From positions 1-53,719 of IMG/VR virus record IMGVR_UViG_3300025704_000035: a DNA stretch of 53,719 nt. One strand, written 5' to 3'. Position 1 is the stretch's first letter; each line of letters starts with the position of its first letter. Source of the DNA: a virus. Positions 1 to 53,719 of this stretch are shown in pieces. The notes under the pieces were generated by a model. It was given only the letters and a program-made list of their open reading frames with translations, was not told where the DNA came from and did no database searches. Both the position numbers and the translations under genes were made by a program.

Positions 1-367
1 GGGTCTCTTCCCAGTTCTCGTAAAACTCGAATCGGTCTGCATAATCTGAGGGCGACTCAAAGAAACCACCAACTAACGGGAGGTCTTGCTTACGGTAGTC
101 TTCGTCAGAAAGCATACGACCTGCAATATCAGTTGTCTGGCTACCAAATCGACCCAAGCCGCCAAGGAAATATTCATAAGCATATTGCATCTTATCTGGA
201 TTGATAGACATGGAACCGTCTCGGTACTTGTCACCCCCAGTAGCATCGTTGAGGAACTCAGCCGGAACAGTAAACATCTTGTCGGTTGATCTTCGAGAGT
301 TATAAGCATTGGCTCGCTCAACAAACAATGGGTTTTGCTCTATGTAGATATCACTGCCAAAGAAGTT
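1..367. repeat. Left copy of the near-identical terminal overlap (partner 53353-53719)
   Basis: These 367 bases match 53353-53719 in the same orientation with 9 substitutions and no gaps (about 97.5% identity). Both copies are in the same reading frame of the giant virion protein gene. Only two of the substitutions change an amino acid (Ile/Met and Asp/Glu); the rest are silent. This closes the map to a circle of about 53,352 bp. The mismatches suggest two strain variants were joined in one assembly, rather than an exact terminal redundancy of one virion. Confidence 0.9.
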
Positions 368-3300
368 TTTGTTTGCCATCATATCTAAATGAAGCTCTAG
401 CAGATCAGGATAGAAACCTCTTGCCGCATCTTCCCAGTTATCGCCTGCTGATGGTGCAACAGGTACAAAGTTGAGCAGAAAGTTTTCCCAAAGATGCACG
501 GCAGTTTCATCCATAGTGCTAACACCAAGCGACACTTCTGTGGCAAGTCTGCCTATGTTGGTAAAAAAGTTATAGCCATAAGAGGCTGGTAAGGCAAAGC
601 CTTCTTCATCGTTATACATAAACAAGAGGGATCTGTTCTTGGCATGCTCGGGTAAATCTGCATATCTATTCTCATCGTCTTCGTCATCTTCAGAAGATAA
701 TATGTTCCATGCCGCTAGAGCTACACCAATGGCAACCATACCCATCGCCGCTTGTCTCGCAGTAGTTGTACCCTTTTCGCCCTTACCTTTACCGTCATCG
801 GATAAAGCCTGAGCAATGTTCACGTTACCCTGAACAGCCGCGTTGAAGAACAGGTAACCTGCGTTAACAACCGCAGTGCTTTCGCCTTTACGATTGAAGT
901 TAACGGTTAAGTCTTTTGCTAATGTAGCCGCATCTTCTCTAGGTGCGCCAGCTTTGCGAGCCTCTATATAGGCTGAAAAACGAATTGCGTTTTCTGTTGT
1001 TACGTTAAAGTCTTCAACCCACTTCCCTAAAGCTTTAGCCGCTTGACGAGCAAGTCCTCGCTTCATTTTGTTTTTAAGTATACGCATCTGCTCATCTGTA
1101 TCACGGACAAGCATCATACCCGTAGGCGCTCCGTCTTCTATATATTCTAATATATACTTTTGCATTTCATCGCCCATCTTAGCCGCAACATCCTTGCCAC
1201 GGTAATGACGATACAAAGTTCTCATCGCAGGGAAATATCCTTCAGCCATTTTGCCGATGATATTTTCACCCTGAATGCGACTACCGTTCTTATCCATTTC
1301 GCCCAAGGCATACATCAACCCTGTTTGAACGTCGCGAATAGGGTTAATCAATCCCCATGACGGGTTATAGTTAATAAGCATATTTCGACGGAAAGTCTGG
1401 AATCGAGTCGCCAGTGTTAGAGCTTTATCCATAGCCGAATTAGATCGATCAAATGCATCGACACTCATGTTTTGTAGTGAGTGGTTTAAAGCGTCACTTT
1501 TAAACTCAACAAAGAATGTCTGTCCACCCTTCTTAACCTGTACATATTTCGGCTCACCATTTGGACGGGTATCTCTCTCCATCTCTTTAAGATCTTGCTG
1601 AGTAAGCTCGTCACTATCTTTCATGGGGCGGAACTTGTTGTTATATATCGTATAGGAGTCGCTGTTACCCAGTTCGCTAAGAAGATCTAATAAGGTTTGG
1701 GCGTATTCATTTTTTCTCGCCCGAATAATTTTTTTCTGGATATCTTCAAACGACTGCATCAAAGGGCTCATAGGTAGCGTCTTACGACCTCTAGCCTTTA
1801 AGCTTTCGCTTCCTACTACAGAGTAACCACGAGCCTTAGACGCTCTTACAAACTGATCTCCATCTGCCTCCGCCGCAAAACCCTTCAGTGGAACGTAAAA
1901 CCTGAAGGTATCTTCCCAGTCCTCTTTAGAAGCCTGATCTAGCAAGCCCGATTCAACCATTCTGCTTCTGGCGGCATCATGCATCTCATAAACCATGGAT
2001 GCGATACGCTCTAAATCTGCTTGAGTGCCTTCTTGCTCTGCAATCTTGAGTACCTTTCGAGCTTCCACATAGGTCATGCCTGAACCGGTATCTTGAAAGG
2101 CTAAAGGTAGATCATTGTATTGCTTAAGTTTTTCCCTGAGGTTAGCAATTTGCACAGAGTGATCAACACCCGCATCCTCTTCTAGCTTAGCAATTGCCTG
2201 TTCTGTTCGGGCTATATTTTTAGCGCGTTGCGCGGCTACCTTCTCGGCAATAACGTCGTTACGCTCTTCAGCATGTTTAGCTATAAGATAGGTGTCCACA
2301 GCATCAACTGTGTAACCTAGCTCTGCAATAACATCACCTAAAGGATCGACAAATTCAGCGTGAAAGTTATCAAGATCAGTCTGGACCCGACCATGAGATA
2401 AGTTTTCCTGATCACGTGGAGATATAGCCGCAGGCAGTCTACCTACGTTTAAGTATTCTGCCGCCTGCATTTCAAAGTCTTCAAGTCGTGCATATCGATC
2501 AACAAGACTTCTATAGATAGCTTTGTCTTTTAGTCTTCTTACTAGGTCAGACTGTGAATCTATTTCATCGTTGTAAGAAAATTGGCTTGTAGATGGTGAT
2601 CCGTCATCTAGCTTGTTCAACTCTTTGTTGATTTGCTTTTTCTTAATAAAGGCAAAGTCTTCTACGTCAGCGTACTTAGCATCCTTAACAATGACTAAGT
2701 TACCTACCTGTATAGCTTCACTGAAACTCTCGACAGGTTGCTGTTTCTCTAGGTCGTAGTAGAAAGAATGACGCTCAGGATTCATCGATACCTGAGTCCA
2801 CTCTGGATCCTTAACAAACTTTTTAAAGTCAGCAACATTCTGTTCATGTGTAAGAGCTGTGCCATCTTCCTTCTGCCCTACATAATCACCTTCCATTGTG
2901 GCTATAGTGTTCTTGTCTGCACCAAGAGCAATCTTAACTGCTCCTTTTTCTGGTACAGCGAACACACCATTTTTGAGACGAATGGTTGGATAGTAACCAA
3001 GACGCTTACCAGCTGAACCTGCTTTAGCATTAGGTCTGGATACATGAACAGTAACTATGTCTGCTCGCTCATCTTTGGCTAGCGTTTTACTGTTGTATGA
3101 AGGAATGTCTAAGCGAGAGCCGTAACGTACACCATGCTCTAAAACGTCCGCTTTCCAGTACGTTTCTTTGGTTGGTGTATTGGGCTTCTCTCTATTTGTT
3201 TTCTTTAGAGCATTAACAAACTTTTGTTCTGATGGTAGCTCAGGAACCATGTCTGCTGTCATAGGTGCAACAAAGCGACCCTGATCTTCAAATACCTGAT

Positions 3301-6300
3301 TCAGTTCTTCTGCTGTTATGTCTCTATCTATACGAGACTGTACGGCATCCTTCATTGTTTGATTGATTCGGTTTTGTTCGGGGCGGATTCTTTCTTCCCC
3401 GCCTCGCTGAATTTTTACAGCGTCGTCATAGCTTTCTGCTACAACGCCATCTTCCCTAGAGTACTTACCAAAGTACTCTGGGTTGTGACGCATAAAGACA
3501 ACATCAGGTTCGCCGCCTTTAAACATGGCAAACGTTTTCTTGTCCCATCCATCTGGCGCTTGAGAGTCATCCCACTTAATACGTGAGACAGCCTCGAAGC
3601 CTAGGTTCTTATAAATATATGGAAGAGTGGTATCAAAAGCATCCAAATACTTTGCTCCGTCCTCTATTGCCAGTGACCCTAAGGCGTATGTAGTGTTTGG
3701 ATTTGTGCCATCGCTAAATAGTGAAACGATCTCGTCACCATTTCTTAATGCCAACCCTGCCGTACCGTCGTCAGTGACGTACAGGGTCATATCTTGATAG
3801 TCGGACTCTGGGTAAACATACACCGACGCACCAAAGCGTGAAGACTCTTTAGACGCTTTGATTTTATCGCTAAAGAATTTAACCGTTTCTGGTGTGCTTT
3901 CTAGCTCTAGAACTGTTCGTGAGTAGCTGTCTACTGATGCGAGATCCTGAGCAACTGACGGCTCTAACTCTCGCTTATAGGCATTGAACGTTTGACCGTC
4001 TAGGTCAACTTGAGCATATCCACTAGGTCTTGCTCTGAAGCGTCTGGGTAGTCCGCCTTGATTTCCTCTACCGTCTCCCTGTACGCCTCTGGAACCACGA
4101 AGCCTGTTGTAGGTTGCGATTCTTCTGCGCTGTCCGCTGATATCGGTTGCGTCGTAGTCAGTAGCTCTTTCAGGAGCATACTCTCTTTCAACTGCCTTTC
4201 TTTCAGCGTTAGATTCGACGAGGGCGTCGAGCTTTTGTCTGTCAACTTGTTCTGCTTCATACCAAGGAGATCCTTTATCGTAGTCGGTTACCTTGAAACC
4301 TTTAGGTATTACACCGTTCTTAGACTTTTTAACTTCTTTTAAGAAGTCGCCAAATTGTTTAGTGCTAAACTTGTAAACATCACCGTTAGACTTTGAGTAT
4401 AGTATATACGGGTTTGTATCTTCATCTCTAGCGTAGATAGCACCAAATCTATAAAGGTCACCCTTACCTTCAGGAGCGCCCAAGAAAGCATAAGGACTAT
4501 CTTCACCCTTAGCATCTTTCTCAAGACCCTGCATTGTCGGGTGAGCAACAACCTGCCCTGAATTTAATACCCAACTTTCCCAGTGATAGCGACCAACAGA
4601 AGCATCTTGCTCTCTGCCTAGCCCTTTATATAGGTCTGTGATTTTTGTTTGAAGAGCATTCTCCAAAGCCTCATATCTTGCTAGCCCATGGAAGCCACTG
4701 AACTCATCAGCAATGTCATCATAAATTAACTTGCCGTAACGTCCAGAATCCCACATAGAGTTAAGCTGTATGCGGTCTAAGATAACCACATCATCTCTAC
4801 CCATCATCAGCATCATGAAAGAGAATACTTTGTTGTCTATTCCAGAGCCCTGCACTTGAGCTTGGAACTGACGGCGTACCTCAAAAGACGGAATGCTTGA
4901 ATCTGCTAGCGTGTTATGTAGGTTTTGAAGCTTAGATACACCGTCAACCTGTTCGCTCATCTTCATTAGAAGCGGAAAGAAATCATTGGCATTCGAGGTT
5001 GCGCTCTTACCAAAGGATCCCTCGGGTATAGCGGTCTTAACTTCAGCTATCCATTTGCCTTTGTCATTAGCGTCGATGGTTCCATTTAGAGTTTTCTGAA
5101 TCAGATCCTGAGTCATCTCAGTACCTGTTACAAGATCAACGTATGCCGCCTCTTGAGAGCTAGCAGTTAGTCTTCTAGACAGTAATCCCCACAACAATAA
5201 CTTAGCCGTTGTATCAGGGGTTGCAACACCATTAGCGTATAACTCACCCATTCTTTTCGCAGTATCTAAGCCATTCTTGGCGGCTAATCTTTGCTCTGTA
5301 GTTAACTGAGAGTGACGGTCAACCCATCCATCCATGTTATTGAACAGGTTGATTAAGCCATACGGGGGTGCTAAGTGTGTGTTTTGACCAGTAAGCGATC
5401 TTTCAAACGAGCGCCAAGCATCAGTGCTACTGAGTGCATTGGGGTTACTATCGATGATTGTTTGAAGTCTGCGAATGCTTTCTTCTGCATTCTTGGGGTT
5501 GAGCTTCTTAACAGGAACTTGCTTCTTATCCGAAACATCTCCCTTGGAATCTTCTAATAAATACTCTGCGCCTTTCTTAATGAATCCCATATCATCAAGA
5601 TCAGAAAGGTCGTCATCAATTAAGTCAGCATCGTCGTCTAGATCACCAAGCTCTTGTTCCACCAACTTGGCTTCTTGTTCTTGCTCGATCTCGTTTAGGA
5701 TGTCTTGTTGAATAAACTTGTCGCCATTCATCACAACTAAGTCTTCCGCCTCTACATCTTTATCAAGCAATTGTTCTTTAAGGTTTTCAAATTGGTTGTC
5801 TTCTAGACGCTTAAACTTCTTACGAAGAGTTTTCTCTGTAGCACCCTCTTTGTCAGCAATAAACGACCACGCATCAGTGACAGTGTCTTTGCTTACAAGA
5901 GGATCTAGCGGGGTGTTGTATGATTTTTCTCCCGCCTCAATTAATTTTGCGCGGTGATCCACGATAGCTTGTATCGCATCATTCTTAGTTTCGCCTAGGT
6001 ACTCGACCTTACCATCTAGCGACTCTAACTCTGTAGCGTCGCCAACCTCTGCGGCATAGTCATCGTAATAAACTCGGTATCTGTCACCATCAGGAAATGC
6101 AACTAAGTACTCTCCTGTATCTTCGTAGTTCTCAGATTTTTTGAATCGCGGTTTTTTGCTGTGCGGTTTGAGGGTTACTTCGGTGCGTGGCTCTTCAGCT
6201 ACGACAGGTTCTTGTACCTCTGGTCGTTCACGTTCCCCACCTTCGTCTTGCTCCGATCTCTCCATTGAGGTATCGGCTCGTTCTTGGCTAGCGCTTCCTT

Positions 6301-8932
6301 CGCTATCTGATCTAGCTGGGGTAGGCTGAACTGCCTCGAGGCTTCCGGACTCTGGCGGTGCCCGAACTTGTCCTGATATTCCTGAAGGTTGGGTGGTGTT
6401 TTGGGGGCTGACACTACTCGACGGTTCATCTTGTACCTCTGCCTGTGCAGTCTGTAAGTTTTTGTCACGTATATCTTTTATGTAATTATACGCCTGTGGA
6501 GCAAATTCTTGTAGTTGTTTTGGGTTGCTGTGAAACATTGCCCCAAGCTGAGCAAAGACCTCTTCTCTATATGTGGTGTTTAAACTCTGGTTATCCTGCT
6601 CAAGATCAGCAATGTCTATTTTTAGATCATTAAAAGGATAGTCAAAGCGTTTCCCGAGGTCTGTTCCTTTCTCCCAATTATCATAGATCTCTTCCATGAT
6701 ATCGCCCATAACAACCGTTGGTGCCTCAGCATCGTCTTCAATTGTTATATCGAACCGCGAGTCTTTATCACTTAATCCGTAAGCATAGTCTGCCGCATGG
6801 TAAACCTCATGGGTCATTGTCCATGCTAACTCACGCAACTGTTCTTGATCTGTCATAGCGCCGTCAATCAACTGCGTGTTAACAGATATTCCTCTGCTAC
6901 CTTTTCCTGTAAGAGCTGGTGCAGTTACATCCTGATCCGTATGAACAAACACACCTGAAACTGCATCTACAAATGACGTGGGAACACCCTGTGCTGACAG
7001 GTCAGCCATCACACCACCTATGGTGTTTGTCACTGCCTCTGACTTATCACCGTATACCTCTTCAACTGTTGGTAAGCTTTTACCTTTTGGTTTAGCGGCA
7101 GTTCCAATTTTAAGGGTTTCGTTTCTATCGAAAACTCGGTCAATGTCGTCTTGATCAATTGGCTCAACCACAACATCGGTATTGTTTGGGTCTAGTGCTT
7201 CAGGAGTTTGCGCTACTCTTGACACCTCTAGAAGCTGATCTTGCACAGGGGTAGATGCATCTGTAAGTGAAGCATCCCACTTATGCTCGTGACCATACTC
7301 TCGAGCGCCTTCTGGCACCTCTCTAGCACCAAGTACTGGAGCTGATGGAGAATCACCCACCTCATCCGCAACCGGTTCCTGAATAACGCTCTGCTCTTCT
7401 ACTACCGTGTTAGCTTGTTGAGTGTCGCCATCGCCAAGATTTATCGAGCCACTATTGCTAGGCTCTGTGTAGGTTATGGATAGATCATCACCCTTGCCTA
7501 AATCAACGTTTAGGTTTGCAGGGTTGAAGTCATCTCCGTACTGAATCTTTAGCTGTTCAGTCGCCTGATCTATGTTTTGTTGTTGGACAGGATTTGGAGT
7601 CTGCTCTATAACTGACACACCTGTTACACGACCATCAGAATCTACTGTGGAAATTGTTGTTCCGTCATTATATTTGTTAAAGGTGTCTGCAATGTACTGT
7701 CTTCGTTCTTGCGGTGTAGCGTCTGGGGTTACATCGCGCATAGCGTCGAAGTTTGGAGCATTATCCAACTGATCGTATCCGCCTCTAGCTTTTTTAACAG
7801 AAGCAGAGGCAGTGCCTATGGCTTTACCACCCATAACGCCTGCCGCAACGCTATTAATTAATCCACTTCGTTTGTTCTCGTTTGCAATGTAGTCCATATA
7901 CTCAATTGCTTCTTTCTCTGTGAAGTTGTTATTCACATAAGCAACTGTTTCCTGCTCGACAATAAACTGAAGACCCTCTGTCATACCCTCTATGCCACTG
8001 ACCTTTCCAATGTCTTTAAGATATTCTTTGACCCAAGGCTTGTTTACTCCCGCCTGTAAAACCTCAATTGCTTCGCCTCTCAGGTTCGCAGGAATCATGT
8101 TTTCTAAAACTTTAAAGGCAGGAATTGCGTTTAGTCCACCCTGAACAAGACCTGAGGTTAAGGAGATGAAAGGCGCCTCTTCACCGGTATCTGTCAATAC
8201 CTTCGCAAATGTATTACCTGAACCCTGCGCGGTACCATAAACTACAGCACCGGCTGTTCCGGCTTTTAGAGATATCTGTTTTAGTTTAGCTTCCGCGAAC
8301 TTTTCAGCAACATCTGCGGCTACCTTATCCGCCGCCTCTTTTTCAAATCCGTCTTTAACAAGCTGATCTCTTCCGTTCTGCACATACTTATCAGCAAGCT
8401 TTTTAATTGATGCTTTAGCGCCTGCTTTTGCAATAGCTGATCCGGCGCCCATAGTTCCAACAGCACCAACTAAATCTGGAACCAGTGTACCTAAGGTATA
8501 TGCTGACCATGCCCCAAAATCTGCAATGCTGTTAATATCCTCAACCTTCATTACATCACCGGCTGATTCCTTGGCTTCAGCAGTTTGCTCTTGGTAGTAA
8601 GCCATACCCTCCTTGACCCACTCTTCTTTGCCAAACGCTGAGCCTGCTAAGGCTTTTAAGCCCCCGCCTAATGCTTGCGTTTGATCTATGCCGGCGCTTA
8701 GACCGCGAGTAAAGTTGTTAGGTTGACCGTCAAGCTGTGGAGCTTGATCAGGTTCACGAGTATAGGTTCCCGATAAAGGATCTGAGTTATCGGCGGATGT
8801 AGGGTCCGTAATGGGATCTGGGTTCAGTGCAGGATCTAGAGTTTCTGTTGGCGACTGGGCACCTTCCAGCTCCTCATAGACGTCCTCGTAATACCCTTGC
8901 TTTGAATACAGCTTTACCGAATTAAGTGGCAT
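1..8932 (-). CDS. Giant polyvalent internal virion protein, N-terminal ~2,977 residues (open at window edge)
   Basis: Open minus-strand frame from ATG at 8932 to the window edge; the C-terminus is the 53051-53719 piece in the same frame, giving about 3,077 aa once the circle is closed. Visible parts: a Gly/Ala-rich, partly hydrophobic region (residues ~80-330); a zinc-metallopeptidase motif HEVYH at residues 708-712 with a later YREEVFAQLGAMF helix that could give the third ligand; a long acidic, low-complexity linker; a GNAT-like fold near residues 1710-1830 (pattern LYVTDDGTAGLAL); long coiled-coil stretches; and a segment like large-polyvalent-protein domain LPD38 near residue 2680 (NFNRKG...GYLFFNAAVQG). 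Last gene of the internal-virion-protein run. By analogy with T7 gp16 and N4-like giant proteins it is probably ejected with the DNA. The family role is inferred; the open frame and the HExxH are seen. Confidence 0.85.
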   Translation of the reverse strand, partial: MPLNSVKLYSKQGYYEDVYEELEGAQSPTETLDPALNPDPITDPTSADNSDPLSGTYTREPDQAPQLDGQPNNFTRGLSAGIDQTQALGGGLKALAGSAFGKEEWVKEGMAYYQEQTAEAKESAGDVMKVEDINSIADFGAWSAYTLGTLVPDLVGAVGTMGAGSAIAKAGAKASIKKLADKYVQNGRDQLVKDGFEKEAADKVAADVAEKFAEAKLKQISLKAGTAGAVVYGTAQGSGNTFAKVLTDTGEEAPFISLTSGLVQGGLNAIPAFKVLENMIPANLRGEAIEVLQAGVNKPWVKEYLKDIGKVSGIEGMTEGLQFIVEQETVAYVNNNFTEKEAIEYMDYIANENKRSGLINSVAAGVMGGKAIGTASASVKKARGGYDQLDNAPNFDAMRDVTPDATPQERRQYIADTFNKYNDGTTISTVDSDGRVTGVSVIEQTPNPVQQQNIDQATEQLKIQYGDDFNPANLNVDLGKGDDLSITYTEPSNSGSINLGDGDTQQANTVVEEQSVIQEPVADEVGDSPSAPVLGAREVPEGAREYGHEHKWDASLTDASTPVQDQLLEVSRVAQTPEALDPNNTDVVVEPIDQDDIDRVFDRNETLKIGTAAKPKGKSLPTVEEVYGDKSEAVTNTIGGVMADLSAQGVPTSFVDAVSGVFVHTDQDVTAPALTGKGSRGISVNTQLIDGAMTDQEQLRELAWTMTHEVYHAADYAYGLSDKDSRFDITIEDDAEAPTVVMGDIMEEIYDNWEKGTDLGKRFDYPFNDLKIDIADLEQDNQSLNTTYREEVFAQLGAMFHSNPKQLQEFAPQAYNYIKDIRDKNLQTAQAEVQDEPSSSVSPQNTTQPSGISGQVRAPPESGSLEAVQPTPARSDSEGSASQERADTSMERSEQDEGGERERPEVQEPVVAEEPRTEVTLKPHSKKPRFKKSENYEDTGEYLVAFPDGDRYRVYYDDYAAEVGDATELESLDGKVEYLGETKNDAIQAIVDHRAKLIEAGEKSYNTPLDPLVSKDTVTDAWSFIADKEGATEKTLRKKFKRLEDNQFENLKEQLLDKDVEAEDLVVMNGDKFIQQDILNEIEQEQEAKLVEQELGDLDDDADLIDDDLSDLDDMGFIKKGAEYLLEDSKGDVSDKKQVPVKKLNPKNAEESIRRLQTIIDSNPNALSSTDAWRSFERSLTGQNTHLAPPYGLINLFNNMDGWVDRHSQLTTEQRLAAKNGLDTAKRMGELYANGVATPDTTAKLLLWGLLSRRLTASSQEAAYVDLVTGTEMTQDLIQKTLNGTIDANDKGKWIAEVKTAIPEGSFGKSATSNANDFFPLLMKMSEQVDGVSKLQNLHNTLADSSIPSFEVRRQFQAQVQGSGIDNKVFSFMMLMMGRDDVVILDRIQLNSMWDSGRYGKLIYDDIADEFSGFHGLARYEALENALQTKITDLYKGLGREQDASVGRYHWESWVLNSGQVVAHPTMQGLEKDAKGEDSPYAFLGAPEGKGDLYRFGAIYARDEDTNPYILYSKSNGDVYKFSTKQFGDFLKEVKKSKNGVIPKGFKVTDYDKGSPWYEAEQVDRQKLDALVESNAERKAVEREYAPERATDYDATDISGQRRRIATYNRLRGSRGVQGDGRGNQGGLPRRFRARPSGYAQVDLDGQTFNAYKRELEPSVAQDLASVDSYSRTVLELESTPETVKFFSDKIKASKESSRFGASVYVYPESDYQDMTLYVTDDGTAGLALRNGDEIVSLFSDGTNPNTTYALGSLAIEDGAKYLDAFDTTLPYIYKNLGFEAVSRIKWDDSQAPDGWDKKTFAMFKGGEPDVVFMRHNPEYFGKYSREDGVVAESYDDAVKIQRGGEERIRPEQNRINQTMKDAVQSRIDRDITAEELNQVFEDQGRFVAPMTADMVPELPSEQKFVNALKKTNREKPNTPTKETYWKADVLEHGVRYGSRLDIPSYNSKTLAKDERADIVTVHVSRPNAKAGSAGKRLGYYPTIRLKNGVFAVPEKGAVKIALGADKNTIATMEGDYVGQKEDGTALTHEQNVADFKKFVKDPEWTQVSMNPERHSFYYDLEKQQPVESFSEAIQVGNLVIVKDAKYADVEDFAFIKKKQINKELNKLDDGSPSTSQFSYNDEIDSQSDLVRRLKDKAIYRSLVDRYARLEDFEMQAAEYLNVGRLPAAISPRDQENLSHGRVQTDLDNFHAEFVDPLGDVIAELGYTVDAVDTYLIAKHAEERNDVIAEKVAAQRAKNIARTEQAIAKLEEDAGVDHSVQIANLREKLKQYNDLPLAFQDTGSGMTYVEARKVLKIAEQEGTQADLERIASMVYEMHDAARSRMVESGLLDQASKEDWEDTFRFYVPLKGFAAEADGDQFVRASKARGYSVVGSESLKARGRKTLPMSPLMQSFEDIQKKIIRARKNEYAQTLLDLLSELGNSDSYTIYNNKFRPMKDSDELTQQDLKEMERDTRPNGEPKYVQVKKGGQTFFVEFKSDALNHSLQNMSVDAFDRSNSAMDKALTLATRFQTFRRNMLINYNPSWGLINPIRDVQTGLMYALGEMDKNGSRIQGENIIGKMAEGYFPAMRTLYRHYRGKDVAAKMGDEMQKYILEYIEDGAPTGMMLVRDTDEQMRILKNKMKRGLARQAAKALGKWVEDFNVTTENAIRFSAYIEARKAGAPREDAATLAKDLTVNFNRKGESTAVVNAGYLFFNAAVQGNVNIAQALSDDGKGKGEKGTTTARQAAMGMVAIGVALAAWNILSSEDDEDDENRYADLPEHAKNRSLLFMYNDEEGFALPASYGYNFFTNIGRLATEVSLGVSTMDETAVHLWENFLLNFVPVAPSAGDNWEDAARGFYPDLLELHLDMMANKNFFGSDIYIEQNPLFVERANAYNSRRSTDKMFTVPAEFLNDATGGDKYRDGSMSINPDKMQYAYEYFLGGLGRFGSQTTDIAGRMLSDEDYRKQDLPLVGGFFESPSDYADRFEFYENWEET

Positions 8933-8943
8933 TGATTAGCCTT

Positions 8944-10455
8944 TTACTTAATGAATTGAAGTGCTTGTAGCTGGGCGATTAAACCTTGCTCATCAGATAT
9001 TGTTCCGTCTGGATTATAAAAGCCCTGAAGGATTGAGACGTTTTGCGGTGTCCACTGCCCCTTAACAACGCCGCCTAGGTTTGTCTTGAAGCCATTAGGC
9101 ATTGGCATGTCGTTCAGTGCTGTAGATGTCTCTTGGAACCACTCGCTAACGCGAACATTATCCTGCTTCTTGTTCTGTGGACCATAAAGAATCTCATGTT
9201 CTATTTGGCGCCGATATTTGTCTGTATCAGCAAAGGCTAATTTTTCCGAGACGGTGGCGCTTGTCAAGTCCTCCATAAATGGAAGCGATGTTGGCGAGGC
9301 GCCGTTTTGAATACCCTTGCGAACCTGCTCCAAACGTCGATCCACAGCCACACCAAAAGCATCCATACCGCTTTTCCCTTTACCATCGCCATAGATTGTT
9401 TTAATTTTTGCTTCTTTTGCATGTTTTTCTATTCGTGGAGCAACACTCCGAACCATGTGAGACGTACCCGCCGTCGCTTGCATAGCCTCATCAAAGCTAA
9501 GAGTAAGTGCCTTGTTGTCACCCATGCTTCTGTTTGCGGTTAGCGGCGGAAAGTAGGGGTAGATGTCACCCGTCTTTTGGTTCTTGACCATGACATACAT
9601 AGTCCCACCAAACTGCTGTCCATCGTATGAGCCAATTTCATGGAGACCTTGACTCACGATCTTGTGATTCCCGTCCTTCATCCAGTCGGGAGCGTTAACG
9701 AACGTATCGTCTAGAGTTCTTCCCACAGCCGCAGACTTGCCTACACCCAACATGTCATCAAAAGCACCAACAAGCTCAGGAGTCATTTCAGGGTTACTGC
9801 CATCAGCAAGGTTTTGCACGAAGTTCCGTACGGTGCCTATACTATCTTCTGTTGAAGGATTTAAAATGAAACCAAGATCAAAGCGACCTCCGCCTTTAAG
9901 ATCCTCTTGTCCTTGCCGAAAATATTCAAGCTCGCTTTCGCCCAAAGATCTATCCTTTGCGCCACTACTGATCTTATATAATCTGTTAAGTATCCCCGCA
10001 TTTTCGTGCTCAGCTCTTTGAGAGCCAGCAAGTATAGTTGCCTCTTTTTTTGAAGCTGTTTCAGCCTGCGTCTTATCAATTCCTGCTTGCTTCTCTTGTG
10101 ATGCCAAAGAGTTGACGTCGGTCAGTTGTTTTTGTTTTGCAAGTTCAGTATCAGCTTTGACGCCTGCTGTTTGGGCGTTGATTAGTGCAGTTTGTGAAGT
10201 TATTGCGCTTAGCGATGCTGAGGATTCGGCTGATGCTCTTTTGTAATCTAGATCTTGAGCCCTGTAATCCTGCGTGTTTTGTTCCTGTTCTTTCTGAAAA
10301 GATAGCGTATCCTGCCTGTACTGTTCATCTAGACCCTGCTTCTCTTTTTGATTTTCAAACTGCTCTTCTTTTAATCGACGACCCTTTACGCCCTCCATCA
10401 AACCGAAACCCTGCTGAAAGCCCTGTGCAAAACCGCCGTATGTGTTCAAAGCCAT
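8944..10455 (-). CDS. Internal virion protein, 503 aa, coiled-coil N-terminal region
   Basis: Soluble 503-aa protein. After a Gly/Phe-rich start (residues 1-25) it has a long charged, Gln-rich coiled-coil region (about 28-135), then a globular half with no motif I recognise. It sits directly upstream of the giant polyvalent protein (12 nt apart) and downstream of two small Ala/Gly-rich virion proteins. This matches the position of internal core proteins that form the ejection channel in podoviruses (T7 gp15 region). The assignment rests on position and composition, not on a motif. Confidence 0.7.
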   Translation of the reverse strand: MALNTYGGFAQGFQQGFGLMEGVKGRRLKEEQFENQKEKQGLDEQYRQDTLSFQKEQEQNTQDYRAQDLDYKRASAESSASLSAITSQTALINAQTAGVKADTELAKQKQLTDVNSLASQEKQAGIDKTQAETASKKEATILAGSQRAEHENAGILNRLYKISSGAKDRSLGESELEYFRQGQEDLKGGGRFDLGFILNPSTEDSIGTVRNFVQNLADGSNPEMTPELVGAFDDMLGVGKSAAVGRTLDDTFVNAPDWMKDGNHKIVSQGLHEIGSYDGQQFGGTMYVMVKNQKTGDIYPYFPPLTANRSMGDNKALTLSFDEAMQATAGTSHMVRSVAPRIEKHAKEAKIKTIYGDGKGKSGMDAFGVAVDRRLEQVRKGIQNGASPTSLPFMEDLTSATVSEKLAFADTDKYRRQIEHEILYGPQNKKQDNVRVSEWFQETSTALNDMPMPNGFKTNLGGVVKGQWTPQNVSILQGFYNPDGTISDEQGLIAQLQALQFIK

Positions 10456-10464
10456 AACGAATAC

Positions 10465-11094
10465 CTAGTCGAATAATTTGTTTAGTAAGAAAGCGACGCC
10501 TAATCCGATTGCTATAGGAGATGCCATTGTGGCTAGCTGTGCCATTGGACCCGCTGATGCTGTTGCCGCTGTTCCCGTGTTCACTGCGGCTAATGCTTCA
10601 CCGCCTACCGTGGCTGTTTCTGCAAGGGCTCCTGCTTCTGCCGTCAGAGTCCCTGCTTCTACCGTTACAGCTCCGGCTTCGGCTAACGTACCTGCTTCTG
10701 CCAGCGCGGCATCAGTCGCTAAACCATCAATACCTAGGGCGGTATTTTCCATAGCGGAAACTGCCGCATCACCCGAAAGTGTTGTCGCGCCTTCTCCTGC
10801 TGGCGTATATTTAACGGTTCCTGTCATTGATCTGCTTGCAGTTCCGTATCCGTCTAGCGCCGTATTAATTCCATCAATCCCTGCGTTTGCCGCTTTAGAT
10901 GCGTCCGCCATTCTGTTAGCACCAACCATTCCACCAATACCTGCGCCTGTGCCCATGGTTGCGTTTTCTTGCTGTTGCTGTGCTGTCTCAAGAGCCAGAC
11001 GTTGCTGATTCTCTACTGACTCAGCCTTAGTTACAGCGCCCATTCCTCTAAGGGCACCGCCTCTCAGACCTCTACCTACCGCTAACATTGTCAT
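10465..11094 (-). CDS. Ala/Gly-rich internal virion protein with C-terminal hydrophobic segment
   Basis: 209 aa, strongly enriched in Ala, Gly and Thr. It has a Gln-rich helix (residues ~28-45), a run of AEAGxLxEAGA-type repeats (~130-170) and one C-terminal hydrophobic stretch (PIAIGLGVAFLLNKLFD) long enough to cross a membrane. Its start shares one base with the stop of the upstream gene, indicating translational coupling. Small virion proteins of this kind precede the large ejection proteins in podoviruses (compare T7 gp14). An Ala/Pro-rich open frame lies antisense to it and is only a shadow. Confidence 0.65.
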   Translation of the reverse strand: MTMLAVGRGLRGGALRGMGAVTKAESVENQQRLALETAQQQQENATMGTGAGIGGMVGANRMADASKAANAGIDGINTALDGYGTASRSMTGTVKYTPAGEGATTLSGDAAVSAMENTALGIDGLATDAALAEAGTLAEAGAVTVEAGTLTAEAGALAETATVGGEALAAVNTGTAATASAGPMAQLATMASPIAIGLGVAFLLNKLFD

Positions 11095-11813
11095 TACACT
11101 GATCCTCTTGCTTTTTGCGAGATTGAGCCTAAGTTACCGTTAAGTATTGCCTGCCTTCTATCGGAATCTCTAACTCTTGTATCATTCATACCTCCTACCA
11201 GCGCACCTATAGTGGACTGGTTGTTGGGTGTGGATGATGGGGCACTAAGTCCCATGCGAGCCATAGCTCTTTGCTGTTGCCCTCCCACGTTAGCCGAGGC
11301 ACCTAGCACAGAATTTTCCGTTCTTCGCAAATCCCCAGCCAAAGCCCTTGTGCCTGTAGCTGTGATTTGATTTGCCATATAATCTTCAACAGGAGCGTAT
11401 CTTGTTTGGTAGTCTTGAGTTTGGGCTCGTATTAGATCGGCATAAAGCTTATCGGCAGGATTCTCTTTTTTCTCTAGGTGGTCGTACCTGTTGACGTTTA
11501 TGCTAGCGTAAGGATTGTAAGAGCTATTAATTGCGCCATTGCCCACACCGCCTTGATAAAAACTATCACCACCAGAGGAAGCGTCGTAGCCGTTGTAAAA
11601 AGCGTCAACATCTGCCGCTGTGCCAGCGTTTAATCCGTCTAGGTACTGTTGATATAGAGGGTCGCCGTATGTGCCAAAGTGTTTTTTGGCTTGAGTATCA
11701 AAATTGTTTCTTATCCACTTACTGCCACCGGCTAGTGAGGCTCTTTTTTGACCATATTCAAAAGGAGTTTGTCCGTTTATCTGATAATCGCCAGTATTGT
11801 ATCCACGAGGCAT
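11094..11813 (-). CDS. Probable internal virion protein, 239 aa
   Basis: 239 aa, polar, rich in Tyr, Gly, Asn and Ser in the first half (many N/GxY motifs) with a more helical second half. No signal peptide or membrane segment. It overlaps its neighbours by one base on each side, so it belongs to the tightly coupled internal-virion-protein run (12382 down to 8944 and on). I do not recognise a domain; the virion role is inferred from position. Confidence 0.65.
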   Translation of the reverse strand: MPRGYNTGDYQINGQTPFEYGQKRASLAGGSKWIRNNFDTQAKKHFGTYGDPLYQQYLDGLNAGTAADVDAFYNGYDASSGGDSFYQGGVGNGAINSSYNPYASINVNRYDHLEKKENPADKLYADLIRAQTQDYQTRYAPVEDYMANQITATGTRALAGDLRRTENSVLGASANVGGQQQRAMARMGLSAPSSTPNNQSTIGALVGGMNDTRVRDSDRRQAILNGNLGSISQKARGSV

Positions 11814-12382
11814 TAGGAGCCACCTCCTAACCCGTAACTAGCGGTCATACCCACTCCCGTACCAGCTATTTGCTGTATCGAGCTTGACTTTGCAAAGTCG
11901 CGTTCTGCTTCTGCGCCAGCTCTGTCAAGACCAGACTGCAATCGATCTATGTTGCCCTGCATCGTGGTTCCCTGAAGACCTTGACCCATAGCAATAACAT
12001 TACCCAGTCCCTCGAAGCCCGCGTCAGTGTTGTCGATGCCGGCTCCCGCCGATGCCAGACCCATGCCTCTAGCCTGTGCGGCTCTTAAGGCTCCCGACTC
12101 TGCTTGATATGCACCCGATGTAGGATCATATCCTCTCTGGAAGGCACCTGAGTTTAGATCAGAAATACCGTCCTCATATATAGAAGAGGTTTGATTCATT
12201 GCCCGTGACATTGAATCTGTATATGCATCCTCGCCAAAACGATCAAATTGATCCGCAATAAACTGATTCTCAAGAGGTACAAATGTACTACCGTAGCGCT
12301 GAAGATTTACAGCCGCCTGTTCGGCAAGTGCCATTTTGCTCTCTTGTTCGTCTACTCTGTTGTCGCCACCACCACCACACAT
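11813..12382 (-). CDS. MCGGGG-type virion protein, 189 aa
   Basis: 189 aa starting with a short Cys-Gly-rich peptide (MCGGGGDN), followed by an amphipathic helical region and a Gly/Ala/Ser-rich C-terminus ending in GLGGGS. Proteins with an MCGG start are common in marine podoviruses just ahead of the ejection proteins, where they resemble T7 gp14 in size and position. The start lies two bases after the stop of the GNAT gene. Function is inferred from this arrangement; there is no catalytic motif. Confidence 0.65.
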   Translation of the reverse strand: MCGGGGDNRVDEQESKMALAEQAAVNLQRYGSTFVPLENQFIADQFDRFGEDAYTDSMSRAMNQTSSIYEDGISDLNSGAFQRGYDPTSGAYQAESGALRAAQARGMGLASAGAGIDNTDAGFEGLGNVIAMGQGLQGTTMQGNIDRLQSGLDRAGAEAERDFAKSSSIQQIAGTGVGMTASYGLGGGS

Positions 12383-12383
12383 A

Positions 12384-12845
12384 TTAAACCTCTCGCTTAT
12401 ACCATGTACCGGCTTCTTTGTAGCCCAGCCGTTGTATTAATTTTGGGTATCCGTCACCAGCAATACCATCGGTAACACCGATGCATACCTCAAGGGCTTC
12501 GTTGCTTTTTGCCCATGATTCAAATTCTTTAAACATTTTTATTAGGCTTTTACCAACACCCTGTCTTTTGTCGGGGTGAAAGCAAACAACCTGATCCATG
12601 GCGATCTTGTTTTCAGAGAAGAAGTATTCAGTAATTAATCCAATAAACATCCCAATGACTTCTCCGTCTTTTTCTGCTACGCGAAAAAAATAAGGAGAGT
12701 GGTTGTTAAGCGAAGAAAGAATAATAGATGCACATTTCTTTTCGGACCAACCACAATTTTTGTAGGCGCTGTTTTCTTGGAACCATCGTCCCAGATCATT
12801 CAGTTGCTCGAAATCACCCATAACAGGACGGCGAATAACTGCCAT
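12384..12845 (-). CDS. GNAT-family acetyltransferase in the tail module
   Basis: 153 aa with the GNAT pattern: an N-terminal helix, central strands (VAEKDGEVIGMFIGLI), the acyl-CoA pyrophosphate-binding stretch DKRQGVGKSLIKMF at about residues 93-106 (the R/Q-x-x-G-x-G/A motif, here RQGVGK), and a C-terminal LGYKEAGTWYKREV. GNAT genes beside tail genes are frequent in marine phages; the substrate is unknown and could be a virion or a host protein. It starts a four-gene run into the internal virion proteins after a 188-nt non-coding gap that may hold a promoter. Confidence 0.85.
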   Translation of the reverse strand: MAVIRRPVMGDFEQLNDLGRWFQENSAYKNCGWSEKKCASIILSSLNNHSPYFFRVAEKDGEVIGMFIGLITEYFFSENKIAMDQVVCFHPDKRQGVGKSLIKMFKEFESWAKSNEALEVCIGVTDGIAGDGYPKLIQRLGYKEAGTWYKREV

Positions 12846-13033
12846 AAATCACCATGCATGAAAATAATTTTTAATAAGTCGTATTCAAGATCGGATCTTG
12901 AGTGACTAAAAGAACCTCACCAAGCAAGTTGGCAGGCTTCCATGTGATAGGCAATTGAATAACTGCCCAAATATAATATATATAATACTGTAATTAGCCG
13001 TAAAGTACTAATTTTTATAGAGTTTTTTGCAAT
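12846..13033. promoter_or_regulatory. AT-rich gap with a perfect 17-bp inverted repeat
   Basis: The longest gap in the tail block. It contains TCAAGATC-G-GATCTTGA (12885-12901), an 8-1-8 inverted repeat like an operator, and a very AT-rich stretch (12965-13020) in which minus-strand TATTATATATATTATAT could supply a -10 element for the GNAT and internal-protein run. No clear -35 is visible, so the promoter is only a candidate. Confidence 0.4.
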
Positions 13034-13360
13034 CTATTTTGGAAATTTATCTTTAATTTCTTTGATCATGTTAAAGAAATCTCCATCGGTACCAAGTCTG
13101 TTGTTTTTAAGATCATCATATAACGCTTCTAATTGCTTATCTATTGATGGATACTCATAAGTTCTCATGTCCATCCAGCTTGTATTTTCTTCGCATCGTT
13201 GGGTTACAAGCAATCTGTCCTCGTCCCAGTAATCAATAAGATTGTCTGTTAACTTTAGTCTTTCTCCGTGCACGTAAGGCACCCATGTATCATCTGGCTT
13301 GAGAGTTTGTGGACCCGCTACAACTTTTTGTTTGTCACTATCCCACAGCACGTAATACAT
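13034..13360 (-). CDS. Small tail-associated protein (tail-fibre accessory type)
   Basis: 108 aa. The C-terminal half has the pattern YPSIDKQLEALYDDLKN followed by IKEIKDKFPK, seen in many short phage proteins encoded next to fibre or tail-tip genes. The N-terminal half (MYYVLWDSDKQKVVAGPQ) is a beta-rich lead. It follows the 1.5-kaa tail protein with an overlap of one base. An assembly or accessory role is plausible but not shown by any motif. Confidence 0.6.
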   Translation of the reverse strand: MYYVLWDSDKQKVVAGPQTLKPDDTWVPYVHGERLKLTDNLIDYWDEDRLLVTQRCEENTSWMDMRTYEYPSIDKQLEALYDDLKNNRLGTDGDFFNMIKEIKDKFPK

Positions 13361-16300
13361 TACCTAAGCTCCATAATTAGTCCGTTAACCTCATTCGAAG
13401 TGTCATTGTTGATCGACGCGCCGGACTCGGTGCCAAAAGATATATTCCACGACACAAAATGTCGCGTAGGAATTTCTAGACCACCCTGTACAGCCCAAGG
13501 TGAGTGCCACATGTTGTGTGCCGGTCTGAATCTTTGCTCTCCCACCTTGTATTTTATGGTTTTTGCCCTGCACCCAAACGTCGCTCTTACAGCGCGATTG
13601 GGATATCTAGCGACAACAACATCAACTTCTCCCCAATGCCAATAATACCCAGAGCCAGCACTACCTCTCTGGCTCGGAGTATATGTTGGGTCAAATTCTA
13701 CTTTTGTGTAGCCAAAACGCTCGAAATACTCAACCTCTTTTATAGTGCCAAGACCAAAATAGTTAGCGGCGCCCTTGTGTGCTTCACCTTCGCCGTCATA
13801 CCTAGAGGTCAGAATCCAGCCCTTAGCGAGCTCAGCCTCCACATCACCGTCGAGGTAAGCTACCGCCGTACCATCGAAAGTTCTATAATATGGCTCACTA
13901 TCTCGCTTGCCTTTCGCAATGTCTCTTATTTCAATTTCGCCTGTGTCTTCTGCGTCAACCCGTACCGTTAAGAATAAGCTAACGACATACGCTTCGTTTG
14001 AAGCAAATTTCCCCCAGCCTGTAAATGAAAGATGTATTCTGCGTGCTATATCTGGGTTATTAAACCGACCAATCGAGCCCGAATACGCTACACTATTTCC
14101 ATAGTTATTATTGGTGGGTGATAATGTGTATATACTTTTAGTAGTAGTGTCGCGGTAGCTTGTCATCCTGCTTACCCCGCCCTTAATTGAGGTCGCGTAG
14201 AGGTTGTCAATGGTAACGTTGCCGGCGTCAATGGTTCCTGACTCAATACTGTCGGCGCTTATTTTTCCGAGTGAAAGTTTCCCGTTAACCTCTTTGATCG
14301 TACTGTTATCAACGTTAATAACACTCGCATCAAGAGTTCCGCCTTCAATCTTACTAGCCGTCAATGTTCCCGTCACGTCTGCAAGGTCAACTATTAGCGA
14401 ACCAATTTTTGCCTGATCTATGGAACCGTCTTTGATATGAGCGGAATCAATATAGGTTTTACCACCCTGAACAAAAAACGGGCTTATCATAGAGCCGTCG
14501 GCAGGGTCAACAAGCGCAAACCTATCTGCCGCGATGGCAAACTCAGAGAAACTGCCTACAGCCAGCCTGCAAGTAATTTTCTTTATCATAAAGAAGTGCG
14601 AGGAATGACTAGCACCCTGAGCTTGGTTAAAGTCAGGTGTGATACTAAAATCCGTGCTATCTCTTGGTCTAAGTAAAACGTTGAAAGACTTTACGGTAGT
14701 GCCGTTGTGGACGTCTGCTTCTTCCCATAATTTTTCTGAGGGCAGTACCTGATTTGCAACTCCCGCAATGTAATATCTCAGGTTCATGTTCGTACTAGAG
14801 GAAAAATGTATTTCAAGCACCGCACGGTTTAGGAAACCCGCTCTCTCCATCGTGGGTGGAATCCTTAAGATAAATTGAGGGTAACTCGAACTATTCCTCC
14901 TCACCAAAAGCCCGCCTTGATTCACAGTGTAGGATCCATTTGTATAGCTAGTAAAGTTTGTTGAAACATTTGAGTTATTGAAATCTGGGTCAACCACAAG
15001 CTCCTCGCCCAGCCCTGTGTTAGTGGTTGTTGCAAGACCAAATCCAGATACGTGACCGTCGCTATTGACCTTCACTGAATACTGTGCAGATAATCCGCCT
15101 TCATCAGTCAGCAGGGATTCGTGAGTTTCGATGGACTGCTCCATCGTTCCTACTGTGGCAGAAAGCGAGGACAGCCTACCATTCTCTTGTGTGGTTGAGT
15201 CACCAAATACTTCGAGATTAATTGCTTCAACAAAGCTGGCGGATGCAAATGCTGAATCTCCGTCAGCGGTAAATACCTCTGCGGTTAATTTATCTATTCT
15301 TGAGATTTCGGCGGCGTCGTCGAACAGCTCGCTCCTTAACTCTGTCACTGAATCTGCTGATGCAAGCTTGGTCTCACCGTCATCGTCAAATACAGCATTG
15401 AAGGTAGAATCTACTCTTGAAACGGCGTTTGGGGAATAGCCACCCGCGCCGTAGACTTCAGTTTCAAAGATCTGTAAGTAGCCGTTCTGCGCGGAAAGCC
15501 CAGAGATCGGGTCGTTAACTGCTGTACTCAAAGATTGAATTAAAGAGGCTGAAGCGCCTGATTCATTGCCTTCGCCAAAGACCTCTGTTTGCATTTCAGA
15601 TAATGCAGATGCAGAAGCCAGCTTAAGGTTGCTGTCGTCGTCATATAATGCGCTATTTAACTCTGTTACGGCAGTCTGCAAAGATTTTACAAGGCTTTCG
15701 TTATCCCCGTCATATATAGCGGTAACATTACTAGACAGAGTTGTAAGTGCAGAACCTGACGCAAGGCGAGCATCACCATCATCGGTGAAGACCTCTGAGT
15801 TTAAGTTAGTAATACTTGTTTGAATTGCCTGAATAAGGTCAACATCATCAAGGTTGTCGGGGTCGTATATTACCTTTACAGCGGTATCTAAAGTTTCCAG
15901 TGCCGACGCGGTAGCTAGCGCAAGCTCATCATCGCTAAATACTACGGCGTTTAAATCCGTTACCTCGCCTTGAAGTGACTTTACAGTACTTGCATTATCC
16001 CCATCATATATAGCCTCTACCGTTGACGTAAGCGTGGATAGCGCTGAAGAGCTAGCGAGCCTTCCAACTTTTTCCCCGTCAACCTCAGAAAACACCTCGC
16101 TATCTAGCGAAGTAATATCACTTTGAATTGCCGACACAACAGTTTCATCATCATCTTCATTATATATGGAATCAACAACCGCAGATAAGGTGTCTAATGC
16201 CGCCGATGTAGCAACAATCGATTCCGTATCACCCACGGCACCATATACGGTGGTATCAAGACTATCAACACGACTTTGCAGTGTTATTATATCACCTTCC

Positions 16301-17952
16301 GCAGACTCGAAGTCTTGGGTTAACGTTGAAAACGCATCACCTTGTGCAAGTCTAGATACCTGCTCTCCATCCACCTCAGAGAAAACTTCCGTACTAAGGC
16401 TGTCTACACTTGACTGGAGTACCCGCACCAAGCTTGTCTCGCTGTCAGCCTTATAAATTGTCTCTACATCAGACTGCAAGCCAGATAAAGCAGAAGCTGT
16501 AGCCAGTTGCAGAGTGTCATCATCACCGTAAATGGTAGAGTTTAGAGAGGTTATGTCGCTTTGGGCGGTAGTGATATCACCACCCTGTGAGGTTACTGTT
16601 GAGCTAAGAGTGTTTAAGGCGCTTGCTGTTGCCAAAAGACTGTCGCCGTTTTCAGCAAAAACTTCAGCGTTCAGGTCTGTAACACTAGACTGTAAAACCT
16701 TAACCAAAGACGTATCGTCCTCGGCGTCGTATATTACCGTCACGCTACTTGTAAGTGTGTCTAAGGCGCTAGTAGTGGCTAACTTAACTGTGTCATCGTC
16801 ATTGAATACAGCGCCGTCTAGAGCTGTTATGGAGGATGCGTGTGACGTGACCGTACCGTTTATACCGGTAACTGTTGAGTCAAGGGTGCTAAGAGCACTA
16901 GCGCTTGCCACCTTTACCGTCCCGTCCGCGTTGAAGACCTCTGCATTTAGATTTGTTATGGAAGATTCGTTGGCGGCGATCCGAGGATCTAGCAAACTCT
17001 CCCACGTTTCTGTTCCGTCTCCATTTGCGTCAATCCTAACGTATGGTTCCATGTTATTAGCAGAATCATACCAACGGCTGTAAGTGCTTATCGTGCCTGT
17101 AGGTTCCGAATCCTGCACGAACACCGCCGTGGTTCCAGAGGTCAGATCGCCAACACTTGTTTGCAAGTTGCTAATAGCAGTGTTTGCGGATGATAAATTA
17201 GTTTCGACAGTCGAGGCAGTTGATGCCGCATTTGTTGCAACTGTTTCTGTAGTACCAATGCGCGTTAGGAGATCATCGTTATCGTATGTATCTACGAATC
17301 CTGTATAGGTTTCAACTCTTTCAAGAAGGTCTTCAAGACCGTCAATTTTGCCAAGGGGAGTTCTTAAGCTTTGCGCCAATTCTGAATCAGTTATTGACTC
17401 AGATAGCTCTGCAATTATGCTGGCATTATTAGTTAGCGTGGTTGCAGAAACCCCAACACTTGTATTGAAAGGTCCTGTATCTCCAATGACGTTAACAGCT
17501 CTAACCCAGTAGTAAAATGTTGCATTCTCACCTACAGGGTCGCTAAATATTTTTGTATACCCAGAAAGCTCTGCAAGCATAGTTGCTTGAGCAATGTTAT
17601 CGGCATCATTTCTAAAAACCTGAACGGCTGAATGCCCGCTATATTGAACTAAATCCCACGACAAAAGAATATTTTCAAAACCAGCAGTGGCTACCAGATT
17701 TGTGGGCGTAGGAATTAAATCTAACTTTAAAACGCTATCATTGTTTAGCGGCTCTATCTCGCCCTCGCCTGCTAGGCTTACATATTTGGCGAACCCCATC
17801 TCCACAAGATTCTTTGCGGTTACGGCTTTGGATCCTGCTCCTTTGACTCCGCCTAAAACTTCAAGACCTTCCTTAAGTTGTTGTAGGAATATCTTATCAG
17901 CTCCAGAAAACCCTTGGGGTACCGGAGGTATTCCGCCTTTTAAATTAGCCAC
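13360..17952 (-). CDS. Large repeat-rich tail protein with FN3-like and central-tail-tip-like parts (~1,530 aa)
   Basis: I place the start at GTG 17952: it follows GGAGG by 6 nt and overlaps the upstream stop by 8 nt, whereas the ATG at 17979 lies further inside the upstream gene. In order: a helical head, an FN3-like domain (about 80-170), then residues ~190-950 made of many degenerate ~45-50-aa repeats built on the pattern LNAEVF...D......LASASAL.TL.S.V. Near 965 the peptide SDGHVSGFGL resembles the conserved motif of siphovirus central tail-tip proteins (lambda gpJ C-terminal region). A beta-helix-like stretch (IKDGSIDQAKIG..., LDASVINVDN) and a globular C-terminus follow. Probably a long fibre or tail-tip protein that contacts the host. 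Confidence 0.8.
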   Translation of the reverse strand: MANLKGGIPPVPQGFSGADKIFLQQLKEGLEVLGGVKGAGSKAVTAKNLVEMGFAKYVSLAGEGEIEPLNNDSVLKLDLIPTPTNLVATAGFENILLSWDLVQYSGHSAVQVFRNDADNIAQATMLAELSGYTKIFSDPVGENATFYYWVRAVNVIGDTGPFNTSVGVSATTLTNNASIIAELSESITDSELAQSLRTPLGKIDGLEDLLERVETYTGFVDTYDNDDLLTRIGTTETVATNAASTASTVETNLSSANTAISNLQTSVGDLTSGTTAVFVQDSEPTGTISTYSRWYDSANNMEPYVRIDANGDGTETWESLLDPRIAANESSITNLNAEVFNADGTVKVASASALSTLDSTVTGINGTVTSHASSITALDGAVFNDDDTVKLATTSALDTLTSSVTVIYDAEDDTSLVKVLQSSVTDLNAEVFAENGDSLLATASALNTLSSTVTSQGGDITTAQSDITSLNSTIYGDDDTLQLATASALSGLQSDVETIYKADSETSLVRVLQSSVDSLSTEVFSEVDGEQVSRLAQGDAFSTLTQDFESAEGDIITLQSRVDSLDTTVYGAVGDTESIVATSAALDTLSAVVDSIYNEDDDETVVSAIQSDITSLDSEVFSEVDGEKVGRLASSSALSTLTSTVEAIYDGDNASTVKSLQGEVTDLNAVVFSDDELALATASALETLDTAVKVIYDPDNLDDVDLIQAIQTSITNLNSEVFTDDGDARLASGSALTTLSSNVTAIYDGDNESLVKSLQTAVTELNSALYDDDSNLKLASASALSEMQTEVFGEGNESGASASLIQSLSTAVNDPISGLSAQNGYLQIFETEVYGAGGYSPNAVSRVDSTFNAVFDDDGETKLASADSVTELRSELFDDAAEISRIDKLTAEVFTADGDSAFASASFVEAINLEVFGDSTTQENGRLSSLSATVGTMEQSIETHESLLTDEGGLSAQYSVKVNSDGHVSGFGLATTTNTGLGEELVVDPDFNNSNVSTNFTSYTNGSYTVNQGGLLVRRNSSSYPQFILRIPPTMERAGFLNRAVLEIHFSSSTNMNLRYYIAGVANQVLPSEKLWEEADVHNGTTVKSFNVLLRPRDSTDFSITPDFNQAQGASHSSHFFMIKKITCRLAVGSFSEFAIAADRFALVDPADGSMISPFFVQGGKTYIDSAHIKDGSIDQAKIGSLIVDLADVTGTLTASKIEGGTLDASVINVDNSTIKEVNGKLSLGKISADSIESGTIDAGNVTIDNLYATSIKGGVSRMTSYRDTTTKSIYTLSPTNNNYGNSVAYSGSIGRFNNPDIARRIHLSFTGWGKFASNEAYVVSLFLTVRVDAEDTGEIEIRDIAKGKRDSEPYYRTFDGTAVAYLDGDVEAELAKGWILTSRYDGEGEAHKGAANYFGLGTIKEVEYFERFGYTKVEFDPTYTPSQRGSAGSGYYWHWGEVDVVVARYPNRAVRATFGCRAKTIKYKVGEQRFRPAHNMWHSPWAVQGGLEIPTRHFVSWNISFGTESGASINNDTSNEVNGLIMELR

Positions 17953-19609
17953 CAATTTCCTCCGCAGATTCGTAAACACATATTTCGTTTATTGCGACGT
18001 TTGCCTCAACCTGTATTTCAAACTCGTTATCCTTGTAGCCAGATGGAAGTCTAAATACAGAGGAATCCTGCACGGTACAAGTAAATACTGCACTCGCACT
18101 GCCTCCGGCATAAAGCTTAAATACCACGCCATCTCCGTAATCATCACAGTCAACCTTTGCTACGGCGGGGTTAATCGGGCGCGGAATGTAGAACTTTTTA
18201 GTTTTCCACGTATAGTTAAGATTGCTACCCGAGGCAAACGTATGAAGACTGCCGTTAACCACTAGATATAAAACATCGTTCACTAGGTCAGAGAACCCAG
18301 CGGTTGCATGAAAATCTAAATCAATGTAACTGTTCGCGCCGCCCCTCGGGTCAAAGACAAAGCCTCGGCTTAATGTGCCGGTAGAATAAAAACCAACATA
18401 ATAGCCTTCCCATGCGTATGCTGTAATTGATTCCGGAGATAGGTCTTGCCACTGATCGCGTGTAAATATACCGCTTGTTGCTAAATTAACACCCGTTTCG
18501 GTCGCTATGACTAAACCGTCTGGGCTGGCATATATAACCGCATCACCCATATCAACAACTGACCGCTTGCTTACACAGGATAAAGTCGAATCAATTTCCG
18601 TCATGCTCATGAAGGATGGGTCTGAGCCAGTTATTAGTGCGGGCTTACCCTTCGTAAGCACAAGTAACCCGTTCTGTAGCGGGGCAAGAGATACAATATC
18701 GGTCTTCACGGTAAGTCGGTATTCCTCAGGATATGCATGAGGCTGAAAAGGCTCTGAAAACAATATCGTCTTTCCGGAAAATCCAGCAAAAACCCCGTTC
18801 GGTAGTGCTTTTAAGCCCCGCATTGGACCATTCGTGTGCTCGGAGGAGATCTCATCAGGCGGAGCAGAAAAACCTGAGGTTGGTATCACCTCTCCAAGAT
18901 TTTCATTTGCTACCTGATCTTCGTAACTAGCCGCGTTCAGACCCACATCAGCAACAAAGCGATAGTCGCCGTTAGCATCTGTTCTATAAATTCGTTTAGA
19001 TGCAATGTTATGGTTGTCTGCGTCATGATTCCCAAAATTGACCGTTGCCGTTTGATCGCTAAAAAGCGTTAATACATTGTCAACCTGAGGAACGCTTGGC
19101 TCACCCTCTTCACCATATGCTGAAACATAAGTATAAATATATGACCTGCTGGTTGGAGTCTCCTCTTCAGTTTTCCCGCTCGTGACAGGAGAAATCCCCG
19201 TAACACCAAGGTTAGATGGAGTAGGCATTCCTAACCTATAATAAGTAGCGTTACCCGCGATGCTAGCCGTGGTCATTCTTGGATAGTTGCCTGAGTTAGT
19301 GTCTATGTAATCAGTTACATATATTCTCTCATGCGGGTCTTCAGCTATTGGTGACCTGACGTAGTCGGCGGCACTATTTTTTGCGACCCACAGTGAGTCA
19401 CTATATTTAAAAATTGTTTTTGTTTGGTTGCTTATAGTTCCCTCTACGGTGGCTGTGCCTGTCGCGGTGGCACTATTTCCTTTCCACGGGTCAAGGCGAC
19501 CGCTATCAAGCCTTACGTTAGTAGCCTTTTGAGCCATATTGGGCGGAAGAGCTCGCGCATATACTTTGGGGGCTTTACCGCCAAACTGATTTAGAGTAAA
19601 TCCCGTCAT
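17945..19609 (-). CDS. Tail nozzle/tube-like protein (P22 gp10 / T7 gp12 type)
   Basis: 554 aa, beta-rich, no membrane segment. The N-terminal pattern GGKAPKVYARALPPNMAQKATNVRLDSGRLDPW is typical of podovirus tail-tube or hub proteins that start with an AQ.A.N.RL.SG.L motif. It also has WVA, VYGT/YVSAYGEEGEPS and propeller-like strand repeats. Such proteins form the lower tail tube through which DNA leaves. It overlaps the next tail gene by 8 nt and follows the holin candidate with one shared base. Family assignment is by pattern and position. Confidence 0.75.
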   Translation of the reverse strand: MTGFTLNQFGGKAPKVYARALPPNMAQKATNVRLDSGRLDPWKGNSATATGTATVEGTISNQTKTIFKYSDSLWVAKNSAADYVRSPIAEDPHERIYVTDYIDTNSGNYPRMTTASIAGNATYYRLGMPTPSNLGVTGISPVTSGKTEEETPTSRSYIYTYVSAYGEEGEPSVPQVDNVLTLFSDQTATVNFGNHDADNHNIASKRIYRTDANGDYRFVADVGLNAASYEDQVANENLGEVIPTSGFSAPPDEISSEHTNGPMRGLKALPNGVFAGFSGKTILFSEPFQPHAYPEEYRLTVKTDIVSLAPLQNGLLVLTKGKPALITGSDPSFMSMTEIDSTLSCVSKRSVVDMGDAVIYASPDGLVIATETGVNLATSGIFTRDQWQDLSPESITAYAWEGYYVGFYSTGTLSRGFVFDPRGGANSYIDLDFHATAGFSDLVNDVLYLVVNGSLHTFASGSNLNYTWKTKKFYIPRPINPAVAKVDCDDYGDGVVFKLYAGGSASAVFTCTVQDSSVFRLPSGYKDNEFEIQVEANVAINEICVYESAEEIGG

Positions 19610-19983
19610 TATTTATTCCTCAACTTCATTATCTTGTCTGCGCCCTTAATACCGAAGCTAGAACTGACGGCAATAAATAATAAGTATTGATACCATTCTG
19701 GTAATTGATTAAGGGCATTAAAACCCTCTTTAACTCTTGTAATGATAGTAGGGTCATCTACGCCAACTGCGTACCCTATAAACAAAAGGGGCAGGCTAAG
19801 CACACCACTAAAAAATTCATCCTTGAGTGAATTATTTGAAGCCTCAGCCATCTTGGTTTCCCAATCAGCATCGTTCTCAATCATTGTCATTTTAGCTTTG
19901 TGTTTAGCCTCTTTCTCTTCAGCCTTGTTCTTTAGATATCCGCCTGCTAAATTAGAAATCGGTCCAATTAAACTTTGCCACAT
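19609..19983 (-). CDS. Holin candidate (GTA-holin 3TM-like)
   Basis: 124 aa. A charged, helical N-terminal half (KNKAEEKEAKHKAKM) is followed by two or three hydrophobic segments: FFSGVLSLPLLFIGYAVGV (about 58-76) and YQYLLFIAVSSSFGIKGADKIM (about 97-118). The layout and the P.WY..LLF...SSFGI pattern resemble the 3-TM holins first named in gene-transfer agents. It would make holes in the inner membrane at lysis. It sits among genes for secreted and membrane proteins inside the tail block; no classical endolysin lies next to it. Confidence 0.65.
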   Translation of the reverse strand: MWQSLIGPISNLAGGYLKNKAEEKEAKHKAKMTMIENDADWETKMAEASNNSLKDEFFSGVLSLPLLFIGYAVGVDDPTIITRVKEGFNALNQLPEWYQYLLFIAVSSSFGIKGADKIMKLRNK

Positions 19984-19986
19984 AAA

Positions 19987-20466
19987 TCACCTCAAAGGGT
20001 TTGCACTTAACTCGTCAAGTCCATCCCATATGTCATTGATTTCTCGAGTAAGTACTTGATATTTATCAGAAAAGCTAGAAAGACTGTCAGCGATAACTTC
20101 GCTTTTAGTAACAGTCGCTTTCATACCTTCTATTTGTTTTTCTAAATCAGTAACCTGCGCCTTTATCAACAGTAAGCTAGCCTGCTGTTCTTTTATTACT
20201 AGTAAATTTGTACCCAGCTCGGCAAGTTTTCCTTGTAGCTGTGAAACAGAATTAGCTGTTAACTCCTGTTCGATCAGTATTATTTTTTCTTCTAGTGGAA
20301 CTATGTCTGGAACCGATACCGCTTCTACCGCTTCGAGTCTCGAGTAAAGACTACTTGCCATCCAGACGCCTCCACCAAGAGAGGTCGCCAAACTGAACAG
20401 AATTGCGATGTATACCCCTTTAAATGAGGTTCCGCCAATGTTTAGCTCTGCTTCAGCAAGGCTCAT
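19987..20466 (-). CDS. Membrane-anchored coiled-coil protein
   Basis: About 159 aa from the ATG at 20466, which overlaps the upstream TGA (ATGA); two more in-frame residues are possible upstream. One N-terminal transmembrane segment (VYIAILFSLATSLGGGVWMA, about 17-36) is followed by a long coiled coil to the C-terminus. This is the layout of an i-spanin (Rz-like) or of an inner-membrane tether. Encoded between a secreted protein and the holin candidate, so a lysis role is possible; no lipoprotein o-spanin partner is visible nearby. Confidence 0.6.
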   Translation of the reverse strand: MSLAEAELNIGGTSFKGVYIAILFSLATSLGGGVWMASSLYSRLEAVEAVSVPDIVPLEEKIILIEQELTANSVSQLQGKLAELGTNLLVIKEQQASLLLIKAQVTDLEKQIEGMKATVTKSEVIADSLSSFSDKYQVLTREINDIWDGLDELSANPLR

Positions 20467-21296
20467 TCGCAACCACCGGTCATGTAGCAGTCAAATCCTC
20501 CACCTAAAGGGGAGGTTAAATAGAACTCGGATTGAGATCCTGCAATAAGTATCTCTGCTTCAGTTGCGTAAACGTTTAGCCCTATACCGTCAGTTCCATT
20601 AAGCATGACCGCTGATAGGTTTCTTGTTGTGTTGTAACCCATTTGCACCCACTGTCTATTTGCGTCGTAAAGAATTGAGGTCTGCTCTGCGGTTGTATTG
20701 GCTGACTCTACACCCTGTTCAAAGAACGCAACTGCTTCGGGTGATGCCGCTACGCTCATATAGGCTACTGCCGAATTTGCATGGGTCTCTATGTCTGTCA
20801 GAGATTCATTGAAATCCTGTACAGACTCATGCGAAACCATCAACATCTCTTGATTGTTTTCAACGAAAGACTGAACTTCTGCTTGTTCTTGAGGGGTGTT
20901 AGCTTCTCCCGCCAAATTATTAATCTCTGCCACCTGTATAATTTCAACCGTTGCGGATGTAAAAACATTTACCGCATCATTCATGAGAGACAGCTCTTGA
21001 GCCGCCTTGGCTTCCAGAACGTCAGTCACTGAGCCATAGGGTTGATACTCCTGAATGTCCATTAACGCGGTGTTATATGCTTCTATTTGAGCGGATGTAA
21101 TATGAGCTGTTTCAGCTAGGGAGCCGTCGCTCATTCCCTGACCGTATTGAGAGTACTCTGTAGCGGCACCGACTAGCTTTATTCCCGTATCAATCTGGTT
21201 AACAATATCCTGAGATGCATTAATCAGGTTGTCGAGCTGATTTGCTTGAGCGAAACTTGTCGCTAATAGAGCGACTATCATCACCTTCTTCATCAT
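20463..21296 (-). CDS. Secreted protein of unknown function, 277 aa
   Basis: Starts with a clear signal peptide (MMKKVMIVALLATSFAQANQ, cleavage expected after AQA). The mature part is mostly helical and acidic, ending with two Cys (FDCYMTGGCE) that could form a disulphide in the periplasm. An AGGAG lies 7 nt before the ATG. The gene overlaps the upstream secreted-protein gene by 77 nt. I do not recognise the family. A phage-encoded periplasmic protein inside the tail block could act in lysis or in virion assembly at the envelope. Confidence 0.6.
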   Translation of the reverse strand: MMKKVMIVALLATSFAQANQLDNLINASQDIVNQIDTGIKLVGAATEYSQYGQGMSDGSLAETAHITSAQIEAYNTALMDIQEYQPYGSVTDVLEAKAAQELSLMNDAVNVFTSATVEIIQVAEINNLAGEANTPQEQAEVQSFVENNQEMLMVSHESVQDFNESLTDIETHANSAVAYMSVAASPEAVAFFEQGVESANTTAEQTSILYDANRQWVQMGYNTTRNLSAVMLNGTDGIGLNVYATEAEILIAGSQSEFYLTSPLGGGFDCYMTGGCE

Positions 21297-21918
21297 CTTC
21301 TTCTCCTATTTTTAATATATTGTTAAACCAAATTTGCTTTTCCGTATACTCGGGAATTAAAGACTCGCTTTTCCCTTTTGAATCTTTCTTGTACTTAATA
21401 TTTCCGTAGTAAGGAATGTGTAGCTCTGGGTTTAGCTTCATTAATAAGTAGTTCTTTTTACCTGCAACTAGCCTGCCGTTTGAAATTATTGGACAAGGGG
21501 TACCTGATTTAAAAAGCGCCATCCAGTTTCTTTCACTGTCGCAAATTCTGCTTACGGCGCTTACCTTCATCCCCAAATCACTTAACAGCCTAGCGTCTCT
21601 TCGCCGGTTGCAGTCTTCATCAACCTCGTAGTGACCACCTGAAATTGCCACAACAACCGTTGATATAGAGCTACCCGTTCCGCGTAAACAAGTTTCAATT
21701 CCGTTTGACATGTATGATGGTGTGATAGCACTTCCTACCGGAATTTGGCTTGAAGATCCTGCCCCTGTGTAATTGTTTGTAACTGAGTCATTTTTATTGT
21801 TTGAGTCAACGGTCGAGTTAACCGTACTACTATTCAGGCTACCCTCTTGGTCGTTTGATATTTCAGCGACCGAAAATGCTGAAAAAAAGGCTAAAATCAG
21901 TATATAAAAAGCTTTCAT
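21220..21918 (-). CDS. Secreted Cys-rich protein of unknown function, 232 aa
   Basis: Signal peptide MKAFYILILAFFSAFSVAEI, then a low-complexity Ser/Thr/Asn linker (to about residue 65), then a conserved-looking Cys region (ETCLRGTGSS..., DEDCNRRRDARLLSDLG, SRICDSERNW, GTPCP) and a charged tail. The pattern of a Cys near RG, then DxxCxRxxDA and a later Cys recurs in marine phage proteins with no assigned role. It follows the S74 fibre gene and overlaps the next secreted-protein gene in another frame. Confidence 0.55.
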   Translation of the reverse strand: MKAFYILILAFFSAFSVAEISNDQEGSLNSSTVNSTVDSNNKNDSVTNNYTGAGSSSQIPVGSAITPSYMSNGIETCLRGTGSSISTVVVAISGGHYEVDEDCNRRRDARLLSDLGMKVSAVSRICDSERNWMALFKSGTPCPIISNGRLVAGKKNYLLMKLNPELHIPYYGNIKYKKDSKGKSESLIPEYTEKQIWFNNILKIGEEDDEEGDDSRSISDKFRSSKSARQPD

Positions 21919-21981
21919 ACTTTCTCTTAATTAGCCTCTCTGTTTGCAGGAACCATACATTCTTTGGACATGTGATATTCC

Positions 21982-24396
21982 TTACATTGCGGCTATAATG
22001 AACGCCAAAAGTTGCTCGTACCTGACCCCTAGCCTAGTTTTCTCAACGGCTATATCGCGCAATTCTTCGGGTAAATCGTCTAGCCTAGGATAGGCTGTAC
22101 CACCTTCCTCAGTTTCATACCAAGTGTCTTCCATGAACATTGCATAGCGATGTGCATCCAGTCCCTCTGCGGAAAATGCGTCTTCAAGGTCTTGAGCTAT
22201 AATGCCAAAATGTATACGAGCACCCTCACCCTTCTCTTCAATAGCCTCAATTCTTCGGTACTTTCTAAGTAAAGGCTTACACCTAGTCGCCACTCTAAGT
22301 TCCGCCTCGGTCAGCTCTTCAATATCTCTTTTTTCGTTTACATCAGAAGATGTTGTTGTGCCGCTGGCAAAGTAACCTAACTTCCACCTTGCCCAGCTTT
22401 GCCCAAAATAGACTACATTGTTTTGAGTTGCGCCAGTTCCGGCGTGTGTAGGGGCGAGATATGCTCCGTTCCAAAAATCAGTGAATGATACGCCAGCCCT
22501 ATCCTGCCCAATAACTATTTTTGACGGTCCGTAAGGATTACCGTAAGTCCCTATGTTGGCGGCTTCTGACGTTCCGGTTGCAGACGTCTTAGCCACAAAG
22601 GTAATAACTTTGTCATAGACAAACCCACCACTAGCATCTGATACAAGATCTACTTGTTTCAAAAACTCAGTACTTTCTCTAAACTCGGCGGGGGCATTGA
22701 GGTGAATTTGTTTTGCTGTGGTTGAAGACGCTGGACCAATATTTATTGTCGTATAGCCGCCATTATCAGCGCCTGTTCCAATGTTAACGGTTTTGGTAGT
22801 GAAGCCACCGATGCTTCCTGTACAAATATTAACCACTGAGTTTGACGTAGAGTTGCACAGGGTGGCATCACCGCTCACTGTAAGGTCGTTATAAAATTTA
22901 GCGTCACCGGCGGTATCAATGTCAAAGCTTGATGAACCGTTGGTTTTAAACTTAAACCCCTTGCCAGATGTTTTGTCAAAGTTTAAAAAATTACTGCTAG
23001 TGTCAATAGAATAAATTGTACTGTTGGCATTATCTGTAAAAAGAATCTCATGATCGTCGGCTACAGACGTATCTTTTAGTGTTAACTTGGGCGTACTTGT
23101 TGCAATCGTTACATCACCAGTTAGCTGACCGCCAGTTTTTGGATACTTGACGTTTATTATGGACAGCATATTGGTGTAGAAACTTGCATCATTATTAAGA
23201 GCGTCATTAAGCTTTTTTAGGGTATCAAGGACGAAGTTTGAGTTACTTCCAATTAAGCCAGCTATCTCAGTATCAACATATGATTCTGAAGCCAAGCCGG
23301 TGGTGCCAAAACTTACAGACCCCTGATCATCTATGCTAAAAGCATTGTTAGTCCCATTGACTAAAAACTTAATACCACCAGATGACTTAATTTCTAAATC
23401 ATCAGTGACGGTATTGTTGTCGTTGTAGGTTATGGACGCTGTCTCTGTAGCGTCTTGTAAAAACTTAATTGCCGGACTGGCATCTGCATCCTCACCGCGT
23501 ACAACCACCTCTGAAGCTTGCATCTTTCCACTTAAAACCGCATCGCCTGTGAGGGCTAGCTGTGTGTCCTCTATGCTTACCTCCCAGAAAGTCTCATACC
23601 CGTCAAAGGTGGCGGCAGGGGTTGTTGTGGTAGGGGTTGTGACCAAGCTACTTGCCGCAAATGCTCCGGTGCTATTAACGCTTCGAGAACCAACAAAATA
23701 GTAGTCAGGATGATTGCCGCCAACAGAAATACAAGTTGCATAAACATCAGAGTCAGCAATGTCATTATATACTTGTAATAAAACGCTACCGTAATCATCG
23801 CCAGTTAATCCGCCTTGGATTCCAGTATCTTGTAATATACGTACTTTTGTAAGGACTGCACTGCCTGCTTGATTTACACCCAGTACGTACCCGCTTTTAT
23901 GTTCAGCCTTCCTGCTTAGCCCAACTTTAAGATGGGTGTTATTTGCACCGTTTCGTGCGGTAATGACGTACTCTAGGTTATATTTTTGGCTCGGACCGTA
24001 GAGTTCTGCAACTGTGACCCAGCCAGCGGCTAGATCTTCCGCTGATTTGTAGGGTGTATTTGCAATAACCCTTTTTTCAGACTCCTCAGCTATACCCGCC
24101 AAGCCGGCAGATGTTACTCGTAACTCAATTCGATCTCCGACAAAGATGTTATTAGAGGAGGTGTCATCCTGCCCGCGCTCAACAGTGAAAGAACCGGCTG
24201 AGCTGTCTTTGGTAATACCTGTGACTTTAAGTATTTCCCCAACTGTGCCGTACTGGCTTAACACGGTCGCATAGAAAAACTCCCCACTCTCTAAAGCAGG
24301 AAAGTCTTGATTATTACCTGTGCTTACGGTAGTTGCTGAGCTATTAATCTGAACCGTAACAACCGTAGACGCATTGTTAGCAAACTTTATGCCCAT
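21982..24396 (-). CDS. Tail fibre with C-terminal S74 intramolecular chaperone
   Basis: 804 aa. The body is beta-rich with repeats typical of trimeric fibres (VTIATSTPKLTLKDTS, NIGTGADNGGYTTINIG). The last ~122 residues are a peptidase S74 / intramolecular chaperone domain: SSDVNEKRDI at about 683-692 carries the Ser and Lys of the self-cleavage dyad, followed by FGIIAQDLEDAF and the closing RYEQLLAFIIAAM. The domain helps the trimer fold and is then released. It lies next to receptor-region genes, so it is probably a host-binding fibre. Confidence 0.88.
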   Translation of the reverse strand: MGIKFANNASTVVTVQINSSATTVSTGNNQDFPALESGEFFYATVLSQYGTVGEILKVTGITKDSSAGSFTVERGQDDTSSNNIFVGDRIELRVTSAGLAGIAEESEKRVIANTPYKSAEDLAAGWVTVAELYGPSQKYNLEYVITARNGANNTHLKVGLSRKAEHKSGYVLGVNQAGSAVLTKVRILQDTGIQGGLTGDDYGSVLLQVYNDIADSDVYATCISVGGNHPDYYFVGSRSVNSTGAFAASSLVTTPTTTTPAATFDGYETFWEVSIEDTQLALTGDAVLSGKMQASEVVVRGEDADASPAIKFLQDATETASITYNDNNTVTDDLEIKSSGGIKFLVNGTNNAFSIDDQGSVSFGTTGLASESYVDTEIAGLIGSNSNFVLDTLKKLNDALNNDASFYTNMLSIINVKYPKTGGQLTGDVTIATSTPKLTLKDTSVADDHEILFTDNANSTIYSIDTSSNFLNFDKTSGKGFKFKTNGSSSFDIDTAGDAKFYNDLTVSGDATLCNSTSNSVVNICTGSIGGFTTKTVNIGTGADNGGYTTINIGPASSTTAKQIHLNAPAEFRESTEFLKQVDLVSDASGGFVYDKVITFVAKTSATGTSEAANIGTYGNPYGPSKIVIGQDRAGVSFTDFWNGAYLAPTHAGTGATQNNVVYFGQSWARWKLGYFASGTTTSSDVNEKRDIEELTEAELRVATRCKPLLRKYRRIEAIEEKGEGARIHFGIIAQDLEDAFSAEGLDAHRYAMFMEDTWYETEEGGTAYPRLDDLPEELRDIAVEKTRLGVRYEQLLAFIIAAM

Positions 24397-24408
24397 ATTA
24401 GGCTCCTG

Positions 24409-24870
24409 TTAGCTAGCTTCGACTGTCCAAGTAATATTTAGCGTATCGCCCGTACCCTTATTTATAGCGTTAAACTTTGTTCTACAAAGCATTACACCAC
24501 CAGAATTAGAGTTAAATATGCCTGCCTCTGTAATTGGGTAAGGAGCATCTGGCTGATTGGAGCCAAATGAGGCAGAATAAACAACTTCGTTACTGTCGGC
24601 ACTGACTGTAGTGCTTGAGAGCGACTGCCTGTTTCTTTCTGTGTATAGTGCTGTATCGGTAGGGTCAGGTCCTTGAGTGCTGGTGCCGATTGCCATGTCG
24701 CTCATCAGTGCCGGAAGGTCGGCATTTGCTTTTCCCATACGTTGAGCTACCCATTCTTTACCATCACCGGTAACTACGTTGGTAATATCTCTAGAATCTT
24801 TAAGCTCGCCGTCTGGTCCTTTAAGCTCAATTGTTAAGCAACCTTTCATTGCAAGATCATCGTTGATCAT
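24409..24870 (-). CDS. Conserved phage tail-region protein, 153 aa
   Basis: Has a widespread phage pattern: ITNVVTGDGKEWVAQRM, then MSDMAIGTSTQGP.PTDTAL, then ITEAGIFNSNSGGVMLCRT and a closing NKGTGDTLNITWTVE. Proteins of this type are common beside fibre genes in podo- and siphophages and are probably part of the fibre or baseplate periphery. No enzyme motif. GGAG precedes the start. The role is inferred from the family's usual position. Confidence 0.7.
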   Translation of the reverse strand: MINDDLAMKGCLTIELKGPDGELKDSRDITNVVTGDGKEWVAQRMGKANADLPALMSDMAIGTSTQGPDPTDTALYTERNRQSLSSTTVSADSNEVVYSASFGSNQPDAPYPITEAGIFNSNSGGVMLCRTKFNAINKGTGDTLNITWTVEAS

Positions 24871-24884
24871 GACTGGTCTCCAAA

Positions 24885-26318
24885 TTAACCATTTAAAATA
24901 AACTCGTTGAGCATGCTGTGGTTGACCTGAGACGATGAAGAAACGAGATCGAAAACAGTATGGTCTGTGAGTGTTTGGCTGTCTGAGAATGCAGTCACTG
25001 TAGACATCACTGCCGCATCTGATAAATCAAGTAAATCAGAGGGTGTGGTTTCCACTTCAAAGAGTGGGGAATCAATACCAATTATAGAGTCTGTTGCAAC
25101 CTTTGACAATTCTTTTATTAGGTCTTGGTCAGACATATCCAATTGATTTGTAACGATTTTATTTGTATTTAGTGCTATCTCATCCTCAAGGTCAAGCGCA
25201 TTGAAGACTCTGGGAGAAACGCTAAAATTAACAGACTGATCAAATTCAAATGAATGCGAGAAAACCTTGCCTGTAAGAATCTCAAAACCGCTGTCAGCTA
25301 AGGTGTATGAGTCAAACTTTACGGTAGATATGTCAATAGTTGGTATGCTGGCAAACGAATAAGAGTCCTCTACACCCTTGGTTGCCGCAAATGACAGCGA
25401 GTCCTGTATGCTGGTGATGTTTTGTTTATTAACATCAACTGAGTCTGCGTTAACTGTGTCGTCAAATCCAAACGCATCAAATAGCACGGTGCTAACGTCA
25501 AACAAAGGCGTGTCATTAAAATCAAACTCATCGTCAGGATATCCCGTAACAGTTGTTGTTAAGCCGTCATCCACAAAAGTAAATGCATATGGATCTCTTA
25601 CAAATACAAAGCTCTCATCGAAATCAAACTCATCATTACTAATTTTTCCTGCTACAAACGACTGTTCATCTACGAATGAGTACGAGTCTTCTTCCGCCTT
25701 CCCAACAACAAAGTTCTCTGAGTCAGTAAAGTCAAAGTCATCTTCTGCGACCTTGACTGTAGAAAAAGCATGACTTTCAATAACGTCAAACTCATCCTCG
25801 CTTTGCTTTGTGGCAGAGAAGATTAGGGAATCGTCAAATAGGTACAGTGTGCTAACATAATTTGGCAGGTGCTCAAGTATAGTTGAGTCTGACAAGTTAA
25901 GTGGACTACTCCTTAACGCCCTAACATCCAGTGTCTCACGGTCAGTGCAATCAAATGAATCTGATCTAACATCATCAAGTGAGAACGTATGGTCATCAGA
26001 AAAAGATACAGGGGTTGTTATATTTTTCCCCGCGCTAAAAACTATGTCCTGCGAAAAGCTAAATGCATCAGTAAAGGTAAAAATTGTTTTATTAGCGTTT
26101 ACCTTAATACCTGACAGGAATATGTTCTGCCAATTAGCCTGTGCAAACGGCGCTACAGTTAAGGCGCTAGCTGTAAGCTGTACAGTGCTTGCCTGCAAAG
26201 CTATAAAGGAATTTTTTACCGTAGAATAAGTTTTTACGAGACGAGCTCGTGCCGCCAGCTTCGCGTGGACTATGCCAGCGTATAGCGCCTTATAGTTTGT
26301 TGTGGCGCGGATAGCCAT
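24885..26318 (-). CDS. Asp/Phe-rich tandem-repeat virion protein, 477 aa
   Basis: After a short helical lead, residues ~75-470 are a run of degenerate repeats of about 20-25 aa built on the core D.F.F.D...F...K, for example DEFDFNDTPLFDVSTV and EDSYSFVDEQSFVAGK. The protein is very acidic, with regularly spaced aromatic residues, which suggests a stacked beta solenoid. It lies between a BppU-like protein and fibre genes, so it is probably an appendage or decoration protein. I do not recognise a named family. Confidence 0.65.
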   Translation of the reverse strand: MAIRATTNYKALYAGIVHAKLAARARLVKTYSTVKNSFIALQASTVQLTASALTVAPFAQANWQNIFLSGIKVNANKTIFTFTDAFSFSQDIVFSAGKNITTPVSFSDDHTFSLDDVRSDSFDCTDRETLDVRALRSSPLNLSDSTILEHLPNYVSTLYLFDDSLIFSATKQSEDEFDVIESHAFSTVKVAEDDFDFTDSENFVVGKAEEDSYSFVDEQSFVAGKISNDEFDFDESFVFVRDPYAFTFVDDGLTTTVTGYPDDEFDFNDTPLFDVSTVLFDAFGFDDTVNADSVDVNKQNITSIQDSLSFAATKGVEDSYSFASIPTIDISTVKFDSYTLADSGFEILTGKVFSHSFEFDQSVNFSVSPRVFNALDLEDEIALNTNKIVTNQLDMSDQDLIKELSKVATDSIIGIDSPLFEVETTPSDLLDLSDAAVMSTVTAFSDSQTLTDHTVFDLVSSSSQVNHSMLNEFILNG

Positions 26319-26324
26319 CTACAG

Positions 26325-26699
26325 CTAACCGAATTGAGCACGGACTTTGAATTTAAGTAAATCAACTACAGTCTGAGTCCTGCCATCAGCATTTGTGAAC
26401 TCAATTTCACCCTCAAACAAACCCGCTTCGCTCAGTGTGTTTTCGCCAAATAAAAACGTGACATCACCTGAGGAGCCGTTAGTAATAGTGCCTAATAGAG
26501 TTTCTTTAATAGTTGTTTCGCCAAGCTTTCTCAGTCTCATTCGGACAGAACCTGACGCAATATTTATGGGTGAGAACGAGGTAGGATCGTCTGGGTCAAG
26601 CGACCTTCCTGAGGCGGCTGAATTGCTATCTTTTAGAGACACTTGTATCTCTGGTAGCCGATCGCCCTGTACCAAGTCTATAGTAGTTAGATATGCCAT
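26325..26699 (-). CDS. BppU N-terminal-domain-like baseplate/fibre protein
   Basis: 124 aa from the ATG at 26699, which overlaps the upstream stop as TAATG. The pattern LVQGDRLPEIQVSLKDSN, then GSVRMRLRKLGETT, GDVTFLFGENTLSEAGLFEGEIEF and a final DGRTQTVVDLLKFKV matches the BppU-type immunoglobulin-like domain that anchors receptor-binding proteins in tailed phages. Here it is a stand-alone domain. It probably joins a fibre to the tail. Confidence 0.75.
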   Translation of the reverse strand: MAYLTTIDLVQGDRLPEIQVSLKDSNSAASGRSLDPDDPTSFSPINIASGSVRMRLRKLGETTIKETLLGTITNGSSGDVTFLFGENTLSEAGLFEGEIEFTNADGRTQTVVDLLKFKVRAQFG

Positions 26700-27319
26700 T
26701 AGATAAATGCCCTCGATCTGCACGTTAGAGATCCGCCACTAAACCCGTATTTAACTTGACGCACAGTAACTCCGACCTCTCGGTCGAATAGCTGTTTGTT
26801 TGAGCCAGCAAGATTTGCATTACCCCAAGGTTGGTTCATCATTTGCAGTCTATACAAAGCTCCGTGAACTAATATCTCGCGGTATTCCTTACCTACGGTA
26901 TCAGGGATGCTTGTACTGGTTGAAGACGGCTTGACGCTAAATACAACCTTAAGTGAATAATCTCTGTTGGGTATTTTTGCTAAATAGAAATCAGTGTTAT
27001 CACGTTGTGCGTAATATTGTGGTGTCCCCTGCTCTGTTTCGTTTCCCAAAATGCTTAACAGTTTTGTATAAGAAACAGGCTTTAAGGGAGCAGTGTCATT
27101 ATAAATATCAATAATATGGTTCAGTTCTGTACCGGTAGGAAGGCTAAGGGCATATTCATTTACACCCTTAACCACCGTGACCGCTTCAGGCTCAGGCATA
27201 TAAACATCTGTTCGCTTACAGAAATCTATACAAGAGTCTCTTACCGCTCTCTCGATTAGATGGTCAGGACATCCCTGAACCTCTGGTCTTATATATGCGC
27301 TTAAGTCACTGAACTTCAT
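26699..27319 (-). CDS. Head-tail connector / tail tube protein, 206 aa
   Basis: Soluble alpha/beta protein with LIERAVRDSCIDFCKRTDVY near the start and a C-terminal DTVGKEYREILVHGALYRLQMM followed by FDREVGVTVRQVKYGF. This pattern is found in podovirus connector-ring proteins encoded after the adaptor. Position (coat, small protein, DUF6682-like adaptor, this gene) fits a second connector ring, like T7 gp11 in place. Three nucleotides separate it from the upstream gene. Confidence 0.7.
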   Translation of the reverse strand: MKFSDLSAYIRPEVQGCPDHLIERAVRDSCIDFCKRTDVYMPEPEAVTVVKGVNEYALSLPTGTELNHIIDIYNDTAPLKPVSYTKLLSILGNETEQGTPQYYAQRDNTDFYLAKIPNRDYSLKVVFSVKPSSTSTSIPDTVGKEYREILVHGALYRLQMMNQPWGNANLAGSNKQLFDREVGVTVRQVKYGFSGGSLTCRSRAFI

Positions 27320-27322
27320 TGC

Positions 27323-27979
27323 TTATACCCCTGTAGTTGGAATCGGGGTTGTTGCTGAATCAGCTTGAGTTTTTATACCAAGTGCATTTGAGAAACCCTG
27401 ATAATGCATCATGGAACGCTGTGAATTGCCGGCATACTCTGAATCTTTTTGATAAGCTCGGTATAGGATGTAATCCAGCAGACAGTTCGCGTAGATATCA
27501 TCCAAAGTTATTGTCGATGTGTCTGAGTCAAAGTTGCTCACTGCTTGATCAGAAGGCGCAGAACTGTAAACAATCTCTAAATCTAGATCAGTCGTGCCTT
27601 TTGGATACACGTAAAAATTCTTAGGGTCGGCGGGATCATAAATGAAATGCTCAATACCATCAGAACCAGCTACTGTCTCGTGCCAGTTGGGTAGTGTTTC
27701 ATCTAGAATCTGACGGTCAACCTGCGTGACTGCCTTACCGGATACGTTACGAACAACATCAATTAATCGCAAGCCAGTTGAGGGCAAAGACTGCTTGCTA
27801 CCTGCTACCAGCGTGATGCTTTGATTGTTCATGTTTGCATCAGGTCGATGCAGTACCACTTCTTTTTGAGCGTCATTAAAAAACTTTAATAGCTCATCGT
27901 TAGGAAAACGAACATTTGTATTATCTTGAAGGATAATCGATGCCCGATCCAAAATATCTACCACTTTTACCGTTGCCAT
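27323..27979 (-). CDS. Portal adaptor protein (DUF6682-like)
   Basis: 218 aa. Starts with VVDILDRASIILQDNTNVRFPNDELLKFFNDAQKEVV and contains a Y-rich C-terminal helix (CLLDYILYRAYQKDSEYAGN...). This is the layout of podovirus adaptor proteins that bind the portal and start the tail (P22 gp4 and T7 gp11 in place). DUF6682 is the family I believe it fits. It lies just after the coat gene and its small neighbour. Confidence 0.75.
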   Translation of the reverse strand: MATVKVVDILDRASIILQDNTNVRFPNDELLKFFNDAQKEVVLHRPDANMNNQSITLVAGSKQSLPSTGLRLIDVVRNVSGKAVTQVDRQILDETLPNWHETVAGSDGIEHFIYDPADPKNFYVYPKGTTDLDLEIVYSSAPSDQAVSNFDSDTSTITLDDIYANCLLDYILYRAYQKDSEYAGNSQRSMMHYQGFSNALGIKTQADSATTPIPTTGV

Positions 27980-27982
27980 ATT

Positions 27983-28243
27983 TTAGTCCTCCCTCCACTC
28001 GATCACTTCAAGATTAGGGTTATTTTTGTAAGCTTCTTGGTACCTGAACACTAATCCAGTACGCTTGTTCTTAACCATAAATGGAGATTTCTCAGGCTTC
28101 TCCTCTACAGGGTTTGCCTGTCTCTGCTCTATAAGTTCTCGCTGTTCCATCATTGATGCTAAGGAAAGCCGTCTGTCTAGACGTATATCAAACTTATCTA
28201 ACGTTTCTTGGTAAAGATCATCTTTCTTTGTCTTTGTGCTCAT
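27983..28243 (-). CDS. Small charged protein between coat and adaptor genes
   Basis: 86 aa, starting at the ATG at 28243 after GGCGG; a GTG 33 nt upstream is in frame but falls inside the terminator hairpin. Strongly charged and helical, with an FRYQEAYKNNP segment. No domain recognised. Proteins of this size sit at this place in many podovirus head operons; a head-completion role is possible. Confidence 0.6.
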   Translation of the reverse strand: MSTKTKKDDLYQETLDKFDIRLDRRLSLASMMEQRELIEQRQANPVEEKPEKSPFMVKNKRTGLVFRYQEAYKNNPNLEVIEWRED

Positions 28244-28249
28244 GCTACC

Positions 28250-28292
28250 GCCAATTAAAGAAGGAGGGGCTTTCACCCCCCCCTTTTTTTTA
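28250..28292. terminator. Hairpin after the coat gene
   Basis: Immediately after the coat stop. Plus strand reads AAGGAGGGG, loop CTTTCA, then C8 and T8-9; minus strand (the coat transcript) reads A8-G8-loop-CCCCTCCTT. It is a good intrinsic terminator on the plus strand and a partial one on the minus strand. It may lower expression after the abundant coat message and block antisense transcription. Confidence 0.6.
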
Positions 28293-29198
28293 TGCTGTTG
28301 TCCAGTTACCAGTAACTAAGCAATCAGGGTTGATTACTTTGTAGCCGTACACTTTCAAACCGCGAACCGCGTCGCCAAATGTGTCAGTTAAACGAACAGT
28401 TTCAGTGTTAGTGAACTGGCTCGCAAACGTGATACCTTTTGAGTGACCCGCAAGAACCTGAGTTCTCATGTCTGTAACAGTATCAGTTGAGGTAGTATCA
28501 ACATCCACCTGACCAAGCATGTTTGATTGATAAATTGTGAAACGATCAATCGTGCCTACTTGTCCGTTACGTAGAACGGAAGTGGAATCACCCATCATTT
28601 GGGCTTGACGAAGTTCAGACTGCTTGAGCAACGAAACATATGCAGGAGGAAGAACTAAGAAACGACCTTCTTCTGGAATGTTCTTCTCGTCAAGAGCAGT
28701 AGACATTGCAAGAATGTTGTCAAGGATGTTGTCTTTAGCCAAGTCAGCTACAGCTTGAGTAGTACCAGCGTCAGCGCCAACAGCGCCTAGAACGTCAGTT
28801 TCAATCGCAATACGCATTTGCTCTGCCGCGTCTGATGACGCTTCTTCTAACATGTTGATGTCAGCCTGAGCCGCAAGTACATCGTCAACCTTAAAGCTGT
28901 AGTATTTAGCTTTGTCGATATTTAGATTTACTGTAGACGTTTCAAGGTTCTGATTAGCAACAGTGCCAGCGTAATCGTTGATTGTTACTGTTGGTACTGT
29001 ACGTACTGTTACCTTGTCGCCCTGACCAGAAATTTCACCTTCATAATCAGTGTTAGAGATAGCAGGAAGTACACTGCTTGCATAAAATTTAGCCTGAAGA
29101 AGTTTTGAAAAAACCTCAGGTACAAAGCTTGCCTGAGTGGATGTGACCGGAGAGGCGGCAGTGCCTGCACCGGTTTGTGTATAAAAAGAAAAAGCCAT
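28290..29198 (-). CDS. Major capsid protein
   Basis: 302 aa, no membrane segment. The N-terminal SFVPEVFSKLLQAKFYASSVLP, the early GDKVTVRTVPTVTINDYAG and the central NIDKAKYYSFKVDDVLAAQADINMLEEASSDAAEQM patterns are those of HK97-fold coat proteins of the P22-like and marine podovirus group. It follows the scaffold gene and is followed at once by a hairpin, as usual for the most strongly expressed late gene. Confidence 0.9.
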   Translation of the reverse strand: MAFSFYTQTGAGTAASPVTSTQASFVPEVFSKLLQAKFYASSVLPAISNTDYEGEISGQGDKVTVRTVPTVTINDYAGTVANQNLETSTVNLNIDKAKYYSFKVDDVLAAQADINMLEEASSDAAEQMRIAIETDVLGAVGADAGTTQAVADLAKDNILDNILAMSTALDEKNIPEEGRFLVLPPAYVSLLKQSELRQAQMMGDSTSVLRNGQVGTIDRFTIYQSNMLGQVDVDTTSTDTVTDMRTQVLAGHSKGITFASQFTNTETVRLTDTFGDAVRGLKVYGYKVINPDCLVTGNWTTA

Positions 29199-29230
29199 TG
29201 TAAATTACCTCACAAGAGTAAAAAATTAAT

Positions 29231-30148
29231 TTAGCGGCGAATCGATCCAGTGTTCATAGCTTGTAAGATTTCGTCTTTATGCTTTTCGAATAATTCGTTT
29301 GGCATTCTGACAATATCGTCCACTGTCCACTGCTTCTTTTCACCTTTTAAGTTGGACTTTCGAGCTTTAGGCATCTTGGGTTCTGCAACCTTTTTAGCCT
29401 TCTCTAGAGTCCGCTCTTGCGGCGTTGGAGCCTTCATGCCCATGTCACTTTTAAACTGGTACAAAACAGTATTAACGTCATTGGATGATCCTGCTTGAAT
29501 CCATTGTTTCGTCTGTGCATCCGATTCCTCTAGCCAGTTCATCCAGTCTGCTGTCTCTATAAGTTGATCAACGTCAGGGTGCTCTGCTCTGATTCTATCG
29601 AAATGCGCTTCCGCTACTTTAGCTTCTTGCTCATCCCGCTTAGCCTGTTCTGCCTTGCTTAATTGCTCTTTGGTACTTGAAACCTCTTGTCTCGTTCTCT
29701 CGAGTTCATCAAGTAATGGACCTGCCAGATCGGGATAGTCCTCTCTGATTTGGTTCAACTTACTCGTGTCTCTTTCAGATTCCGAAACTTGACTCTTCAG
29801 CCCCGCAATTGTCTGCATCATCTGCTCGTTATTTTTTCGCAGTTCTGCCGCTTCTTGCGTTGCTCTAGTCATTCTCGCCTGAGCCCCTTTCATCGCTTTC
29901 TCAGCTTTTTCTAAAGCTGATCTCAGTCCGGATTCTTCGCCGCCTTCGTCCTGAACTGGTTCCTCTTCCGCTTGAGTTTCAACCGTATCCGTAGGATCGG
30001 GGGTATCTACTAGCACTTCTTCTTGCTCTTCCGAGGTATCCTCAACAGGTTGATCATCCTGCGGGGTCTCTTTTGGAGCCTGAGTCAATTGCTCGTACAA
30101 CTCTTTAGCTTCTGCTTCTAGTCGCTCTGGGTCATTTCTTTTAGCCAT
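29231..30148 (-). CDS. Scaffolding protein
   Basis: 305 aa, highly charged. Acidic, low-complexity N-terminus (EDTSEEQEEVLVDTPD), a long central coiled coil (about 75-190) and a basic C-terminal region (KAKKVAEPKMPKARKSNLKG) that would bind the coat protein. This composition and the place directly before the coat gene are characteristic of capsid scaffolds. Confidence 0.85.
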   Translation of the reverse strand: MAKRNDPERLEAEAKELYEQLTQAPKETPQDDQPVEDTSEEQEEVLVDTPDPTDTVETQAEEEPVQDEGGEESGLRSALEKAEKAMKGAQARMTRATQEAAELRKNNEQMMQTIAGLKSQVSESERDTSKLNQIREDYPDLAGPLLDELERTRQEVSSTKEQLSKAEQAKRDEQEAKVAEAHFDRIRAEHPDVDQLIETADWMNWLEESDAQTKQWIQAGSSNDVNTVLYQFKSDMGMKAPTPQERTLEKAKKVAEPKMPKARKSNLKGEKKQWTVDDIVRMPNELFEKHKDEILQAMNTGSIRR

Positions 30149-30186
30149 TATTTATTCCCTTCGGGTCTGCTCTGTACAGGTATCCG

Positions 30187-30462
30187 TTAGTCAATGGAGG
30201 TTGTTCGTTTCCGAGTCCTCAGTTGGTCTAATAGTGCTTTCGCACTGGTTTGAAGTTCAAGCATAAAGCGAAGCTCACTGAGTCGCCCTTGCTCAAACCT
30301 GAAATTTTTTTCGTCAGCTTGTTCCAGCTTTAGTTGTGCGTCGTTAAAACGGCATTGGAGGAGGTCTGTTACCCGCTTCCATTCCTCCCCCGCCGATAGG
30401 CGAAGGACTGCCTGCGCTTGCTCCTTGGAGCATTTGAGCTTGGATTGCTTGCTGTTGTTCAA
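30187..30462 (-). CDS. Small helical protein overlapping the portal 3' end
   Basis: About 91 aa if started at the TTG at 30462, overlapping the portal gene by 119 nt; no ATG lies in frame downstream near the portal stop, so the true start is uncertain. Helical, with the pattern LRLSAGEEWKRVTDLLQCRF and a C-terminal LSELRFMLELQTSAKALLDQL. Short proteins of this kind are common between portal and scaffold genes in marine podoviruses. Role unknown. Confidence 0.6.
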   Translation of the reverse strand: MNNSKQSKLKCSKEQAQAVLRLSAGEEWKRVTDLLQCRFNDAQLKLEQADEKNFRFEQGRLSELRFMLELQTSAKALLDQLRTRKRTTSID

Positions 30463-32335
30463 GAGCTAGTTGCTCCTCTGACTTAACAATTTCGTCAGGA
30501 TCAATATCCATACTCTTAGCTATATCGCGAAGAAGATGATTACGATCCACCAGTCCAGAATCCATGGGGTTTGAAACCAGCGACAGGAATTGCAACAAAC
30601 GCTGGCTTTGTACTTCTTTTTGAACAAGAGCTGTACTTCCTCTTGCAACAATCTTTAGGTCACCTTTAACGCTTTCATTAGAATTAAATTCCATATTCCA
30701 GTGATAAAGTGCCTTGATCATTGGCTCCATTAAGAAATCATCAACATTTTTAATGGTAGACTTAAGGGCAACGTTAGCCGCGCCCATTAACATAGACATG
30801 CCGGTGGCTGTCTTGTTAAGACTTTTTGACTGTTCGCCGTGCGTGTAGCTTGGAAGGCTAGTTGTTTCATCGGCAAAACGTCTGAATATTTCTACAATCT
30901 GATTAAGACCGTTAGCATTTGCTACTGGTTGATACCATCTAACAGCAGGCATACTGCCATCACCACCCTCGCGGAGGAATACACGCCAAGGATGAATGTC
31001 TGTAGGGTCTTCACCTGCCGCTAACAGATCAGTATTTACCTCAACCATCGGACCCGATGACAGTGCTAAATTGTCTAACCAGATTCTTGTTGCGGCATTC
31101 ATGGTGCCTTGGGAATCTCTCATCATTCTAGGTACGCCGGTACCCCAGAATTGATGCGGTGTTCTTTCGTAAGGGAAGACAAAGTACGGCATCTTGTAAC
31201 CCGATACAGGGTTTAGCATTAGCTTTATTACTTTGCCGTCACACATCCAAACACATGCACTATAATCGTCCGAAAGGTCTGAACCTTCTGGCAATTCAAT
31301 GTCATGCTCTTCAAGCTCATGTCCGTCAACAGTTCCCCAGTACTCTAAAACTTCAAACCGATTAGACTCTGAGTGATCGTTTATTCCAGCAATTCTTCTT
31401 CTTGTTCTTTCATGCTCTTCCTCAACGTGATTACCAGTCCTGTTGATCTTGAGTAGATACTTGATCATCGCGGAGTCAAATTGAGGACGGTCAGATAGCT
31501 CTCTAAACTGACGTCGTGTTAATACATGCCGGCGGAATAAGCCATCGCAATCCTCTAGCGAGGTGCAGTACGGGTCTGGGTACAGATCAAATATAGAAAC
31601 GCTTTCAACTTCTGGCGTTGCCTTCTCAATCTGAGAAAGGACGTGTGCCATTTCACCGGTTTCTGGATCCTGTACCTTTTGATATGACTGGCTTGTATCA
31701 ATCTTAACAGTTCCTGCCTTGACGGCACCCGAGCCAAAGATACAGCTTTCAAGAATAGATTCTTTGAGTTTCATTTCGGCATTGTTTTCTATTAGCTGAT
31801 CCATGATCGAAGTCGTCATTTTCTCAGCCGCTTCATTAGCCGCTTTCTGTTCTATTTCCTTAAACTCTTCTTCTAGCTCAGAAATGCGAGCCAAGACAAG
31901 ATCTTGATTCATGTTGGGATCCATCATTTGGGAAGCCATCATGATTTGTTCGGTAGCCTGTTCTCTTAGCTTGACCGCTTGTACAGGGTCTAGGTCTGCT
32001 ACGGGAGTGGGCTCACAGGCGAAAAATATATCGCCGTGCTGGAATAATAGGTCGATAATACGCGAATATGCCGCCATAACCTTGGTTCTTGTCAAGCCGA
32101 CAAAAACCTTTGAGCGAGCACCGGATTCGTTTAGACGTGCAAGTACATCGGGCTCATACAAGCCGTTGTATTGACGGAGATCTTTAAGCCACTCGTTTTC
32201 AGTTTCTTTTCGAGCGTCTTTGTATTCCTGATATATATGAGCTAGTCGTGTGCCAAGACTTTGAACCGAATGATCTTGCGTGCCATCGGATTCTTCTTCA
32301 GCTACAAATAGCTCTTCTTCATACTCTTCTATCAT
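30344..32335 (-). CDS. Portal protein
   Basis: 663 aa, the size of P22-type portals. Acidic N-terminus, then LAHIYQEYKDARKETENEWLKDLRQYNGLY, SKVFVGLTRTKVMAAYSRIIDLLF, a VSIFDLYPDPYC region, and a C-terminal Gln-rich helix ending in a Gly/Pro-rich tail. Its first base is shared with the TerL stop. Forms the dodecameric ring for DNA entry and exit. Confidence 0.92.
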   Translation of the reverse strand: MIEEYEEELFVAEEESDGTQDHSVQSLGTRLAHIYQEYKDARKETENEWLKDLRQYNGLYEPDVLARLNESGARSKVFVGLTRTKVMAAYSRIIDLLFQHGDIFFACEPTPVADLDPVQAVKLREQATEQIMMASQMMDPNMNQDLVLARISELEEEFKEIEQKAANEAAEKMTTSIMDQLIENNAEMKLKESILESCIFGSGAVKAGTVKIDTSQSYQKVQDPETGEMAHVLSQIEKATPEVESVSIFDLYPDPYCTSLEDCDGLFRRHVLTRRQFRELSDRPQFDSAMIKYLLKINRTGNHVEEEHERTRRRIAGINDHSESNRFEVLEYWGTVDGHELEEHDIELPEGSDLSDDYSACVWMCDGKVIKLMLNPVSGYKMPYFVFPYERTPHQFWGTGVPRMMRDSQGTMNAATRIWLDNLALSSGPMVEVNTDLLAAGEDPTDIHPWRVFLREGGDGSMPAVRWYQPVANANGLNQIVEIFRRFADETTSLPSYTHGEQSKSLNKTATGMSMLMGAANVALKSTIKNVDDFLMEPMIKALYHWNMEFNSNESVKGDLKIVARGSTALVQKEVQSQRLLQFLSLVSNPMDSGLVDRNHLLRDIAKSMDIDPDEIVKSEEQLALEQQQAIQAQMLQGASAGSPSPIGGGGMEAGNRPPPMPF

Positions 32336-33918
32336 TAGTACCCTGCTACGGAGTCAAGAGTTGTAAAGCGTCGTTGTATCGTTCTACGCCGAGGTTTCGG
32401 CATTGAGGCAAGTCCGTGCAGGGCAATGGCAAATGCCATCACACGATCATCATAACATCCTTGCTGAGAATTAAAAACCCCTTTTTCATCAATAACATAC
32501 GTTCTTAATTCGTTAACTAACTCGATGTCAGCGACACCGGATTCGTTCTGTCTAATGAGGCTGGCAAGGTTGTCTACAATTAGAGGTTTTGTTTTTGACG
32601 TGGTCAGGAAACCACCCCTCTTTGTCATCTTATCTGAGTAGGCGCCATCAACAGAATGCTCAACAAACATATTGGGATACCTTAACTCCATTAATCTTCT
32701 TAACGTAGTTAGACCGTGGTTGTTTCTTTCTACCACAACATGGGCATCGTTATATCGCTTACCTATCTGGGATACTACATTTCCCCAATCCCATGGATCT
32801 ATATGACCATGCCAGCAAGCTACTTGACGACCTTGGGAGTCAAGAACTTGGGCGCAAGAATAATCGCCGTAAGATAGACCCTCAGCAACATCGACCCCAA
32901 TAACATAGGTATCATCTTTTGAGGGGGAGTGCCATTCTTTGTAAGGACCATAAGATCTTTCCTCGATATTGCCTCCAAGTATGTCCCCTTGAAAGTCTGG
33001 CGTATAACAATCGTCTTCACACACCGAGAGGTGCTTGTCTTCTACGAAACATCGACCGGATGTAAGGAACGCTTCCAGTGGGGTGCTAGGATATTCTTGT
33101 TTAAATAGATCTGTGCCGCCAAGTTCATCAAGCTTGCTTCGTCTAAATGCCAGCTGGGCATCGTCCAAACCAAATCTTTTCGCTAGAGCATACTCTTCCG
33201 GCGTAGCCTCAAAATATGGGCTGGGTTTTTTTCTGTAGTCGGGCATCCAAAACCAAGGAATAAAACAAGTCACCCACTCAGATTCACCGCGCAAGCTTTT
33301 CATCACAGAGTCATAGAACCATCCGCCCGCGCCGTTGGCTGTACTCTCTAGGATTACTTCAGATTTTTTTCCGCCCACCGTCTGGAGGAGACCGGCGGTG
33401 ATATCAGATCCCTGAGGGTAAAAGGCAACTTCCGAGCCATGGACGAAGCGGTTTGTTTGTCCTCGACCAGTCTGCGTAGACCGCGCAGTCCCAACTCGGT
33501 ATCTACTATTAAGCTCGTCGAAAACGAGAGTAGAAGCACTAGAAGAAGACAGAGGCGGCTTAAAGGCAGGATGAGGTATGTTGTCATAGAAGTAACGCAC
33601 CATATTGAAAATGGCGTTCGTAGATTCTGCCAGATGGGACAGTACGAATGCATTGGCGTTTCGATTTTGCGTTACCTTCCAAAAGTTTCTGCCCTGAGAA
33701 TAAGTGGAAATACCTGTTTGTCGTGCCTTAAGCACTAAAGCACGGACGTTATCTTGTTCTTTTAATTGCTTTTCTAGCATGTTGTGCAGATGCAACTGGG
33801 CACTGTTTAAAACAAAGGGGGTGGACTCACCTTCTTTATTAACTATCTTAAGGACATTCTTTGCATAGAGGGGAAAGTTACCCTTAAATTTTGCGGCTAC
33901 TTTTTCGATATCATTCAT
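32335..33918 (-). CDS. terL: Terminase large subunit
   Basis: 527 aa. ATPase half: Walker-A-like LKARQTGIST at residues 63-72 and a Walker-B-region strand VILESTANG. Nuclease half: YVIGVDVAEGLSYGDYS (first acidic residue of the RNase H-fold site) and a late DDRVMAFAIALHGL. Powers DNA packaging and cuts the concatemer. Overlaps the HNH-like gene by 8 nt and the portal gene by one base. Confidence 0.95.
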   Translation of the reverse strand: MNDIEKVAAKFKGNFPLYAKNVLKIVNKEGESTPFVLNSAQLHLHNMLEKQLKEQDNVRALVLKARQTGISTYSQGRNFWKVTQNRNANAFVLSHLAESTNAIFNMVRYFYDNIPHPAFKPPLSSSSASTLVFDELNSRYRVGTARSTQTGRGQTNRFVHGSEVAFYPQGSDITAGLLQTVGGKKSEVILESTANGAGGWFYDSVMKSLRGESEWVTCFIPWFWMPDYRKKPSPYFEATPEEYALAKRFGLDDAQLAFRRSKLDELGGTDLFKQEYPSTPLEAFLTSGRCFVEDKHLSVCEDDCYTPDFQGDILGGNIEERSYGPYKEWHSPSKDDTYVIGVDVAEGLSYGDYSCAQVLDSQGRQVACWHGHIDPWDWGNVVSQIGKRYNDAHVVVERNNHGLTTLRRLMELRYPNMFVEHSVDGAYSDKMTKRGGFLTTSKTKPLIVDNLASLIRQNESGVADIELVNELRTYVIDEKGVFNSQQGCYDDRVMAFAIALHGLASMPKPRRRTIQRRFTTLDSVAGY

Positions 33919-34357
33919 AATGATTCACTATTGCTCGGCACCACCATGTAAGTTCATGATCAGGTAGGTCCATTCGCATCATATTGACTCGGGAACAAAT
34001 GAGGCGGACATTACCTAGCTCATAACCCTTGTCACAATTTATTCTGTCGGGAGAAGCCGACAAATCGGTTTTCTTGGTGGTCGCATACATAGGCATTCCG
34101 GTGACCGCACACATACCTTTCTGATCTCTATAGAGCTGTTTAAGCTCTTCTAAAGATATCGGTGTGCCTTCGTACTCAAATCTCTTATTACGGCTTAAAA
34201 GCTTTGTGTGACGGTTCTGAAAGAAGCCGTCAAATGTTTCAGCTCTTTGTTTATTTTCTTTTGTTCGACAGGGGTTACACTGATTCCTGTTTCCCGAAAA
34301 TACCGTTAAGTCTTTGGTAACGCCGCATGTAGTACACTGCTTACTGTTAGCCGCCAT
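33911..34357 (-). CDS. HNH-like endonuclease with N-terminal zinc ribbon
   Basis: 148 aa. N-terminal CTTCG...QCNPC (two CxxC pairs) forms a zinc ribbon. The C-terminal part, GMCAVTGMPM...SASPDRINCDKGYELGNVRLICSRVNMMRMDL, follows the pattern of phage HNH-family proteins (the SPDRI..KGY..GNV...C..VN core). The usual first catalytic His is not obvious, so activity is uncertain. HNH proteins next to terminase often assist packaging cleavage. It overlaps the upstream gene by 52 nt. Confidence 0.7.
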   Translation of the reverse strand: MAANSKQCTTCGVTKDLTVFSGNRNQCNPCRTKENKQRAETFDGFFQNRHTKLLSRNKRFEYEGTPISLEELKQLYRDQKGMCAVTGMPMYATTKKTDLSASPDRINCDKGYELGNVRLICSRVNMMRMDLPDHELTWWCRAIVNHYE

Positions 34358-34716
34358 TCTTTATCTTTTGTGAGCTCTTCAAATCTCTTAACAGCTACCC
34401 TGCTATTGCTTACAGCAATCCGGTCGCCCATTAAAGATGTCCCAAGCCCAATACACCCCATAACATCTGTTGGAAAATTTGCTACATGAATAAGGATGTA
34501 AGTTCGATCTTCAACATCCTTCACATGCCACGTCTCTCCGAAGCGAGGCGAATCTCTCCACCCCATGTCGTATGTCCCTGTAGGAATACAGGAAACGTTT
34601 GGCTTGTTGTTTAACCAAGGTCTTTCAACCGTGTAAAACTTCTCGCCGTCTACCTCAATAACCCCAAGCGTTCCCTTAGGGTGATAACAAAATCTTTTTA
34701 AAACTAAATCAATCAC
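34306..34716 (-). CDS. DUF5675-like protein
   Basis: 136 aa when started at GTG 34716, 5 nt after the stop of the 57-aa gene and 8 nt after AAGG; the longer in-frame extension to 34857 would lie fully inside that gene. Pattern: LKRFCYHPKGTLGVIEVDGEKFYTVERPW, CIPTGTYDM, WHVKDVEDRTYILIHVANFPTDVMGCIGLG. This fits the DUF5675 family, whose members sit near lysis or packaging genes and have been suspected to act on the cell wall. It is the nearest thing to an endolysin here, but that is speculative. Confidence 0.65.
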   Translation of the reverse strand: MIDLVLKRFCYHPKGTLGVIEVDGEKFYTVERPWLNNKPNVSCIPTGTYDMGWRDSPRFGETWHVKDVEDRTYILIHVANFPTDVMGCIGLGTSLMGDRIAVSNSRVAVKRFEELTKDKEWRLTVSSVLHAALPKT

Positions 34717-34720
34717 AGTA

Positions 34721-34894
34721 TTAACCTTGGGTTCTTTTGCGCTCGCGTCTTTCGGCGCGTTCATCTTTAATGGTTTTTTCTTTCTTTCCAAAAATGCGGT
34801 CAAAATTTTCTTCATACTTATCACGATCCACTGGACGTGGATTATCGCCTTTTCCATATGTAGTCTCTCTCGCGTTCTTCGTGTTAATTCCCAT
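34721..34894 (-). CDS. Small charged protein, 57 aa
   Basis: Reads MGINTKNARETTYGKGDNPR...REREKRTQG-like: rich in Lys, Arg, Asp and Glu, with no hydrophobic core. Its ATG overlaps the stop of the upstream gene as TAATG, so the two are coupled. It fills the space between the Lys-rich 38-aa gene and the DUF5675-like gene and explains why the latter must start late. Function unknown. Confidence 0.7.
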   Translation of the reverse strand: MGINTKNARETTYGKGDNPRPVDRDKYEENFDRIFGKKEKTIKDERAERRERKRTQG

Positions 34895-35010
34895 TACTTC
34901 TTAGCCTTTTTCTTTGTGGTGACCTTTTTACCAGTCTTTTTCGCCGCTGTTTTTGCCTTGGCAATACCTTTCTTTGTATAGGCGTATTTCTTACCATTAA
35001 CTGTTGGCAT
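34894..35010 (-). CDS. Lys-rich 38-aa protein
   Basis: MPTVNGKKYAYTKKGIAKAK followed by an almost pure Lys/Ala/Thr tail. About 45% Lys, so it must bind nucleic acid or acidic protein. GGAG lies about 6 nt before the ATG. Mini-proteins of this kind are common in marine phage late regions, often beside DUF6321. They may help condense DNA during packaging, which is inference. Confidence 0.7.
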   Translation of the reverse strand: MPTVNGKKYAYTKKGIAKAKTAAKKTGKKVTTKKKAKK

Positions 35011-35019
35011 ATCTATCTC

Positions 35020-35313
35020 CTACCACTTGGATTTATCCGCCCAATAGGCGGCTGACATTTTGCCTTTCTTTATATTCTTACCGTGACGCGCTTTAAAGCT
35101 CGCTCGTTTCTTTTTCATGGCTTCTGACTCACCAGCCTTAGGCTTACCAGCAGTCTTAGCACCCTGCTCCCCAAAGCGTATTGTCTTAACCTTATCGCCC
35201 TCTTTAGCCACAACCACATGTGACTTCTTTGGATGACTAGGAGTGCGCTTAGGCTTGTTATAACCACTCACGCCCGCCCTAGCTAATCTCGAATCTTTCT
35301 TCTTTTCCGCCAT
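35020..35313 (-). CDS. Basic DUF6321-like protein
   Basis: 97 aa, strongly basic. Contains RAGVSGYNKPKRTPSHPKKS, VVVAKEGDKVKTIRFGEQG, KTAGKPKAGES and FKARHGKNIKKGKMSAAYWA, which fits the DUF6321 family found widely in marine phages. Function unknown; probably nucleic-acid binding. Ends 9 nt before the Lys-rich 38-aa gene. Confidence 0.8.
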   Translation of the reverse strand: MAEKKKDSRLARAGVSGYNKPKRTPSHPKKSHVVVAKEGDKVKTIRFGEQGAKTAGKPKAGESEAMKKKRASFKARHGKNIKKGKMSAAYWADKSKW

Positions 35314-35577
35314 TTCAAAAAAACCTCTGTATATTTTTTGGGTTAGGTACTCTCACAAGGACCGCCCCCCTATTTCTTGAATGCATGTTTTTCAAAACAG
35401 GTACTCTCATATTGACCCACCCCCCAAAAATGGTGATATAGATCTACTAGTCCCCCATGGATCCACAGTATCGAACCGCCCCGATCCCAATATCCCTATC
35501 CCCCCCCCTACCTTATTATTACCTGCGATATGGCGAGGTGTTCTGGCTAACCACAACCTGATAAAGGTGTTGGTCAG
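35314..35577. repeat. Gap next to terS with two C-rich direct repeats (pac/cos candidate)
   Basis: 264 nt without a gene. Two copies of AGGTACTCTCA.A..GACC.nCCCCCC lie at 35345-35370 and 35399-35425, starting 54 bp apart, and a longer C9 run follows at 35500-35509. The location beside the small terminase gene fits a packaging initiation site. The repeats could also be late regulatory sites. Confidence 0.45.
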
Positions 35578-36030
35578 CTAGTGTAAGTCCTTGTTTTCCT
35601 TGAAGATATCCTCATCAAACTCTTCTTCAACAGCTTCTTCTAGGTCTAAATCAGCTAAAAACGCCCCATGAAAGCTTGTAACCTCCTGCTTTTCTGGCGC
35701 AAATCCGCCTACCACCTTAATCAGCAGTTCTAATGCCCTAACACGGGTTCCTGACTGATCTGCCTCCATGCTTTCACTTTCAAGCTGACTCACGTAACGA
35801 GCCAACCTATCCTCACCATCACTCATGATTTGTCTCCTTTCAGCCTCTATAGCCGCCTTTACACTAATATTATCTAACAGACGGAATGCCTGCACATTTG
35901 GGTGAGCGTAGCCTGCAAGGTGTGCTGATCTGGTTGCATTACCTGTTGCTACGTACTCTGTGACGAATCGAAGCTGTCTCATGTTCAGGGCTTTGTTATC
36001 CCTTACTGGTGCATTGCTCTCTACTGTCAT
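35578..36030 (-). CDS. terS: Terminase small subunit
   Basis: 150 aa. N-terminal LNMRQLRFVTEYVATGNATRSAHLAGY is the DNA-binding helix-turn-helix pattern of Terminase_2-type small subunits, followed by a coiled helical core (EDRLARYVSQLESESMEADQ) and an acidic tail that would contact TerL. Recognises the packaging site, probably in the repeat-bearing gap just downstream of the gene. Confidence 0.85.
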   Translation of the reverse strand: MTVESNAPVRDNKALNMRQLRFVTEYVATGNATRSAHLAGYAHPNVQAFRLLDNISVKAAIEAERRQIMSDGEDRLARYVSQLESESMEADQSGTRVRALELLIKVVGGFAPEKQEVTSFHGAFLADLDLEEAVEEEFDEDIFKENKDLH

Positions 36031-36086
36031 TGTTTACTTCTCCCTATGGGAATATGGACGTGGGGGGTTTTGGTTTTTTCCCCGCC

Positions 36087-36371
36087 CTAGAAAAAATTCT
36101 TAACTACTGCGCTCAGTCCTACTGAGAATGCTACCCAGAACATCCTCTCACTGATGCGGCTCTTACTCTCTGTCTCGATTATCGATTTCTCGATCTCACG
36201 CTGATTCGACTCTAAGGTATCAAGCCTGCGTTCGTGGCGGTCTGTTCTTTTATGGCTACTGATCATCCGCTCATCTAAGCGTTTAAGTTCTGACAATGTC
36301 TTGGTGACTTCATCTAACTTTGACTCTAGGCGATCAAATCTGGTGTCTATGTTCAAAGTATCTGCGCTCAT
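36087..36371 (-). CDS. XhlA-like coiled-coil membrane protein
   Basis: 94 aa from the ATG at 36371; the frame extends 22 codons upstream without a better start. Coiled coil FDRLESKLDEVTKTLSELKRLDERM...RHERRLDTLE, then one C-terminal hydrophobic segment (MFWVAFSVGLSAVV). This is the layout of XhlA/hemolysin-type proteins and small holin accessories. First gene of the leftward late block. A lysis role is inferred. Confidence 0.6.
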   Translation of the reverse strand: MSADTLNIDTRFDRLESKLDEVTKTLSELKRLDERMISSHKRTDRHERRLDTLESNQREIEKSIIETESKSRISERMFWVAFSVGLSAVVKNFF

Positions 36372-36399
36372 TTGTAAGTGGTTGGTTTCATTAAGAAAT

Positions 36400-36430
36400 A
36401 TGTCTGTAAGTATATCTTTTAATCTATACA
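36400..36430. promoter_or_regulatory. Operator-like sites upstream of the early operon
   Basis: TAATCTATACA at 36420-36430 matches 9 of 11 positions of the element repeated around the XRE regulator gene (TAATCTATAAG). A weaker match (ATGTCTGTAAG) starts 20 bp before it at 36400, the same spacing as at the other cluster. On the minus strand the site overlaps TATAGA, which could be a -10 for leftward transcription. Confidence 0.5.
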
Positions 36431-36466
36431 GACACAAAATAATTTCAATTAATTATAAAATATATC

Positions 36467-36496
36467 TTGACAGATTATTTTCTGCACCTGTATATT
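36467..36496 (+). promoter_or_regulatory. Strong sigma70-type early promoter
   Basis: TTGACA at 36467-36472, an 18-bp spacer and TATATT at 36491-36496, inside an AT-rich region. Transcription would start near 36503, at the first stem of the structured leader RNA, and run rightward through the early operon. Consensus -35, near-consensus -10. Confidence 0.8.
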
Positions 36497-36500
36497 AGTT

Positions 36501-36845
36501 GGCAAGTGCTCAAACGGCACTTCGGATACGAGGTCTCCGACATGACCTGCCACCTTCGGGTGAACACGAAAGCTTCGGCGAGTAGTGGTCTTCAAAGCAC
36601 AGCGGTTGGGTGCGAGTCGGGACAGAGCCCCTGCCGCTCTTCAAAGGTGCACGGTTGGAGATAGTGAAAGCCAGAATGAGTTCTGAGCGAGTAGCGAGCC
36701 TCCTGCAAGGAACGCAATCAAACGACCGACTGGGTGGGCTACCTACCTAGGAAAGCTACGGCGAGTACGACCCAGTCGAGTTGATTTGATAGAGCCGCCA
36801 CGTTGGAGGTTCTACAAAATCAATTCTTACCCTGAGGAGGGCACC
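36501..36845 (+). ncRNA. Structured early leader RNA (~340 nt, unknown class)
   Basis: No credible gene between the promoter and the ATG at 36846, but dense potential pairing. Stems: AGTGC/GCACT (36505/36517), GCAC-AGCGG with CCGCT...GTGC (36597-36605 with 36634-36638 and 36647-36650), CGACTGGGT/ACCCAGTCG (36727/36770), TTGATTT-TAGAGCC with GGTTCTA-AAATCAA (36781-36796/36808-36823). The module GAAAGC-cap-GCGAGTA occurs three times (36568, 36666, 36751); its cap is TTCG, a full hairpin (CAGAA-TGAG-TTCTG) or TACG. GAA facing AGTA resembles bulged-G (sarcin-ricin) loops. The motif TCTTCAAAG also appears twice. I do not recognise the class; candidates are an RNA that modifies host RNA polymerase (like HK022 put) or a new regulatory RNA. 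Confidence 0.7.
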
Positions 36846-37019
36846 ATGGATATTCAAGTAGAAATAAAAAGCATTTACGGTCAAGAAAAGATCTACCCAC
36901 TATGCCTAGCAGGCGAGACATTCGCTCAGATAGCAGGCACCAAAACATTAACCACTGAGACTATCGCACTGGCTAAGCGCCTAGGCTATCAATTCATTAT
37001 TAAACAACGGGGGATCTGA
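36846..37019 (+). CDS. Small conserved phage protein, 57 aa
   Basis: Starts at the ATG after CCTGAGGAGG; the longer frame runs into the leader hairpin. Pattern: IKSIYGQEKIYPLCLAGETFAQIAGTKTLT..TI..AKRLGY, which I have seen as a small conserved protein in early regions of marine phages. First gene after the leader RNA. Function unknown. Confidence 0.75.
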   Translation: MDIQVEIKSIYGQEKIYPLCLAGETFAQIAGTKTLTTETIALAKRLGYQFIIKQRGI

Positions 37020-37021
37020 TC

Positions 37022-37252
37022 ATGACTACACATAAAGAACGAGCGTTTAAGTTAGCGGATGAGATAGACGCACTGCATAGCAAACTAGAAGAGCATGTTG
37101 AAGATTTACGGCTCGAATGGGCAGACGATAAATTCGATGACGAGTACCCAATCTGGGACTCAGAAGATGCTCAATGCTACTTAGAGAAGGCGGTTGACTT
37201 AATCAAGCGCTACTACACGAACGAATCATTATTTAGGCGGCAGATCCCCTGA
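37022..37252 (+). CDS. Early protein of unknown function, 76 aa
   Basis: Acidic and helical (EIDALHSKLEEHVEDLRLEW; DAQCYLEKAVDLIKRYY). It starts 2 nt after the previous stop without a strong ribosome site, so it is probably coupled. It ends just before hammerhead 1. No domain recognised. Confidence 0.65.
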   Translation: MTTHKERAFKLADEIDALHSKLEEHVEDLRLEWADDKFDDEYPIWDSEDAQCYLEKAVDLIKRYYTNESLFRRQIP

Positions 37253-37271
37253 AAAGGGAAGCCTAAGCATA

Positions 37272-37328
37272 CTCAACTGATGAGGCTAGCGGGGGTTAGC
37301 CGAAACAGCCCTTCGGGGTTGTCTTGAG
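37272..37328 (+). ncRNA. Type I hammerhead ribozyme 1
   Basis: Stem I CTCAA/TTGAG (37272/37324), core CTGATGA 37277-37283, stem II GGCTAGC/GTTAGCC with a GGGG loop, core GAAA 37302-37305, stem III closed by a TTCG tetraloop, cleavage triplet GTC with the cut after 37323. The loop Gs can pair with ACCC at 37329-37332 just after stem I. Lies between the 76-aa gene and the ArdC-like gene. Confidence 0.93.
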
Positions 37329-37361
37329 ACCCATATAATTAATCCTGAGGAGGATAACAAC

Positions 37362-38240
37362 ATGGCTAAATTTGAAGATATTTTTCAAGAAGTTACAGAC
37401 CGAATCATTGATGGTTTGGAAAATGCTGATGACTGGCGCAAGCCTTGGAAATCACTGTTCGATGGTTCAGTACCGCATAACGCATCTACTGGCAGACCAT
37501 ATAGCGGTGTGAATTTCCTTAACCTATCGTGGGCATCCAAGAAATGGGGTGCTTCTGGTTGGGTTACCTACAAGCAGGCGCAAGCCCTTGGCGGTAAGGT
37601 TCCCAGTAAAAGCGCATCAAACGGGGGCTGTGAGTATGTTTGGTTCATGGCTCGCAGTGTCTATAAAGATAAGCAGACTGGTGACGATAAAGTCGGCTTT
37701 ATAAACAAATGCTTCTCAGTCTGGAATGTTAACCAGATCGAATGGGAAGAAGGCAGTAAACCTTACAGAGAATACACCCCACCAGTATCTGGTACGGGTG
37801 CAGTCAATGTACTGGCTGAGAGCCTAGATATTGATCTGCAATATCAGGGTGATGTTGCATGCTTCATCCCTTCAGTAGATGTTATCAAGATGCCTTCTGC
37901 TGAGGCGTTCAAAACCCCTGAAGACCATGACGCCACACTGGCTCATGAGTTAGTGCACTGGACTGGTCATAAAGACCGACTCAACAGAAAGATCCTGAAC
38001 AGCAAGGGTGGTGAAGATTACGCCTTTGAGGAACTGGTCGCTGAGTTGGGTGCGGCTTTTGCAGGCTCCCTACTAGGTATTCCCTACGAGGGGCTACAGC
38101 ATGAGAAGTACATCAAGAGTTGGCTTAAGGCGTTAAAGAATGATCCTAAACATATCGTAAAGGCATCTGCTCAAGCGTCCAAAGCTGTTAACTATCTTAA
38201 TGATAACGGCTCCCTACAGATTGTAGACATAGCCGCATAG
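37362..38240 (+). CDS. ArdC-like antirestriction protein with zinc metallopeptidase domain
   Basis: 292 aa. N-terminal ArdC-type ssDNA-binding domain (WRKPWKSLF..., ASTGRPYSGVNFLNL, WVTYKQAQALGGKV), then a polyvalent metallopeptidase domain with HELVHWTGH (H195, E196, H199, H203) and FEELVAELGAAF (Glu-228 as possible third ligand). Such proteins are thought to shield incoming DNA from restriction. Preceded by CCTGAGGAGG downstream of hammerhead 1 and followed by a terminator hairpin. Confidence 0.85.
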   Translation: MAKFEDIFQEVTDRIIDGLENADDWRKPWKSLFDGSVPHNASTGRPYSGVNFLNLSWASKKWGASGWVTYKQAQALGGKVPSKSASNGGCEYVWFMARSVYKDKQTGDDKVGFINKCFSVWNVNQIEWEEGSKPYREYTPPVSGTGAVNVLAESLDIDLQYQGDVACFIPSVDVIKMPSAEAFKTPEDHDATLAHELVHWTGHKDRLNRKILNSKGGEDYAFEELVAELGAAFAGSLLGIPYEGLQHEKYIKSWLKALKNDPKHIVKASAQASKAVNYLNDNGSLQIVDIAA

Positions 38241-38241
38241 G

Positions 38242-38279
38242 TTGGGGGGTGTTGGGTTTTTCCCGCGCCCCAATTTTTT
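38242..38279 (+). terminator. Intrinsic terminator after the ArdC-like gene
   Basis: TTGGGG (38242-38247) pairs with CCCCAA (38268-38273), enclosing an inner GGG-TTTTT-CCC hairpin, and T6 follows at once. It lies inside the early operon, 17 nt before the next start codon, so downstream genes need read-through or antitermination. Confidence 0.75.
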
Positions 38280-38295
38280 ACCTGAGGAGGTAATC

Positions 38296-38451
38296 ATGAC
38301 TGAAGATCAACTGATACAAAACGTTAAAAACGTAATCCTTGAGTGGGCGTTCGAGGAGATCGAAGAAAACCCTGACAGCGACATTACCTTGGAGGATCGG
38401 TACTGCCAGAACAGGGATTCAATACTTGACGTCCTGAAAGAAAAGCTCTAG
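38296..38451 (+). CDS. Early protein of unknown function, 51 aa
   Basis: Start chosen at the ATG after CCTGAGGAGG; the longer frame would begin inside the terminator. Acidic, helical (VILEWAFEEIEENPDSDITL). Its TAG stop forms part of stem I of hammerhead 2. No domain recognised. Confidence 0.65.
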   Translation: MTEDQLIQNVKNVILEWAFEEIEENPDSDITLEDRYCQNRDSILDVLKEKL

Positions 38452-38505
38452 CTGATGAGTACTGGGTAGTGCCCAGTCGAAACACTGGTTCGCCAGTGTC
38501 CTAGA
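38447..38505 (+). ncRNA. Type I hammerhead ribozyme 2
   Basis: Stem I TCTAG/CTAGA (38447/38501), CTGATGA 38452-38458, stem II ACTGGG/CCCAGT with loop TAGTG, GAAA 38479-38482, stem III ACACTGG-TTCG-CCAGTGT, cleavage triplet GTC with the cut after 38500. Loop TAGT can pair with ACTA at 38508-38511. The upstream gene's stop codon is inside stem I. Confidence 0.93.
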
Positions 38506-38530
38506 TAACTAATCCTGAGGAGGATCTATC

Positions 38531-38938
38531 ATGGCTACATTGCAACAGAAAAACATCCACCCTGCACTGTCCCTGACTTGGGATTTATTGACAGACCCTG
38601 TGATCAACCCTACACGCAAAGCGAGACTGCGTCAGGATGCACGGCGCTATCAATACAGCGACCGCCTAGCTACTCGCATTGAACTCAATCAACACATTGA
38701 GTACTGCAAGACCGCAGACGGTTTTATTTATATCGAGAACTTCTCTCGAGACTGTGACAACTGCGAACGTACATGGGTAGAGAAGATACCCGCTCACATC
38801 ACAGCCCTCACGGTACACGAGAACCGACTGCAAAAAAACGCAGAGGGGATCACCTACTGCTCCCTGATCACTAAAGCGCAAGCAAACAAATTCAAACCCT
38901 CATTTCGTGATCGTAACGCAGAGCGTGGCTGGTACTAA
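38531..38938 (+). CDS. Early protein of unknown function, 135 aa
   Basis: Basic N-terminal half (PTRKARLRQDARRYQYSDRLA) and a CDNC-type pair (RDCDNCERTW) that might bind metal. Preceded by CCTGAGGAGG, 26 nt after hammerhead 2. No family recognised. Confidence 0.65.
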   Translation: MATLQQKNIHPALSLTWDLLTDPVINPTRKARLRQDARRYQYSDRLATRIELNQHIEYCKTADGFIYIENFSRDCDNCERTWVEKIPAHITALTVHENRLQKNAEGITYCSLITKAQANKFKPSFRDRNAERGWY

Positions 38939-38949
38939 CTTTATACTAA

Positions 38950-39006
38950 TCCAACTGATGAGACTAGATAGTTACTGGTCGAAACACCCCCTGTGGGTGT
39001 CTTGGA
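38950..39006 (+). ncRNA. Type I hammerhead ribozyme 3
   Basis: Stem I TCCAA/TTGGA (38950/39002), CTGATGA 38955-38961, stem II GACTAG/CTGGTC with loop ATAGTTA, GAAA 38981-38984, stem III ACACCC/GGGTGT, cleavage triplet GTC with the cut after 39001. Loop TAGTT can pair with AACTA at 39008-39012. Confidence 0.93.
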
Positions 39007-39034
39007 AAACTAATAAGACCTGAGGAGGTTAATC

Positions 39035-39577
39035 ATGAGCAATTCCAAATTTCACTTAGATAAAAATGCAATCCATTTGCTTAAAGAGTGCAACGAGTTG
39101 GCATGGCGTATGTCTGGTCGGGTCGAAGAACTTTTTAACGACTTGCATGGCACGTCAGTACCCCGCTCTGTTAGAGATGAGATTGAGATTCTTGAGCAGT
39201 ACCTAAACAAGGTAATCAATCAGACCACAGAAGCCCTAGACGCTGATCGTGAGATTGACGGTGAGTGTGTCCATGCTTACTGCCCTAACCCAACCAACAT
39301 AGAAGCCTATGGCTTAAAGGTTGAGAGGTATCTGCCCAGTAACTGGGAGGTATCAGATATAACACCTGACACTGTTTATATTCGTGGTCATAACACCTGC
39401 CGCACTGATGGAGAGCGTGAGTTCGAGCACTACTTACAGCCACGGCTAACGTCAGGCTTGATTCACTCTGTGCTTGCAACCGCTGAAGAAGTAGCGAAGC
39501 GTGCCCAAGGTGAGCGAGACAATCTTGAGGATGGGTGGGTTCAAACAAACGACATAAGGCACCAGTTACCGTGTTAA
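39035..39577 (+). CDS. Early protein of unknown function, 180 aa
   Basis: Helical N-terminal half (LLKECNELAWRMSGRVEELF; IEILEQYLNKVINQTTEAL), then a mixed region with CVHAYCPNPTN and YIRGHNTCRTDGERE. The Cys/His residues could bind metal but make no known finger. Preceded by CCTGAGGAGG after hammerhead 3. No domain recognised. Confidence 0.65.
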   Translation: MSNSKFHLDKNAIHLLKECNELAWRMSGRVEELFNDLHGTSVPRSVRDEIEILEQYLNKVINQTTEALDADREIDGECVHAYCPNPTNIEAYGLKVERYLPSNWEVSDITPDTVYIRGHNTCRTDGEREFEHYLQPRLTSGLIHSVLATAEEVAKRAQGERDNLEDGWVQTNDIRHQLPC

Positions 39578-39578
39578 A

Positions 39579-39634
39579 TCCAACTGATGATCGCAGTTAG
39601 TTACTGCGTGAAACACCCTTCGGGGTGTATTGGA
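39579..39634 (+). ncRNA. Type I hammerhead ribozyme 4
   Basis: Stem I TCCAA/TTGGA (39579/39630), CTGATGA 39584-39590, stem II CGCAGT/ACTGCG with loop TAGTT, GAAA 39610-39613, stem III ACACCC-TTCG-GGGTGT, cleavage triplet GTA (allowed by the NUH rule) with the cut after 39629. Loop TAGTT can pair with AACTA at 39636-39640. Confidence 0.92.
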
Positions 39635-39658
39635 AAACTAAACCTGAGGAGGTTGTAT

Positions 39659-39946
39659 ATGTATTTCATAACTAAACTAAACGGCGATCGAGTGCCCAGT
39701 CGATATGGTCTGGTGCATTACGTGAGTCTGTCCAGACTGTGTGACTATAGCTACCCTAACGTTAAGGATGGCATAAGCTATCTGGTATATAAGAGTGAAT
39801 TAGATCGCAGTGATGGCAAAGCCCATGGCGTCTATGTTACTGAGGGCGGAAAGTTGGTGCGCGATAAACGCAGATCAGCATTACGCAAAATACACGATCT
39901 ATTCAGGGGGCGCAGTATCGATGAAATTACCTACGCCCCACTTTGA
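39659..39946 (+). CDS. Early protein, 95 aa (paralogue of 40148-40390)
   Basis: Start chosen at the ATG after CCTGAGGAGG; the longer frame runs back through hammerhead 4. Begins MYFITKLNGD, then LSRLCDYSY, VYVTEGGKLVRD and IHDLFRG. These line up with MAYYISKLDP, VKRLCDAKH, TYVSQNGKLKPV and IGNLF in the gene at 40148, so the two look like diverged duplicates. Function unknown. Confidence 0.65.
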   Translation: MYFITKLNGDRVPSRYGLVHYVSLSRLCDYSYPNVKDGISYLVYKSELDRSDGKAHGVYVTEGGKLVRDKRRSALRKIHDLFRGRSIDEITYAPL

Positions 39947-40136
39947 CATTAACACTATGCTTCACCGCAAGGTGCGGTATGTCCTACAGAAACCTGACGC
40001 CCTGCATGATGCCCTGCTACAAATTGTAACTTTGGGCAAATCGGATTGGGATCAGCAAGAGTGGGACGCACTGGTTGCCGATATCGAATCATCCGACCTT
40101 ACAGTTGGTGAATACATCAAGCCCTACAGAACCTGA
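39921..40136 (+). CDS. Early protein of unknown function, 71 aa
   Basis: Starts at the ATG at 39921 after AGGGGG, overlapping the end of the upstream gene by 26 nt. Acidic and helical in the second half (WDQQEWDALVADIESSDLTVGEYI). A longer frame upstream would be an overlap product. No domain recognised. Confidence 0.6.
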   Translation: MKLPTPHFDINTMLHRKVRYVLQKPDALHDALLQIVTLGKSDWDQQEWDALVADIESSDLTVGEYIKPYRT

Positions 40137-40147
40137 GGAGGTTAACC

Positions 40148-40390
40148 ATGGCTTATTACATTAGCAAGCTAGACCCTATAGATGGATCAGTATCACCGTT
40201 CGCTAGAGTAGTCAAACGATTATGTGATGCAAAACATCTAGCTGACGATGAGGTGTGTGCGGTATTCAAAAACCGCAGAGACTTCTCTGAAAAGTGGATC
40301 TACAAAACCTATGTGTCGCAGAACGGTAAACTTAAACCCGTGACAAGACATGACATCCCGAAACAAATCGGAAATCTGTTTTCTCTCTAG
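40148..40390 (+). CDS. Early protein, 80 aa (paralogue of 39659-39946)
   Basis: MAYYISKLDPIDGS, VKRLCDAKHLADDEVCAVFKN and YVSQNGKLKPVTRHDI match the pattern of the gene at 39659. Preceded by CCTGAGGAGG. Its TAG stop lies in stem I of hammerhead 5. Function unknown. Confidence 0.65.
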   Translation: MAYYISKLDPIDGSVSPFARVVKRLCDAKHLADDEVCAVFKNRRDFSEKWIYKTYVSQNGKLKPVTRHDIPKQIGNLFSL

Positions 40391-40440
40391 CTGATGAGCA
40401 CTGGATGGTTACCAGTCGAAACGCCGTGAGGCGTCCTAGA
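40386..40440 (+). ncRNA. Type I hammerhead ribozyme 5
   Basis: Stem I TCTAG/CTAGA (40386/40436), CTGATGA 40391-40397, stem II ACTGG/CCAGT with loop ATGGTTA, GAAA 40418-40421, stem III ACGCC-GTGA-GGCGT, cleavage triplet GTC with the cut after 40435. The loop has GGTT where others have AGTT, and the downstream strand has AACC (40442-40445) where others have AACT: a compensating change. Confidence 0.93.
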
Positions 40441-40487
40441 AAACCGTTACAATTGCGTGTATATTAATTTCCTGAGGAGGATACATT

Positions 40488-40793
40488 ATGAAACAAGCAC
40501 ACTTACACCTTATTCAATGGGGTTTAGATCAGGGCTACATCATCGAGGTAGACATCGAGGGTGAGGCTGAGTATCGAGGCAAAAGCTACAAAGAAGCAAA
40601 AGATGCTAGCGAAGCGGGTGAGACAGGCTGTATATACCTAATTACTGGCACGGGTGATACAGATTATGCGTGGTTTGGATATCTTCACGACTACGACCAG
40701 AAGCCCGATGAAAAGATTTACGACTATGGCATTTGTGCCGTATCTGAATCGTGGCAGAAAGCCTACGACCAACACTGCTCTCAAGCCGCATAA
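40488..40793 (+). CDS. Early protein of unknown function, 101 aa
   Basis: Acidic (pI well below 5) with HLIQWGLDQGYIIEVDIEGEAEY and a Tyr/Asp-rich C-terminal half (DTDYAWFGYLHDYDQ). A strongly acidic early protein could mimic DNA, but no family is recognised. Preceded by CCTGAGGAGG after hammerhead 5 and followed by a terminator. Confidence 0.65.
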   Translation: MKQAHLHLIQWGLDQGYIIEVDIEGEAEYRGKSYKEAKDASEAGETGCIYLITGTGDTDYAWFGYLHDYDQKPDEKIYDYGICAVSESWQKAYDQHCSQAA

Positions 40794-40821
40794 CCACCCC
40801 CACAATAAGTAACCACCATAA

Positions 40822-40843
40822 AGCCACCTTCGGGTGGTTTTTT
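40822..40843 (+). terminator. Second intrinsic terminator inside the early operon
   Basis: CCACC-TTCG-GGTGG stem-loop (40824-40837) followed by T6. A good intrinsic terminator, 46 nt upstream of the next start codon. As with the one at 38242, genes downstream would need read-through or antitermination. Confidence 0.85.
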
Positions 40844-40888
40844 AGTGCTTATTTAATTATCAAAAACCAATATCCTGAGGAGGATTTT

Positions 40889-41224
40889 ATGAGTTTATAT
40901 TTAGTAAAAAGTGAAGTACGCGATGGTGGTTATGAATACCATGACAAGTTTATCCTGCTAGCAAGTAGCGGCGGAATATCGCTCGAACTACCTCAAAACA
41001 TCAATGCAATTTTGACGGCATGGGAGTTTGGGTTGACTGTCAAACATGTTGAAGAGTCAGGTGATGAGGTTTGGGCTGACTGTCGGCTGGTTTATTGCAA
41101 CACCTGCGGAACCATATCAAATGAAAACTACAACGTCATTAAAGAATACCTGAACGTGATTAATCTTGAGTACATTTTAGGTGATGTCGAATATGGCGAT
41201 GAGCGTGATCAGGAGGTGGCGTAA
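40889..41224 (+). CDS. Early protein of unknown function, 111 aa
   Basis: Start chosen at the ATG after CCTGAGGAGG; the longer frame crosses the terminator. Contains CRLVYCNTCGTISNENYN with a CNTC pair, and an acidic C-terminus. Its last base is the first base of the next gene. No domain recognised. Confidence 0.65.
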   Translation: MSLYLVKSEVRDGGYEYHDKFILLASSGGISLELPQNINAILTAWEFGLTVKHVEESGDEVWADCRLVYCNTCGTISNENYNVIKEYLNVINLEYILGDVEYGDERDQEVA

Positions 41225-41391
41225 TGGATAACCCATTTGCAGATATCGCCCAGTGGGAGCGCTACTGGGATATGAGCGACCTTGAACGTGTCCGTGAGGA
41301 TGAGCAGGAGCAGAAAAAGAAAGAAGCGACCGAGCAAAAATGGGCTAATCGCTTTAAGTTAGGTATTCAAGACGAATGCGAACAATACTAG
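41224..41391 (+). CDS. Small charged early protein, 55 aa
   Basis: MDNPFADIAQWERYWDMSD, then a highly charged helix of Glu, Gln and Lys and FKLGIQDECEQY. The ATG overlaps the upstream stop (TAATG), and GGAGG of its ribosome site lies in the upstream gene's end. Probably a coupled helical mini-protein; role unknown. Confidence 0.65.
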   Translation: MDNPFADIAQWERYWDMSDLERVREDEQEQKKKEATEQKWANRFKLGIQDECEQY

Positions 41392-41399
41392 GAGGTGCT

Positions 41400-41588
41400 A
41401 TGCCTATATATCAAGTAACAACTAAAGAGGTCTGCCTTAACACCTATGAGGTGGCGGCTAGATCCAAGGAAGATGCTATCAGCTCTTATTATGAGCAGTT
41501 GAACTCGCGTCAAATAAAAAGCGTTAGCAGTGATGAGAGTGTTATTTCAACACTTGAAGTATTTCCAACTGATGAGTTGTCGAGGTAG
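41400..41588 (+). CDS. Small early protein, 62 aa, whose 3' end encodes a ribozyme core
   Basis: Starts at the ATG after GGAGGTGCT. MPIYQVTTKEVCLNTYEVAA, then a helix and VFPTDELSR. The codons for PTDELSR contain the CTGATGA core and half of stem II of hammerhead 6, so protein and ribozyme are read from the same bases. The YQVTTKEVCLNTYEVAA.SKEDA pattern recalls small phage proteins of unknown role. Confidence 0.7.
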   Translation: MPIYQVTTKEVCLNTYEVAARSKEDAISSYYEQLNSRQIKSVSSDESVISTLEVFPTDELSR

Positions 41589-41656
41589 TCCCTCGATCGA
41601 AAGTCTAAGTACACAATAGGTAATCTTTTTTACCCTTTGTGTATTTGACTCTTGGA
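41564..41656 (+). ncRNA. Type I hammerhead ribozyme 6 (extended stem III)
   Basis: Stem I TCCAA/TTGGA (41564/41652), CTGATGA 41569-41575, stem II TCGAGG/CCTCGA with loop TAGTC, GAAA 41599-41602, then a long stem III: AGTC/GACT, ACACAA/TTGTGT and GGTAA/TTACC. Cleavage triplet CTC with the cut after 41651. Loop TAGT can pair with ACTA at 41659-41662. The 5' part overlaps a coding region. Confidence 0.88.
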
Positions 41657-41682
41657 TAACTAAAAAACCTGAGGAGGTTTAT

Positions 41683-42135
41683 ATGTCTAACAATAATGTT
41701 TATTTAAGAAGTAAAAAGGTTAAAAGAATTGGCGGGAAGGATATTGTTTTGTTCTCTCATGCCTACAATCATGAGGTATCTGTCTTAGCTAAAGAGAAGT
41801 ACTACGGCAGTGAATCGCATTATGACCGAGTGGTAAATCAGCGTGAAAATAAAGCTATGAAATACTGCGAAACACAGAAAGATATAGGGTATATGGTTCT
41901 GTGTGACAACTGGACTAGTATTGGGTTGCATTACGATTTATCAAAACCATGCTTAAACCCAGTTTATATAATAGAGCCTCATGACTACTACATTCGCGAG
42001 GGCACTCAACTTCCACCTATTGCAGGCTTTGTTTCCCGTAGTGGTTATCAGTACCGTTTTATAGCTTTTGAAGATGCCTGTGAACCTTGGAAGCAAAAAT
42101 ACCCAGAGCAGATTAAAAGAAATGCTTTCACCTAA
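41683..42135 (+). CDS. Early protein of unknown function, 150 aa
   Basis: Basic N-terminus (LRSKKVKRIGGKD), then a mixed region with YNHEVSVLAKEKYYGSESHYDR and YIIEPHDYYIRE. Preceded by CCTGAGGAGG after hammerhead 6. The stop codon lies in a perfect 8-2-8 inverted repeat. No domain recognised. Confidence 0.65.
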   Translation: MSNNNVYLRSKKVKRIGGKDIVLFSHAYNHEVSVLAKEKYYGSESHYDRVVNQRENKAMKYCETQKDIGYMVLCDNWTSIGLHYDLSKPCLNPVYIIEPHDYYIREGTQLPPIAGFVSRSGYQYRFIAFEDACEPWKQKYPEQIKRNAFT

Positions 42136-42149
42136 TACTAAAGTATTAG
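42132..42149. promoter_or_regulatory. Perfect inverted repeat at a gene end
   Basis: CTAATACT-AA-AGTATTAG, 8-2-8, overlapping the stop of the 150-aa gene and upstream of the next gene. No T-run follows, so an operator or RNA-processing hairpin is more likely than a terminator. Confidence 0.45.
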
Positions 42150-42258
42150 TACCTAATGGCTATGTATTAATGAATCATTTGTACGTATATTCTTCACCCA
42201 AAGGAATTGGCACTCTTTCGACATGGATGTTCTCTTAATTTCATTTAAAGGAAATAGG

Positions 42259-42642
42259 ATGAACCTTAATGACAGTAAAATTGAAAAAGACCCTCGATAT
42301 CTAGTCGCGGTTGCTTTGTTACGACTAGCAAAAACGTCAAAACAAAAAAAGGTATTAAGAAAAATGCTCAAGCAACATCAGGGCTTTGACTTTCTTGCAT
42401 ATAAGCAACACATCAAAAAAGAGATAGATGAAAAAAGCGCGGGCGGTAAAATAATTGTTCACGCATGGAGCCTTGAAGATACATTGCAGGGCTGTCCCTC
42501 AACCAAAAAACTGCCAGCAACAGTAGTTGCTTATTTAAGATTTGCTAGATCAGCTAAAGGCAAGTCTGTAATTATTAACCCCCCGTCTTTGACAGTTCGT
42601 CAAACGACTTTTACAGAGACTAATCTTCAAAGCGTAGTATAA
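42259..42642 (+). CDS. Early protein of unknown function, 127 aa
   Basis: Start at the ATG after AAAGGAAATAGG; the longer frame lacks a ribosome site. Basic and helical (SKQKKVLRKMLKQHQGFDFL). Unlike its upstream neighbours it lacks the CCTGAGGAGG signal and a hammerhead, and a 123-nt gap precedes it, so it may belong to a separate unit. No domain recognised. Confidence 0.6.
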   Translation: MNLNDSKIEKDPRYLVAVALLRLAKTSKQKKVLRKMLKQHQGFDFLAYKQHIKKEIDEKSAGGKIIVHAWSLEDTLQGCPSTKKLPATVVAYLRFARSAKGKSVIINPPSLTVRQTTFTETNLQSVV

Positions 42643-42643
42643 A

Positions 42644-42733
42644 GGTGACGGCTCACCTGAGGAGGGTATAGGCACAGGGAATACAGTGCCGAGCCGCCGC
42701 CCCTATCATAACCCTACAGTACCCACGGAGTAA
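42644..42733 (+). promoter_or_regulatory. Structured gap with an orphan ribosome site and two exclusive folds
   Basis: CCTGAGGAGG (42656-42665) is present but no ATG, GTG or TTG follows at normal spacing. Fold A: GGTGA-CGGC-TCACC (42644-42657). Fold B: CGGCTC (42649-42654) with GAGCCG (42691-42696), enclosing the ribosome site and a GGCAC/GTGCC hairpin (42671/42686). The folds compete for the same bases. A 15-codon frame from GTG 42686 ends just before the next gene. Confidence 0.45.
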
Positions 42734-42736
42734 AGA

Positions 42737-42916
42737 ATGCAAAGGTATGAATGCCTTTGCTGTCAATTTGCGGGTGATCGTGATGAATTCATAATCGAAG
42801 AATGCGTGGATCTGGAGCCTTACGGCGATCGGAGCGTCCCGCGCACATCCTACACTTTTAACTGCCCTAAATGCGACAGCGATAACGTTGACGAAGAATG
42901 GCGTGCGCCATTTTAA
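42737..42916 (+). CDS. Small Cys-rich zinc-binding protein, 59 aa
   Basis: MQRYECLCCQFAGD has CLCC near the start and FNCPKCDSDNVDE near the end: four Cys in a zinc-ribbon layout, with an acidic middle (IIEECVDLEPYGDRS). GGAG lies 7 nt before the ATG. Probably folds round one zinc ion; role unknown. Too short for routine gene callers to favour, and an unlikely antisense frame covers it. Confidence 0.7.
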   Translation: MQRYECLCCQFAGDRDEFIIEECVDLEPYGDRSVPRTSYTFNCPKCDSDNVDEEWRAPF

Positions 42917-42937
42917 AAAACAATACAGGAGGTGCAT

Positions 42938-43291
42938 ATGCACTTATATAAAAAAATGCTCGAAGTTAGTAATATTCCCGAAACAAGATCCTTACCATTA
43001 GCAGAAGCCCTAAAAAGTTTGCATTCTGCTATCTGTGCTTTAGACCAAGAGAACAGAGTGCGCTTCGGGTTCATTAACCCAGAAGCAGTTGAAGCCGCAA
43101 TAAGCTACGCCTTAACGGAAGACCTCAATGCTGAACTTTGGGGCTCTGACGAAAAGGTTTCCGTCATGATGGATAATCAATCTATTAGTGATAGTTTCTA
43201 TATTGAATTTACGCCTGACTGTTTCGATGAAGAGGGTAAATCAGAAAAAGAAGGAGCGGTAATTAACATGGAGGACTACAGGAAAGAATGA
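42938..43291 (+). CDS. Early protein of unknown function, 117 aa
   Basis: Start at the ATG after AGGAGGTGCAT rather than the GTG inside that ribosome site. Helical N-terminus (LPLAEALKSLHSAICALDQ) and acidic C-terminal half. Its stop overlaps the next start as ATGA, so it is coupled to the XRE-like gene. No domain recognised. Confidence 0.65.
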   Translation: MHLYKKMLEVSNIPETRSLPLAEALKSLHSAICALDQENRVRFGFINPEAVEAAISYALTEDLNAELWGSDEKVSVMMDNQSISDSFYIEFTPDCFDEEGKSEKEGAVINMEDYRKE

Positions 43292-43488
43292 AAACAAATG
43301 ATCAGCTAATAAATTTAGCCAAGGAATCAGGGTTAACTATCAAAGAGATATCCGAACTGATAGAGACCCCTTATGGAACTGTAAAAAACTGGACTCGAGG
43401 AAAGGAATCCCCAAGCTATAGAGAAATGCCTAGGCACGCACTCATTGCCGCTCGATACTGTATCGAAGCAAAGCTTGCCGAGGAATAA
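43288..43488 (+). CDS. Small helix-turn-helix protein
   Basis: 66 aa. KESGLTIKEISELIETPYGTVKNWTRG is a helix-turn-helix of the XRE/phage type, recognition helix around TPYGTVKNW. Size fits a Cro-like or single-domain regulator. Last gene of the rightward early operon; its 3' end overlaps the convergent nuclease gene by 47 bp. Confidence 0.75.
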   Translation: MKTNDQLINLAKESGLTIKEISELIETPYGTVKNWTRGKESPSYREMPRHALIAARYCIEAKLAEE

Positions 43489-43864
43489 GAAATACCCACT
43501 TTGGATACCTGTCCGTAGTACCAGTAATGCGGACGGGCTCCAACCCTTCAACTAGAATACACTCCAGTATTCCCTCTCGCGTAAACCAATACTCCCCATC
43601 CCCTAAATCAAAGAACCAAAAGTCAGCTTCAGATACAGAAAATGCACTAGGTTTTCTATGGAAATACTCCACAACAACATTGCCAGTCTTAATTGACATA
43701 GGGTCGTATTTAACCTCTATGGTTTGATTGATCTCAGGCACCCTTATATCCCACTCGGGATGATTGCCGATCGCTCTTACAGAACTGGGGAATGTCGTTT
43801 TTAGGCGTTCTAGCAACCCTTCCTCGACCCTTCCACCTCTCTTTAAATCTTCCTTAAATCCCAC
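43442..43864 (-). CDS. PD-(D/E)XK-type nuclease candidate, 140 aa
   Basis: Starts at a GTG. The pattern EWDIRVPEINQTIEVKYD (D at 59, E-V-K about 11 residues later) is the D...ExK core of PD-(D/E)XK nucleases, preceded by helix EEGLLERLKTTFPSSVRAIGNH. Could resolve junctions or cut host DNA. Last gene of the leftward replication operon, overlapping its neighbours on both sides. Confidence 0.65.
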   Translation of the reverse strand: MGFKEDLKRGGRVEEGLLERLKTTFPSSVRAIGNHPEWDIRVPEINQTIEVKYDPMSIKTGNVVVEYFHRKPSAFSVSEADFWFFDLGDGEYWFTREGILECILVEGLEPVRITGTTDRYPKWVFLIPRQALLRYSIERQ

Positions 43865-44132
43865 GCTTCTTCCACATAGCTTTTACTCCGTTTTCTACAA
43901 GCTGTCTTGTATGTTTAGGAACTGCATCTTGCGGTATTGATTGTATTGCATTGCGCCTTTCTTCTTTGGTACTTAAGTCAAGTATCTGGCTTGGAAGATA
44001 ATAAGGGAGCGTTGATAGTGCCAAGTCATGAAACTCTGGCTTCATAGCGCCCCTTATATATTCAACGCATTGGGGGTAATATATTTTTCCCGCCGCAATT
44101 TCTACGGTCTTACGTAGCTGTGTTGGATTCAA
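43854..44132 (-). CDS. Small protein of unknown function, 92 aa
   Basis: I place the start at TTG 44132, which follows GGAGG by 6 nt and overlaps the upstream gene by 23 nt; a GTG further upstream has no ribosome site. Helical, with RGAMKPEFHDLALSTLPYYL and a basic end (KHTRQLVENGVKAMWKKRG). No domain recognised. Confidence 0.55.
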   Translation of the reverse strand: MNPTQLRKTVEIAAGKIYYPQCVEYIRGAMKPEFHDLALSTLPYYLPSQILDLSTKEERRNAIQSIPQDAVPKHTRQLVENGVKAMWKKRGI

Positions 44133-44532
44133 TAGGAACCTCCAGCAAGTCACGCATGATCATGATGCCAGTGCTAAAGTCGGTGGTGATGGTTTGCATG
44201 CCGTTCATGGCGATGTATTGACCCTCAGCTATAGCCTTTAAAGGAAACACCATTCGCGCCGGCTGATAGTCATACTTGTAAATAAGAATCGGAACATACT
44301 CCTCTTTTGCAGAGACACATGCCTGATCCCACCAATCATCTTTATGCCAACTTCCTTTAGCGTATCGCTTGGCTTCAATCATTAAATTATGAAAGACAAT
44401 GTCTCCATGACCCTTGTCTTGATACTGCTCTAGGTTGCGCTTCAAATGATCTGCACATGACCCGAACTCATCCCTAAATATTCGAATCAAATCCCTTTCA
44501 AACGCATGTCCCTTTGCTCGACCATTAATCAT
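44110..44532 (-). CDS. Resolvase-like PD-(D/E)XK nuclease
   Basis: 140 aa. KGHAFERDLIRIFRDEFG (conserved Glu), then GHGDIVFHNLMIEAKRYA with the D-x(n)-ExK core, then WWDQACVSAKEEYVPILIYKYD. The layout resembles Holliday-junction resolvase (Hjc-like) and other phage PD-(D/E)XK nucleases. Would process replication and recombination intermediates before packaging. Confidence 0.75.
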   Translation of the reverse strand: MINGRAKGHAFERDLIRIFRDEFGSCADHLKRNLEQYQDKGHGDIVFHNLMIEAKRYAKGSWHKDDWWDQACVSAKEEYVPILIYKYDYQPARMVFPLKAIAEGQYIAMNGMQTITTDFSTGIMIMRDLLEVPIESNTAT

Positions 44533-44812
44533 CTAATGTTTCCACTAACCACTGAAGATACACGGCGGCTTTTTCAAGTGACTGCCTCGCACCATTCGGG
44601 TGTACCTCATATCTCCAAACATACTTCTGGATGTTACCTTTCAGGTATCCCCTAAACTGCTCAAGTTCCATTGAGCTTTTAATCGCTTGTATGCACTCAA
44701 TTGAATCAGGTGTTTTTTTATAGTGCTGTGGCTGATTTACCGCATCCCATTGTTCTGGGGTCACGTCATCAATGCTTTTCTGCTCTTGAGCGGACGAACT
44801 GAAGAAGCTCAT
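44525..44812 (-). CDS. DUF3310-like protein
   Basis: 95 aa from the ATG at 44812 after CGGAG; the frame runs further up inside the Ref-like gene. Pattern: QPQHYKKTPDSIECIQAIKSSMELEQFRGYLKGNIQKYVWRYE...LEKAAVYLQWLVE, the DUF3310 signature (a helical domain common in phages, sometimes called nucleotide-kinase-like). Function not established. Overlaps both neighbours. Confidence 0.8.
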   Translation of the reverse strand: MSFFSSSAQEQKSIDDVTPEQWDAVNQPQHYKKTPDSIECIQAIKSSMELEQFRGYLKGNIQKYVWRYEVHPNGARQSLEKAAVYLQWLVETLDD

Positions 44813-45071
44813 GCTCCGTGCCATACCTTCTTTCGAATGCCCGTTTGAACGGGTGCCTGCTTGTGTAGATTTCATTGTCTTCACCTCCACGGTGATGTTT
44901 GTAACATAGTGGTAGGGTTTTTAGGTGCGCTTCAGGCTTGGTCTTACCATCAATATGATGTACCTCGGCGGGACTAAACACCCCGTGATATTTCTTGCAC
45001 ACACAGCATCCAAGCTGTGTTATTAAATTCATCCATGCCTTCTCTTCCGTGTTGGGTGCTCTACCCTTCAA
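44769..45071 (-). CDS. Ref-like HNH endonuclease
   Basis: 100 aa, starting at TTG. LGCCVCKKYHGVFSPAEVHHIDGK, HLKTLPLCYKHHRGG and SRHPFKRAFERRYGTEHELL match the pattern of Ref, the RecA-dependent HNH nuclease of phage P1, and related recombination-enhancement proteins. The HHI and the later CYKHH supply metal and catalytic residues. Fits its place among recombination nucleases. Confidence 0.75.
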   Translation of the reverse strand: MKGRAPNTEEKAWMNLITQLGCCVCKKYHGVFSPAEVHHIDGKTKPEAHLKTLPLCYKHHRGGEDNEIYTSRHPFKRAFERRYGTEHELLQFVRSRAEKH

Positions 45072-45073
45072 CT

Positions 45074-45409
45074 TTATGCCCCGTAAACGCGGCGTTCTGC
45101 TCGCTCAGACGCTAGCTTTGACTGCCAAGCCTTGAACTCAACCTCAGCCGCCATCAGGTCAGCCTTGGCTGAAGCTAAAGCACCTTTTGCCATACCTTTT
45201 TCAAGGCGTGCGGTAAAAACGTTTTCATCTTCATCCGCAAATCTCTCTTGCCCTGCATTAGTCTTAGTCCCTCTAGCCTCTGCCTGAACCTTGCACTGAG
45301 CAATCAATTTTTTTTCTTCAGCTTCTGATCTTGCCACCTGAATCTCGGCTTTCTGTAGCTGAATACCTGCGACTCTAATCGCCTCTGCAAATCGTTCTAT
45401 ATCTTCCAT
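45074..45409 (-). CDS. Coiled-coil protein of unknown function, 111 aa
   Basis: Entirely helical and charged: RFAEAIRVAGIQLQKAEIQVARSEAEEKKLIAQ, then a short break (TNAGQERFADEDEN) and a second helix to the C-terminus. Folds as a helical hairpin or dimer. Lies between the primase-helicase and nuclease genes, so it may be a replication accessory. Confidence 0.6.
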   Translation of the reverse strand: MEDIERFAEAIRVAGIQLQKAEIQVARSEAEEKKLIAQCKVQAEARGTKTNAGQERFADEDENVFTARLEKGMAKGALASAKADLMAAEVEFKAWQSKLASERAERRVYGA

Positions 45410-45412
45410 TTG

Positions 45413-47242
45413 TTAATCCTTTGAATAGTTAATGTAATATCTTGGTCTGCCGCCTCTTCTGTCTTTGTATTGACAGGTTTCGTTATCAAACTCAAAGCCA
45501 ACACGACCCTCATACATACCGTTTCTGTTTTTCAGTATTTCTAAGTAGGTGTCCCATTGCTTTGTGTACTTTTCGTCTGGCTCTTCACCTAGCATCTCTG
45601 CCTGCTCAATTGCCTCAGACTTTCTTTTGTTCTTCCACACAGAGATAAACCCATCAGCTAAATCTGTGATTGAGCCTGAGCCCTTAACATCATATTTATT
45701 TGGAGCGGAATACTCCGACTCGCCCTTTCGAACGTGAGTAACAATAAAAATTGTGACGGGAAACGAAAGCTTAAAGTTGACTAGCTTTTCAATGAATCTT
45801 TGCTGACCTTCATAATCATCCTGCCTAACCATATTTGTTAAGCTATCAACGATAAAAACATTAATGCCATAACGCCTGTACGCATACTCAAAGCACGCCA
45901 TTAAATCTTCTGGTTTGGGGGTGAGCTTATCCACGAATAGCCATAAGTTCGGAGCCATCCATTCAAGAAGTTTTGACCTGTATGGCTTTGGAGGGTTAGC
46001 TGACCCTGCCGACTGACGTAACATTCGACCCATGGTAGCCTTGGGGGTCATCTCCATTGATGCAATTAAAACCTTCTGATCCTGCTCTACAGCATTGAGC
46101 GCCAACTGATTAAGCCACATAGATTTACCATGCCCATTGATACCTGCAACACCCCACAACTCCTGAGGTCTAAACCTAATATCCTCTTCATCTAGCTTTG
46201 CCCAACCGCTACCGAATCCCTGCTCGTCATTGGCACGGTTATCAAAAAAGTCATCTATGTCTGTTTCAAAATCAAGGACTGCTCGAAGGGTTTCAGGATC
46301 TTTCCATCTTGCCTCTTCATAAGCGCAATTGAGCATCCATTTAGCCTGCTCGTATCCTTCTTTCTTTAACAGATCATTAATATCTTTTGTTGGCAGAGTG
46401 ACCCGATAGCATCGGTCACCAAACCTGTTCATGATTTCTTCTGCGGCTAGCTCACCCTGCTCATCCATATCAGTGGCAATTATTATTTCTTCGAATCGGG
46501 AAAGGTTTTCATATTCATGAGCAATCCACTTGGTTTGCTTAGCGCCCTTACCGCCTCCCATTGGCACACTTAAAGCTGGATAGCCCAACTCCGAACAAGC
46601 TATAGCATCCCACTCACCTTCGGTAATCCATACTTTGCGGCAATCTGCGGGCATTGTTTGCCAGCCAAAAAGTATAGGTTTTAGATCTTTTTGCGTGCTT
46701 GGGTTTCCATCGTGATCGACTGGCTTGGTTTTAAGAAATACCTCTTTGCCGCTGGGGTCGTAATAATTAAATACAACATCCTTACCTCCACGACCGTCTG
46801 TCTCATATATCTTGTGGCGGAAACATATCTCCCCTACATCTTTGAAGCCTCTCTGCTCCATATGTTTATGCAAGGCTTCTCCGCTTACTTGTGGTGGTGG
46901 CTTTGGTTTGGTGTAATTCTTTTTTTCCGCCGTTGCTATTTTTTTTGCGGGACTTCTATCCCTTATGGCGTATGTTTTTTTAGCCCAATCCATCGCTTCA
47001 GTGAGCGAGTAGCCATTACGATACTGTATAAGGTCGAGTAGATCCCCGCCCTCTCCAGTAGCAAAGTCCATCCACTTTCCTGATTGATCACCTGTAAGAT
47101 AGATAGACATAGACCTACCCTTCTCACCCTGTATAGAGCCTACCTTGTAACAGCCTGACTCCATCTTTCCCTCTGGATATAACTCGTGGCACACCGATGC
47201 GGCGTGACTAGCGAGCTCACTACTTAAATCTTTAACATTCAT
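45413..47242 (-). CDS. Primase-helicase (T7 gp4-like layout)
   Basis: 609 aa. N-terminal region GKWMDFATGEGGDLLDLIQY is the zinc-domain-like head of phage primases but lacks the full set of Cys ligands. TOPRIM: WITEGEWDAIACSELGYPALSVPMG (Glu-208) and IIIATDMDEQGELAAEEI (DMDEQG 258-263). RecA-like helicase: Walker A GINGHGKS at 367-374, then INVFIVDSLTNM and FPVTIFIVTHVRKGE. Unwinds DNA and may prime it. With no phage DNA polymerase found, it must work with the host replisome. Confidence 0.9.
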   Translation of the reverse strand: MNVKDLSSELASHAASVCHELYPEGKMESGCYKVGSIQGEKGRSMSIYLTGDQSGKWMDFATGEGGDLLDLIQYRNGYSLTEAMDWAKKTYAIRDRSPAKKIATAEKKNYTKPKPPPQVSGEALHKHMEQRGFKDVGEICFRHKIYETDGRGGKDVVFNYYDPSGKEVFLKTKPVDHDGNPSTQKDLKPILFGWQTMPADCRKVWITEGEWDAIACSELGYPALSVPMGGGKGAKQTKWIAHEYENLSRFEEIIIATDMDEQGELAAEEIMNRFGDRCYRVTLPTKDINDLLKKEGYEQAKWMLNCAYEEARWKDPETLRAVLDFETDIDDFFDNRANDEQGFGSGWAKLDEEDIRFRPQELWGVAGINGHGKSMWLNQLALNAVEQDQKVLIASMEMTPKATMGRMLRQSAGSANPPKPYRSKLLEWMAPNLWLFVDKLTPKPEDLMACFEYAYRRYGINVFIVDSLTNMVRQDDYEGQQRFIEKLVNFKLSFPVTIFIVTHVRKGESEYSAPNKYDVKGSGSITDLADGFISVWKNKRKSEAIEQAEMLGEEPDEKYTKQWDTYLEILKNRNGMYEGRVGFEFDNETCQYKDRRGGRPRYYINYSKD

Positions 47243-47985
47243 TTAACTGCCCCCAATAAATCATCATGTCTTGATATGTTTTTAAAACACTGCAAGCCTT
47301 GCCAGTCAGGTTGACCTACTCTCTGCCAGCCTCTCGATATGGCAAACTCCACAACCTTGTTCATATCAAACTTTTCGTTTTGCATAACCTCGAAATCATG
47401 CGTTTGTCTTGTAATTGTTGCCTTAGCAACCTTTCTGTTACCGTTACCCTCAACCTTGTAATCCCACCACGCTTCCCATGCTTTTTTGGAAACACCCGTA
47501 GGACATTTGTTAAGGAGCGCTTCTTTCCAATGTTCTTCTGTAGTAATAGTTATTCTTTGTGGCGGATTATCCGTAGCCGGATTACCCGTAGACGGATTAC
47601 CCGTAGACGGAAAATCAGCCTCGGTGGTTTTAGTAGTAGGCTTCACGGAATCTGGAAATACATTGCGCGTATCGGTAGCCAGCCAGTCATAACCACCGAA
47701 CTGCCCCTTGCCATCTCTGCTTGCGTGCTTCTTTAGGTAGCCGCTAGACTCAAGACATTTTGTAATAGACTGCATCTTGGTTTTTCCTACAGCAAAGACA
47801 GTGCATAGCTGAGTCTGAGTTACCTGCCAGTCTTCAACGTGAGACAGCAAGTAAACCAACACGCCCAAGGCTTCGGGTGTTAGACTGTCCTCCCTTGCAT
47901 CAGATGCTGATACACCTCCACGCAGGAGTAAGTTTGGTAGCTTGGTGTAATGGGTGCTGTCATTAAAGGCGGGTCGATAAATCAT
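47239..47985 (-). CDS. Replication initiator-like protein with winged-helix domain
   Basis: 248 aa. N-terminal winged helix (LTPEALGVLVYLLSHVEDWQVTQTQLCTVFAVGKTKMQSI), a linker with the TGNPSTGNPATDNPP type of repeat seen in phage and plasmid initiators, and a C-terminal helicase-loader-like helical region (KKAWEAWWDYKVEGNG...). The ATG is preceded by a T-rich stretch without a Shine-Dalgarno sequence, so it may be translated from a short or leaderless mRNA. First gene of the leftward replication operon; its stop overlaps the primase-helicase start. Confidence 0.75.
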   Translation of the reverse strand: MIYRPAFNDSTHYTKLPNLLLRGGVSASDAREDSLTPEALGVLVYLLSHVEDWQVTQTQLCTVFAVGKTKMQSITKCLESSGYLKKHASRDGKGQFGGYDWLATDTRNVFPDSVKPTTKTTEADFPSTGNPSTGNPATDNPPQRITITTEEHWKEALLNKCPTGVSKKAWEAWWDYKVEGNGNRKVAKATITRQTHDFEVMQNEKFDMNKVVEFAISRGWQRVGQPDWQGLQCFKNISRHDDLLGAVK

Positions 47986-48179
47986 AAAAAAAGAAAAAGC
48001 ATCCGTGTGGTAAAAGTAATCTATATGGGTCTATACTAATCTAGAAGTGCACATTTAAGCAACAAGTGTTTAATCATCTATGCATAAATAAATATGTTGA
48101 CATTATTATATTAGTAGGCGTAAGATCGCGAGAAATACCCTATGGACTATATTGTCATTAGGTAACATGGAGAACTGTT
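47986..48179. promoter_or_regulatory. Divergent control region with operator-like sites
   Basis: Lies between the initiator gene (leftward) and the XRE gene (rightward). Rightward promoter: TTGACA 48097-48102, 18-bp spacer, TAAGAT 48121-48126. Two copies of the operator-like element, TAATCTATATG (48017) and TAATCTAGAAG (48037), start 20 bp apart in the part from which the leftward transcript must begin. Confidence 0.7.
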
Positions 48180-48581
48180 ATGAAAAAAGAAGAAAGGGCA
48201 AAGTTTTTTAACTCAGCCTTAGATAAATCTGGGGTACCAAACTGGGGAAGGAATGCGGAGATAGTAAAGCGCATTAATTGTAGCCCTGCTACTGCCCAAG
48301 GCTGGTGTAGAGGATCTTTACCAAGCGATCCGGAAACTCTCGTATCTGTATGTGACGCTTTCAATGTAGATTTATATGCTTGGGTTGACGGCAAATCTAG
48401 AGGCTCAACAAGCATTGATAGTGACAAAATGATGAAAGCACTTATACAGGCTAAATCGTTGTTTGAGGCAGTTGGAATGAACTTGGAGACAAACCAATAC
48501 GCCAAGGTAATATGTTACTTATATACGTTGAATGGGGAAGGTGACGTGGTAAGTGCTATTACAGATCTGATTAACGAGTAA
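48180..48581 (+). CDS. XRE-type regulator (repressor candidate), 133 aa
   Basis: N-terminal helix-turn-helix WGRNAEIVKRINCSPATAQGWCRGSLPSDPETLVSVCDAF, with SPATAQGW as recognition helix, then a hinge and a helical C-terminal part (LIQAKSLFEAVGMNLETNQY) that probably dimerises. No LexA-type cleavage motif, so induction would not be through RecA self-cleavage. Divergent from the replication operon and flanked on both sides by the operator-like repeats: the best candidate for the lysogeny regulator. GGAG lies 8 nt before the ATG. Confidence 0.75.
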   Translation: MKKEERAKFFNSALDKSGVPNWGRNAEIVKRINCSPATAQGWCRGSLPSDPETLVSVCDAFNVDLYAWVDGKSRGSTSIDSDKMMKALIQAKSLFEAVGMNLETNQYAKVICYLYTLNGEGDVVSAITDLINE

Positions 48582-48629
48582 TCTGTAAGTAATATTTATA
48601 ATCTATAAGTGTTGATTTATAATCCATAG
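48579..48629. promoter_or_regulatory. Three operator-like direct repeats at the recombination promoter
   Basis: TAATCTGTAAG (48579), TAATCTATAAG (48599) and TAATCCATAG (48620), spaced 20 and 21 bp, two helical turns, so all face the same side of the DNA. They overlap the promoter at 48612 and match the sites at 48017 and 48037. Confidence 0.7.
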
Positions 48630-48640
48630 AGTAATACTAT
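48612..48640 (+). promoter_or_regulatory. Promoter of the recombination operon
   Basis: TTGATT (48612-48617), a 17-bp spacer and TACTAT (48635-48640), 30 nt before the start codon at 48670. The third operator-like repeat lies inside the spacer, as expected for a repressed promoter. Confidence 0.65.
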
Positions 48641-48669
48641 GTAGTTAGCTTAACAAAGGAGCTAATTAC

Positions 48670-49299
48670 ATGGATACGCTTAAGCGCTCAGAGATCTGGG
48701 CGACCCTATCTAAAAAAGACGTAAAACCCTACTGCACAGAAACCGAAGTCATCGGTGACGTGATTCTAAAATATCTTCCTTGGATGCGTGCTCACGAAAT
48801 TATGATGAGCCTGTACCCTGAATATAGCTGGGAGTTTACAGAAGACCCCGAAGGCAGAGAGTGTCACTACTTTGATGACGGTTCTGCTGAGGTGCGTTGT
48901 CGTATGACTATCGGCGAGCACACAAACATCACTGCACTGCCAGTACACCGTAACGGTAAACCTATCCCCTCGCCTAGCGCAATGGACATCAACACAGCAA
49001 AACAAAGATGCCGAGTCAAGAGTATGGCTGAGTTTGGTCTTGGTTATCAGATGTGGCTGAATGATGCAGAAAGCAAGCCTAAAGAGGCACCTTCTGAGTC
49101 AGTAGAAGAACCCGTTGATGAGTCAGAATTAGTTAAAGCCCTTTGGAACAAAACTAAAATTGAAGAAACCAAGACGTTTGGTGATGCACAAAAACTGTAT
49201 TCACGCTTTACCAAAGGCTTACAGAATCGCGGATGGACTGATGACTCGGATCGCTGGGAAGCATTGTGTAAAAAGAACGATTGGAGGGCTAAGAAATGA
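48670..49299 (+). CDS. Single-strand annealing protein (Sak / DUF1071-like)
   Basis: 209 aa. The pattern YLPWMRAHEIMMSLYPEYSWEF, YFDDGSAEVRCRMTIGEHTN..LPV, SAMDINTAKQRCRVKSMAEFGLGYQMW fits DUF1071/Sak-type recombinases of the Rad52-like group. A C-terminal acidic linker and helix follow. Anneals ssDNA made by the YqaJ exonuclease encoded next (ATGA overlap). AAAGGAG precedes the ATG. Confidence 0.85.
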   Translation: MDTLKRSEIWATLSKKDVKPYCTETEVIGDVILKYLPWMRAHEIMMSLYPEYSWEFTEDPEGRECHYFDDGSAEVRCRMTIGEHTNITALPVHRNGKPIPSPSAMDINTAKQRCRVKSMAEFGLGYQMWLNDAESKPKEAPSESVEEPVDESELVKALWNKTKIEETKTFGDAQKLYSRFTKGLQNRGWTDDSDRWEALCKKNDWRAKK

Positions 49300-50327
49300 G
49301 TTTAGCTGTCCAAGGTTCTCCCGAGTGGCATAGAGCCAGAGCGGGCAAGATTAAAGCCTCTGTATGTGCCGCCCTTGAGGGTAAGCACAAATATATGAAG
49401 TCAAAAGACTTGGTTCGTCAGGAAGTTAGAGCCCTAGCAGGCTCTGAATCTGAATTTAAGATGGTACCGGCTGTAGCGCACGGTCAGGTTATGGAAGATA
49501 CCGCTCGTATCTTTCTCGAAAAGACTCAAGGATATACCGTTGAAGAGACAGGGCTAGTTGTTCACCCTAAGTATGACTTCTTAGCCGCAAGCCCCGATGG
49601 TTTGGTGGGTTTGGACGGGTGCGTTGAAATTAAGTGCCCTTACCCGCAATACACCAAGCAACCCTACTCTGTTTTCGATCCTGCAAAGTCTGTTTATTTG
49701 TGGCAGGTATACATGCAGATGGAGGTTCTTGACGCTGACTGGTGTGACTTTATCTGCTATCTAGCTAATAACGAGACCAGTGAGCCGCAGTTTACTATTG
49801 AAAGGGTTGAGCGCAAGCAGGACTTTCTGACCGAACTTGTCAGTAGAAAGTACATGCCTCAGCCTGAGAAGGGAACCATATCTAGACTTGATTTATATCA
49901 GGCTTGGCACCGATGGATCGCTGAACAGCATAGTGACCCTGTAACGCGCAAGCTACACACCGATGCCATTGAGGCAGAGAGCGCTGAGGTCGTAACTAAT
50001 GATGAAGATCTTAACTCCTTAACAAAAATTCAAAACCGGATACATGAAATAAAAGACCGTATTTCGGACGAGCTAGAAATTCTAGACATTCTTTCCACCA
50101 ACTCAATCGACCTAAAGAAAAGCATTGCTGGTCGTTTTGATTCAAGCGTTTCTAATGGAAAGACAACAGTCAGGATAACAAGCAAGACTCCACCCATAGA
50201 CTACAGAAAGGCATTTGAGTTTCTAGGTGGCGAGGACGAAGTCCTCAACAAAGACGAGAGTATCGATTCCTTCAGAAGGACTACCGGTACTAAGCAAGTA
50301 ACGATCTTACATGGAGATCAACTATGA
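49296..50327 (+). CDS. YqaJ-family exonuclease
   Basis: 343 aa. N-terminal GSPEWHRARAGKIKAS (nuclease start motif), then HGQVMEDTAR, and the catalytic core FLAASPDGLVGLDGCVEIKCP with D101, E111 and K113 of the PD-(D/E)XK site. Later LWQVYMQMEV is the usual QxxxY region. The C-terminal coiled coil (about 230-265) is extra. Makes 3' overhangs for the annealing protein; starts within the upstream stop. Confidence 0.9.
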   Translation: MSLAVQGSPEWHRARAGKIKASVCAALEGKHKYMKSKDLVRQEVRALAGSESEFKMVPAVAHGQVMEDTARIFLEKTQGYTVEETGLVVHPKYDFLAASPDGLVGLDGCVEIKCPYPQYTKQPYSVFDPAKSVYLWQVYMQMEVLDADWCDFICYLANNETSEPQFTIERVERKQDFLTELVSRKYMPQPEKGTISRLDLYQAWHRWIAEQHSDPVTRKLHTDAIEAESAEVVTNDEDLNSLTKIQNRIHEIKDRISDELEILDILSTNSIDLKKSIAGRFDSSVSNGKTTVRITSKTPPIDYRKAFEFLGGEDEVLNKDESIDSFRRTTGTKQVTILHGDQL

Positions 50328-50689
50328 AAACCCCAACAGCGTTTGAAAGCCTGAAAGCAGGAAAGGGTCGTTTGTACCCGATGGATAAAGAAAAGAGAAT
50401 AGCGGAATGGAATCGCTTAAAGCAGTACGAATGGGCAACTAAGGCACATGTGCCCAAGTTCGAAGGTTATATAAAGATTAATCAGGATGTTATCGACGAA
50501 ATGACCCTTGCAATGAATGCACAGGGTGGCGAGTTCCGATACAACCTAAAAGTTTGTGAGCAGATGGGTGACGATGGCGAGCTGAAGCAGTTCAACATTG
50601 ATTACTGGGTGCCAACCAAACCAGCGAAGTCAAAGCCAGTAGAAAGTGCGCCTGCCGATGACTTTTTAGATGATGATGTACCATTTTAA
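50324..50689 (+). CDS. ssb: Single-stranded DNA-binding protein
   Basis: 121 aa with a short beta-rich domain and the acidic C-terminal tail DDFLDDDVPF typical of SSB proteins, which recruits replication and recombination partners. Overlaps the exonuclease stop as ATGA. Smaller and more divergent than bacterial SSB. Protects ssDNA during annealing and replication. Confidence 0.75.
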   Translation: MKTPTAFESLKAGKGRLYPMDKEKRIAEWNRLKQYEWATKAHVPKFEGYIKINQDVIDEMTLAMNAQGGEFRYNLKVCEQMGDDGELKQFNIDYWVPTKPAKSKPVESAPADDFLDDDVPF

Positions 50690-50699
50690 AGGATAAATT

Positions 50700-51089
50700 A
50701 TGCCACTAAGAATCACCCGTGCCGTTGACTCGGTACTGTATGGCGGGTGGGATCTAGACCCCTCGGATTTAGAGGGGTCATGTGACCATCGAATTTGGGT
50801 GAGGAGGGTTAGGGACACAGACAAGCATCAGGATGCGTTGATAAACATTGAGTCACAGCAAGGAGTGACTGAAGAGATTATAAATATTGACGAGCCAATG
50901 ATGGTTGATCACGGAATAGAGTTAAAGATGGTTGGGGTACAGCGCTATCACCTCAAACCCGAAAAGCACTGCAAGGTTTGTGATCGAGGAGATCACTTTA
51001 AATCAAAGCATATTCCGCAGGCACGCATAGCAGTCGATGCCCCGCGTGAATACGAAGTCATCAGGCATGACGCTAGGAAGAAAAGATGA
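50700..51089 (+). CDS. CsrA-like protein with two insertions
   Basis: 129 aa. The start LRITRAVDSVLYGG matches CsrA's LILTRRVGETLMIGD; residues 73-81 (IELKMVGVQ) match VTVTVLGVK; residues 107-123 (QARIAVDAPREYEVIRH) match QVRIGVNAPKEVSVHRE, and Arg-122 sits at the RNA-binding Arg-44 of CsrA. Between these strands are an insertion of ~56 aa (17-72) and one of ~25 aa (82-106) with CKVCDRGDH...H, which could bind zinc. CsrA binds GGA motifs in mRNA leaders, so this protein may control translation of phage or host messages. Family call is by pattern only. Confidence 0.6.
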   Translation: MPLRITRAVDSVLYGGWDLDPSDLEGSCDHRIWVRRVRDTDKHQDALINIESQQGVTEEIINIDEPMMVDHGIELKMVGVQRYHLKPEKHCKVCDRGDHFKSKHIPQARIAVDAPREYEVIRHDARKKR

Positions 51090-51325
51090 ATGAAGATACT
51101 GTAATAGAGATAGGCGGTAACAGTTACCGATCAGGAGACTTATCGAAGACCTGCATACAGAAGATCAATTCTGTGGCACAGAGTCGCCAAGCGCTTCAGC
51201 TTGTAGCCTCTTTAGTTAACCATGCACAGCATGGAATAGACGTGGATTTAAAGGAAGCACTAAAACTTCTTCCTGATCCTGTATCTGACTCCCCCTCCTC
51301 GAAGGATGCAGAACAGGAAGGCTAG
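51086..51325 (+). CDS. Small protein (DUF6447-like pattern), 79 aa
   Basis: VIEIGGNSYRSGDLSKTCIQKINSVAQSRQALQLVASLV fits the general pattern of short phage proteins in which a strand pair is followed by a long helix (I..NG..Y...DLS...). Starts inside the upstream stop (ATGA). The TAG stop lies in a CTAG that resembles stem I of the hammerheads. Function unknown. Confidence 0.6.
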   Translation: MNEDTVIEIGGNSYRSGDLSKTCIQKINSVAQSRQALQLVASLVNHAQHGIDVDLKEALKLLPDPVSDSPSSKDAEQEG

Positions 51326-51372
51326 CAATCCTCCTCGCTGGCTTGGTTCACCAGTGCTAGATAACGAACCCT
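51322..51372 (+). other. Hammerhead-like remnant between the DUF6447-like gene and the integrase
   Basis: CTAG (51322, holding the stop codon) and CTAG (51357) could form stem I; GCTGG...TTCACCAGTG resembles stem III of hammerhead 2; ATAAC follows, as after hammerhead 2. But CTGATGA, stem II and GAAA are missing, replaced by AATCCTCCTC. Looks like a decayed copy or a simple hairpin. Confidence 0.35.
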
Positions 51373-51435
51373 AGACATTTGACCCTTTGGTGTAGATAAT
51401 AATCTGGCTGATGGGTCTCTCACAAGGAGGCTTAT

Positions 51436-52377
51436 ATGAGTATGACGTTTAAAGAAGTTGCAGAGATGTATGTGCAACAACCGACAAAAAAGTATGCGCG
51501 TAAGCAGAAGCATTGCTTGCAGATAGTTGGCAAGATTTGCGAAAAAATTGGCAATGAACCTGTTGCTAAGTTTCAGCGCAAGCGCCCTGTCCTTGAGTAT
51601 GTGACAGCGGTTAGGGCACAGCCGTCAACTAGGCGTGCTGGTAAGTTGGTAAGTAATGGGTATGTAAATAGCCACATTGTTTTCCTTAGAGCAATTTTGG
51701 TTTTTGCAAGGGATGAGCTTGAGATTATTGATCGAGTTCCTTTGATTAAAACCTTAACGGAAAAGAAGCGTGACACATATCTTACGCCGGAACAGGTTCG
51801 TAATCTCATGCGTTGGTTGGATGAGTTGCGAGCAGACATGGTGGAATTTGCAGTTAATACAGGGCTGAGAAATAGCAATGTTCGATTATTAAAGTGGTCG
51901 GATCTTGCGGATGATTTATCAGCACTGTCTGTTAAGGCTGAAGATTCTAAGAACGGTGAAGCTACAGCGATCCCTTTAAATCCGGATGCGCGTCGTGTGT
52001 TGAGAAGACGTAAGTCCAAGTGTAGAAGTTTAGAGGATCGTTATCCTTATTTAAAAGGCAAGATAGATTATGTTTTTGCTAAGGAATCGAATCGCCGTGC
52101 AGTGAATGGTACGCCGTATGCAGACTGTAAGGCTGTGTCTGGTACGAACTGGCGTAAAGCGTGTCGTCAGGCAGGACTTCCAGATGATGTTGTGTTTCAT
52201 ACAATGAGGCATACATTTGCAAGCTGGCATTTACAGAGTGGAACGAGCGAGTCAACACTGCAAGAATTGGGTAATTGGCAAAGCGAGCGTTCAATGAAAA
52301 GGTATGGTCATCTGTCGATGAAATTTAAGAAAGAGGCGGCTGGCAATATCAGTGGATTATTGAGGGGTAATCTTTAA
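51436..52377 (+). CDS. int: Tyrosine-family integrase
   Basis: 313 aa. N-terminal SAM-like core-binding domain (YVQQPTKKYARKQKHCLQIV), then the catalytic domain: R145 (NTGLRNSNVRLLKW), K172, H255 and R258 (HTMRHTFASWH), W281 (LGNWQS; His is replaced here) and Y290 (MKRYGHLS). Catalyses site-specific recombination between attP and the host tRNA-Gly gene. The attP core is about 160 bp downstream. AAGGAGG lies 7 nt before the ATG. Confidence 0.92.
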   Translation: MSMTFKEVAEMYVQQPTKKYARKQKHCLQIVGKICEKIGNEPVAKFQRKRPVLEYVTAVRAQPSTRRAGKLVSNGYVNSHIVFLRAILVFARDELEIIDRVPLIKTLTEKKRDTYLTPEQVRNLMRWLDELRADMVEFAVNTGLRNSNVRLLKWSDLADDLSALSVKAEDSKNGEATAIPLNPDARRVLRRRKSKCRSLEDRYPYLKGKIDYVFAKESNRRAVNGTPYADCKAVSGTNWRKACRQAGLPDDVVFHTMRHTFASWHLQSGTSESTLQELGNWQSERSMKRYGHLSMKFKKEAAGNISGLLRGNL

Positions 52378-52535
52378 TAATTTACAGAATGGTGTTGACC
52401 TTAACCTGAAGTATTAGTTAGCCAACACCTTAACTTGGGTACTGTTTATTTATACAGAAGCCCGCAACCTAGAGAAGGTTACGGTAAGCGACAAAAAAAT
52501 CACATGTAAGTAGTTGATTTTATTGCCAAAAAAAT

Positions 52536-52581
52536 TGGAGCGGGAAACGAGATTCGAACTCGCGACCTCAACCTTGGCAAG
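52536..52581 (-). other. attP: attP core: 3' half of tRNA-Gly(GCC)
   Basis: On the minus strand the 46 bases run CTTGCCAAGG (anticodon loop with GCC) through the T-arm GAGTTCGAATCTCG to TTCCCGCTCCA. They match the 3' half of gammaproteobacterial tRNA-Gly(GCC) closely from memory of the E. coli gene. Integration here would rebuild an intact tRNA gene. The 5' half is absent, so this is not a working tRNA. Confidence 0.85.
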
Positions 52582-52659
52582 ATGTCGGCATGTGATCCCT
52601 TATAAATCAATAACTTACGAGAGACTCATCAGAAATGTCGTAAAATTGTTGACCGTAAC

Positions 52660-52679
52660 CTTTCCTTAAAAGAAAGGTC
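52660..52679 (+). promoter_or_regulatory. Hairpin over the ribosome site of the 65-aa gene
   Basis: ACCTTTC and GAAAGGT can pair across CTTAAAA, burying the AAAGG ribosome site of the gene at 52687 and overlapping the rightmost arm-type repeat. Translation may be regulated by this fold or by transcription through it. Confidence 0.4.
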
Positions 52680-52686
52680 TTAAATA

Positions 52687-52884
52687 ATGAAAAATACTGA
52701 TAAATTAATTGCCGATATAAACAAGTTTGCAGACCAAAAAATCAAAGAAACAAAGCGAGATGTAAGCGTGATAAAAGGCATGGTGTTTGACTACCTTGGG
52801 CAGGAAGCATGCACTCTAAAAAACTGGCATGTAGCCGCTTGGATTCTTATAACCATATTATTTTGTTCTTCTACCTCTATATAA
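52687..52884 (+). CDS. Small membrane protein, 65 aa
   Basis: Charged helical start (LIADINKFADQKIKETKRD), then one C-terminal hydrophobic segment (WHVAAWILITILFCSST). GAAAGG lies 8 nt before the ATG but in a hairpin. Placed just downstream of attP: after integration it would lie at the prophage end and could be a prophage-expressed gene. Function unknown. Confidence 0.55.
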   Translation: MKNTDKLIADINKFADQKIKETKRDVSVIKGMVFDYLGQEACTLKNWHVAAWILITILFCSSTSI

Positions 52885-52946
52885 CTAAAAGTTATAACGG
52901 GTATAAAAACAAAGCATTTCCCCTAGTAGTAAGTAGCACTTAGAAT

Positions 52947-52977
52947 GCCTCTTCATTAACCCGAAGAGGCTTTTTTT
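52947..52977 (+). terminator. Intrinsic terminator between the attP region and the giant gene
   Basis: GCCTCTTC (52947-52954) pairs with GAAGAGGC (52963-52970), loop ATTAACCC, then T7. Ends rightward transcription before the convergent giant virion protein gene. Confidence 0.88.
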
Positions 52978-53050
52978 AGTGATTACAGTATGTGTTTTGG
53001 TAGTGTTTGGCTTGGCGTGTATAGGACTGCAAGACTTGAGGAAGAAGTAA

Positions 53051-53719
53051 CTACTTCCCCTCAGCCTTTCGGTATGCCTTGTTAAAGATATCAAAGATCT
53101 TGTTTTCATTAACTTCAAGCTCTTCAAGTAACTTTCTTCTTTTCTCCTCTCCTAATGAGCCGGCACCGTAGTTCTGTTTCTCAACCATTTTTCTTGTTTT
53201 AGAGATCCTTCTAAGGTCTCTGTTTGCCAGCTCGTAAAGATTCTTACCGTTATACTTGGGGTTAAGTAGCGGGATGAAATCTTTAAACTCTGTCTGAAGT
53301 CTAGCCACTTCCGTCACGTCTGTAGCTTCTTTAAATCTAGTTACAATTTTACGGGTCTCTTCCCAGTTCTCGTAAAACTCGAATCGGTCTGCATAATCTG
53401 AGGGCGACTCAAAGAAACCACCAACTAACGGGAGGTCTTGCTTACGGTAGTCTTCATCCGAAAGCATACGACCTGCAATATCAGTTGTCTGGCTACCAAA
53501 TCGACCCAAGCCGCCAAGGAAATACTCATAAGCATATTGCATCTTATCTGGATTGATAGATATGGATCCATCTCGGTACTTATCACCCCCAGTAGCATCG
53601 TTGAGGAACTCAGCCGGAACAGTAAACATCTTGTCGGTTGATCTTCGAGAGTTATAAGCATTGGCTCGGTCAACAAACAACGGGTTTTGCTCTATGTAGA
53701 TATCACTGCCAAAGAAGTT
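53051..53719 (-). CDS. Giant polyvalent internal virion protein, C-terminal 222 residues (open at window edge)
   Basis: Enters from the right edge and stops at 53051. Its frame is continuous with the 8932-1 piece once the 367-bp overlap is merged. The C-terminus is charged and helical, with RDLRRISKTRKMVEKQ and EEKRRKLLEELEVNENKIFDIFNKAYRKAEGK. This is the tail of the same ~3,077-aa protein, not a separate gene. Confidence 0.85.
   Translation of the reverse strand, partial: NFFGSDIYIEQNPLFVDRANAYNSRRSTDKMFTVPAEFLNDATGGDKYRDGSISINPDKMQYAYEYFLGGLGRFGSQTTDIAGRMLSDEDYRKQDLPLVGGFFESPSDYADRFEFYENWEETRKIVTRFKEATDVTEVARLQTEFKDFIPLLNPKYNGKNLYELANRDLRRISKTRKMVEKQNYGAGSLGEEKRRKLLEELEVNENKIFDIFNKAYRKAEGK
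53353..53719. repeat. Right copy of the near-identical terminal overlap
   Basis: Matches bases 1-367 with 9 substitutions. Relative to the left copy the encoded protein differs at two residues only (Ile for Met, Asp for Glu), which shows purifying selection between the two versions. Confidence 0.9.

Follow-up and report, generated by a model that had tools for sequence, protein, structure and literature searches.

Clusters of hammerhead ribozymes in phages have been known since 2011, as has the proposal that they cleave polycistronic RNA, for instance around ardA. In the report by Perreault et al. 2011 (PMC3088659), many prophage hammerhead clusters flank individual genes and were proposed to process transcripts into single-gene or operon-length mRNAs; cleavage was shown for three arrays in vitro and for one, around ardA, in E. 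coli. In phage T7, the polycistronic early RNA is cut by RNase III at about five intergenic sites, giving mono- and dicistronic mRNAs (PMC4858673). Cluster K mycobacteriophages possess start-associated sequences, a repeated conserved Shine–Dalgarno-containing sequence ahead of many small genes, and about half of these have a second, inverted-repeat element upstream (PMC3203893).

The window analysed here is the whole 53,719-nt stretch of viral DNA, which also encodes a terminase, portal, capsid and integrase. Six type I hammerheads, all within 4.4 kb, stand in series in its presumed early gene cluster; the series is genuine, covarying and conserved. With the arrays of Perreault et al. 2011 (PMC3088659) it shares several phage hammerheads set around single genes or short groups of genes, pseudoknots and an adjoining anti-restriction gene, which is ardC here and ardA there. 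The earlier note had taken the array for a distinct expression strategy, but the clusters and the processing proposal are already in that report. The differences from what it describes are that a single uniform type I fold goes together here with a single covarying Shine–Dalgarno hairpin, in arrays of 6–8, and that hammerheads of type I, hammerheads of type III and terminator-like elements interchange in one slot; ribosome sites are not mentioned in the available part of that report. The six elements are:

37272–37328, plus strand: type I hammerhead 1, triplet GUC; predicted cut before 37324; pseudoknot between GGG of loop II and CCC of the tail
38447–38505, plus strand: type I hammerhead 2, triplet GUC; stem I contains the UAG stop of the upstream gene; predicted cut before 38501
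38950–39006, plus strand: type I hammerhead 3, GUC; predicted cut before 39002
39579–39634, plus strand: type I hammerhead 4, triplet GUA; U-U in place of the usual G-C as the first pair of stem II (non-standard); predicted cut before 39630
40386–40440, plus strand: type I hammerhead 5, triplet GUC; stem I contains the UAG stop of the upstream gene; predicted cut before 40436; pseudoknot between GGUU of loop II and AACC of the tail
41564–41656, plus strand: type I hammerhead 6, triplet CUC; stem III long; shares its 5′ part with the end of gene 41400–41588; predicted cut before 41652

A strict type I descriptor (CUGANGA, stem II, GAAA, stem III, NUH, stem I of at least 4 bp, folding-energy limits), run on both strands, matched exactly these six elements in the 53.7 kb window, the same six that had been listed in the earlier note; with this descriptor, 30 dinucleotide shuffles gave two matches in total, a chance rate of about 0.07 per shuffle. 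The core CUGANGA…GAAA with A15.1–U16.1 is present in all six and invariant in 47 of 47 aligned relatives. The CTGATGA and GAAA letters and the NUH triplets reported earlier (GUC in four elements, GUA and CUC) were recovered, and the 3′ products are predicted to begin at exactly the six 5′ ends that had been expected.

Rfam Hammerhead_1 (RF00163) and RAGATH-1-hammerhead (RF03152) have the same type I core, three helices and topology; the elements score below the gathering cut-offs of both. The Rfam model search proposed in the earlier note did detect two elements (23.8 and 20.6 bits; best relative 32.8), but none at the Hammerhead_1 gathering score of 34 bits, which is a model cut-off and not a structural feature. 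An Rfam scan, run at gathering and then leniently at lax E values, placed none of the six above the threshold of any named family, and membership was therefore tested with the descriptor and with a covariance model of the element itself. This model gave six strong matches (E 7e-18 to 1e-10), the hammerhead at 41564 reaching 1e-10 although it lay outside the training set; the next match (E 0.003) covers the Shine–Dalgarno hairpin alone. A chance hammerhead formed from GAAA and the CUGAGGA inside the Shine–Dalgarno sequence (Rfam Hammerhead_II, 18.8 bits) was discarded, as its stems do not fit.

The alignment of 47 distinct relatives has 95.4% paired cells, as against at most 46% when slid. Double-sided changes occur in five of five pairs of stem I, five of six of stem II, four of six of stem III and four of five of the pseudoknot; all three helices, including the open stem I, covary. 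The pseudoknot joins loop II to the 3′ tail and brings the regions of stems I and II into tertiary contact. Loop II–tail complementarity is 210 versus 158.7 ± 6.3, with a maximum of 179 in 2000 permutations.

The Shine–Dalgarno sequence CCUGAGGAGG is itself a covarying hairpin, a feature missed in the earlier note. It follows all six hammerheads as had been noticed, beginning 20, 13, 17, 13, 35 and 16 nt past the predicted cuts of hammerheads 1–6, respectively, a range of 13–35 nt and not the 20–40 nt given before. The window contains 11 copies of CCTGAGGAGG, all on the plus strand; ten lie ahead of a gene start and one, at 42656, is an orphan. A hammerhead accompanies six of the ten gene-start copies; since the other four stand without one, cutting is not required for every gene. 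The repeated Shine–Dalgarno sequence with a second element upstream resembles the Cluster K arrangement; the letters of the Cluster K 13-bp sequence and inverted repeats are, however, unrelated to those here, and no ribozyme was reported there (PMC3203893). The cluster has the following further features:

36467–36496, plus strand: sigma-70-like promoter TTGACA-N18-TATATT, matching the consensus at 11 of 12 positions, the highest in the region; presumed early transcript start
36503–36830, plus strand: leader RNA, about 330 nt and structured, folding z -2.8
36831–36840, plus strand: Shine–Dalgarno hairpin of the first gene (36846–37019), with the leader and no hammerhead ahead
37344–37353, plus strand: Shine–Dalgarno hairpin AUCCU-GAGG-AGGAU of ardC
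37362–38240, plus strand: ArdC-type anti-restriction protein, 292 aa, ArdcN and zincin-like metallopeptidase
38241–38280, plus strand: putative terminator-like hairpin, G+C-rich with a T tract, downstream of ardC and ahead of the following Shine–Dalgarno hairpin; similar in relatives L015 and L017
38514–38523, plus strand: Shine–Dalgarno hairpin of gene 38531–38938
39019–39028, plus strand: Shine–Dalgarno hairpin of gene 39035–39577
39643–39652, plus strand: Shine–Dalgarno hairpin of gene 39659–39946
40132–40141, plus strand: Shine–Dalgarno hairpin of gene 40148–40390, no element upstream
40471–40480, plus strand: Shine–Dalgarno hairpin of gene 40488–40793
40809–40873, plus strand: EL2, second intergenic RNA element, a terminator-like hairpin in the same slot as the hammerheads, ahead of a Shine–Dalgarno hairpin
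40874–40883, plus strand: Shine–Dalgarno hairpin of gene 40889–41224
41668–41677, plus strand: Shine–Dalgarno hairpin of gene 41683–42135

Both promoter hexamers and their 18-nt spacing are kept in relatives (L012, L015/L031, L017/L030). The single operon assumed in the earlier note is plausible from this one conserved promoter, but the terminator-like hairpins within the cluster, at 38241–38280 and 40809–40873, argue against one uninterrupted transcript. The leader contains three GAAAGC-hairpin-GCGAGTA modules, at 36568, 36666 and 36751, can be aligned across seven loci, best in its 3′ third, and has no Rfam match up to E 10. ArdC is the product of the only recognisable gene of the array; both of its domains were found (Pfam ArdcN, E 2.8e-19; MPTase-PolyVal, E 4.1e-38), and it matches the anti-restriction family PHROG 7245 with E 1.5e-58. 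The early genes of the hammerhead cluster are probably anti-defence genes.

Six relatives (L028–L033) have 6–8 hammerheads per locus, and the hammerheads are kept at the same places in related phages. Identity to the L031/L032 orthologues is 80–97% for hammerheads and 64–82% for their flanks. In the near-identical L028, hammerhead 3 is replaced by a different hammerhead (84% identity) between 99% identical flanks. The slot upstream of the Shine–Dalgarno hairpin in related phages is occupied by a hammerhead, of type I or type III, or by an unnamed hairpin resembling a terminator; type III hammerheads in this slot gave eight matches, versus none in a 1.77 Mb control, plus 17 contig stretches. 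Orthologous genes are sometimes preceded by different slot elements: gene 40889–41224 has EL2 upstream here, and its L032 orthologue has a type I hammerhead. This exchange suggests that the selected trait is cleavage, that is, end formation, rather than one RNA fold.

The reading we favour, with a probability of roughly 0.62 as the whole explanation, is that the early transcript is self-cut by its hammerheads into independent messages. The transcript would start at about 36503 and be cut during synthesis, each cut falling 3′ of the upstream stop codon and 13–35 nt 5′ of the next Shine–Dalgarno hairpin, so that no reading frame would be broken. Hammerheads 2, 5 and 6 contain the stop codon of the upstream gene, and the sixth overlaps coding sequence, a correction to the placement described earlier; every predicted cut falls between a stop codon and the next ribosome site. 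The upstream stops identified lie at most 20 nt past the core start, always ahead of the cut. The 3′ product would carry a 5′-hydroxyl, a short tail and then the hairpin exposing GAGG in its loop, and the 5′ product would terminate in stem III with a 2′,3′-cyclic phosphate. The resulting messages would have 1–4 genes each; the five fragments between predicted cuts contain 2, 1, 1, 3 and 4 genes, which contradicts the single-gene messages suggested earlier. Minimum-energy folds computed without the pseudoknot prefer other structures for hammerheads 1, 2, 5 and 6, and this counts against self-cutting, as do the low Rfam scores and the unusual stem II pair of hammerhead 4.

The closest functional analogue would be the processing of T7 early RNA by RNase III, of which the array may be a protein-free counterpart serving an early cluster headed by the anti-restriction gene ardC. 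The first early gene of T7 (0.3, Ocr) is anti-restriction. In T7 a host protein cuts and leaves 5′-phosphates, whereas the self-cutting predicted here would give 5′-hydroxyls. RNA with a 5′-hydroxyl is a poor substrate for 5′-end-dependent RNase E, and E. coli seemingly has no kinase acting on hammerhead 5′ ends (PMC4191395). Judging by this E. coli biochemistry, from which the host may differ, the message 5′ ends would probably be shielded from phosphate-dependent RNase E decay.

The hammerheads and terminator-like hairpins might instead serve to make 3′ ends, insulating or down-regulating distal genes, the downstream 5′ end being a by-product. The occurrence of EL2 ahead of gene 40889–41224 and of a hammerhead ahead of its L032 orthologue agrees with this; however, RNA polymerase is not halted by a hammerhead, and the close, covarying association with the Shine–Dalgarno hairpin points downstream. 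We regard this explanation as unlikely. Riboregulation, in which an uncut folded hammerhead masks the Shine–Dalgarno sequence and cutting, or its block by a terminating ribosome or a ligand, controls the downstream gene, seems distinctly unlikely. The pseudoknot tail stops a few bases short of the Shine–Dalgarno hairpin in most elements, and upstream stop codons are often in or beside the core, where a terminating ribosome would disturb hammerhead folding. Masking nevertheless found no in silico support: in a model without the pseudoknot, the unpaired probability of GAGGAGG is 0.36–0.57 uncut and 0.53–0.57 cut, differing for hammerhead 4 only. Moreover, the Shine–Dalgarno hairpin is retained where the hammerhead is absent, and no aptamer-like conserved domain was seen.

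It is highly improbable that the hammerhead and Shine–Dalgarno repeats are chiefly cassette borders, which would let homologous recombination shuffle early genes, with cleavage incidental. The exchanged hammerhead 3 of L028, the different slot elements at orthologous genes and the Sak and RecE-like recombination proteins encoded by the phage are in line with shuffling, but bases covary to preserve RNA pairs instead of being conserved as a repeat, and the catalytic core is retained.

The slot before the Shine–Dalgarno hairpin might be a dedicated 5′-end maker that any self-cutting RNA can fill, its occupants being type I and type III hammerheads, the previously undescribed EL2 and, at the cluster head, the 330-nt leader; EL2 or the leader could then represent a novel class of RNA that cleaves itself or is specifically processed. 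We consider this very unlikely. EL2 follows the pattern AGUAA-NAC-internal loop-hairpin-GUN-UUNAUU. Its covariation score is equalled after a one-column slide, so its alignment is poor.

Searches elsewhere found no similar DNA among 50,697 phage records and no hammerhead around ArdC in six phage records (Pelagibacter HTVC011P, Roseobacter CRP-804, Caulobacter BL57 and three Manatee Spring records). In bacterial genomes, scanned with a loose pattern and then with the strict descriptor, two of the matches listed pass, both weak and chance-like. L182, L183 and L185–L187 matched a loose pattern and failed the descriptor.

The locus and its relatives offer a natural experiment: 6–8 near-uniform ribozymes, each with the same Shine–Dalgarno hairpin, and elements swapped in one slot. 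Exchange ahead of orthologous genes separates the importance of cutting from that of a particular fold, and the array supplies six exact predicted 5′ ends. The published link of ribozyme clusters to anti-restriction genes recurs with a different gene, so other early anti-defence genes might be traced through ribozyme punctuation. In a remote ArdC lineage (L055–L059), ardC is also bracketed by hammerheads, without this Shine–Dalgarno hairpin.

The window covers what is essentially a whole phage genome: the two ends overlap over 367 bp at 97.5%. It encodes terminase, an SU10-type portal, capsid and a tyrosine integrase, as well as the recombination proteins Sak and RecE-like; no DNA resembling it was found among 50,697 phage records. 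A giant reading frame (>2977 aa) spans the joined ends (2–8932 and 53051–53719), which differ by about 2.5% in their 367-bp overlap.

A strict type I descriptor, applied to both strands of the 53.7-kb window, recovers six hammerheads (37272–41656) and no others; positions, NUH triplets and the base predicted to start each 3′ product are all the same as in an earlier note. Thirty dinucleotide shuffles gave two matches altogether. The Rfam check proposed in that note turned out differently: no hammerhead in the window attains its gathering score, Hammerhead_1 and RAGATH-1-hammerhead matching only below threshold, so that the predicted identity of these elements depends on core identity and comparative evidence. 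For comparison, 23 viral stretches were retrieved by one pattern (a hammerhead core followed by the Shine-Dalgarno motif CCTGAGGAGG) and 34 loci using the ArdC protein as query. Arrays of six to eight hammerheads are present in six relatives (L028–L033). The proposed pairing holds in 95.4% of cells across 47 distinct elements, versus at most 46% with partners slid; loop II–tail complementarity is 210 versus 158.7 ± 6.3 with tails permuted among elements, a test somewhat inflated by sequence relatedness. A covariance model of the element detects hammerhead 6 (41564–41656) and the L033 array, both outside its training set, and in L031 and L032 conservation is higher in the ribozymes than in the sequence flanking them. 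In viral stretches L036 (2649–2771) and L039 (4072–4194), type I hammerheads carry a very long stem III of about 80 nt.

The cluster is ordered as a promoter, a structured leader and then the hammerhead array, with terminator-like hairpins inside it:

36467–36496: promoter matching the consensus at 11 of 12 bases; hexamers and spacing are kept in relatives
36503–36830: leader RNA, roughly 330 nt long, structured and conserved; also in viral stretches L004, L010, L012, L015, L017 and L018
38241–38280: terminator-like hairpin
40809–40873: element EL2 (AGUAA ... hairpin ... GUNUUNAUU), with a terminator-like hairpin; EL2 is also in viral stretches L008, L010, L018, L034, L036, L038 and L039

The leader contains three GAAAGC-hairpin-GCGAGTA modules and matches nothing in Rfam up to E 10; it is perhaps an antitermination or regulatory RNA. 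Because of the two terminator-like hairpins, co-transcription of the whole cluster stays a supposition. The predicted cuts lie 3′ of the upstream stop codon in all cases with a stop identified. According to gene coordinates, the fragments between them hold 2, 1, 1, 3 and 4 genes, which does not bear out the single-gene messages envisaged previously.

The sequence CCUGAGGAGG is more than a plain ribosome site, its flanking bases pairing into a hairpin. Complementary sides are found in 53 of 66 distinct flanks, versus 17.6 expected by permutation (maximum 30), and the mean energy is −5.65 versus −3.96 kcal/mol; in L033 a pair within the hairpin is also altered, giving AAUCU-GAGG-AGAUU. This hairpin heads ten genes of the window, six of them preceded by a hammerhead. 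An orphan CCTGAGGAGG at 42656–42665 has no nearby start codon downstream; the conserved non-coding stretch around it is also found in L003, L012 and L015.

The slot directly upstream of the hairpin is occupied by different elements in related phages. Type III hammerheads gave eight matches, all directly 5′ of the hairpin, and none in a 1.77 Mb control; a pattern search found 17 stretches with a type III hammerhead in the slot.

Viral stretches with a type III hammerhead immediately 5′ of the Shine-Dalgarno hairpin: L034, L035, L036, L037, L038, L039 and L188–L200

EL2, a repeated intergenic RNA element absent from Rfam, takes the same slot, the stop codon of the upstream gene often lying within its AGUAA. 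Orthologues of ardC (37362–38240, + strand) are preceded by type I in the window, L028–L033 and L041, by type III in L036 and L037 and by EL2 in L035 and L038; EL2 lies upstream of gene 40889–41224 in the window, a type I hammerhead upstream of its counterpart in L032. Since types I and III leave different product letters yet both are predicted to cut, selection probably acts on the cut itself. Two ribozyme classes were previously found at similar positions near genes of Mu-like phages (PMC10085705).

The best reading is that the early transcript would process itself into messages of one to four genes with 5′-hydroxyl ends, analogous to T7 early RNA, which RNase III processes at five sites (PMC4858673). 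Such ends are poor substrates of 5′-end-dependent RNase E, and a kinase phosphorylating hammerhead 5′ ends is seemingly missing in E. coli (PMC4191395); 5′-hydroxyl ends may stabilise the messages of this phage. Unmasking of the ribosome site by cutting was unsupported by folding computed without the pseudoknot.

The main idea of the earlier note is not new because Perreault et al. described clustered hammerheads around single prophage genes, ardA included, proposed that polycistronic phage RNA is processed and showed that cutting occurs in vitro as well as in E. coli (PMC3088659). Three features are new as far as the literature consulted shows: arrays of six to eight copies of a uniform hammerhead–pseudoknot–Shine-Dalgarno-hairpin cassette; a single slot in which type I, type III and terminator-like elements replace one another; and two phage lineages in which the ribozymes accompany ardC. 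ArdC is the sole recognisable product of the cluster. In a remote ArdC lineage (loci L055–L059, about 37% identity), ardC is flanked on both sides by type I hammerheads that are unlike those of the window and lack this Shine-Dalgarno hairpin; this is a second, separately organised case of hammerheads bracketing ardC. A small hairpin starts the 3′ products of most of these hammerheads.
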